DNA of 36,087 bases from Syntrophomonadaceae bacterium (GTDB lineage Bacteria > Bacillota > Syntrophomonadia > Syntrophomonadales > Syntrophothermaceae), in assembly GCA_012719535.1 (NCBI GenBank), contig JAAYAC010000020.1:1-36087 (forward strand). Reading direction: 5' to 3'. The notes below the pieces were generated by a model. It was not told the origin of the DNA and ran no database searches. It saw nothing but the letters and a program-made list of their open reading frames with translations. This document shows, piece by piece, positions 1 through 36,087 of this stretch (the first letter of the stretch is position 1; each line of letters starts with the position of its first letter). The position numbers and the translations under genes are program-made.

Positions 1-533
1 CCAGCTTCCGTCGCTTCATCTTCCCATGGTTCATAGCCCGGTTTTCCGGGACAGGTTGTCCCCTCAGGCACCATACTCTCCGGCGATGCCATTTCTTCCA
101 CTATCTCGACAACCGCTGTCGCTGGCTCCGTTTCATATACCGGGGCAACAGGTACACTTTCACCGGTCAAACCAGCGGTTCCTTTACCGGCTGGTTTCGT
201 GACGGCGGGTTCATTTACTGCCACAACCGGATCGGATGCCTCAACCTCCTCGCTTCCTGAGACCTTCGCTTGCGAAAAACGTGACAAGAGAACCGTCCCT
301 CTGTCACTACTTATCGCCAGTATCCCGGCCATGATGAGCAACAGGTAAATTCCTATCACTACCGGAAGGGCAAACCTGGCCACGAGCAATGGAAAAAGGA
401 CAATTAAGACCAGGGATAGGCCCAGGGAAATCAGAATTGTCTTCCGGTCCAACCCTCTTTTCTGCAGTACCCGAGAAAAGCCAGTTGCAGTCGGGAGAAA
501 CACCAACAAGGCGACGGTCAGGTATTCAAGCAT
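1..533 (-). CDS. Hypothetical membrane protein, truncated by the window edge
   Basis: The minus strand is open from an ATG at 531-533 to position 1, so the C-terminus lies outside the window. A GGAGAGGA ribosome binding site sits about 9 nt upstream of the ATG. The first ~70 residues are strongly hydrophobic: one segment near residues 3-17 and a long one or two near 30-62 (IVLFPLLVARFALPVVIGIY region). An acidic Glu/Val/Pro/Ala-rich stretch follows, which looks like an unstructured linker or a non-membrane domain. The junction between the two parts is encoded by a short hairpin repeat (274-309), read as SSDRGTVLLSRF. I do not recognise the family. It is divergent from the cysteine peptidase gene at 781. 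Confidence 0.7.
   Translation of the reverse strand, partial: MLEYLTVALLVFLPTATGFSRVLQKRGLDRKTILISLGLSLVLIVLFPLLVARFALPVVIGIYLLLIMAGILAISSDRGTVLLSRFSQAKVSGSEEVEASDPVVAVNEPAVTKPAGKGTAGLTGESVPVAPVYETEPATAVVEIVEEMASPESMVPEGTTCPGKPGYEPWEDEATEA
274..309 (-). repeat. Short hairpin repeat, copy A (inside a coding region)
   Basis: On the minus strand this reads TAGTGACA, core GAGGGACGGTTCTCT, then TGTCACGTTTTTC. The GTGACA and TGTCAC ends are complementary. Copy B at 11583-11616 has the same ends, a near-identical core and the same GTTTTTC tail. The copies at 14041-14108 share the core but have different complementary ends. Copy A is translated in frame as part of the truncated membrane protein. Confidence 0.75.
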
Positions 534-780
534 GTTGTTTACTAGTCCTCTCCACAACAAGCCACGTTAAGGCTCAATTTGATTACTATGCTTCGACAAC
601 TACGACAGATTTCCTCCTCTACCTTAACCTGTATTTAATGAATTTCCCGGGTCAACTATTTCAGAAAGCCGTATTATATATTACCTCAGCTCCGCGCTCC
701 GGCAGACTGGAGCTCGGCTGTCGTCAAATATTCGGGACGCCTGTTGTCGTTCGAGTTTTTTCAGCAAGGAGGGGATAATC

Positions 781-1701
781 TTGGACAACTACCGAACCCG
801 CAAACTGGGGGTAATCCCGAGCCCCAAGGATTACCGGGACTTCCACGTTACCCGTTTCGTAAGGGTCAAAGCCGCGTTTCCCCGGGAGTTTACCGTAGCC
901 CCCTTGGTCCCCGCACCGTATGATCAAGGAGATGTGGGAGCCTGCGTGGCCTTTGCTCTCAAGGCTATCAAGGAGATGCAGGAACAAAAGGAACGGGGCA
1001 AGCTCACCCACTTTTCTGCTGCTTATGTTTACGCGGCCCGTGAGGAAAAACACTACCAGGGTGAAGGCATGGTTCCTCGGGACGCCCTTGACATCCTCCT
1101 CAAGCGGGGGGTTTGTCGCGAAGAACTCTTTCCAGGAATCTACCCCTACCCGGTGGCGGCCAGCATGCTGACGGACGAAATGCACCAGGACGCGTATCCT
1201 CAAAGGATTTTGGCCTATGCAGCGATTTACACGGTGGAAGAAATGAAAGCGGCCCTTATGGAGCTGGGGCCAGTACTGGTTGTCATCCCGGTATACGACA
1301 GCTTCTACCAGGGAGGTGAACTCCCCAAACCCAATACCCTGGCTGAAAGGATGTACGGCTTTCACGCCCTGACGGTGGTAGGGTGGACCCCTAACAACCG
1401 CTGGCTGGCCTTGAACTCCTGGGGTCAGAATTGGGGCACACTGCATGGCTACTGCACCCTGCCCTTTGATTACCCCATATCGGAAATGTGGACCCTCACT
1501 GACTATGCACCGGACGAGAAGAAAAACGAGGGCAAGTTCGACTACCAGTTGTTCATTGAACCGGCCATGAAAGGTTTCCGGCGCAACTGGCTGGTTCACC
1601 TGGGCAGGTTCGCCTCTCGAGAGGAAGCGCTGGAAAGAGTCGCCAAACCACTGCAACAGGATCTGGCGAAACTTGGCAAGCACTGTCGCGTCAGGTTGTA
1701 A
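781..1701 (+). CDS. Papain-like (C1 family) cysteine peptidase with a SPOR-like tail
   Basis: 306 residues from a TTG start. An AAGGAGGGG site 7 nt upstream decides the start. The papain catalytic set is visible: Gln49 of the oxyanion hole and Cys55 in QGDVGACVAFA, His195 in YGFHALTVVGW, and Asn212 in ALNSWGQNWG. The family cleaves peptide bonds with a Cys-His pair. There is no obvious signal peptide or propeptide, so the enzyme looks cytoplasmic or exported by another route. The last ~37 residues (WLVHLGRFASREEAL...) resemble a SPOR peptidoglycan-binding repeat, whose usual pattern is Y.VQVG.F..R.NA. This second assignment is inference. The gene stands alone, divergent from the gene at 1-533 and closed by a terminator that begins at the last base of the stop codon. 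The substrate is unknown. Confidence 0.85.
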   Translation: MDNYRTRKLGVIPSPKDYRDFHVTRFVRVKAAFPREFTVAPLVPAPYDQGDVGACVAFALKAIKEMQEQKERGKLTHFSAAYVYAAREEKHYQGEGMVPRDALDILLKRGVCREELFPGIYPYPVAASMLTDEMHQDAYPQRILAYAAIYTVEEMKAALMELGPVLVVIPVYDSFYQGGELPKPNTLAERMYGFHALTVVGWTPNNRWLALNSWGQNWGTLHGYCTLPFDYPISEMWTLTDYAPDEKKNEGKFDYQLFIEPAMKGFRRNWLVHLGRFASREEALERVAKPLQQDLAKLGKHCRVRL

Positions 1702-1731
1702 GCCCCGCACCCCCGTAGCGGGGCTTTTTTC
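1701..1731 (+). terminator. Rho-independent terminator of the cysteine peptidase gene
   Basis: 8-bp stem AGCCCCGC (1701-1708) with GCGGGGCT (1718-1725), followed by a T run. Confidence 0.9.
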
Positions 1732-1820
1732 TTGTTCGAAGCGCTGAAGCCGGCCGCGGGAATAATTAGTGGGACATTGACAAAACCTAGTTATGGTAAG
1801 GCAATGAGGAGGTGAGAAAG

Positions 1821-1997
1821 ATGGACCCGAAACAACTCATACAGCAGTGTATCCAGCGTTGTCAGACTTCGATGTCGGAAATGCAGCAGGCTGCCAATAT
1901 GGTAACTAATCCCAATGCCAAGTCCAACCTGCAACAGTCTGCCCAGCAAATCCAGAACTGCATTAACATGTGCCAGCAAGCTATGAACCAAATTTGA
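1821..1997 (+). CDS. Small helical protein with twin CX3C motifs
   Basis: 58 residues. ATG 1821 is chosen over an in-frame GTG at 1812 because AGGAGGTGAG lies directly upstream with about 7 nt spacing. The protein is rich in Gln, Asn, Met and Ala. It has two amphipathic helical stretches separated by a TNPNAKSN turn. Each helix carries a CX3C motif (Cys10/Cys14 and Cys47/Cys51), so an antiparallel hairpin would bring the four cysteines together for two disulfides or a metal site. The sequence recalls the small DUF1657-type helical hairpins of sporeformers (AA..AQQ.QN), but I cannot assign it to a family. There is no signal peptide. It lies upstream of ykuS, 76 nt away, with a strong hairpin between. 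A TTGACA box occurs near 1779, but I could not find a convincing -10. Confidence 0.75.
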   Translation: MDPKQLIQQCIQRCQTSMSEMQQAANMVTNPNAKSNLQQSAQQIQNCINMCQQAMNQI

Positions 1998-2007
1998 GGA
2001 AGAAAAT

Positions 2008-2050
2008 GGCCCGGTACTCCATATACCCCGGCACCTGCCGGGGCCGGGCC
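2008..2050 (+). promoter_or_regulatory. Strong two-part hairpin in the spacer before ykuS
   Basis: An outer stem GGCCCGG (2008-2014) pairs with CCGGGCC (2044-2050). An inner stem CCCCGGC pairs with GCCGGGG (2026-2032 with 2037-2043) around a 4-nt loop. The 5' side has an 11-nt bulge. No T run follows, so this is either a poor terminator, an attenuator or an mRNA stability element between the two small genes. Confidence 0.5.
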
Positions 2051-2073
2051 CTTCTAGCAAAGGAGGAGATGAC

Positions 2074-2325
2074 TTGGCCGGAAAAATCGCCCTGGAGGAC
2101 AACCTGTCCTCTTTCGCGCCATACCTCGAAGACAAGGGCTTTGAGGTAAGACTCCTGCACTCCGTGGCCTCCGGCCCACTAGAAGGATTTGACGCGGTAG
2201 TAGTAAGCGGGCAAAGCAACAACTTCCTTAACATACAAAACACCCTTACCCGGGCCCCGGTTATTGATGCTACCGGTTTAACTCCGGAACAGGTCTACCG
2301 GCATATAAAGCAAGTCCTGGAATAA
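2074..2325 (+). CDS. ykuS: UPF0180 (YkuS) family protein
   Basis: 83 residues from a TTG start, set by AGGAGGAG 5-6 nt upstream. The protein matches the small YkuS/UPF0180 family in length and layout: N-terminal IALEDNL (usually IAVE..L), a V.GFDAVVVSGQSNNFLNI block corresponding to the family's C.VVTGQD.N..GI, then PVIDATGLTPEQV near the C-terminus (usually VI.A.GLT..E). The family's function is unknown; it is found in Bacillus and Clostridia. A hairpin directly after the stop has its good T run on the other strand, so the terminator serves mainly the opposite operon. ykuS and ysxC converge 14 nt apart. Confidence 0.85.
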   Translation: MAGKIALEDNLSSFAPYLEDKGFEVRLLHSVASGPLEGFDAVVVSGQSNNFLNIQNTLTRAPVIDATGLTPEQVYRHIKQVLE

Positions 2326-2354
2326 AAAAAGCAGGGACCTTATGGTTCCTGCTT
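2323..2354 (-). terminator. Terminator of the lonA-ysxC operon, possibly bidirectional
   Basis: 10-bp stem (2330-2339 with 2344-2353, one G-U pair) and loop TTAT. On the minus strand it is followed by seven T residues. On the plus strand only a weak CATTTT follows. The stem overlaps the last codons of ysxC. Confidence 0.85.
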
Positions 2355-2924
2355 CATTTTGGCAATTGCCGCGCATAATTCTTTCAGACCTTCCCCCGTC
2401 ACCGCGGAAAAACAGATGACGGGCTCGTGCAGGTTCAGCCCCTCTCGCACCCGGGCAAGGTGCTGCGGCCTTCGGCCCCGGGAAACCTTATCTGCCTTGG
2501 TGGCAACCACTATACTGGGTATCCCGTAGTGGGAAAGCCAGCCAGCCATCAGCTTGTCGTTTTCACCCGGCTCGTGCCTGATATCCACCACATGGATTAC
2601 ACCCTTGAGCTGTGAGCGGCCCAGCAGGTATCCTTCCAGCATGTACCGCCAGCGCCGCTGTTCATCCCGGGATACCCTGGCATATCCATACCCGGGCAGG
2701 TCAACCAGAAACCATTCATTATTGAGCAGATAGAAATTAATGGTTCTAGTCTTGCCCGGAGTTGAACTGGTTATCGCAAGTTTTCTACGGTTAGCCAGTT
2801 TGTTGATAAGGGACGACTTGCCGACATTGGACCGGCCTACCAGCGCCACTTCCGGAAGCTGAGTATCCGGTAAAGAAGCTACATCACCAAAACTGCCCCT
2901 GAATTCAGCCTGTTTAATGTTCAT
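2340..2924 (-). CDS. ysxC: Ribosome biogenesis GTP-binding protein YsxC/EngB
   Basis: 194 residues, the usual length for the family. The five GTPase motifs are in order: G1 GRSNVGKSS (Gly30-Ser38), the G2 region with TPGKTRT, G3 DLPGYG, G4 TKAD and G5 SAVTGEG. YsxC/EngB is an essential GTPase needed for late assembly of the 50S ribosomal subunit. The start ATG lies one base after the lonA stop, so the two genes are translationally coupled. This is the same lonA-ysxC order as in Bacillus subtilis. It is the last gene of the block and is closed by the terminator at 2323-2354. Confidence 0.96.
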   Translation of the reverse strand: MNIKQAEFRGSFGDVASLPDTQLPEVALVGRSNVGKSSLINKLANRRKLAITSSTPGKTRTINFYLLNNEWFLVDLPGYGYARVSRDEQRRWRYMLEGYLLGRSQLKGVIHVVDIRHEPGENDKLMAGWLSHYGIPSIVVATKADKVSRGRRPQHLARVREGLNLHEPVICFSAVTGEGLKELCAAIAKMKQEP

Positions 2925-2925
2925 T

Positions 2926-5262
2926 TTAACTACTTTTGATTAGAGCTTTTTCCAATACCTGATCCATGTGATCAACGAATACGAACTCCAGCTTTTTCTT
3001 AACATTGGCGGGGACCTCTTCGAGATCCTTGCGGTTGTCGGCGGGCAGAACAACTGTGGTAATACCCGCCCGGTGTGCCGCCAGAACTTTTTCCTTAATG
3101 CCCCCTACCGGTAAGACCCGGCCGCGCAGGGTAATCTCCCCTGTCATGGCAACATCACTGCGTACAGGAAGCTTGGCAAAAGCCGAGGCCAGCGCCGTGG
3201 CCAGGGCGATACCCGCCGATGGGCCGTCTTTAGGAATCGCACCCTCGGGAACATGCAGGTGCAGGTCGTATTTCTCATAGAAATCAGGTTCGGTTATTCC
3301 CAGTTCTTCAGCTTTACTGCGCACATACGACAGCGCCGCTTGCGCCGATTCCTTCATTACATCCCCCAGTTGCCCCGTCAGGAACAGCTTACCTCTTCCC
3401 TTGAGCAAGGCGATTTCAATGGACAGGGTATCCCCTCCGGTTTCGGTCCAGGCCATCCCGGTAGCCACTCCCACCTGGTTTTCCTTTTCCGCCGTCCCGT
3501 AACGGTATCTCTCAGCGCCCAGGAAGGAAGGCACGCTATTACTGGTTACCCTCACGCACTTCTTCTTGTTGGCTACCACTTCGCGGGCGGTTTTGCGACA
3601 AATGCTGGCTATCTCCCGCTCCAGGTTCCGCACCCCCGCCTCCCGCGTGTACTGGCGAATAATCTTGCGAACGGCACCCTCCGAAAACTTGATGTTGGAC
3701 GGCTTCAGGCCGTGTTCTTTAACCTGCTTGGGTACCAGGTAATCCAAAGCAATCCTGGTTTTCTCTTCCTCGGTATACCCGGGAATATAAATGACCTCCA
3801 TCCGGTCCAGCAGCGGGCGCGGTATATTGTGCGGTGAGTTCGCCGTCGTAATGAACATCGTCTTGGACAGGTCAAAAGGCGCCTCCAGGTAATGGTCGCT
3901 GAACATATAATTCTGTTCAGGGTCCAGGACTTCTAACAACGCCGCCGACGGATCACCTCTGAAATCGGAACTCATCTTGTCAACCTCATCCAGTAGAAAC
4001 ACCGGGTTCTTTGAGCCCGCCTGTTTCATTCCCTGCACAATTCTTCCCGGCATAGAGCCCACATAAGTCCGGCGATGCCCCCGTATTTCCGCTTCATCCC
4101 GGACTCCTCCCAGGGAGATCCTGACAAACTTGCGTCCCAAAGCCCGGGCAATGGATTTGCCCAGCGAGGTTTTTCCCACCCCTGGTGGACCAATGAAGCA
4201 CAGGATGGGGCCCTTCATCTTCTTGGCCAGTTTCCTTATCGCCAAGTACTCCAGGATTCTCTCCTTGGGCTTGGCCAGCCCGTAATGGTCTTCGTCAAGT
4301 ATTTTTTCGGCCATTGCCAGGTCCAGCCGGTCCCTGGTTTCTTGTGACCAGGGCAAAGCCAGCAGCCAGTCCAGGTAATTGCGCACCACCACGGCTTCGG
4401 CCACCATTGGCGGCATTTTCTCCAGACGCTCCACTTCCTTTAACGCCTTTTCTTCCACTTCAGGCGGCAGTTTGGCTTCGGCGATCTTCTCGCGCAGCTC
4501 TTCACCTTCAGCCGCTCGGTCATCTTTGTCCCCCAGCTCTTTTTGAATAGCCTTCATCTGTTCCCGCAGGTAATACTCTTTTTGGGTTTTCTCCATTTGT
4601 TTCCTGACCCGGATGTTAATCTTTCTCTCCAATTCAAGTACTTCCATTTCCTTGGCCAGGATCTCACAGATGATCTCCAATCGCTTGCTTACGTTCAAGG
4701 CTTCCAGTATGGACTGTTTCTCCTGGATGCGCAGAGCGAGATGGGACGCTATAATGTCGGCCAACCGGCCGGGTTCTTCAACCGCTACCACCGCGACCAC
4801 GGTTTCCGGGGGTATTTTCTTGCTCATCTTGACATATTGCTCGAACTGGTAAATAAGAGTCCTCATCAAAGCTTCGATTTCCGGGGATTTATGGCCAGAA
4901 ATTTCTGTAAACTCCTTGATGCCGACCTTCAGGTATGGTTCATAGGAGACATACTCCTGTATCTCTCCCCGGCTTAAACCCTCTACCAGGACCCGCATGG
5001 TCCCTCCCGGCATCTTAAGGATCTGTTTTACCTCCGCTACAGTGCCGATTCGATAAATGTCCTCTTCTCCCGGATCATCAGTTTGGGCCTCTTTCTGCGT
5101 GGCAAGGAAGATTTTTTTGTCATCAACCATAGCTTCTTCGATAGCACTTATAGATTTTTCCCGACCCACGTCCAGATGAATTACCATATAGGGAAATACC
5201 AGGACACCCCTCAGGGGCAACAATGGAATTTGGCGATACGAGTATTGATTTTCCTTGGGCAC
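2926..5262 (-). CDS. lonA: ATP-dependent Lon protease, LonA type
   Basis: 778 residues from a GTG start preceded by GTAGGAGGTG. Lon degrades misfolded and regulatory proteins in the cytoplasm as a homohexamer. Domains in order: N-terminal substrate-binding domain (about 10-200, beginning [21 protein letters not shown]), a coiled-coil linker rich in Glu/Lys (about 205-295), the AAA+ module with Walker A GPPGVGKT (358-365) and Walker [11 protein letters not shown], and the C-terminal protease with the Ser682-Lys725 dyad (PKDGPSAG and [11 protein letters not shown]). All key residues are intact and the length is typical. A sigma-A-like promoter lies just upstream (5298-5326), so lonA-ysxC can be transcribed apart from lonB, which has its own hairpin terminator at 5350-5382. 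Confidence 0.97.
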
Positions 5263-5297
5263 CCTGATTACACCTCCTACGGCTATACCGCAAATTT

Positions 5298-5326
5298 ATT
5301 CTACTATATGTAACAGATAGCCGCAA
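5298..5326 (-). promoter_or_regulatory. Sigma-A-type promoter of lonA
   Basis: On the minus strand: -35 TTGCGG (5321-5326), 17-nt spacer, -10 TAGAAT (5298-5303). It lies about 35 nt before the GTG start. No CIRCE or CtsR-type direct repeat is seen nearby. Confidence 0.65.
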
Positions 5327-5349
5327 CCAAGCCAGGACCGCAATATCTC

Positions 5350-5382
5350 GCATTAAATAAGGGAGACTGCTAGTCTCCCTTA
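5350..5382 (-). terminator. Terminator downstream of lonB
   Basis: Perfect 11-bp stem TAAGGGAGACT (5358-5368) with AGTCTCCCTTA (5372-5382) and a 3-nt loop. On the minus strand it is followed by TTTAATG, a weak T tract. Confidence 0.7.
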
Positions 5383-5431
5383 TGGACCTAATTAATTCTA
5401 TCAGAAGCCTTGTATGGGGTCATGCGCAAAA

Positions 5432-5515
5432 TTATGGATATATTGCTACTTCTCGCGCCAGCCGCCCAACGTCTTTACGCCCGCCAGCCAGAAGCGTCCT
5501 GCCCATATCCTCCAT
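5432..5515 (-). CDS. Possible 27-residue reading frame between lonB and lonA
   Basis: ATG at 5513-5515 to TAA at 5432-5434, reading MEDMGRTLLAGGRKDVGRLA and seven more residues. There is no convincing ribosome binding site: GGAGG is only 2 nt from the second in-frame ATG. I do not recognise it. It could be chance, a leader peptide, or the decayed end of something. It is listed because the rest of 5383-5530 holds nothing else. Confidence 0.15.
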   Translation of the reverse strand: MEDMGRTLLAGGRKDVGRLAREVAIYP

Positions 5516-5530
5516 AATCGATAATCTACT

Positions 5531-6025
5531 TTAAATAACACCGACACCGTGCGCTTGGATCTGGCTGTCCAGATCTCGTTCATAACCGATAATCGAGTGT
5601 GCGAACACGTCGTGTAAATCGTCTACCGGAACGACGGTTATGCCATTAAAGCTATTAAATATCTTCAACCAGTTATCACGAGGAATAATTACTTTTCTAA
5701 TCCCTGCCCGCCGGGCAGCTTCAACCTTGGTCATAATCCCTCCTACCGGTTTAACCTTGCCCAGGACTGAAACCTCACCCGTCATAGCTACCAGTTCGTT
5801 TACTGGCATGTTTTGAATCGCGGAGTATAAGGCAACAGCTACTGCTACCCCCGCTGACGGGCCATCCACTGGAACCCCGCCCGGAAAGTTGAGGTGGATG
5901 TCATAGTCGGCCATATCCAACCCGTGAATCCACCGCAGGGCGGTCATAACGTTCTCTATCGCTCCTTTGGCCATGCCTTTGCGTTTATAGGAACGATTCT
6001 GTCCCCCGAATTGCTCCTCCTCCAC
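5531..6025 (-). CDS. lonB: LonB, C-terminal protease part (separated by an in-frame TAA)
   Basis: 164 residues if translation restarts at the GTG at 6023-6025, nine bases after the TAA of the upstream part and in the same frame. It holds the complete Lon-type serine protease domain: VDGPSAG with Ser57, and Lys100 in GGIMTKVEAARRAG, 43 residues apart as in other Lons. The KRKGMAKG block that normally links ATPase and protease in LonB is present. There is no good ribosome binding site before the GTG. The coding sequence shows no decay, which argues for recent interruption, sequencing error, reinitiation or readthrough. Joined with the upstream part it gives about 553 residues, close to the 552 of B. 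subtilis LonB. In B. subtilis LonB acts in the forespore. Confidence 0.85.
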   Translation of the reverse strand: MEEEQFGGQNRSYKRKGMAKGAIENVMTALRWIHGLDMADYDIHLNFPGGVPVDGPSAGVAVAVALYSAIQNMPVNELVAMTGEVSVLGKVKPVGGIMTKVEAARRAGIRKVIIPRDNWLKIFNSFNGITVVPVDDLHDVFAHSIIGYERDLDSQIQAHGVGVI

Positions 6026-6034
6026 CCCAGTGAC

Positions 6035-7195
6035 TTACCACCGCCCCTGCCCTTTCTTCACCCTAACAGCACACACCTCCACCTCAATCACCCCGCCCTG
6101 GTTGGCCCCGTACACCGCCAGGCCGTTAACCACCCCTACCTGGGGTACATCCTTCGGCTTAAACTCGTAACGAGGGCTGTACCTGCCATTGTTCAGGACT
6201 TTTTCTACCATTTCCAGGGTAATAAGGTCGGAGCCCGCAGTTACAGCCATGCCGCCTGCCAATTGCACGATATTGACCGCTTCACGGCCGTTAACGGCAA
6301 ACCGGGTTATCTCCACCAGCGCCTCCTCTTCGATAACAAAGTTGATCTTCTCTACTGCTTTCCGGGCAATAAGCGCGATCTCTTCCTTTTCCAACGGCCG
6401 GAAGAACACCTCCATACAGCGGGAACGCAGGGCAAGTGGAATCTCTTCTGGCGTTCTGGTGGTAGCCCCGACCAGGCGAAAATCGGCGGGCAGGCCATTC
6501 TGGAAAATATCGTGAATATAAGAGGGTATGTTCTTGTCTTCCTGGCTATAATAGGCACTTTCCAGGTATACCTTTCTGTCTTCCAGCACCTTCAACAGCT
6601 TGTTCATCTGTATGTTGTGCAGTTCCCCAATCTCATCAATGAAAAGAATGCCGCCGTGGGCTTTGGTGACGGCTCCGGGTTTCGGCTGGGGAATGCCGGC
6701 TATGCCAAGTGCTCCTGCGCCCTGGTATATGGGGTCATGCACCGAACCGATCAGGGGGTCAGCAATGCTACGTTCATCAAAACGAGTAATGGTGGCATCT
6801 ATTTCTACGAACTGTGCTTGCGGAGTGAATGGAGAAAGCGGGTTTTTCTTGGCCTGCTCCAGGACCAACCGGGCAGCAGCCGTTTTTCCTACTCCAGGCG
6901 GGCCATATATTATCACATGCTGGGGATTGGGCCCGCAGAGAGCAGCCTTTAAGGCTTCCACCCCCTCCTCCTGACCAATGATATCTTCAAACCTGGTAGG
7001 CCGGGTTTTACTGGACAATGGCTCAGTAAGGGATATGGCGCGCAGCTGGCGCAGTTTATCCCTTTCTTTCTCCGACTCCCGAAGGACCACCGTTCTGGTT
7101 CCACGTTCCTTGCGCAGCAAGTGCCAGAAATATAGCCCAATTATGATGGCAAAAAATACTTGAATTAGATACAAAAGTCCTCCAAGTCCTGCCAA
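6035..7195 (-). CDS. lonB: LonB, N-terminal membrane-anchored ATPase part
   Basis: 386 residues from a TTG start (AGGGTGAG about 7 nt upstream). It closely follows B. subtilis LonB: a membrane segment at about 6-27 (LYLIQVFFAIIIGLYFW), RPTRFEDIIGQEEG, Walker A GPPGVGKT (98-105), Walker B GGILFIDEIGELH, and GATTRTPEEIPLALRSRC. The frame ends at TAA 6035-6037 after KKGQGRW. The next in-frame codons (GTC ACT GGG GTG) continue the LonB sequence as VTGVEEEQFGG, so the stop is a nonsense codon and not a frameshift. As it stands this part would make an ATPase without its protease. It lies downstream of clpX, which has its own terminator, so lonB probably has its own promoter. Confidence 0.92.
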   Translation of the reverse strand: MAGLGGLLYLIQVFFAIIIGLYFWHLLRKERGTRTVVLRESEKERDKLRQLRAISLTEPLSSKTRPTRFEDIIGQEEGVEALKAALCGPNPQHVIIYGPPGVGKTAAARLVLEQAKKNPLSPFTPQAQFVEIDATITRFDERSIADPLIGSVHDPIYQGAGALGIAGIPQPKPGAVTKAHGGILFIDEIGELHNIQMNKLLKVLEDRKVYLESAYYSQEDKNIPSYIHDIFQNGLPADFRLVGATTRTPEEIPLALRSRCMEVFFRPLEKEEIALIARKAVEKINFVIEEEALVEITRFAVNGREAVNIVQLAGGMAVTAGSDLITLEMVEKVLNNGRYSPRYEFKPKDVPQVGVVNGLAVYGANQGGVIEVEVCAVRVKKGQGRW

Positions 7196-7239
7196 TCTCT
7201 GCTCACCCTACCCTTTAAGGTGTTAAAGTGTCTGTAGTT

Positions 7240-7248
7240 ATTATCTCC
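7240..7248 (-). promoter_or_regulatory. Possible forespore (sigma-F/G) -10 element for lonB
   Basis: The minus strand reads GGAGATAAT, matching the sigma-F/G -10 pattern GGnnAnAnT. The expected -35 (GYATA, about 15 nt upstream) is not convincing. B. subtilis lonB is known to be forespore-transcribed, and the clpX terminator separates it from the upstream operon. The assignment is inference. Confidence 0.3.
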
Positions 7249-7281
7249 AAAGCAGCTACTTTGATGAAAACAGGGCGGCAG

Positions 7282-7308
7282 TAAAATAAGGCAGCTGATG
7301 CTGCCTTT
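7282..7308 (-). terminator. Terminator of the tig-clpP-clpX operon
   Basis: 8-bp stem AAGGCAGC (7288-7295) with GCTGCCTT (7300-7307) and loop TGAT. On the minus strand TATTTTAC follows. It lies directly after the clpX stop. Confidence 0.8.
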
Positions 7309-7309
7309 C

Positions 7310-8563
7310 TCAATTAACCCTTCTTTTCGGTTCCACGGTAACTAGCAGGGGTTTTTCCTTTTTAAGGGCCACGTCCCTGGTCACCACACACTTGGTGACA
7401 TCGGCCCGTGAAGGGACATCGTACATTACTTCCAGCATTATATCCTCCAGAATAGCCCTCAAACCCCGGGCTCCCGTATTGCGCCGCATAGCTTCTTCCG
7501 CTATGCCTTTCAGGGCATCCTCGGTAAATTCCAGGGCCACCCCGTCCATATCAAACAGCTTTTGATATTGGCGCACCAGGGCATTCTTTGGTTCGGTCAG
7601 AATTCGGATCAGCGCCTGCTCATCCAAAGCCTCCAGGGTCACAATGATTGGCACCCGGCCTACGAATTCGGGTATCAAACCAAATTTCAGGAGGTCTTGG
7701 GGTAAAATCTGTTCCAGAATCTCACCGATCTTCTTCTCTTTGCGGCTCTTGATATCGGCCCCAAACCCTATGGCTTTCTGGCCAATGCGTTGCTGGATTA
7801 TCTTGTCAATACCCTCGAAAGCACCCCCGCAGATAAACAGTATATTGCTGGTATCAATTTGAATGAACTCCTGGTGCGGGTGCTTTCTTCCCCCTTGAGG
7901 AGGAACACTGGCAATAGTTCCCTCCAGTATCTTGAGTAGAGCCTGTTGCACCCCTTCCCCGGAAACATCACGGGTTATCGAGGGATTATCCATCTTACGG
8001 GCAATCTTGTCAATCTCATCAATGTAGACAATACCTTTTTCAGCTTTCTCGATGTCATAATCAGCAGCCTGGATAAGTTTCAGCAGAATGTTTTCCACAT
8101 CTTCGCCAACGTAACCCGCCTCCGTCAGTGAGGTCGCATCCGCTATGGCAAACGGGACATTCAATATCTTGGCCAGTGTCTGGGCGAGTAAAGTCTTGCC
8201 ACTTCCTGTCGGCCCCAGCATTAGAATATTACTCTTTTGCAGTTCGACATCGTCCAGCCTTGTACCCAGGTTAATGCGCTTGTAATGGTTGTACACGGCG
8301 ACAGCCAGAATCTTCTTGGCCTTTTCCTGTCCAATTACATACTGATCCAGTATCTCCTTTATTTCCTGGGGCTTGGGTATATCTCCCATCTCAAACCCGA
8401 AATCTTCAGCCAGTTCTTCCTCGATAATCTCGTTACACAGTTCAATACATTCATCGCAGATATACACTCCGGGGCCTGCTACCAGCTTTCTGACTTGATC
8501 CTGGGTCTTGCCACAAAAAGAACACTTCAATTGCCCTCTTTCGTCACTGCTGTATCTCTGCAT
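7310..8563 (-). CDS. clpX: ATP-dependent Clp protease ATP-binding subunit ClpX
   Basis: 417 residues, ATG start with GGGAGGTGAGG directly upstream. ClpX is the AAA+ unfoldase that feeds substrates to ClpP. Visible in order: N-terminal zinc-binding domain with Cys14, Cys17, Cys36 and Cys39; Walker A GPTGSGKT (117-124); the GYVGEDVEN pore loop; Walker [12 protein letters not shown]; the GRKHPHQEF (RKH) loop; the IGFGAD loop that docks on ClpP; and sensor-2 [10 protein letters not shown]. All elements are intact. The gap to clpP is 23 nt, and the operon ends in the terminator just downstream. Confidence 0.98.
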
Positions 8564-8586
8564 GACCTCACCTCCCTCAACAACGG

Positions 8587-9189
8587 CTACCGCTTCACCC
8601 CACGTTTGGATTCATAAAAGATCTCATCAATAATCCCGTAGGTCTTAGCTTCCTCAGCGGTCATAAAGTAGTCCCGTTCCACATCTCTCGCCACTTTTTC
8701 CAGTTTTTGCCCGGTCCTTTCCGCCAGTATCTCATTTAAACGCTTCTTCAAACCCATTATACGCCGTGCATGAATTTCAATGTCAGTAGCCTGGCCTTGA
8801 GTTCCTCCAGATGGTTGGTGGATCATTATCTCGCTATTGGGCAGTGCAAATCTTTTGCCCTTAGCCCCAGCCGCCAGGAGAAAAGCACCCATGCTGGCGG
8901 CCATGCCTACGCAAATCGTGGAAACGTCTGGTTTCACATACTGCATGGTGTCGTATATGGCCATTCCAGCAGTGATCGAGCCGCCTGGACTATTGATGTA
9001 GAAGTGGATGTCTTTGTCAGGGTCCTCGGCTTCCAGGAACAGGAACTGGGCAATGATGAGGTTGGCCACCTGGTCATCCACGGGGCTGCCCAGGAATACA
9101 ACCCGGTCTTTCAGTAGCCGGGAATAAATGTCATAAGCTCTTTCGCCCCGATTGGTCTGCTCCACAACCATAGGTATCAAATAAGACAC
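8587..9189 (-). CDS. clpP: ATP-dependent Clp protease proteolytic subunit ClpP
   Basis: 200 residues. The GTG at 9187-9189 is chosen because GAGAGGTG lies 6-7 nt upstream and the protein then begins [20 protein letters not shown], the usual ClpP N-terminus. An upstream in-frame start at 9219 would add ten unsupported residues. The catalytic triad is Ser99 (GMAASMG), His124 (MIHQPSGG) and Asp173 (VERDYF). ClpP forms the 14-subunit peptidase chamber served by ClpX. Genes upstream (tig) and downstream (clpX) are on the same strand with short gaps, the usual tig-clpP-clpX order of Clostridia. Confidence 0.97.
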
Positions 9190-9267
9190 CGTTTTCACCT
9201 CTCGTTCCAATAGTAACAATACAGTAAGAGTCTATCATCCAGCCCTGTCTTTCAACTATACCATATA

Positions 9268-10593
9268 CTATTCTTCAACTGCCAATTCCGGTTTTTCAAC
9301 CGGTTTATCCAGGACAACGGCTTTTTCCACCAGGTATTCCACAGCTTTATCCAGTAGTATGCCCCGCTCAATCCTGGCCCTTGACCCCGCCACTCGCTTC
9401 TTGACCTCATCAACATTCATACCAAAGTCACCGGCAACCTTGTTCATCTGCTGTTCAAAATCCTCATCAGTGACCTTTATATTATACTGTTCAGCAACCT
9501 TTTCCAGCACCAGATTGTTACGGACGATTCTTTCGGCCTGGGGCCTGTATTCCTCTTTCAGATCCTCCACCGTGGCCCCGGTCATTTCCAGGTACTGTTC
9601 AAGGCTGATTCCCTGATAGAGTAATCTCTCCTGAAACTGCTCCAACATAACATCAACCTGGTTTTCTATCATATCCCGGGGAATGTCTACTTCCGCAGAA
9701 TCAGCCGCTTTGGCAATCAATTCATCCTTCATCATCTGCCGGGCACGCTGCTCTGCCATTTCGACCAGGTTCTTACGAATATCTTCCCGTAGTTCCTCAA
9801 GAGTCTCAAACTCACTTACTTCCTGAGCAAACTCATCATTTAACGGGCTCAACTCCCTGCGTTTGGCTTCTTTGATCTTGACTTTGAACAGCGCTTCCTT
9901 TCCGGCGAGGTCCTTGGCGTGATAATCGTCTGGAAAGCGCACGGTTATTTCTCTTTCTTCACCAACTCTGGCGCCGACGAGTTGTTCCTCAAAACCGGGA
10001 ATAAAGGTCTTCGAACCCAACTCGAGGGAATAATCTTCACCCTTTCCCCCGGGGAAAGGCTCGCCGTCTATGTACCCTGCAAAGTCAATAGTAAGTACGT
10101 CCCCTTCTTTGGTTGGTGTGTCATCTCCGATTTCTACCAGCTTGGCATACCGGTCTCTCATAACCTGCAGTCGGCGTTCTACATCTTCCTCTTTCACCTC
10201 AATGGGCGGCCGGGATACTTCAATCCCTTCCACCTGCCCCAGAATTACCTCCGGTTTAACCACTACCCTGGCAGTGAAAATGAGCGGCTTACCCTCTTCC
10301 ATCTGCACTACGTCTATGGCAGGCTGGCTTACCGGTTCAATATCGTTTTCCTCTACGGCTTGTTCATAGGCGGCAGGTATGACCTGCTCCAGGGCATCTT
10401 CATAGAGGATTTCCTTACCGTAGTAGGCCTCCAGAACCGGTCTGGGCACGCGTCCCTTCCTGAACCCGGGTACTGTCACCCTCTGGGCGACCTTCTTGAA
10501 AGCTTTGTCCAGAGCTTCCGCGACCTTTTCCTCTGGGACCTCAATTTCCAAAGCTACCTCATTCTTCTCTATTCTTTCCAGCTTGGATTTCAT
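9268..10593 (-). CDS. tig: Trigger factor (ribosome-associated chaperone and prolyl isomerase)
   Basis: 441 residues, ATG start with GGGAGGAA 7 nt upstream. Trigger factor binds ribosomal protein L23 at the peptide exit tunnel and shields nascent chains. The ribosome-binding signature VPGFRKGRVPRPVLE is at about 41-55. The FKBP-like prolyl isomerase domain is about residues 155-240 (GDVLTIDFAGYIDGEPFPGG, FIPGFEEQLVGARVGEEREI). The helical C-terminal chaperone arms occupy the rest and end in an acidic tail. First gene of the tig-clpP-clpX group, 78 nt before clpP. I did not find a clear promoter in 10594-10751. Confidence 0.97.
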   Translation of the reverse strand: MKSKLERIEKNEVALEIEVPEEKVAEALDKAFKKVAQRVTVPGFRKGRVPRPVLEAYYGKEILYEDALEQVIPAAYEQAVEENDIEPVSQPAIDVVQMEEGKPLIFTARVVVKPEVILGQVEGIEVSRPPIEVKEEDVERRLQVMRDRYAKLVEIGDDTPTKEGDVLTIDFAGYIDGEPFPGGKGEDYSLELGSKTFIPGFEEQLVGARVGEEREITVRFPDDYHAKDLAGKEALFKVKIKEAKRRELSPLNDEFAQEVSEFETLEELREDIRKNLVEMAEQRARQMMKDELIAKAADSAEVDIPRDMIENQVDVMLEQFQERLLYQGISLEQYLEMTGATVEDLKEEYRPQAERIVRNNLVLEKVAEQYNIKVTDEDFEQQMNKVAGDFGMNVDEVKKRVAGSRARIERGILLDKAVEYLVEKAVVLDKPVEKPELAVEE

Positions 10594-10751
10594 ATATGCT
10601 TCCTCCCGTTTTTAATATATGGTGTGATACTTACCCCAGATACTGGTTTCTGTCCACCAGTTTGCTCCCACAAAACCCCAAGAATACCCGTGTTAAGTAA
10701 GTTCTACACCAGAACCGAATGTCCTTCCTAAAAATTTACCCTAAAGCAGAC

Positions 10752-10786
10752 AAAAATACAACACCCTGGCGCCAGCCAGGGTTGTT
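10752..10786 (-). terminator. Terminator of the tRNA-Gly gene
   Basis: Stem CCCTGGC with GCCAGGG (10764-10770 and 10775-10781), 4-nt loop. On the minus strand it is followed by GTTGTATTTTTG. Confidence 0.8.
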
Positions 10787-10792
10787 CTCTAA

Positions 10793-10867
10793 TGGAGCGG
10801 AAGACGGGATTCGAACCCGCGGCCCTCGCCTTGGCAAGGCGATGCTCTACCACTGAGCCACTTCCGC
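10793..10867 (-). tRNA. tRNA-Gly, anticodon GCC
   Basis: 75 nt including encoded CCA. Acceptor arm GCGGAAG pairs with CTTCCGC, D loop has CAGTGGTAGAGC, anticodon loop CTTGCCAAG, T arm GGGTTCGAATCCC. Own promoter at 10895-10923 and terminator at 10752-10786, so it is a separate unit. Confidence 0.97.
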
Positions 10868-10894
10868 ATCTGTCAGTACCTGATATCAATAATT

Positions 10895-10923
10895 ATATTA
10901 AGACAATCCAACTGTTTCGTCAA
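10895..10923 (-). promoter_or_regulatory. Promoter of tRNA-Gly
   Basis: On the minus strand: -35 TTGACG (10918-10923), 17-nt spacer, -10 TAATAT (10895-10900), about 28 nt before the mature 5' end. Confidence 0.75.
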
Positions 10924-11051
10924 GTTGAGTAAACCAGGTTCGTTATCTATTTCTGACTCCCGTTCACCTACCAAACCTCAACACTCCCCAACCAGCAACT
11001 CTAAATCACGCTGAAATCTCCGGCCTATTTCTTAATTTCCTGCCCAACCCT

Positions 11052-11080
11052 TTCCCGAATACGTAAAGAAGAGATATAAT
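11052..11080 (+). promoter_or_regulatory. Candidate promoter for the gene at 11136
   Basis: -10 TATAAT (11075-11080) is perfect. At 17 nt spacing the -35 is TTCCCG (11052-11057), a weak match. The rest of 10924-11051 holds no gene or clear element. Confidence 0.5.
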
Positions 11081-11135
11081 TGGTCTTAAACAGGCAGACA
11101 CCAGATAAAAATACTGATGGAGGGCGATTTTACCG

Positions 11136-11585
11136 GTGCTACCTAAAAACGAGCTGTTTGAATTAAAGCTTTTGCGCGAGGAAAAACACCTGGCCCTGCC
11201 CAACCTTACCTCTTTGGTCCTGATCAAGGAGATTCAGGATGTTCTGTACCAGTACCTCGTCAGTGAGGAAAAGGAGCGCTTGCTGAACGCGTTTCTGGAC
11301 CGGCTGAGGGCGCACCTATCCCTTGAAAGGGATGGCAATGGACCATTTTCGATTCTGATAGATGACTTACAGTTCCTGGAAGAGGAAGGGTTGGAAGAAC
11401 TGAAATACCTGAACTGGGTGGAAATCCCGGTTTACGTATTCGAGGTGAAGGGCCGGATTGCCCCGGACAACGATGATTACCCGGAATTCTTCACCACCGT
11501 CAACCAGATACTGGATGAACTGCTGGTGTACAACTGGGTTCCTGGGACCAACCTCATTTATGCCTACCCGCAATCACTGTTATAG
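11136..11585 (+). CDS. Hypothetical acidic protein, family not recognised
   Basis: 149 residues from a GTG start, with TGGAGGG about 11 nt upstream. The protein is rich in Leu and Glu and has no membrane segment or signal peptide. The N-terminal ~70 residues look helical (REEKHLALPNL, KEIQDVLYQYLVSEEKERLL). The C-terminal half has beta-like stretches (WVEIPVYVFEVKGRIA) and ends YNWVPGTNLIYAYPQSLL. There are no cysteines and no catalytic motif that I can name. The TAG stop is the first codon of hairpin repeat copy B. It is a single-gene unit with its own promoter, convergent with the SPFH gene about 320 nt away. Confidence 0.7.
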   Translation: MLPKNELFELKLLREEKHLALPNLTSLVLIKEIQDVLYQYLVSEEKERLLNAFLDRLRAHLSLERDGNGPFSILIDDLQFLEEEGLEELKYLNWVEIPVYVFEVKGRIAPDNDDYPEFFTTVNQILDELLVYNWVPGTNLIYAYPQSLL

Positions 11586-11616
11586 TGACAGGGGAAGGTT
11601 CTCTGTCACGTTTTTC
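11583..11616 (+). repeat. Short hairpin repeat, copy B
   Basis: Reads TAGTGACA, core GGGGAAGGTTCTC, then TGTCACGTTTTTC. Ends and tail match copy A (274-309, minus strand); the core differs at a few bases and is two bases shorter. The gene at 11136 ends inside it. Confidence 0.75.
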
Positions 11617-11761
11617 ACCCTAATCCTTACCATGTAGGTATTTGACTCAGTTGAAAAGTTCAGTTAGTACATTACTTTCATTGCCTATTTGTGGTCAATA
11701 CCTGTGTCGTGACTATAGTAGAGCCTCATACTCTTCGAGATACGATGGCCCGCAGCTTCTC

Positions 11762-11873
11762 TTACTTGGTCATACACTGGGTCTCCCGAAATTCGTATGA
11801 AACAGGACCTGGCTTTGCTGCTACCCTGCAGCAAAGCCAGGCGATCTTGTCGCAGCTTTGGCGTACCAAGTAA
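11762..11873. other. Possible multi-branched structured RNA between convergent genes
   Basis: A 9-bp closing stem TTACTTGGT (11762-11770) with ACCAAGTAA (11865-11873) encloses three further helices. These are CATAC with GTATG (11771-11775 and 11795-11799), a perfect 14-bp hairpin (11808-11821 with 11828-11841, 6-nt loop), and a short CGA/TCG hairpin (11842-11852). The 3' arm of the 14-bp hairpin can alternatively pair with GCTTT at 11855-11859. No T run follows on either strand, so it is not a simple terminator. The surrounding 11617-11902 holds no convincing reading frame. It could be a small RNA, a decayed mobile element or a factor-dependent end point. Confidence 0.4.
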
Positions 11874-11902
11874 TGCTGTGCTTACAGACGATGATTGGAA
11901 AA

Positions 11903-12829
11903 CTACCCTTCCAACTTAGGGGCACGCAATTGTTCTTCTTGGGCCGCCACGTATCCCAGGATTGAACCCGGGTTCAGGGAATTAACCATGTTGCTCGGCA
12001 CTATGACCAGCGAGGCTTTCTCCTTGAGACCTTCGTACAGAATATTCATGGCCCGCAGGCTAAACGCTTCAGGGTTTTCGTGGTACTTCTTGGCTGCCTC
12101 GGAAAACTTGTCAGCAATCTCCAACTCGGCCGTTCCCAGGATAATCCTGGCTCTTCTTTCCCGTTCCGCCTGTGCTTCCCGCGACATAGCGTCCTGCAGT
12201 TCAGTGGGTATCATTACGTCCCGTATTTCTACGGAACGTACCGCGACACCCCACGACTCGGTGCGCTCGTCAATCATGAGCTTGAGTTGTTCGTCCAGTT
12301 GTTCCCGCCCGGCCAGCATAGCATACAACTCGGTCTTACCGATGATGTCCCGCAGGGCCGTCTGGGCCGCCCAGAACACCGCTCGCTGATAATCCTCTAC
12401 CTCTAGCGCCGCCTTCATTGGATCCCGTACAATCCAGAACATGACCGCATCAACATTAACCGGCACATTGTCCCGGGTAAGGGTCTTCTCTGCCGCAAAG
12501 AAGGTGGTCCGAATGCGCATATCGATCCAGATAGGGGTCTCCTCCACCACCGGTATAATCATAAACAGTCCGGGGCCGGCCAGCTTCTTGAATTTACCCA
12601 GGCGCAGCACCACTACCCGTTCCCACTGGTCAGCGATTTTTACGCTCCACGCCAGGAACAGGGCCAACAGCCCTGACAGGACCAACACCTTCAGATCACC
12701 GCTTCGCACCCACCCCAGTACTCCCAGCGTGCCTACCACAACGAAGATGGCAACCGGTACCAGTCTTACCCGGCCCGTACCACTGGTGAAGGCCTGCAAC
12801 CCCGCGGGAACTCTGACCTCATCGTTCAT
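11903..12829 (-). CDS. SPFH/band-7 (stomatin-like, slipin) membrane protein
   Basis: 308 residues from the ATG at 12827-12829, with AGGGGGTG 6-7 nt upstream; an in-frame GTG at 12838 overlaps that site and is less likely. Two membrane segments lie near residues 20-37 and 43-60. The band-7 domain follows: VVVLRLGKFKKLAGPGLFMIIPVVEETPIWIDMRI, then TRDNVPVNVDAVMFWIV and the AALRDIIGK block. A helical region rich in charged residues (REAQAERERRARIILGTAE) precedes a C-terminus with NPGSILGY. Slipins form oligomeric rings that organise membrane microdomains. There is no NfeD partner or protease next to it. It has its own promoter and is divergent from the CapA-like gene. Confidence 0.92.
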   Translation of the reverse strand: MNDEVRVPAGLQAFTSGTGRVRLVPVAIFVVVGTLGVLGWVRSGDLKVLVLSGLLALFLAWSVKIADQWERVVVLRLGKFKKLAGPGLFMIIPVVEETPIWIDMRIRTTFFAAEKTLTRDNVPVNVDAVMFWIVRDPMKAALEVEDYQRAVFWAAQTALRDIIGKTELYAMLAGREQLDEQLKLMIDERTESWGVAVRSVEIRDVMIPTELQDAMSREAQAERERRARIILGTAELEIADKFSEAAKKYHENPEAFSLRAMNILYEGLKEKASLVIVPSNMVNSLNPGSILGYVAAQEEQLRAPKLEG

Positions 12830-12852
12830 ATATAACACCCCCTCTACTGCTT

Positions 12853-12881
12853 ATATTAGTCCTTGGCCCGCCATACTACAA
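12853..12881 (-). promoter_or_regulatory. Promoter of the SPFH gene
   Basis: Minus strand: -35 TTGTAG (12876-12881), 17-nt spacer, -10 TAATAT (12853-12858). Confidence 0.55.
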
Positions 12882-12944
12882 ACAATCAAATGATGCTTTG
12901 TCATTACTAGGCATTGCCAGCTCGCGGTTCTATCACCTTCATAC

Positions 12945-12973
12945 TTGTGCTTTCCGGTTAATACAATTAATAA
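12945..12973 (+). promoter_or_regulatory. Promoter of the CapA-like gene
   Basis: -35 TTGTGC (12945-12950), 17-nt spacer, -10 TAATAA (12968-12973), 21 nt before the ATG. Confidence 0.55.
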
Positions 12974-12994
12974 AAGGCTTCGGGAGACGATGAC

Positions 12995-14029
12995 ATGATA
13001 GTAGTATTCTTCCCCAAAACCTACCTCCGTTTATCCGGGCTGGCGGTGATTATTTTGCTGCTGGCCGGACTACTTTACTCCGCTTCGGGACTGGATTTAT
13101 TGCTGGGGCAGTCCCATAGCCGCGAAATATCGCTGGTTGCGGTCGGGGATGTTATGGTAGGAAGACGGGTGGCCGAAACCACAAGAATTCACGGTTCCAG
13201 GTATCCTTTCGCCAAAACGGCGGGTGTCTTGAGCCGGGGAGATATAACGTTTGCCAACCTGGAGTCCCCCCTGGGATTGCCCGGCCATACTTTTCAACAG
13301 TACGGCTTGTTCAGACCAAACCCCGCGGCAGTGGAGGGCTTGAAATACGCAGGCTTTGACATAGTCTCCCTGGCCAATAACCATGCCTGTGATTGTGGCA
13401 GGGCCGTGCTTTTGGACACCCTCACCAATCTACGGCAGAATCGCATTCTCTACTGCGGGGCCGGGGCCAACCTCCGTGAGGCGCGGGAACCGATCATTAT
13501 CGCCAAGAACGGCCTGCGGGTAGCTTTTTTATCCTACTGTGACTTTTCATTTATCTGGAACAAACAGCATTCGCTATTCCGGGCTACAGCCACCGAACCC
13601 GGTATAGCCCCGCTTGACGAAAAGTACCTGGTAGAGGACATCCAGCGCGCCCGCAAAATGGCGGACGTGGTCGTGGTCTCCCTGCACTTCGGGCAGGAAT
13701 ACGCAGATTACCCCACGCAATCTCAAACGGAAGCTGCCCGGCTAGCAGTGGACAGCGGTGCCAACCTGGTGTTGGGCCATCACCCCCACTGCCTGCAGGG
13801 AGTGGAAAGGTATAAATCAGGCCTCATCTTTTACAGCCTGGGTAACTTTGTTTTCGACCTGAAAAGAGAGAAAACCAAGACCAGCATGATACTGAAATGC
13901 ACCCTTACTCCCCAGGGGGTAAAGGATTATGAAATACTTCCTGCTTATATCAACAACTGCCAGCCCTACCTACTTCAAGGCACCTGGAAGGACTCGGTTC
14001 TGAAAAGAATCAACCAGCTCTCCCGCTGA
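12995..14029 (+). CDS. CapA family protein (PGA_cap metallophosphoesterase fold)
   Basis: 344 residues, ATG start with GGGAG 8 nt upstream. An N-terminal membrane anchor lies at about 12-32, and the rest should be outside the cell. The CapA/PGA_cap motifs are in order: VAVGDVMVGRRV, FANLESPL, DIVSLANNHACDCG, VSLHFGQEY, LVLGHHPHCLQGVE and FYSLGNFVFD. The family shares the calcineurin-type metallophosphoesterase fold and includes the poly-gamma-glutamate capsule protein CapA. In isolates without capBC, as here, the substrate is unknown. It is followed by a paired hairpin repeat (14041-14108). Confidence 0.9.
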   Translation: MIVVFFPKTYLRLSGLAVIILLLAGLLYSASGLDLLLGQSHSREISLVAVGDVMVGRRVAETTRIHGSRYPFAKTAGVLSRGDITFANLESPLGLPGHTFQQYGLFRPNPAAVEGLKYAGFDIVSLANNHACDCGRAVLLDTLTNLRQNRILYCGAGANLREAREPIIIAKNGLRVAFLSYCDFSFIWNKQHSLFRATATEPGIAPLDEKYLVEDIQRARKMADVVVVSLHFGQEYADYPTQSQTEAARLAVDSGANLVLGHHPHCLQGVERYKSGLIFYSLGNFVFDLKREKTKTSMILKCTLTPQGVKDYEILPAYINNCQPYLLQGTWKDSVLKRINQLSR

Positions 14030-14040
14030 AAGAAACATGG

Positions 14041-14108
14041 GGAAGCAAGGGGACAATCTTTTTGCTTCCTTATTTTGAAGGAAACAAAAAGATTGTCCCC
14101 TTGCTTCC
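14041..14108. repeat. Inverted pair of short hairpin repeats (copies C and D)
   Basis: A 24-bp perfect inverted repeat (14041-14064 with 14085-14108) with a 20-nt centre that itself folds (TTCCTT with AAGGAA). It can be read as two head-to-head copies: 14041-14069 on plus and 14080-14108 on minus. Each has core AGGGGACAATCTTTT and complementary ends GGAAGCA and TGCTTCC (one change in copy D). The core resembles that of copies A and B (GGGAC then T/C-rich), while the ends differ. It lies 12 nt after the CapA gene and directly before the rhomboid promoter. Confidence 0.8.
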
Positions 14109-14136
14109 TTGCGTACGCCGCGGGAAATGATATAAT
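14109..14136 (+). promoter_or_regulatory. Promoter of the rhomboid gene
   Basis: -35 TTGCGT (14109-14114), 16-nt spacer, -10 TATAAT (14131-14136). The -35 abuts the end of the inverted repeat pair. Confidence 0.65.
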
Positions 14137-14170
14137 AATTGTACTGTAAACATGAAAGGCAGGCTGCGGC

Positions 14171-14827
14171 ATGATACCGTTAAGGGATAATGTACCAGGG
14201 GAAAGGTTCCCCCTGGTCATGTGGATCATCATCATCGTTAATTTTCTCGTGTTTTTCTATGAGCAGTCCCTGCCTCCCGGTGCATTGCAAGCCTTATTCT
14301 TGACTTACGGGCTGGTCCCGGCCCAACCGGATTATGCCTCGTTTTTTACCTCCATGTTCTTACACGGCAGCTGGATGCACATCATCGGCAACATGTGGGC
14401 TCTTTTCCTCTTTGGTAACAACGTGGAGGACCGAATGGGACCGCTACGTTTCCTGCTCTTTTACCTGCTATGTGGCCTGATCGCCGGAGCCACTCATTAC
14501 TTCATCTATCCCGGCTCCAACATTCCCACCGTGGGCGCATCCGGTGCTCTGGCCGGGGTAATGGGAGCCTATTTCATACTGTTCCCCCGGGCCAAGGTAC
14601 TTACCCTTCTTCCTATCTTCTTTTTCTTCTACCTGGTGGACATTCCGGCCGTCATCTACCTGGGGTTCTGGGCCCTAACCCAATTGGCCTCAGGCACTCT
14701 TGCGCTCTTTACTCCCGACGGCGCGGGACAAATCGCCTTTTGGGCCCATGTCGGCGGGTTCGCTGCCGGTATCCTTTTTTACCGGTTTTTCCTGAGTTCC
14801 GACCTGCGTTCGAACAGCGAATGGTAG
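14171..14827 (+). CDS. Rhomboid family intramembrane serine protease
   Basis: 218 residues, ATG start. Rhomboids cleave single-pass membrane proteins inside the bilayer with a Ser-His dyad. Here Ser124 lies in TVGASGALAGVMGAY and His193 in FWAHVGGFAAG. Other family marks are HGSWMHIIGNMWALFLFGNNVEDRMG (65-90) and about six membrane segments (17-31, 68-82, 94-112, 122-138, 144-178, 188-207). The start MIPLRDNVP is typical of Firmicute and cyanobacterial members. The gene ends one base before the stop codon of the convergent Hsp70-like gene, with no terminator between. Confidence 0.95.
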   Translation: MIPLRDNVPGERFPLVMWIIIIVNFLVFFYEQSLPPGALQALFLTYGLVPAQPDYASFFTSMFLHGSWMHIIGNMWALFLFGNNVEDRMGPLRFLLFYLLCGLIAGATHYFIYPGSNIPTVGASGALAGVMGAYFILFPRAKVLTLLPIFFFFYLVDIPAVIYLGFWALTQLASGTLALFTPDGAGQIAFWAHVGGFAAGILFYRFFLSSDLRSNSEW

Positions 14828-14828
14828 C

Positions 14829-16571
14829 CTATTTCTGTAACACTGCAAAAAAGGCCAGCAGTTTGGCGATCAGCAGAGCTTCGTAGTTCTGGTAGGAATA
14901 AGCCGGATCCCCGCGCAGGTCTTCCAGTTGTGAGGCGAACGTCTCCAGTGCCTTGTACCGTTCACCGTCCAGTTCGAGGATGCTCGACACCATCTGCTGC
15001 TGGCGTGCCAGTGCCTGCTGCCAGAGCTGCCCGGCAGGCGTGTCCCCAGGCGATTCCAGCCCTTCTCCCCCATCAAGGCTGGTTTTCAGGCAAGAAGCAG
15101 GCAGGTCGAGGTAGATGTCCACTTCGTCCCCCGGCACGTCCTCCCGCCGCTGGCAGGTATCAAGCACCAGCGACTCGGTATCCGTCCTGATCTCCCCGGG
15201 CTCGTCCCCTTCACCTGCTTCCCCCTGGTACATCCTGAACCTCACCAGTCCCTGCTCCCGACCCAGGTTGTAAGCCGAATCACACGGGACAGAGAATATG
15301 CGGTAGGTTTTGCTGGGGTCCAGCTCCAGGTTGGCCGTATCAAAAGGCACCGGCTCCAGGGTATTTGTGTCGGCTTTCCCCGGCGCTCTCTTTTCGATAT
15401 AGAAGCGAAAAGGAACAATGCCCTTCATTTGCGGGCCCGTCTCCCGGCCCTGGGGGGCACCCAGGTAACTGAGGCCCTTTACGACATAGAATTCGGGTTC
15501 GGGGGGAAGCCAGATTTCCGTTCCTATTTCCGCCATAACAGTCTTAACACCTTTAAGGCGGGCCGAACCGCCCATGAGCACCACCAGGTCCAGGTCATAA
15601 CCGTTCTTGCCATATAACCCTAATTGCCGGGCCCTGGGCTTTACCCGGGCCTCCAGAAATTGCCGCAGGCTGGCCAGGGTGTTTTCCAGGGCAGAGGCCA
15701 GTTCCTCCTCCGTGAGGTCCAGACACAGGGAGCGACCTTGGTAAAAATCGGGAAGGTCGACCCGCACATGCCCTCTCCGGTCTATTTTTAGTTTGATTTC
15801 CTCGGCCCAGCCGAGCATCCTGGCATATTGATATTCCTCTTCCGGGCTCATTCCCTTCTCCTCCCGAAAGACGGCCGGGATGTGCTGGCCGGTCTGTAGC
15901 TCGAACCGGGGAAAAAGAACGTGGCGCAAAATGGCTCTATCCACCTCCGAGCCGCTAAAGGCATCACTGCCGGCATGGAGCTGGGCTTCCAGAGTCATCC
16001 CGGTACCGGTACCCCGAGATACATGCACAAAACTTACATCAGCAGTCCCTCCCCCGATATCCACCACCATTATGTCACCGGAAGGAAGCGGCTGTCGCGC
16101 CGGTTCCCTCTCCTGCCACAGGCCGGCCAGGGCCGCCAGGGGCTCCAGCACCAGCCTGACGGGGGTGGCGGGAAAAGCCCGGCAAGCAGCTTCGAGCACC
16201 ACCCGGCGGGCTTTCAACCCGAAATAGTTCGGAACACAAATGGCTACCGAGGTAACCTCCTTCATTTGGCCTGCCACGTACTCATCGCGGACATACTCCA
16301 AGAAGTAAGCCAGAATATCGGGTAGACGGTAGGGGCCCAGACGGTAGCCGGGGTTTCTCTTAATCTCGATCTTGAAGAACTTCCCCACCCGCATACCTGT
16401 CTCGCGGAGATTAGCCGCCGCGGCGCCGAAATACAAGCGTCCGGTGCGTGGGACATAGGCAGCCACGGTAGGGATCATGCTCTCTGCTCCCACCAGGTTT
16501 ATGAAAGCTCCTGTCTCCTCCAGCATGCCTATCTTGGTGTAACTGGTTCCCAAGTCTATTGCCAGGTTCAC
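14829..16571 (-). CDS. Hsp70/actin-fold ATPase with a non-standard C-terminal half
   Basis: 580 residues, ATG start. The actin-type nucleotide pocket is complete: phosphate-1 AIDLGTSYTKIG (residues 4-15), connect-1 LEPLAALAGL (142-151), phosphate-2 MVVDIGGGTADVSF (168-181) and adenosine motif VVLMGGSARLKGV (330-342). After about residue 375 the sequence does not look like the DnaK substrate domain. A region with beta character and many acidic residues (about 383-500) is followed by a helical tail (about 515-580), and there is no DnaK-type lid or EEVD end. It is the last gene of a minus-strand operon with the helical proteins upstream; the gap to the preceding gene is 6 nt. The role is unknown. 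Assembly or remodelling of a partner complex is an inference from the fold. Confidence 0.9.
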   Translation of the reverse strand: MNLAIDLGTSYTKIGMLEETGAFINLVGAESMIPTVAAYVPRTGRLYFGAAAANLRETGMRVGKFFKIEIKRNPGYRLGPYRLPDILAYFLEYVRDEYVAGQMKEVTSVAICVPNYFGLKARRVVLEAACRAFPATPVRLVLEPLAALAGLWQEREPARQPLPSGDIMVVDIGGGTADVSFVHVSRGTGTGMTLEAQLHAGSDAFSGSEVDRAILRHVLFPRFELQTGQHIPAVFREEKGMSPEEEYQYARMLGWAEEIKLKIDRRGHVRVDLPDFYQGRSLCLDLTEEELASALENTLASLRQFLEARVKPRARQLGLYGKNGYDLDLVVLMGGSARLKGVKTVMAEIGTEIWLPPEPEFYVVKGLSYLGAPQGRETGPQMKGIVPFRFYIEKRAPGKADTNTLEPVPFDTANLELDPSKTYRIFSVPCDSAYNLGREQGLVRFRMYQGEAGEGDEPGEIRTDTESLVLDTCQRREDVPGDEVDIYLDLPASCLKTSLDGGEGLESPGDTPAGQLWQQALARQQQMVSSILELDGERYKALETFASQLEDLRGDPAYSYQNYEALLIAKLLAFFAVLQK

Positions 16572-16577
16572 GTTTTT

Positions 16578-18233
16578 CTACTCCCTCATACCAACTACTA
16601 CATAAGGGATCTCCCACCTGGCGAGGCCGTCGACCTCCACCCGGAAGATGTCCCCTCTTTCCTCCAGCACAGTAAGATGTCGTTCCTCCGGTACCAGTCT
16701 TCGCTCAATGCCGCCCTGTTCCAGGAGGTGGCAGCAACCTTCCGGAAACTTCCGCCCTCTTTGCAGGGGGTAACGCTCAACCTCCACCGTTATAGCTTTC
16801 CAGCAACGGTGTAGGGTGCGGGGAGACAATAATAGGCCGGTATCATCCTGCAGGTTGGCAAATGCCTCCTTGTAACCCCGCAAGAGGTCGTACAACTCGC
16901 GATACCTGTCAAGCTCCTGCAAGGAAGCATCCAATCTGTCCCGAAAATAGGTGAACTTTACCCAGAACAACGCCAGCCCGCTCAGGGTTTCCCGCAGGCT
17001 GGTTCCCAGGCCACCAAGGCTATAATAGGCCCGGGCTGCAACACGCTTGCGCAGTTCCCTTTCATAGCGGTCTAAAGGTTCACCTACCAGCCGTTCCAAC
17101 TCCGCGGGGCTCAGGTTCTGGCCATGTTCCAGCCTGTCCATACACGCTCCCAATTCCCGGGCGAACTCCCGCAGCAAACGACCCACCGCTTCAACTTCCG
17201 CAAGGTTCAACTTGCCTAGCTGCCGGGCATCCTTTATCATCTCCCGACAGGGGACAACGCTCTCCAGTTCCATTATTCCGGTAAGCAAAGACAGAATTCC
17301 AGACAGGTAGTCCTTCAGGCATCCAAGGGCTTGCACGGACCGCTCCGGTACCGTATGCTGCAGGGTCTCGAGTTCCAGAAGCAGCTGGACCCTTTCCGCC
17401 TGGGCTTGCACCCGGGGACCCAACCCCAGCTGGACAAAGCCGGCCCAAGAGGCAGGCAGGCTGGGGGGTGTGACCATAGTGCCCGTAACCGCCTTTCTTA
17501 CCCGGTCCTGAATTACGTGTGGGGAAAGATGGCTGGCTTCAGCTATAACCACCTGAAGGGAATCAATACTCCAGGCCATGCTGGCCAGCCACCGACTCAC
17601 CGCATCCCGAACCCGCGCATCCCAAGTACCGGGCTCGTCTTCGCCCCAGCGAGCCAGAAGTTCTTCCAGGTCGCGGTCTTTCCGGGCTGTCTCCCACCAG
17701 CTTGGAGTGGCCAGCACCTTTTCCAGGTGTCCGAACCAGTCAGCCAGCCCGGTTACCTGGCTCCTGAGTTCCCGCAGGGCCTGGCAAACATCATGGTGAA
17801 CCTGCATCCGCCCGTTTTCCAGCCCAGCAAGCCGGGTGCCCACCTCCTGGACCAGGTCTTCCAGCACCCGGTTGAAATCCTTCAGGCGGTTGAACAATTG
17901 GGCATAGCGGATCAGGTTGTTGGCTATGTCTTCCCTAACCGTCTCCTCCTGCCGGCTGACTTTGAAAATTCTTGCCGTCTCGCGGTTGACATCCGCTCGG
18001 TAGGCAGGAAACAATTGCTCGTGGAAGCTACGGTAGTAAAACGAGTTGACCGCGTACAAGTAATCCTCGAGGAAAACAGCATACCGGTCACTACCGACGT
18101 TGTCTTCTCCGTCGCCCGCTGGCGGCAGGTGGTCGGCCGTATACTCCTCCACTCGCTGCCGCGTTTTCTCCAGCAGCTGTTCCAGAAGCTCCAGGTACCG
18201 GTCCTGAAGCATGGAGATGTTGTCGTCTATCAT
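16578..18233 (-). CDS. Large helical partner protein of the Hsp70-like ATPase, family unknown
   Basis: 551 residues. The start ATG overlaps the stop of the preceding frame (TAATG), so the two are coupled. It is almost entirely predicted helix, with long heptad-like charged stretches (YLELLEQLLEKTRQRVEEY near the start, DRYRELYDLLRGYKEAFANL later) and no membrane segment or signal peptide. The last ~45 residues (RRLVPEERHLTVLEERGDIF, then WEIPYVVV) look beta-rich and faintly recall the small C-terminal domain of GrpE (V.VL..GY....LRPA.VVV). With an Hsp70-like ATPase six bases downstream, a nucleotide-exchange or adaptor role is conceivable but unproven. I do not recognise a family. Confidence 0.75.
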   Translation of the reverse strand: MIDDNISMLQDRYLELLEQLLEKTRQRVEEYTADHLPPAGDGEDNVGSDRYAVFLEDYLYAVNSFYYRSFHEQLFPAYRADVNRETARIFKVSRQEETVREDIANNLIRYAQLFNRLKDFNRVLEDLVQEVGTRLAGLENGRMQVHHDVCQALRELRSQVTGLADWFGHLEKVLATPSWWETARKDRDLEELLARWGEDEPGTWDARVRDAVSRWLASMAWSIDSLQVVIAEASHLSPHVIQDRVRKAVTGTMVTPPSLPASWAGFVQLGLGPRVQAQAERVQLLLELETLQHTVPERSVQALGCLKDYLSGILSLLTGIMELESVVPCREMIKDARQLGKLNLAEVEAVGRLLREFARELGACMDRLEHGQNLSPAELERLVGEPLDRYERELRKRVAARAYYSLGGLGTSLRETLSGLALFWVKFTYFRDRLDASLQELDRYRELYDLLRGYKEAFANLQDDTGLLLSPRTLHRCWKAITVEVERYPLQRGRKFPEGCCHLLEQGGIERRLVPEERHLTVLEERGDIFRVEVDGLARWEIPYVVVGMRE

Positions 18234-18559
18234 TATCGCACCCCCAGCAGGTTGCTTATTACCGCCTCCAGGGCGTCGAGGTTACCCTTGGCCCTGGCCA
18301 GGTCAGCTTTTTCGCGGTAGAACTCCAGCACCTTTTCCCGGCTCTCCGTAGCCCACCGAAGTACTCGGGCCGCCTCCCGTCGCGGGGATTCTGCCAGACC
18401 GGGTGCCAGGGTATCCAACACGACCTGGCTGAAGAATACATGTGAAGGAACCCAGTGCCACAGATCCAGGTAACCCTGCAGTATGCCCTCACTCACCTGG
18501 GAGGAACGACTTTCCGTGTGACCCGTAGCCAACAGCCAGCGGAGGAATTCCAGAATCAT
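18233..18559 (-). CDS. Small helical protein, or the continuation of the upstream gene past a TAG
   Basis: 108 residues if it starts at the ATG at 18557-18559, which has no visible ribosome binding site. The frame stays open upstream for another 23 codons (18560-18628), coding KPDFVVLLRVVRERLQPRPH and beyond, right back to the TAG that ends the 363-residue gene. It is in the same frame as that gene. The extra stretch looks coding and resembles the end of the upstream protein (FVAVLRNISREV against FVVLLRVVRERL). So this is either a separate gene with an unusual start, or the C-terminal quarter of one 495-residue protein split by a nonsense or readthrough codon. It ends overlapping the 551-residue gene by one base. 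Confidence 0.55.
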   Translation of the reverse strand: MILEFLRWLLATGHTESRSSQVSEGILQGYLDLWHWVPSHVFFSQVVLDTLAPGLAESPRREAARVLRWATESREKVLEFYREKADLARAKGNLDALEAVISNLLGVR

Positions 18560-18628
18560 CAGGGCTTCATGTGGGCGGGGTTGGAGTCGCTCCCGTACTA
18601 CGCGTAACAGAACGACAAAATCGGGCTT

Positions 18629-19720
18629 CTAGACCTCCCGGGATATATTCCTCAGCACCGCCACAAAACTGTCACCGGGCCGGAAGGCTTCGACCTGCTC
18701 ACAGAATGCCGTGATTTCAGCCTGGGGAAATATCCACGGGGTGCTGCTGACTTCCCTCCATTTTTCATAAAAACGCAAGTACTCCAGGGAAGCCGGGTCG
18801 GGGGTAAGGTTGGCTAGTACTTCCCGGTAAATCTGCTCCGCCTCCCGAGCGGGCTCCAGTGGGAAGGTCACCAGGCAGTAGGCAGGAACCACGGCGCGCG
18901 CCAGGCGGTCCATTTGTCGGTATAACTCCATGGCCTGCCCCGGCTCTGCCAACCTGCTCCTGGCCATAAAGTCCTGGTAGATTTCTACCAGCAGCACCAA
19001 ACAGTCTTCGAGCCATCCCAGGCGGTACAGGTCACCGGCTGCTTCCATGAATCGCAGGAAGCGCTCGTACCCATACGGGTGTTCCCGGCCGCGGACCGCA
19101 GTTTCACGCAAACTGGCCAGGGTCTTCCTGGCCAGGTCAACTTTATTGCCAAACATGTTATCCCACCCACCGATACGGATAACCTCCAGTTCCAGTCCCA
19201 GATTCTCTTGCCTGCGGCTGGTAATCAGCTGTTGGCGCCGGTTTCTTAACAAGCGCCGGAATTCGGGATTGCCGGTTCGACCCGTCAGGTACTCGAGCTC
19301 CTCGAGGCTGAGCACGGCCAGTACCTTGGAGTAAGCAGCCTCCAGGGAACTGTCGTACAGGTTGATGAGGAAATCCAGTTTTTTCCCCGGAAGTTCCGGT
19401 AGAAGGTAGGGAAGCTGCTCCAGAAAATCAATCTTTACCCGCAACGGGCAGGACCTGAGCCAGCGTATAACCGGCATGGAACCGGAATTGGCCAGCAGGT
19501 ACAGGTAAAACCAAACGCGTTTCCCCGTCATGAAAAGGGTTCTAAACAGGAAATCGAGTGTGGCGCGATCCGCTTTCAGTGTGGCCAGTTCCTGCCAGCC
19601 TGTGACTGTTTTTCGGAGTTGCTTTCGGTTTTTCAGTTCTGCCTGCCAGAAAACAAAGACATCCGTGCCCGGGTTACCGGCTTCAAGCCCGGCCGTCAAC
19701 GGCAAAAAATCGCGCGGCAT
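18629..19720 (-). CDS. Helical protein of the Hsp70-like operon, family unknown
   Basis: 363 residues, ATG start with AAAGGGGGG 8 nt upstream. First gene of the operon. It is mostly helical and resembles a repeat-helix scaffold in overall look (LARKTLASLRETA, YLRFYEKWREV), but I can name no family and see no catalytic motif. Leu, Arg and Glu are frequent, and there is no signal peptide or membrane segment. It ends at a TAG (18629-18631) that is followed in the same frame by open coding-like sequence. The GGGAGGT just before the stop would suit a start about 10 nt downstream, but no in-frame start codon is there. Upstream is a pair of 24-bp direct repeats. Confidence 0.75.
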   Translation of the reverse strand: MPRDFLPLTAGLEAGNPGTDVFVFWQAELKNRKQLRKTVTGWQELATLKADRATLDFLFRTLFMTGKRVWFYLYLLANSGSMPVIRWLRSCPLRVKIDFLEQLPYLLPELPGKKLDFLINLYDSSLEAAYSKVLAVLSLEELEYLTGRTGNPEFRRLLRNRRQQLITSRRQENLGLELEVIRIGGWDNMFGNKVDLARKTLASLRETAVRGREHPYGYERFLRFMEAAGDLYRLGWLEDCLVLLVEIYQDFMARSRLAEPGQAMELYRQMDRLARAVVPAYCLVTFPLEPAREAEQIYREVLANLTPDPASLEYLRFYEKWREVSSTPWIFPQAEITAFCEQVEAFRPGDSFVAVLRNISREV

Positions 19721-19752
19721 GCGGATTCCCCCCTTTGTCTAAACTGGTTGCC

Positions 19753-19834
19753 GGGATACCTGCATAATGAGCTCCCTTCCACGTAATTCTGACTCGCCTC
19801 CCTGTCCCCAGGAATACCTGCGTGATGAGCTCCC
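19753..19834. repeat. Pair of 24-bp near-identical direct repeats upstream of the Hsp70-like operon
   Basis: Copies at 19753-19776 and 19811-19834 both read GGRATACCTGC, two or three variable bases, then TGAGCTCCC, with start-to-start distance 58. The frames differ, so they are not a coding repeat. Position (32-114 nt before the minus-strand start at 19720) suits an operator pair. The rest of the divergent spacer 19835-20038 holds only the plus-strand promoter at 19961-19991; I found no clear promoter for the minus-strand operon. Confidence 0.55.
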
Positions 19835-19960
19835 GTAGCCATCCCCCTCCACCCTGGACGGACGAATATGCCGGTCAATAAAGAGCTCGGCCTGTTCAGT
19901 AAGACTGATTACCAGTACCAGGCTTGGTAGGCTTTCCGTGTCGCTATCGCAGTGGTTGTT

Positions 19961-19991
19961 TTGACTGTCACAGGTAAAGTACGGTTATAAT
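19961..19991 (+). promoter_or_regulatory. Promoter of the YdjM-type gene
   Basis: -35 TTGACT (19961-19966) and -10 TATAAT (19986-19991). The spacer is 19 nt, longer than ideal. Confidence 0.5.
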
Positions 19992-20038
19992 TAGAATAAG
20001 CTTTAATCGATATGAATTCCAGGTTGGTGGGGATACGA

Positions 20039-21001
20039 GTGGATAATGTTACTCACGGACTCGTTGGTCTGGTAACCTCCGGACTACTACCCCATACCAT
20101 GCGACCGGCACCGGACACCGGGGAAAGAAAAGCCCTGCTCTGGGCAGGTCTGAGCGGCTCCGAGGTACCCGACATCGACATTCTGTACCGCCTGGGCGGG
20201 GAAATGTCTTACCTGAACCTGCATCGGGGCCTGACCCATTCTCTGGGAGCTATAGCCCTGTTTACCCTGGTCCTAACCCTGGGAATAAAGCGTTTCTACC
20301 CCGAAGCCCGTGTCTCCCGAATTGGGTCCGTGGCCGGCCTGTCCGTCGGGCTCCATGTATTTCTGGATCTCCTGACCTCCTACGGGACCATGATTTTCTA
20401 TCCTTTTAACCTCACCCGTTTCGCCCTGGACGTATTACCGATCGTAGATGTCTACCTAGTCGGCCTGCTGATATTGGCCACCGCACTGCTCTTCACCGGT
20501 CTGCGCAACCCACGGGGGGCAACCTGGGTGGTGGTCTTAATCACCCTTTATCTTTCCGCCCGGGCCGGATCCCACTGGTACTCGTATCAAAAGGTGACCG
20601 CCAGTCAGCCCCTGGGAACATACAGCCAAACCGGGGTCTTTCCTGACTTCCTGAACCCGCTGCGCTGGCAGTTTGTGGTCAAAACACCGGATAAGTATAT
20701 CATAGGCGAAGTTGCCGTAAACGGACCCGTGCGGGCAACCCGCGAGCTTCCCATTCAACCTCCTAACAGTCTCACCCGGTCGATGCTACAGACTCCGGTC
20801 GCTCGCGTTTTTCTTGACTTTGCCCGCTACCCCTATGTCACGTGCCAGCAGGATTCAGGTTACACCACGGTCCTCATTTCGGACCTGCGTTACCAGCATC
20901 ACGGTTATAACTATTTCGTGGCGTATATCAGAACGGACGGAAAACGACAGGTCATCTCCAGCGGGCTGAATCCTTCACCCGTAGAAGACCAGGTTCAGTA
21001 G
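20039..21001 (+). CDS. Membrane-bound YdjM-type (metal-dependent hydrolase) protein
   Basis: 320 residues from the GTG at 20039, with GGTGGGGA 5-6 nt upstream. This gives the start (V/M)DNVTHGLVG, the usual family beginning. An in-frame ATG at 20012 lacks a site. Family marks: VTHGLVGLVTSGLL, PDIDILYRLGG, LHRGLTHSLGAIALF and GLHVFLDLLTSYG, with His and Asp residues that may bind metal. About four to five membrane segments lie in the first 190 residues, followed by a ~130-residue soluble tail. Many YdjM members have no tested function. The last 27 nt overlap the convergent unknown gene. Confidence 0.85.
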   Translation: MDNVTHGLVGLVTSGLLPHTMRPAPDTGERKALLWAGLSGSEVPDIDILYRLGGEMSYLNLHRGLTHSLGAIALFTLVLTLGIKRFYPEARVSRIGSVAGLSVGLHVFLDLLTSYGTMIFYPFNLTRFALDVLPIVDVYLVGLLILATALLFTGLRNPRGATWVVVLITLYLSARAGSHWYSYQKVTASQPLGTYSQTGVFPDFLNPLRWQFVVKTPDKYIIGEVAVNGPVRATRELPIQPPNSLTRSMLQTPVARVFLDFARYPYVTCQQDSGYTTVLISDLRYQHHGYNYFVAYIRTDGKRQVISSGLNPSPVEDQVQ

Positions 21002-21664
21002 CCGGCAAGCATTTTCGGTCTTAAACGGCACCGCCTCGGTAAGGTATACCAGAAAATAGAAGGATTTCTCCCGGTTGGTATATATTCCGGCCAACAGGTC
21101 ATCACCTTGTACTTTAAACCGGTCTATTTTGGCCTTGTTGCGAGTAAGATACCGCACAGTAGCCAACCGGGTAATAAAAGGGTACCGGGCCAACCGGGTA
21201 AAGTGCTGCTTCAACCCCCACTCCTTATTGGCGTTTCCCGCTTCGTACACCAACACCGGTTCCCCTTCCCGGGCCCGGGGAAGCCCTCCCTCCGCCACCC
21301 GGCCGCGGCTTACCCAGTCGAGGATATCTCTCAACCTCTCCGGTTCCAGAAATTCACCGTACTCCGCCCGGAGATAGTCCCTGAAACGGGGCGGGAAGCT
21401 GCTGAGCGGTAACCGCCCTCGCTGCAGAGCTGCCGCCGTGGCCGGGTTGGCCATGATGAACTCCACCAGATCCGCCCGGTCGACCGGAAAACGCGAAAGG
21501 CAAACTCCATAATCCCGTTCCAGAATTGCACCGTAATTCTCGTAGAATACCCGGTAGGAGTTTCCTTCCCCTGCCCGTAGTTCCTCGATATAGTTTAAGA
21601 GACGTTCGTATTCCCCTGCATCCAGGGTAACATGGCCCGCTATTTTTCTCAATACAGCCCTCAT
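20975..21664 (-). CDS. Hypothetical protein, family not recognised
   Basis: 229 residues, ATG start with GGGGAGAAGG 5 nt upstream. It is soluble, with no signal peptide or membrane segment. The N-terminal half is helical and charged (DAGEYERLLNYIEELRAG). A middle stretch has aromatic and arginine residues (RFRDYLRAEYGEFLEPERLR). The C-terminal part looks beta-rich (REKSFYFLVYLTEAVPF). There is one Cys near residue 55 and one near the C-terminus. No motif I can name. It converges with and overlaps the YdjM-type gene by 27 nt. A weak -10-like region lies in 21721-21745, but I found no clear promoter. Confidence 0.65.
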   Translation of the reverse strand: MRAVLRKIAGHVTLDAGEYERLLNYIEELRAGEGNSYRVFYENYGAILERDYGVCLSRFPVDRADLVEFIMANPATAAALQRGRLPLSSFPPRFRDYLRAEYGEFLEPERLRDILDWVSRGRVAEGGLPRAREGEPVLVYEAGNANKEWGLKQHFTRLARYPFITRLATVRYLTRNKAKIDRFKVQGDDLLAGIYTNREKSFYFLVYLTEAVPFKTENACRLLNLVFYG

Positions 21665-21786
21665 GCCGCCTTCTCCCCACTAACAGTCCCCGTTGGGCCT
21701 GCGCTACCCACTGTAACCTCTGTATAATTGTATATCAAAACCGGTTTTCCTCCCAGCCGAAAGTTAACCGCCGGAACCGGGCACGC

Positions 21787-23031
21787 TCATCTTACCACAA
21801 TCGGCTGGCTGGACAGTCCGACATGTTCCACGGTGAAGTCCGCTTTTACGTCGACTTTGAGGGCCGGAAAGATTTGCCTCCAGTTGCCTTGCAGTTCCTT
21901 CCAGACCTCGGGTTGGGAGAGGTGAAGCCGGTTCCCAAAGCCAAAGACATCGGAGTTCAACTCCTGGCTCCTGGCTACCGCCCGGCGACAGAGACGCTCG
22001 ACCTCCCGGTTCACCAGGTTTTCCAGCTTGTGCAGGTCCTGCTCATTCACCCGGATCAGGGCGCTGGACTGTTCCCGTAAATCTCCTGTTCCACTAATTC
22101 TCACTTTCATGACTATGCCGTCGTCGGTAACCAGTGGTTCAACTTTGGCCCGCACCTTACGAAAGACAAAAGAGGTGTTCTTCTCGGGACTATCAAAAGC
22201 CACTGTAATAACCCCTTCGTTAGCCTGGTTTTTTATAAACAACATGCCCATGGTTTCGTCCTCATTCAGCCAGCCGACCAGCCGGTCGCCGGAAAACGCC
22301 GCGGCGCCTGCCATTTCCACTATTCTGGTTTGGGACTGTCTCCCGGTCCCCCCCGGGCTGGTCGTTAATCCTACCTGGCCTGCGGAAGAAACCGCCTCCG
22401 GTGGGACGATAGTTCTCAACCGGGGTACCACTACATCCTTGCCGGGGGTCAATAAATCGTGGGCTACCTGGCGCAGATCGGAACGGGGAACCTTAGAACC
22501 CGAGGGGCTGCTTTTTTCGATTATGTTTCGGATCTCACTGGAGATCAATGTTTCAAATTCGGGTTGTGCCTGAAGGGCATTCAGTGCCCTCCCCTCGCAG
22601 ACCACCACCCAGGTGCGCAGGCGAATGTCCCCGTGGCGCAGGGCAATATCCATGAACTGGGCAATGCCGTCCCGGGCCAGTTCCTCGCCCACCACCATCA
22701 CCAGGACGTGGCCGGCGAAGAATTGACGGGAGGAACGCGTGGTCCAGTCTCTCACCGCGTTAAAGATGGTGTCGCCCGTTGTAGTTACCAGGTCTCCCGA
22801 CGGCGAACTGGGCCGCTGCATGGTCGCCGCTCCGCCTCCTCCCCCGGCAGGCCTTGTCACCAGCATACTGATGCGGAAAGCAGGTTTGCCGTTCAACTCC
22901 ACCCGGTCAAAGCCCAAAGCGGTATTGACAACCATGTCGTTTACCTCTCTCCGGTTCCAGCAACCCGTCGCGGTCAGGGGCAGTAAGGTGATGAGGAGCA
23001 GGAGTATGGCCCGCTTATATATCGCCGCCAT
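21787..23031 (-). CDS. gerC: Spore germination receptor lipoprotein subunit (GerAC/GerBC type)
   Basis: 414 residues, ATG start with AAGGGGGGG 7 nt upstream, overlapping gerB by 17 nt. A lipoprotein signal runs to Cys24 (LPLTATGCW). After it comes the family start CWNRREVNDMVVNTALGFD. The GerC fold follows, with PVNREVERLCRRAV-like helices near the C-terminus (LVNREVERLCRRAVARSQELNSD) and the final strand DFTVEHVGLSSQP. The protein sits on the outer face of the inner spore membrane. It is the third gene of gerA-gerB-gerC. The sensed nutrient cannot be told from sequence. Confidence 0.93.
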   Translation of the reverse strand: MAAIYKRAILLLLITLLPLTATGCWNRREVNDMVVNTALGFDRVELNGKPAFRISMLVTRPAGGGGGAATMQRPSSPSGDLVTTTGDTIFNAVRDWTTRSSRQFFAGHVLVMVVGEELARDGIAQFMDIALRHGDIRLRTWVVVCEGRALNALQAQPEFETLISSEIRNIIEKSSPSGSKVPRSDLRQVAHDLLTPGKDVVVPRLRTIVPPEAVSSAGQVGLTTSPGGTGRQSQTRIVEMAGAAAFSGDRLVGWLNEDETMGMLFIKNQANEGVITVAFDSPEKNTSFVFRKVRAKVEPLVTDDGIVMKVRISGTGDLREQSSALIRVNEQDLHKLENLVNREVERLCRRAVARSQELNSDVFGFGNRLHLSQPEVWKELQGNWRQIFPALKVDVKADFTVEHVGLSSQPIVVR

Positions 23032-24127
23032 GGTGCGTCCCCCCCTTGTGTCTTAACACTGCGGCGAGCAAAACCAGGGCGGGAAGCAGCAGTTCAAAAG
23101 TGTAGGCATAGAAGGGAAAAAAACCGGTTAGAAGATTTACCGTTTGCAGGTAAGTCCCGTAAAAAACCTCACTGATCACAATGCTGGTTATCGCAACTGG
23201 GATTATCGCTGGTTTATAGCTTTTCAATCCCAGTGTGGTTGCTGCAGCGATACTGGCCGTATGATAAAAGACCGCCAGCTTCACGATTACCCCTCCTATC
23301 CACATGATTACCAGCAAGATTTCCATGCGTTGCAGGATATCCGCCACTGAAATGTACTGGGCCAAATTGAACACTGGAAAAACCAGGCGCGAGGTCAGTG
23401 GCGCGCCAAAAACCCCTATGGTGGTGGCTGTGACCGTCCCGGCGAGAAGCCCCACCAGAACAACCACCATTATCGCCGACGGCAGGGCCTCCTCCTTTTG
23501 GTTAAGGTAGGGAAAAAGCATGAGTATGACAAATACTTCTCCCCGCCAGGCAGCGGGAACCATACCACCCCTGACCATTGGTACCAGCCCATTCTCCAGC
23601 ACCGGTTTTAGATTGTCAATACTCACCTCCCTGGCCACCAGGGTGACCAAGATCACAAAAGAAAGTACAAATACCACAAAGACCAGTTCGTTCTGGCGGG
23701 CAATGACCTCGATGTCCAGGTAAACCCCATAGGCGGCCGCCCCTGCCAGTACCAGGGCCAAAACCAGCACGGGGGTATCTCGCAAAAATGCGGTATGTAT
23801 AAACTGCGTACCCTGGGTCAAGATCAGGGAGTTTACATGGGCAAAGAAAAAGGTGTAGGCTGCGGCCAATAGTTTGCCGGGGAGCCACCCCAGAACCTGC
23901 GGCAGGTACCCGGTAAAAACCTGCGCGGGAAACCGCCGGGCCAGGGCCACACATACGGTTGCCACCAGCAGGCCGTAGGCGGTGGCCGGCAGCAGGACAG
24001 CCATCCAGCCGTCGGGCCCCGCCGTGCCGGCGGTGACGGCGGGAACAATTAAGAATACCGTGGCGATTTCCGCCATGGTGACCACTAGGACCAGTTGCAC
24101 GCTGCTGATGCGACCGTTATCCAGCAT
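23015..24127 (-). CDS. gerB: Spore germination receptor permease subunit (GerAB type)
   Basis: 370 residues. The ATG directly follows the TAG of gerA. It is an APC-type integral membrane protein with about ten hydrophobic segments and begins GRISSVQLVLVVTMAEIATV, as GerAB proteins do. GerB subunits are thought to bind the nutrient germinant or form the channel of the receptor. It overlaps gerC by 17 nt. Length and layout are normal for the family, and I see no break. Confidence 0.94.
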   Translation of the reverse strand: MLDNGRISSVQLVLVVTMAEIATVFLIVPAVTAGTAGPDGWMAVLLPATAYGLLVATVCVALARRFPAQVFTGYLPQVLGWLPGKLLAAAYTFFFAHVNSLILTQGTQFIHTAFLRDTPVLVLALVLAGAAAYGVYLDIEVIARQNELVFVVFVLSFVILVTLVAREVSIDNLKPVLENGLVPMVRGGMVPAAWRGEVFVILMLFPYLNQKEEALPSAIMVVVLVGLLAGTVTATTIGVFGAPLTSRLVFPVFNLAQYISVADILQRMEILLVIMWIGGVIVKLAVFYHTASIAAATTLGLKSYKPAIIPVAITSIVISEVFYGTYLQTVNLLTGFFPFYAYTFELLLPALVLLAAVLRHKGGTHHGGDI

Positions 24128-25729
24128 CTATCTTTTTCCTCCTTTGGGTCCGCGAGCCGGGGTCATTCTCGAAGGTGGGGCCGGTTGCAGGTCGCTGTTC
24201 TGTCGCTCCGGCTCCCGGTAGCCGGTTAACCTCGGCCGGAGGCGCATCATCCAGGCCGGTACCCGCACGAAAGTATCCTTCAGGTCACCCAGGCTGTGCG
24301 GTGCCAGGGGGGACAGGTAGGGTACGCCAAAACTGCGCAGAGCACAGAGGTGAAACACCAGGACGGAAAACCCTGTCGCTACCCCGAACAAGCCCAGAAA
24401 CGCCCCCGCCAGCATGAAGGGAAACCTGAGTATGCGGACAGTATTGGAAAGAGTTACTGAGGGTATGGTGAATGATGCAATCGCCGTAAGGGCAACCACG
24501 ATGACCATAACCGGGGATACCAGCCCGGCGCTGACTGCCGCCTGGCCGATCACGATAGCCCCAACTATACTTATGGTCTGGCCGAAGGGACGGGGCAAGC
24601 GTACCCCTCCCTCCCGCAGCACCTCGAAGGTCAACTCCATCAGCGCCGCCTCCACCAGGGCGGGAAAAGGTATCCCTTCCCGGGCCACAATAATGGAAAA
24701 GAGCAGGGAAGGAGGTATCAGTTCCTGGTGGAACGTAGAAATGGCGATATAGAATGCTGGACCTAGCAGGGCGGTAAGCAAAGACCCCCAGCGGAGTATC
24801 CTGATCATCGAGGCAAACCAGTAGCGATTGTAGTAGTCTTCAGGCGATATTACCTGACTGGCCAGCATGGTCGGGACAACTAAAGCAAAAGGAGAGTTGT
24901 CCATTATCAAGCCTGCTTTCCCTTCCAGTAGCTGCGCTGCCAGGTTGTCCGGCCGCTCAGTGGCAGCAACCGTACTGAAAGGGGAGTACGGGTTATCATC
25001 TATATACTCCTCAACCTGCCCGCTGCCGAGAATACTGTCAACCTTGATGCGCTGTATCCGGGAGTAGATCTCCTCAACCAGGCCGCTGGCCACGTAACCT
25101 TTCAGGTAAACCAGGCAGGCACTGGTCTTGGTTGCCTCTCCAAGTTTCAGGTTTTCCACCGCCAACCGGGAGGTTTTCAGTCGCTTGCGCAGCAGGGCGA
25201 TATTGGTGCGCAGATCCTCGTTGAAGGCGTCCGCAGGGCCCCTGACCACGGTTTCGGTGGTCGGCTGGTTCACTCCCCGGCTGTTGTCCTCCAGAATGCT
25301 TATTAAGAGCACTGTGGGCTCGCCTTCCACGAACAGGCTTATATACCCCCCACAGATATTCTCCGTGATCTCAACCCAACGGTTCTCTTCGCGCATTCTA
25401 CCAAGAGGGATAACCTCTTGTTGCAGCCAGGCCATGGTCACCCCCGGGGGAAGGTCCTGTTCGGCCTGGAGAAAACGCAGCAAGCCCTGCTGTAAATGCT
25501 GGTAATTCACCAGCGAGTCGATAAAGGCAATCATTGCCGGCTTCTGGTGCGCGATCATGAATTCATGGATTACCAGGTCACCGGCACGGTCAAAGACCTC
25601 CTGCAGTACGCTTTTGTTACCGGCAAGGGTACTGGTCACCGTACGGTTTTCGTCTGGCGGTTCAACCTCCCACCGGTCTCGCAGTGGCACCAGGGTATAG
25701 CCCCGGCGTCCGCGCCGCAGAATCCTCAA
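24128..25729 (-). CDS. gerA: Spore germination receptor subunit GerAA type
   Basis: 533 residues from a TTG start set by GGGAGGA 6-7 nt upstream. A large N-terminal soluble region (about 1-310) precedes about five membrane segments and a basic C-terminal tail. Family marks: DLVIHEFMIAHQKPAMIAFIDS, LRRRL-type helices (NIALLRKRLK), GLIMDNSPFALVVPTML and EDYYNRYWFASMIRILR. GerA works with GerB and GerC in the inner membrane of the spore to trigger germination. First gene of the operon, divergent from the export operon. The spacer has TGCATA (minus strand, 25822-25827), like a forespore sigma-G -35, but I see no matching -10. Confidence 0.95.
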   Translation of the reverse strand: MRILRRGRRGYTLVPLRDRWEVEPPDENRTVTSTLAGNKSVLQEVFDRAGDLVIHEFMIAHQKPAMIAFIDSLVNYQHLQQGLLRFLQAEQDLPPGVTMAWLQQEVIPLGRMREENRWVEITENICGGYISLFVEGEPTVLLISILEDNSRGVNQPTTETVVRGPADAFNEDLRTNIALLRKRLKTSRLAVENLKLGEATKTSACLVYLKGYVASGLVEEIYSRIQRIKVDSILGSGQVEEYIDDNPYSPFSTVAATERPDNLAAQLLEGKAGLIMDNSPFALVVPTMLASQVISPEDYYNRYWFASMIRILRWGSLLTALLGPAFYIAISTFHQELIPPSLLFSIIVAREGIPFPALVEAALMELTFEVLREGGVRLPRPFGQTISIVGAIVIGQAAVSAGLVSPVMVIVVALTAIASFTIPSVTLSNTVRILRFPFMLAGAFLGLFGVATGFSVLVFHLCALRSFGVPYLSPLAPHSLGDLKDTFVRVPAWMMRLRPRLTGYREPERQNSDLQPAPPSRMTPARGPKGGKR

Positions 25730-25855
25730 TTGAAGTCCTCCCGCCTCTGGTTTCTCCCGCCCCGGTCCGCCCAGGGCTTGTCACATCACGTATATATATT
25801 TTCGAGGCCAAGTAACACTTTTATGCAACTGTGCCAGTGGCAAGCGAAAAAGCTA

Positions 25856-25889
25856 TTGACTTGCAGGAAATATATGCTAAGATTATACT
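25856..25889 (+). promoter_or_regulatory. Promoter of the export operon
   Basis: Two overlapping readings: TTGACT (25856-25861), 16 nt, TAAGAT (25878-25883); or TTGCAG (25861-25866), 17 nt, TATACT (25884-25889). In both cases the -10 touches or lies in the palindromic operator, so a bound repressor would block it. Confidence 0.7.
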
Positions 25890-25905
25890 GACCAGTCAGT
25901 ATAAT
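25882..25905 (+). promoter_or_regulatory. Perfect palindromic operator, TetR type
   Basis: Half-site ATTATACTGAC (25882-25892), centre CA, then its exact complement GTCAGTATAAT (25895-25905). The inner TGACCAGTCA is typical of TetR/AcrR operators. It overlaps the -10 and lies 17 nt before the HlyD-type start. The TetR gene at 30247 is the last gene of the same cluster. Confidence 0.85.
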
Positions 25906-25921
25906 AAGGAGAGGGAGATGT

Positions 25922-26995
25922 ATGGGAGGAGAACCCGCAAAGTATGGTACGGGAAGGATTTACCGCTTTGTTGCCCTGCTGGTGGCGGGCTTGCTAACCT
26001 GCAGCCTGGCTACCTTCGGCTGGCTGAACTGGCAGGAGAAGAAGCTGCTGGCCAAGCGGGAAAAGGTTCTGGAGGTCACAGGCAACATTGAAGCAGATGA
26101 AGTCATGGCTTCATTCAAAGTACCGGGCAAGATTGCCGGTTTTACTGTTGATGAGGGTGATGAAGTAAAGAGGGGGCAGGTCATAGCCCGGTTGGAAACC
26201 GACGAACTGAAGGTTAAGGTTGACCAGGCCAAAGCAGCCCTGGATGCAGCCAAGGCCCAGTTGTTAAAAGCTCAAAACGCTGTTGCCTTACAAGGCGGGA
26301 TAACCGGCAGCCAGGTCCAGGAAGCGGAGGCAGCTGTAGAACAGGCGGAAGCCGACTTGGAAATCCGCTCCGCGACCTGGAAACGGATTCAGGAACTGTA
26401 CGACAGTCAAGCCGTTTCCGCTCAGGAAAAAGACAAGGCTGAAGGCGAGTATAAGGCGGCTCAGGCCAGACTGGCCCAGGCCCGTGCCGCTTTAGAAAAG
26501 GCCCGCTCCAACCAGCTGCAGGTAAACCTGAGTCGGGATGACGTAGCCGCTGCTCAGGCCCAGGTGGCACTGGCTCAGGCTAAGTACGATGAAGCCATGG
26601 TCTATTTGTATAACGCCACCCTGAAAGCTCCGCTGGCCGGAATAGTCACCCTGCGCGCCATGGAACCCGGAGAAACAGTGGGTGCCGGTACTCCGGTCCT
26701 GAGGATAACGGATTTGAAGCACACCTGGATCAAGGTATTTGTCAGCGAGAAAAAGATTGCTCACCTCCGACCGGGAACCAAAGTGAAAATAACGACTGCT
26801 AGCTTTCCCGGCCAAGAATTCGACGGCGTGGTGAAATGGATTAACCCGGCCGGAGAATTTGCCACCCAGAAGGCGGTGAATGACCAGTATGACAAGGATA
26901 TTCGCAGCTTTGAGGTTAAAGTAAGTATTCCCAACCCCGACCTGCAGTTGAAAACCGGGATGACAGCTACCGTAAGGTTCCTGGTGGGTGAATAG
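25922..26995 (+). CDS. HlyD-type periplasmic/membrane adaptor of an ABC-2 exporter
   Basis: 357 residues, ATG start after GGAGAGGGAG. One N-terminal membrane anchor lies at about 14-36. A lipoyl-type half-motif follows (VPGKIAGFTVDEGDEVKRGQVIARLET, about 65-91), then a long alpha-helical hairpin rich in Ala, Gln and Glu (about 95-220). The second lipoyl half (LKAPLAGIVTLRAMEPGETV) and a beta-barrel domain (about 265-355) come last. It resembles YbhG/YhiI/EmrA adaptors. In a Gram-positive it would act on the outer face, linking the permeases to the cell wall space. First gene of the operon; the next gene begins 2 nt after its stop. Confidence 0.92.
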   Translation: MGGEPAKYGTGRIYRFVALLVAGLLTCSLATFGWLNWQEKKLLAKREKVLEVTGNIEADEVMASFKVPGKIAGFTVDEGDEVKRGQVIARLETDELKVKVDQAKAALDAAKAQLLKAQNAVALQGGITGSQVQEAEAAVEQAEADLEIRSATWKRIQELYDSQAVSAQEKDKAEGEYKAAQARLAQARAALEKARSNQLQVNLSRDDVAAAQAQVALAQAKYDEAMVYLYNATLKAPLAGIVTLRAMEPGETVGAGTPVLRITDLKHTWIKVFVSEKKIAHLRPGTKVKITTASFPGQEFDGVVKWINPAGEFATQKAVNDQYDKDIRSFEVKVSIPNPDLQLKTGMTATVRFLVGE

Positions 26996-26996
26996 C

Positions 26997-27701
26997 ATGG
27001 AATATGTGGTAAGAGTTAGCGGTTTAACCCAGTGCATCGCTGATGAAATTGTGCTGGATAATGTAAATTTCCAGGTTGACGCGGGTAAACTGTTTATTCT
27101 TTTTGGTTACTCCGGATCCGGCAAAACGACTCTCATTTCCATTCTGGCCGGGGTACAGGCATACAAGTCCGGCACGGTGGAGGTATGCGACCGGCGGGAT
27201 ATCGGCCTGGTAACTCAGCAATACAGCCTGTTTACTCACCTCACCGTGCAAGAAAACCTGCAAGCCATCGGAATGATGAAGGGTATGTCCCCGCAGGAAC
27301 TGAACCACCGCGTCCCTAGTGTGGTAGAGGCCTTGCAGCTGGAAAACGCTTTGCGCCACCGGGCCGGCCGGCTACCCTGGGGGGCCCAACAGAGGCTGGC
27401 CCTGGCCTGTGCCATACTAAACAACCCAAGGCTGCTGCTGGTTGATGATATTCTATCCCGGGGGGATCCTGAATCCACCGAGGTAATAGTGAGGTCCACC
27501 AGGGCACACGTAGCGCAAGGCAATACCTGTATCTGGGCTACCGGCCGCTTGCCCGAGGTCTTTGACCTGGCTGCCAGTGACCACGTCGAAATCGGCCTTC
27601 TCGTGAAAGGCAATCTGACCGTACACCAACCGCAGGAATTCGCCGCACTGATGCAGGACCGCACTCCGCAGCACCTTAAGAGGAACGGTGATACAGTTTG
27701 A
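26997..27701 (+). CDS. ABC transporter ATP-binding protein with degenerate motifs
   Basis: 234 residues from ATG 26997 (GGTGGGTG 6 nt upstream; an in-frame GTG at 26988 is less likely). Walker A GYSGSGKT (37-44) and the Q-loop (Gln74) are intact. The rest is not canonical. The signature LSGGQ is LPWGAQ (126-131), Walker B ends in Asp150-Asp151 followed by ILSRGDP instead of DEPTSGLDP, and the H-loop reads WATGR with Gly183 where His is expected. Compared with YbhF or RbbA, which carry two ATPase domains in one chain, this operon codes only one, and it looks like a weakened half. It lies between the adaptor and permease genes; its stop overlaps the permease start. Confidence 0.9.
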   Translation: MEYVVRVSGLTQCIADEIVLDNVNFQVDAGKLFILFGYSGSGKTTLISILAGVQAYKSGTVEVCDRRDIGLVTQQYSLFTHLTVQENLQAIGMMKGMSPQELNHRVPSVVEALQLENALRHRAGRLPWGAQQRLALACAILNNPRLLLVDDILSRGDPESTEVIVRSTRAHVAQGNTCIWATGRLPEVFDLAASDHVEIGLLVKGNLTVHQPQEFAALMQDRTPQHLKRNGDTV

Positions 27702-28915
27702 CACCACTTAGAGCCATTGCCGGGATAATGTATGTGGAAACCCTCCACCTGCTACGCTACCGGACCCAGGCCTTTATTTTTCTGGTAATTCCCCTGTTGA
27801 TATTTGTCTTTCTGGCGGGGGTTTACTGGGATCAGGTTATTTTACACATCCCCACCGTTATTTTGGATATGGATCACAGCCCCATGAGCCAAGAAATTAT
27901 CCAGGGGGTTGAGGCCCACGAGACCCTGGATATCGTGGGGTATGCCACTGACTATGACCAGGTACAATACTGGCTACAGACGGAAAAAGCACGAGTAGCC
28001 ATTGTAATCCCCGAAGATTTTGACCGCAAGGCCAGCCGGGGGGAACCGACGCGAATCCTAGCGATTATAGACGGGAGTAACATGGTTTTCACCAACGTCG
28101 CCACCGCCGCTACGGGAGAGGTTGTAAACCACCTGGCGGCAAACCTGCGAACCAATCTGATGCTGTCGCAAGGCCTGTTGACCGATAAAGTTCGCCGCAT
28201 CCTGCAGGCAGTACAATTCCCCATCGGCGCACGGTATAACCCAACCTTCAATTACGCCTATTTCTTACTGTTCGGCCTGGGGCTCTACATACTGCAACAG
28301 ACTTACTTATTAGGGATGGCCACCGTTATTTCCCGAGAAAGAGAACAGGGAACCTGGATCCAGTACCAGGTTTTGCCCTTCGGCCGGGGAGCCATCTACG
28401 TGGGTAAGTTGCTGCCTTACCTGGTCGTGGGGTTGGTCCAGGCGGGCCTTATTTTCCTTCTGGGAGCGCGGGTCTTCGGTATGCCGATGCATGGCAAGCT
28501 ATGGCTGCTATTCCTGGTTACGGCAACGTTCCTGCTCACCGTAAGCACCTTCGGCATCCTGGTATCAGGGTGCACCAGCCGGGTGAACTCTATCCGCTTC
28601 ACCATGGTGATGGCTATGCCTTCATTCATACTGTCGGGCTTTACCTGGCCCCTGGATGCCATGCACCCCATTGCCAGGACTATCGGCGAATGCCTGCCCC
28701 TGACCTGGTACCTGCAGGCCTTCCAGTCCATCACCATGAAAGGCGCCGGTTGGGGCGTGGTAGCACCCCATATCTTCAACCTGGCTATTATTACAACTGT
28801 TTGTTTTGTCCTATCTTTGCGGTTCATCAAGAAAACCGACCGGCCGCCCTACCGCCTTATAGCCAGGGTTTACCCGTTGCTGGGGAAGCCTGCCAACCGG
28901 TATGCAAACTGGTAA
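27698..28915 (+). CDS. ABC-2 type permease, first of two paralogs
   Basis: 405 residues. The TTG start overlaps the ATPase stop (TTGA), with GAGGA 12 nt upstream. Layout of the YbhS/YbhR/YhhJ family: one N-terminal membrane segment (about 22-44), a soluble outer domain beginning HIPTVILDMDHSPMS (about 48-185), then five membrane segments from about 185 to 375. The block YNPTFNYAYFLLFGLGLYILQ and the following EREQGTWIQ are matched almost word for word in the second permease (YNPTYNYVNFL, EKEQNTWVQ). Together the two should form a heterodimer for drug or lipid export. The substrate is unknown. Confidence 0.92.
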   Translation: MTPLRAIAGIMYVETLHLLRYRTQAFIFLVIPLLIFVFLAGVYWDQVILHIPTVILDMDHSPMSQEIIQGVEAHETLDIVGYATDYDQVQYWLQTEKARVAIVIPEDFDRKASRGEPTRILAIIDGSNMVFTNVATAATGEVVNHLAANLRTNLMLSQGLLTDKVRRILQAVQFPIGARYNPTFNYAYFLLFGLGLYILQQTYLLGMATVISREREQGTWIQYQVLPFGRGAIYVGKLLPYLVVGLVQAGLIFLLGARVFGMPMHGKLWLLFLVTATFLLTVSTFGILVSGCTSRVNSIRFTMVMAMPSFILSGFTWPLDAMHPIARTIGECLPLTWYLQAFQSITMKGAGWGVVAPHIFNLAIITTVCFVLSLRFIKKTDRPPYRLIARVYPLLGKPANRYANW

Positions 28916-29000
28916 CCGGGGTCCTAATGGGAATGCGTTAGGGTGATTCATATTCTTCGGCGTTTGTCTGTGTCTTGAATAGCCTTCGGAGGGTGAGACG

Positions 29001-30161
29001 ATGCAGATACTGCGAAATATCGCGAGCATAGCGTATGTAGAATGGTTGACAATGACCCGGGACAAATTCCTGGCCGCGGTGGTTTTTGGGGCGGGTTTCT
29101 TCTACCTGTCCCTGTTCGGGCTTGTCTACTGTTCCGCTATTCTAACCGATATTCCGGTCGCGGTGGTCGACCAGGATCACAGCCCCGCCAGCCGGGAACT
29201 TGTGCAAAAGCTCGCCAGCAACCCGCGTCTCGATATTGTCTCTTACCTCGGTGACTCCCAGGAAATGGATAAACAGCTGGAAGCAAACCTGGTTCGGGCG
29301 GGTATCGTAATTCCCAAGAACTTCGCCAAGGATATTGCCAGCGGGAATCCGGTTCGGGTACAGGCCACGGTTGACGGGTGTAACCTTATTTACGCCTACA
29401 ACCTGCGCAAGGCCATACTTGATATAAATCGTTCTGTGGGCACGGACATCATGGCCAGCACCCTGGTCGGTGCCGGTATTGAACCGGCCCGAGCGGAAGA
29501 CATATTAAAATCGGTTCAGTTTGTCAGCGAATCACGCTACAACCCCACCTATAACTACGTGAATTTCTTATACTTACTATTGGTAATCATTGCTGTCCAG
29601 CAGACCTGCTTGCTGGGGGAAGGGCTCACCCTGGCCAGGGAAAAGGAGCAGAATACCTGGGTACAGTTTGCTCTTTCACCTTTGCGCAACGTGGAAATAT
29701 TCATTGGCAAGGTGCTTCCCTATTACCTCGTATTGCTTGCCAATGCCGGCCTGGTTTTAGCCGGAGCTTACATCTTTCTAAAACTGCCGATGCACGGGAA
29801 CCTTCTCTTATTATGGCTGGTGTTTGCGGTTTTCGCCCTGGCCATCGTGGGCTTGGGATATTGGATTTCGAGCTGCTGCCGGGATACTGCCCAGGCAACC
29901 ATGGTTATTTGTCTGTTCAATCTGCCCATGGCACTAGGTAGCGGGTTTACCTGGCCCCATGCTTCCATGACTCCTCTGGTCAAGTACATCGGTTACCTGT
30001 TCCCCGCTACCTGGATGACCCACGCCACCCGGGCCATAACCATGAAAGCAGCTTCCTGGGAGGTGGTATGGACCGATATAGTCATATTAGCGATAATGGC
30101 GATGTTTTTTGTAAGCGGGGCCGTCATCTCCACCCGGAAGATAAGGTCCGTGCCGGACTAA
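29001..30161 (+). CDS. ABC-2 type permease, second of two paralogs
   Basis: 386 residues, ATG start with GGAGGGTGAG 4-5 nt upstream. Same order of parts as the first permease: N-terminal membrane segment (about 26-46), soluble domain starting DIPVAVVDQDHSPASREL, then five membrane segments from about 190. It ends TRKIRSVPD. An 85-nt gap from the first permease holds no terminator, so the genes are one unit. The paralogs arose by duplication or were acquired together, as in ybhRS. Confidence 0.92.
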   Translation: MQILRNIASIAYVEWLTMTRDKFLAAVVFGAGFFYLSLFGLVYCSAILTDIPVAVVDQDHSPASRELVQKLASNPRLDIVSYLGDSQEMDKQLEANLVRAGIVIPKNFAKDIASGNPVRVQATVDGCNLIYAYNLRKAILDINRSVGTDIMASTLVGAGIEPARAEDILKSVQFVSESRYNPTYNYVNFLYLLLVIIAVQQTCLLGEGLTLAREKEQNTWVQFALSPLRNVEIFIGKVLPYYLVLLANAGLVLAGAYIFLKLPMHGNLLLLWLVFAVFALAIVGLGYWISSCCRDTAQATMVICLFNLPMALGSGFTWPHASMTPLVKYIGYLFPATWMTHATRAITMKAASWEVVWTDIVILAIMAMFFVSGAVISTRKIRSVPD

Positions 30162-30246
30162 ACCCGGCTGCCAGGGCATTGGTCCAGTTAGCCCCCCGTG
30201 TACAGTGTATATGGGCCAAAAAATTGGGCCTGGGAGGAAAGAATTA

Positions 30247-30858
30247 ATGAATAAGAACCAGCCTAAAGACATGGATAAGAAAAGGAGACTTTTTGAGGCC
30301 GCAGCCCGCTTGTTTGCGGAAAAAGGGTTCGAAAAAACCACGGTGGACGAAATCGCTGAAGCAGCCGAAGTAGCTAAAGGTACGGTATATTACCATTTCA
30401 AGGGGAAAGAAGAGCTTTTCTTATTCCTGGTGGAAGAAGGGATGGCTATTCTTATGCGAAGAATAGCCGCAACTCTGAAAAACGGGATGGATTGCCGGGT
30501 CAGCCTCAAGAAGCTCATCCAGGTCCAGTTGGAATTTTTCGCGGAGTACTGGGATGTGTGCCGTATAGTCCTGGCCGAAGCCTGGGGGACTTCTACCCGG
30601 CAGGAAAAACTGCAGGAGCTCCTGAATGAGTATTATGCAATTGTCGGCAGGATAATGGAGCAAGGAATTAGAGAAAGGGTGATTCGCCCGCAGGACAAGG
30701 AGGTTTTGTGCACTGCCCTCTTTGGCATGACGGTTTTAGTTGCTTTGCACTTCTTGCAAAAATCGGGCCCGGTTGATTGGGCACGAATTGAAGAACAGTT
30801 GGAGACCTTGTTTTTCCGCGGCGTGGTGATAGACACCGGGAATGGCAAATTATTATAA
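30247..30858 (+). CDS. TetR/AcrR family transcriptional regulator
   Basis: 203 residues from ATG 30247, with GGGAGGAAAG 5 nt upstream; an in-frame GTG at 30205 has no site. The N-terminal helix-turn-helix is typical: RRLFEAAARLFAEKGFEKTTVDEIAEAAEVAKGTVYYHFKGKEEL at about 12-56. The C-terminal domain is helical and should bind a ligand. As last gene of the export operon it is the likely owner of the perfect palindrome at 25882-25905, giving autorepression and ligand-induced export. This link is inference from context and from the palindrome type. Confidence 0.93.
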   Translation: MNKNQPKDMDKKRRLFEAAARLFAEKGFEKTTVDEIAEAAEVAKGTVYYHFKGKEELFLFLVEEGMAILMRRIAATLKNGMDCRVSLKKLIQVQLEFFAEYWDVCRIVLAEAWGTSTRQEKLQELLNEYYAIVGRIMEQGIRERVIRPQDKEVLCTALFGMTVLVALHFLQKSGPVDWARIEEQLETLFFRGVVIDTGNGKLL

Positions 30859-30865
30859 TAAATGG

Positions 30866-30871
30866 TATAAT
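30866..30871 (+). promoter_or_regulatory. Candidate -10 before the apgM leader
   Basis: Perfect TATAAT 8 nt after the TetR stop. The -35 is poor (GGCAAA at 17 nt). If used, the apgM mRNA would have a leader of about 365 nt. The first part of that leader (30879-31060) has only short possible stems, such as GGGC with GCCC near 30921, and AGCATA with TATGCT at about 30942-30971. Confidence 0.4.
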
Positions 30872-31062
30872 CGGGCGGCAAGTGGATTCCCGGCCCGCAA
30901 CTGGAATTCGTCGAATACTGGGCTAGTGCCCTGCAGATTTCAGCATACTCATAGTGTAATAGATTTATGCTCCTCGCTATTTCGTGTGGGTAGATACTTG
31001 TTCCCATCAAATTACCGCAGTCGTTTACCGGAATGAAGCGGAAACCTTTGGCATGGAGAATG

Positions 31063-31177
31063 CCCGTGTCAGCCTTGATTGGCAAGGAGCCTGAACGCTG
31101 CGGGACTTCCGCCCGGCTCCTTAGAAACACGGGTGCAAGGCTCCGTGTCAAGAGCCACCATAGTTATGAGACGGAGC
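31063..31177 (+). promoter_or_regulatory. Structured leader of apgM with mutually exclusive helices
   Basis: A nested hairpin can form: CCCGTGT (31063-31069) with ACACGGG (31127-31133), AAGGAGCC (31084-31091) with GGCTCCTT (31115-31122), and GCGG (31100-31103) with CCGC (31109-31112). Two alternatives compete with it: ACACGG (31127-31132) with CCGTGT (31143-31148), or GCTCCGT (31140-31146) with ACGGAGC (31171-31177). The reused segments suggest a switch. No known riboswitch or T-box consensus was recognised, and no T run lies between this region and the start codon, so control could be at translation or absent. Confidence 0.4.
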
Positions 31178-31243
31178 ATACCCACTCAATACGGCGAATA
31201 CCCAATTCTGTTCCATGTCTATTGTTGGAAAGGAGAAGTTGTC

Positions 31244-32452
31244 TTGAAATACGTAGTCGTCCTGGGAGACGGGATGGCGGACTACCCCATCCCGGAACTG
31301 GGAAACCGCACTCCCCTGCAATACGCCAGAACCCCGAACCTGAACCGTCTGGCGGCGAACGCCGAGATAGGAATGGTAAAGACGGTACCTGATGAGATGC
31401 CCCCAGGCAGCGACGTGGCCAACTTGTCGGTAATGGGCTATGATCCCCGCCGGTACTACACCGGGCGCTCACCGCTGGAGGCGGTTGCCATGGGGGTGGA
31501 ACTCGGCACAACCGACGTGGCTTTTCGCTGTAACCTGGTCACTCTTTCCGATGACACGGACTACCGGGAAAAAATTATGGTAGATTATAGTTCGGATGAG
31601 ATCAGCAGTGAAGAAGCTGCCACACTTATCGCTGAGGTTAAAGCCCGGCTGGAAAGTCCGGAACTGCGGTTTTACGCCGGGGTGAGTTACCGGCACCTCC
31701 TGGTGTGGAAAACCGGGACTGTAGAAGTAGAGTTGACTCCCCCCCATGATATATCGGACCGGCGGGTAACCGAGTACTTGCCCCGCGGGCCCCGTAGTGA
31801 GGTACTTCTTGACCTGATGATAGAGAGCAACCGTTTCCTACCCTCTCACCCGGTGAACCAGGCCAGAGTCCGGCAGGGCCTGCGCCCGGCCACCTCGCTA
31901 TGGTTCTGGGGGCAGGGCAAAAGACCGGCATTACCTTCATTTTGTGAAAAGTACGGGCTTAAAGGCTCGGTAATTGCCGCGGTGGACCTCACCAAAGGAT
32001 TGGGCGTGTGCGCTGGTCTGGAGCCGGTAAAAGTCCCGGGAGCTACCGGCAATATCACTACAAATTTTTCGGGTAAGGCCCGGGCGGCTCTGGAAGAGCT
32101 TCGACGCGGTCAGGATTTCGTATACATCCACATCGAAGCCCCGGACGAGGCTGGCCACCGGGGGGAACTGGATACCAAGATAAAGTCCATTGAGGAAATC
32201 GACGCAAAGGTTATCGGCGAACTCTTGCGTGGATTGGAACAGTTTGAGGATTACCGGATAATGGTTCTTCCCGATCACCCCACTCCGTTAAGGGTTCGCA
32301 CGCACACCGCGGAGGAGGTCCCTTTCCTCATCTACCAGAAATCCCTGATGTTGCAGAGCCCGGTTTGCAGCTATGACGAAGAAGCAGCCCGGCTCTCGGG
32401 CCTCCGCTTCGAGCGTGGTTACGAGTTGATGGATTACTTTGTACGGGGATAA
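31244..32452 (+). CDS. apgM: 2,3-bisphosphoglycerate-independent phosphoglycerate mutase, archaeal type
   Basis: 402 residues from the TTG at 31244, set by AAGGAGAAG 5 nt upstream; an in-frame ATG at 31079 would add 55 residues that do not fit the family. The enzyme interconverts 3- and 2-phosphoglycerate in glycolysis. Marks of the alkaline-phosphatase-type ApgM family: KYVVVLGDGMADYPIPELG (Asp9 binds metal), PPGSDVANLSVMGYDP with the phosphorylated Ser56, YTGRSPLEA, the VYIHIEAPDEAGHRGE block and the metal site LPDHPTPLRVRTHT. Homologues in threonine clusters have been called homoserine kinase ThrB2, so that activity cannot be excluded. Confidence 0.93.
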   Translation: MKYVVVLGDGMADYPIPELGNRTPLQYARTPNLNRLAANAEIGMVKTVPDEMPPGSDVANLSVMGYDPRRYYTGRSPLEAVAMGVELGTTDVAFRCNLVTLSDDTDYREKIMVDYSSDEISSEEAATLIAEVKARLESPELRFYAGVSYRHLLVWKTGTVEVELTPPHDISDRRVTEYLPRGPRSEVLLDLMIESNRFLPSHPVNQARVRQGLRPATSLWFWGQGKRPALPSFCEKYGLKGSVIAAVDLTKGLGVCAGLEPVKVPGATGNITTNFSGKARAALEELRRGQDFVYIHIEAPDEAGHRGELDTKIKSIEEIDAKVIGELLRGLEQFEDYRIMVLPDHPTPLRVRTHTAEEVPFLIYQKSLMLQSPVCSYDEEAARLSGLRFERGYELMDYFVRG

Positions 32453-32529
32453 AATACCAAAAAATATGCCAAAAGCTGGTGAGAAAAACCGGGGCCGACC
32501 CGGGGCAACCTAAAACAGGAGGTGCTCAT

Positions 32530-32700
32530 ATGCGAAGAACTACCACCAACTGGTCGGTAGTCGGACTCGGGGCAGCAGTGGCCGCTCTGGGGGCAACCCT
32601 GTTCAGGAGATCCCGGTTCGGAGCTGGAGCCATTGGCTTTGGCCTGGCCCATATGCTCCTTGGCACCCTTGACCGCGTTCGCGCCGCTGCCCGGCATTAA
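32530..32700 (+). CDS. Small membrane protein, family unknown
   Basis: 56 residues from ATG 32530, with AGGAGGTG 7 nt upstream. Two short hydrophobic stretches (about 10-22 and 29-43) are separated by an RRSR turn, and the ends are basic (MRRTTTNW, RVRAAARH). It may be a hairpin in the membrane. It lies 77 nt after apgM and is closed by a hairpin, so it is probably in the same transcript. No function can be named. Confidence 0.7.
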   Translation: MRRTTTNWSVVGLGAAVAALGATLFRRSRFGAGAIGFGLAHMLLGTLDRVRAAARH

Positions 32701-32711
32701 TTCCTCCCTTG

Positions 32712-32736
32712 AGGTACCGGGGCTACCCCGGTACCT
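32712..32736 (+). terminator. Hairpin, probable terminator after the small membrane protein gene
   Basis: 11-bp perfect stem AGGTACCGGGG (32712-32722) with CCCCGGTACCT (32726-32736) and loop CTA. The T run after it is poor (TCAATACTT). Confidence 0.6.
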
Positions 32737-32828
32737 TCAATACTTAAACGTTCGGGGGGTTTTATTCCGCTCGACCAGCGGCAAGGACAGTTCCATTCGG
32801 GCCAGCATTTAAAAGGAGGAGATATTCT

Positions 32829-33284
32829 TTGTCCCGGCATGCCTGCTTCAGAGTCTGGGGAATAATTATCCTGTTCTCAGTGCTTACTCTTGGAACCTCT
32901 TCTTGCGCCTCCAAAAACCCGGTTACGGAATCGGACGTAAACAAGGCTCCCTACAAATTAGAATTGGTGACATGGAAATGGTATGAGTCCTCCGACCTAT
33001 TTGTGGTGGTGGAGGGAAAAGTGAAAAACGTCTCCCGCGAAGATTTTGACGAGGTTACCGCGGTAGTAAGCTTTTATGACAAATACGGCAACCTGCTTAA
33101 GAATGAACGGGAAAAGATCAAGTATGATCCCCTGAGGCCGGGAAAAACCTCCCCCTTCCGGGTGGTAGCCACCTTCCACCCTAAAGCGACTACAGCACGC
33201 GTGGACTTCCAGGACTTCATGGGTGAGTTTCTATCAACCAACAAGAAAGGGCAACCCGAGCAGCAAGCCATTTCTTCCAAGTAG
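32829..33284 (+). CDS. Secreted lipoprotein with an FxLYD-like domain
   Basis: 151 residues from a TTG start, with AAGGAGGAG 8 nt upstream. An N-terminal signal (about 10-25) ends in TSSC with Cys26 as probable lipid anchor. The mature part has a beta-sandwich look. VVVEGKVKNVSREDFDEVTAVVSFYDKYGNLL followed by LRPGKTSPFRVV is the pattern of FxLYD/DUF3426-type domains (G.V.N......V.V.V.FYD..G.....). It would sit on the outer face of the membrane. The role is unknown. No terminator follows; 33285-33439 holds nothing I can identify. Confidence 0.8.
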   Translation: MSRHACFRVWGIIILFSVLTLGTSSCASKNPVTESDVNKAPYKLELVTWKWYESSDLFVVVEGKVKNVSREDFDEVTAVVSFYDKYGNLLKNEREKIKYDPLRPGKTSPFRVVATFHPKATTARVDFQDFMGEFLSTNKKGQPEQQAISSK

Positions 33285-33439
33285 GCTGTAGAACTGCTTT
33301 GTCCGGAGCTTGGTACCGGGGAAGATGTCTCAAGAGAGGTTGCCATGAGATTTGACGCCCTTCTAGAATGACCCTCCCGGGGAAGTATTTGCACTGAATT
33401 TGCACCATATTCTTCTGCTGGGGCTCACGTAATTCCACA

Positions 33440-33467
33440 AAATAGAAAAAGGGTTCGCACGAACCCT
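33440..33467 (-). terminator. Terminator of tRNA-Leu
   Basis: Stem AGGGTTCG (33450-33457) with CGAACCCT (33460-33467). On the minus strand it is followed by TTTTCTATTTTG. Confidence 0.88.
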
Positions 33468-33478
33468 GGATAATTCTA

Positions 33479-33563
33479 TGGTGCGGCAGAAGGGACTTGA
33501 ACCCCCACGGTTTTACCCGCCAGATCCTAAGTCTGGTGCGTCTGCCAATTCCGCCACTGCCGC
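33479..33563 (-). tRNA. tRNA-Leu, anticodon TAG
   Basis: 85 nt including encoded CCA, with the long variable arm of leucine tRNAs. Acceptor GCGGCAG pairs with CTGCCGC, anticodon loop ACTTAGGAT, T arm GGGGGTTCAAGTCCC. It is flanked by its own promoter and terminator. Confidence 0.96.
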
Positions 33564-33639
33564 TTTTTGTACATTACCAGGCAAGGACCGGCTTCACCTT
33601 GAACAGTCAAGCAACCGGAACCTTAACCCCAGTGTTACC

Positions 33640-33669
33640 ATTATACAATAGACGAAGACCATTTTTCAA
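33640..33669 (-). promoter_or_regulatory. Promoter of tRNA-Leu
   Basis: Minus strand: -35 TTGAAA (33664-33669), 18-nt spacer, -10 TATAAT (33640-33645). It predicts a 5' leader of about 70 nt before the mature tRNA. Confidence 0.65.
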
Positions 33670-33699
33670 TTGCGCATCCCGTGCACTGTGTGAATGCAG

Positions 33700-34057
33700 T
33701 TTTTAATGTTTAACCCGCCCCGACGGCGTCCACCTTTTGGCCCGGCTTGCCCGGCTCCGCTACGGGCGTCCTGTTCAATTAAAGCGATAGTCATACAATA
33801 AACATGGTTCATCATCGATGGGAAGGAGATTTGCTCGAGGCCCGGCAACAACGGCAGTAAGCGCACCATTCCTGCGGCCCTGGTCGTGCCAGGAAAACAT
33901 TCCGGAACCACTGATGCATACGGACGATTACAGATGTTCAAAACTCAATTATTGCTGCCATAGCCTTCAACACCAGCATTTTAATTATGTGGTGGCGGCA
34001 GGCCACCAGGAAGGTCTGCTCCGCTGCTATGCACCCCGACCTGCCGAACAGATGTTT
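33700..34057. other. Intergenic stretch without a supported gene
   Basis: Short frames exist on both strands but lack a start with a ribosome binding site or any recognisable protein. One plus-strand stretch (about 33810-33964) reads KRTIPAALVVPGKHSGTTD without a start codon and might be a remnant. A GCCCG/CGGGC hairpin lies near 33748-33770. I see no terminator for the oxidoreductase gene ending at 34058. Confidence 0.4.
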
Positions 34058-36004
34058 CTAAGCTATTACACTCATTACCTTTGCCGCCACCATCTCTCCC
34101 TGCAGCACGGCATTCCTGATTCCCTGTACCCGGTCTGCATCGCCAATAAGAAATACGTGAGGATGCACTTTGCGGAGCTGGTGATACAATTCGTTGTTGG
34201 GGACATAACCGGTGGCAAAGATTACGTGCTCAGCCTCGATGTATTCGCGGTTTCCCCGGGCATCCTGCACGAGTACTTCGCCGGGGCCGATCTCAACGAC
34301 CCGGCGGCCGGTTTTCTTCACCACCCTTCCCTCTTCCAGCCGATTCATCAGGTCCCGCCGGTTCTTCTTTTCCATGTCGGGAGCGAGATACTCCTGCTGC
34401 TCAACTATGGTGATGCGGTTATGACCCGCCAGCAGAAAGTCCGCAGTTTCGCAACCGTTGCTTCCTCCCCCAACAATTACCACATTCTTGCCATTAATAA
34501 CAATGTTACCTCTTAACACGTCTTCCAGGGAAGCACAGCAACTACTGTCAGCCCCCTTAATTGCCGGAATATGCAGTTTAGACCCGGTGGCCACGACCAG
34601 GTAATCGGGATTAATCTCCTTCATCAGGTCCGAAGTAAAAGGCTGGTTCAGCAGGATGGGTATTTCGTAGCTGTAAAGTTGCGTCAGCAAGTAGTCGCGG
34701 AACATTTTTATTCTGTACTTGAAAGGCGGTAGTGCCGCCAAGTTCAACAACCCCCCGGGTTGACTGTCCTTTTCATAAATGCTGACATCCAGCCCCATGC
34801 GTTTCAGAGATATTGCCGCCTGCATCCCCGCCGGGCCACTGCCTACCACAATGGCGCTGGCACGGGCCGGCTTAACGTAGTAGAAACCATCCCGCAAATC
34901 ACCTTCGCGCCCGGTAAAAGGGTTAACTGTACAGGCAACCGGGGAACCCCGGAAATGGCTTTCAATGCAGTTGTTGCACAGGATGCAGGGTCGGATCTCC
35001 TCCCGTCTGCCTTCCCGGACTTTATTGGCCCACTCGCTATCAGCCAGCAGGCTTCTTCCCAAAAATATAAAATCCGTCTGTCTACTGGCCACCAGCTCGT
35101 TGGCAAACCGGGGGTCGTTTAACAGTCCCCCGGCCACGACCGGTATTTTCACGTGCCGCTTCACTTCTCCGGCCAGGTATACCCGCCAGCCCTCGCGGTA
35201 CGAAGCCGGCTCTATGGACTTTAAGCCCGACTCGTAAGTACCGGATGAACAGTTGATTACATCCGCCCCGGCCGCTTCCAGCTCCTGGCACACCTCTATG
35301 CTTTCATCTACCTGCAGGCCTCCGGGTACAAAGTCGTCGATATTGAGGCGTACAGATATAGCCAGTTGGGGCAGCCCGGTTTTTATCCCCTTGATGATAT
35401 TCAGTAAAAATCTCATCCTGTTACGTAAACTGCCACCATAATCGTCCCTGCGTTTGTTGCTGTGTGCGGATAAGAACTGGTTTATTAAATACCCGTGGGC
35501 GGCATGGAGTTCTATCCCATCGAAGCCCGCCTCGCAGGCATGGCGAGCGGCTTCAACAAATTTGTCTTCCAGTTTCACTATTTCCTCCGGGCTGAGCTCC
35601 CGGGGAATTTCCCTGATTACCGGGCAGGCCAGGGGTGACGGAGCAACCGGTTGGGTACCCGTGACCGCCGCGGAGGTCTGCCGCCCGGCATGGAAAAGCT
35701 GAATGAAAACGTGGGTATCGTGAGCCTTTATGGCCCGGACCAGGCGCTTCAACCCCTCAACATACCGGTGACTGTCTATACGAAGCTGTCCGAAACCCTC
35801 CTGCCCGGCGGGATCAACGCACGCAGCTTCAACTATTATCAATCCCACCCCGCCCCGGGCTCTGGCTTCATAATAATGGATGTGTTTACCGGTCACTTCC
35901 CCATCCGGACTTGCATAACCTACCAGCATGGGAGCCATGATGATACGGTTTTTGATCTGTAGATTACCTATGAATGCGGGGGAAAACAGTTCACGGAACT
36001 CCAT
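34058..36004 (-). CDS. Old-yellow-enzyme family FMN/4Fe-4S/FAD oxidoreductase (enoate or 2,4-dienoyl-CoA reductase type)
   Basis: 648 residues from ATG 36002-36004 (GAGAGGT 8 nt upstream; an adjacent GTG at 36007 is less likely). Domains: FMN-binding TIM barrel (about 1-335) with NRIIMAPML, HAAHGYLINQFLSAHSNKRRDDYGGS and GGLLNDPRFA. A cysteine cluster binding Fe-S follows (CILCNNC, then Cys 11 residues on). Then come a FAD domain (VVGSGPAGMQAAISLKRMG) and a second dinucleotide fold (VVIVGGGSNGCETADFLL). It ends GDADRVQGIRNAVLQG. Relatives reduce double bonds of enoates, dienoyl-CoA or bile-acid intermediates with NAD(P)H; the substrate is unknown here. The third cysteine follows after two residues, not three as in FadH. 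It is a monocistronic unit as far as seen. Confidence 0.9.
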   Translation of the reverse strand: MEFRELFSPAFIGNLQIKNRIIMAPMLVGYASPDGEVTGKHIHYYEARARGGVGLIIVEAACVDPAGQEGFGQLRIDSHRYVEGLKRLVRAIKAHDTHVFIQLFHAGRQTSAAVTGTQPVAPSPLACPVIREIPRELSPEEIVKLEDKFVEAARHACEAGFDGIELHAAHGYLINQFLSAHSNKRRDDYGGSLRNRMRFLLNIIKGIKTGLPQLAISVRLNIDDFVPGGLQVDESIEVCQELEAAGADVINCSSGTYESGLKSIEPASYREGWRVYLAGEVKRHVKIPVVAGGLLNDPRFANELVASRQTDFIFLGRSLLADSEWANKVREGRREEIRPCILCNNCIESHFRGSPVACTVNPFTGREGDLRDGFYYVKPARASAIVVGSGPAGMQAAISLKRMGLDVSIYEKDSQPGGLLNLAALPPFKYRIKMFRDYLLTQLYSYEIPILLNQPFTSDLMKEINPDYLVVATGSKLHIPAIKGADSSCCASLEDVLRGNIVINGKNVVIVGGGSNGCETADFLLAGHNRITIVEQQEYLAPDMEKKNRRDLMNRLEEGRVVKKTGRRVVEIGPGEVLVQDARGNREYIEAEHVIFATGYVPNNELYHQLRKVHPHVFLIGDADRVQGIRNAVLQGEMVAAKVMSVIA

Positions 36005-36041
36005 CACGCGCTACCTCTCTACCTGCTAGAGTTTGATAATA

Positions 36042-36047
36042 ATTATA
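36042..36047 (-). promoter_or_regulatory. Candidate -10 of the oxidoreductase gene
   Basis: Minus strand TATAAT, about 38 nt before the ATG. At 17 nt spacing the -35 is GGTTCA, a poor match. Confidence 0.4.
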
Positions 36048-36087
36048 ACACTATTGCCACCGCCTGAACCCCGCCAACCCGCTTACC

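Follow-up and report, generated by a model that had tools for sequence, protein, structure and literature searches.

The window analysed here, a stretch of 36,087 nt, carries on its minus strand the gene of an Hsp70-like ATPase (C) that is tightly coupled to genes of proteins of no known family. In the first-pass annotation, this ATPase was regarded as the centre of a candidate undescribed machine for remodelling or assembly, served by dedicated helical partners. The question raised by the locus is what the ATPase contributes to such a gene set, and whether the other proteins in fact depend on it.

A conserved set of four genes

The gene set runs in the order X, A, B and C, by position from 21664 to 14829, and comprises the following features:

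20975..21664, minus strand: gene X, 229 aa, no known family
18233..19720, minus strand: gene A, 496 codons including the final stop, a single frame with one TAG inside, no known family
18629..18631, minus strand: in-frame TAG of gene A, separating a 363-aa from a 108-aa ORF, at a poorly conserved position
16578..18233, minus strand: gene B, 551 aa, helical, with a beta domain at the C-terminus
17712..18092, minus strand: long helix of B (residues 48-174), predicted as a single helix of 127 residues
16587..16796, minus strand: beta domain of B (residues 480-549, about 483-549), predicted by AlphaFold2
14829..16571, minus strand: gene C, 580 aa, Hsp70-like ATPase
15447..16571, minus strand: nucleotide-binding domain (NBD) of C (residues 1-375), Hsp70-type, with all pocket motifs
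15717..15959, minus strand: IIB stretch of C (residues 205-285), deleted in 16 of 39 homologues
14832..15425, minus strand: C-terminal domain of C (residues 383-580), predicted as seven strands with a short tail of helices behind them

The operon proposed in the first-pass annotation was borne out, with the gene order constant in all 21 loci compared and median gaps of 11, -1 and 5 nt for X-A, A-B and B-C, respectively, i.e., the genes mostly overlap or nearly touch. The coupling described for the window, a 6-nt gap between B and C and a 1-nt overlap between A and B, proved exact in both figures. Between X and A, the window has 1,254 nt occupied by a gene for a YdjM-type membrane protein on the opposite strand (20012-21001, plus strand), which is not there in relatives. 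Gene X lies outside the stretch considered in the first pass (14829-19720) and had been overlooked; clustering of neighbouring ORFs placed it immediately upstream of A in every locus, as a protein of about 230 aa in relatives and the best conserved of the four (38-61% identity).

Where one or two further helical proteins had been expected beside B and C, there is one gene, A: the 363-aa ORF (18629-19720) and the 108-aa ORF (18233-18559) share a frame and are parted by a single TAG, and the gene is one ORF of 435-517 aa in all 20 relatives, for which reason both ORFs are regarded as one gene. Translation of the TAG as pyrrolysine was rejected, since homologues have no conserved residue at this position and no pyrrolysyl-tRNA synthetase (PylS) of the window's genome reaches the family cut-off; the TAG is accordingly either a normal stop codon or an error of the assembly. 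A second split gene A, apparently due to a frame change, occurs at L071:3099-4558 (minus strand; genome G062:C10).

X, A and B matched no family in Pfam (searched with alignment members including relatives), NCBIfam, PHROGs, PADLOC or PDB, and PDB profile searches with the three proteins gave nothing beyond unspecific helical matches. A J-domain in X, A or B was dismissed because the HPD motif is absent from all of their homologues examined. As regards other genes at these loci, the gap between B and C is 579 nt in the S. wolfei locus L042 (7868-8446), where it holds a small ORF, and 0-120 nt in other relatives. Eight of 20 relatives have, downstream of C, a gene for an unnamed protein of 267-285 aa (e.g., L036:7872-8675, L037:10584-11441, L050:4365-5180); it had no match in Pfam or NCBIfam and is a possible fifth component.

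Distribution and genomic context

The lineage named in the first pass, Peptococcaceae, was wrong: the gene set belongs to the class of Syntrophomonas, Syntrophothermus and their kin. Among 63 genomes of this class, 49 gave a match to B (searched with an alignment), 48 to X and 46 to the C-terminal domain of C. X and B were concordant in 58 of the 63 (Fisher p = 1.4e-8), and in the five discordant genomes the contig ends at the locus, with part of A still lying beside the gene that was found. When 398 sampled genomes of the phylum were searched, neither X nor the C-terminal domain of C had a match outside the order, and B had one weak helical match there (5.9e-5). The set is carried by nearly all genomes of most genera, always in one copy and in the same order. 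All parts are missing from the five genomes of family f2 and from genera g9, g10, g18 and g25; in G044 (87% complete), C alone was detected, which suggests that some absences are assembly gaps. The carrier loci come from Syntrophomonas and Syntrophomonadaceae, one metagenome-assembled genome labelled Gelria and two labelled Firmicutes or Bacillota. A first scan of genome contigs with C alone had returned no match. G005 encodes the Swol_0384 peptides of S. wolfei (PMC9676460), and the gene set lies a few kilobases from Swol_0384; the literature search yielded nothing on the system or on the presumed S. wolfei locus tags. The proposal of an undescribed gene set survived both the search for known families and the survey of co-occurrence. 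The four-gene system is real, undescribed and clade-restricted.

The neighbours of the set are gerA and rhomboid genes in the window and, in most relatives, an acyl-CoA dehydrogenase gene, HdrABC-like genes and NlpC/P60. Since the neighbours of the window differ from those of most relatives, the gene set appears to stand alone; the surrounding genes also vary from family to family. A link to sporulation was rejected, as Spo0A is found in 59 of the 63 genomes and also where the system is missing. Likewise, a link to PHA synthesis was rejected, as two family members with the system and the genome of the window itself lack the synthase, which several genomes without the system possess.

The surroundings hold further genes of note. 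A gerA-type spore germination operon (GerA, spore permease and GerAC; 21787-25729, minus strand) adjoins X in the window, and such an operon is also beside X in the same-family relatives L031 and L032. A proteostasis cluster lies near the operon (2926-10593, minus strand), with trigger factor, ClpX and Lon recognised by Pfam and a ClpP-sized ORF between ClpX and trigger factor. Two tandem, paralogous genes for ABC-2 type membrane permeases are found at 27698-30161 (plus strand). Near the system in relatives, L034:17374-18732 (minus strand) has a partial match, below cut-off, to the cyanobacterial hormogonium morphoprotein TftA (2.7e-29).

Proteins C and B and the decay of C

Comparison with Pfam matched C to HSP70 at 3.8e-15 and to MreB at 1.2e-8, profile-profile comparison aligned its NBD with the DnaK NBD of relatives at 99.7% probability, and its best PDB matches were DnaK-type chains. 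Every pocket residue checked is there (D6, G8, T9, P114, R122, E143, D171-GGG-T176, D178 and the adenosine GG), in agreement with the complete actin/Hsp70 pocket read in the first pass. In addition, hhalign and MAFFT placed a Lys at the position of the catalytic DnaK-K70, and C carries the proline-switch Pro and Arg. The NBD features by which membership in Hsp70 was judged, namely the phosphate-1, phosphate-2 and adenosine motifs and subdomain IIB, are all found in the window's C but not in 16 of 39 homologues. C shares with Hsp70 proteins such as DnaK and HscA the full pocket, the catalytic-type Lys and the proline switch, and its C-terminal part is likewise predicted as a beta domain with helices after it. 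By contrast, it lacks the hydrophobic interdomain linker of the DVLLLD type (the linker is variable in the 16 homologues compared), no J-protein or GrpE partner was found for it, its NBD is wrecked in many homologues, its helical tail is short and its C-terminal domain is beyond sequence recognition.

Modelled from 38 sequences, this C-terminal domain (mean pLDDT 86.2, pTM 0.65) shows seven strands followed by helices. Its four best PDB fold matches among 350,542 chains were all Hsp70 substrate domains or Hsp70s, with E-values of 0.024-0.54 and TM-scores of at most 0.28; a viral fold library gave no Hsp70 match. In sequence comparisons with the DnaK substrate domain, hhalign gave 0.3%, and neither a PDB profile search nor alignment scores against shuffled sequences pointed to similarity; a substrate-domain identity found no support at the level of sequence, the PDB fold search being the one source of this hint. 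From the predicted fold, the domain is probably a strongly diverged Hsp70 substrate domain. The earlier description of this half of C as unlike the DnaK substrate domain is accordingly correct by sequence and perhaps incorrect by fold.

The AlphaFold2 model of B (39 sequences, mean pLDDT 86.6, pTM 0.62) consists of the 127-residue helix, a helical body and the C-terminal beta domain, which agrees with the helical protein with a beta-like end described before. A conserved N-terminal block lies inside the long helix (N63, Y66, Y67, F70 and N115), and in the beta domain G527 and P543 are invariant and D528 nearly so. The best PDB fold matches of B were generic long coiled coils (MukB elbow, 1.2e-3). 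The operon contains neither DnaJ nor GrpE, as had been stated, and canonical GrpE and DnaK are encoded elsewhere in the same genome (G000:C188). The faint GrpE likeness that had been seen in the end of B did not withstand comparison: the GrpE profile gave a probability of 0.9% for full-length B and 0.5% for its C-terminus, with 0.2% for protein A as negative control, Pfam GrpE had no match among 20 B homologues, and the 50 top-ranked PDB fold matches listed for B included no GrpE. Moreover, B is kept with its beta domain in lineages that lack IIB or any C. Although B resembles GrpE in its predicted long helices and small C-terminal beta domain, it is three times longer, is without profile or fold match and outlasts both IIB and C. 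Identity of B with GrpE is rejected on the strength of the profile comparison, the fold search and these lineages.

The comparison set of 39 C proteins comprises 22 intact ones, one (L117) in which IIB is kept but the phosphate-2 loop is broken, and 16 without IIB and most pocket residues. The C-terminal domain is present in all degenerate homologues of this set, with P387 and F410 kept in 16 of 16, which fits the view that it is the part of C needed longest. On the maximum-likelihood tree of B, the loss of IIB requires five changes, bootstrap trees require four to five, and well-supported branches force at least three, counts which rest on a long-branched tree; we take these changes as losses because the regain of a deleted subdomain is unlikely. 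The dN/dS values of pocket-less C were 0.26 and 0.29 (two pairs, one further pair being saturated), near the 0.16-0.28 of intact C, which means that these are not pseudogenes. In G047 and G053, two draft genomes of one genus, no C-terminal domain was found in the genome, and the gene after B is that of an acyl-CoA dehydrogenase in the opposite orientation (cluster 6 of relatives); there, X, A and B have dN/dS values of 0.12-0.20, and the C-terminal motif of B is kept. G051 has no match to the C-terminal domain either, yet a diverged C-like ORF follows B.

That X, A and B outlive C overturns the view in which the ATPase is central and the other proteins are its dedicated helpers. Since C is degenerate or absent while X, A and B stay under purifying selection, X-A-B appear to be the core, to which C is an accessory subunit. 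Alternatively, the recurrent loss may reflect a C that has been marginal from the start and outside the assembly.

Possible roles of the gene set

A machine of the DnaK-DnaJ-GrpE type, in which C would act as Hsp70, B as a very large exchange factor akin to GrpE and A or X as J-protein or client, would be in line with the intact pocket of C with its catalytic-type Lys and proline-switch residues, with the broadly GrpE-like predicted layout of B and with the fold matches of the C-terminal domain to Hsp70 substrate domains. Nevertheless, we consider it improbable in view of the GrpE profile result for B, the lack of HPD motifs in X, A and B homologues and the missing hydrophobic linker in C. Furthermore, Hsp70 exchange factors work by rotation of NBD subdomain IIB (PMC10825016), yet lineages devoid of IIB or of C retain B with its beta domain, for which reason B is unlikely to be primarily an exchange factor. 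The chance is similarly small that C is a reactivase-type ATPase comparable to those of diol dehydratase or glutamate mutase, and X-A-B an enzyme complex in which it replaces the damaged cofactor. Several systems do use actin-fold ATPases as reactivating factors, the anaerobic hosts are rich in radical and Fe-S chemistry, and 3 of 19 C proteins weakly match Pfam MutL (GlmL-like; best 0.0011). Those matches fall on the shared phosphate-2 motif, though, no enzyme family was matched by X, A or B, and X-A-B survive the loss of C.

MreB-like proteins and reactivases such as DdrA and GlmL resemble C in being actin-fold ATPases with dedicated partners, but the sequence of C is clearly nearer to Hsp70 and the partners are unrelated. 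That C forms filaments in the manner of MreB or ParM, with X-A-B as cytoskeletal adaptors, is very improbable: C does match MreB (1e-8) and a phage partition protein family (1e-4), but its Hsp70 matches far surpass that to MreB, the long coiled coils among the top fold matches of B are unspecific, and pocket loss would end polymerisation, yet the rest remains. We give hardly any credence to an anti-phage defence or conflict system around an Hsp70-like protein, for which the coiled-coil nuclease tandems offer a precedent, since some CoCoNuT restriction systems hold Hsp70-like NBD/SBD units, fused to the McrB GTPase or McrC and with nucleases alongside (PMC11090510). The link of an Hsp70-like unit to coiled-coil or helical proteins is common to both, but X-A-B-C is without McrB GTPase, McrC or nucleases. 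Furthermore, the best PADLOC matches of X, A and B were no better than 0.04, that of C (1.1e-4) came via the shared ATPase fold, no nuclease or toxin was recognised, and the patchiness typical of defence was not seen in a set so constant in carriage, copy number and order.

The explanation that we prefer, although we rate its probability somewhat below even, is that an undescribed assembly has X, A and B as its obligate core and C as an Hsp70-derived accessory that was once ATP-driven and later became dispensable. Following this, we propose that this assembly of several proteins would be fixed as a trait in the class of Syntrophomonas and Syntrophothermus, and that C would dock onto the core via its C-terminal beta domain. 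The ancestral C may have assembled, remodelled or switched the core by an ATP-driven cycle of its NBD; in several lineages this cycle would have become dispensable, with pocket and IIB lost and C remaining as a binding subunit, and one genus would have dispensed with C entirely. The physical complex, the docking by the C-terminal domain and the remodelling role are what we infer from this pattern, and our best guess for C is a chaperone-like regulator of an assembly made up of X, A and B. The Hsp70-derived ATPase with dedicated partners is the known side of the system, and the families X, A and B are its new side; as these have no known kin, a categorically new machine is possible.

The class that carries these families includes Syntrophomonas wolfei and Syntrophothermus lipocalidus, and three conserved families without described kin, found in nearly all of its sampled members, would be among the more constant unknowns of syntrophic butyrate degraders. 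The graded series of C, from intact through a broken phosphate loop and the lack of IIB to the absence of the gene, with partners that remain under selection, is a natural experiment on what an Hsp70-type ATPase adds to a complex and when it is dispensable. A bolder reading, which we hold to be rather unlikely, is that of a categorically new, clade-defining machine of syntrophic fatty-acid degraders, which recruited an Hsp70 as an ATP-driven subunit, lost the ATPase of this subunit in about five independent events and in the end did without the subunit altogether. If true, the lineages would offer a natural series for a chaperone-dependent assembly turning chaperone-independent.
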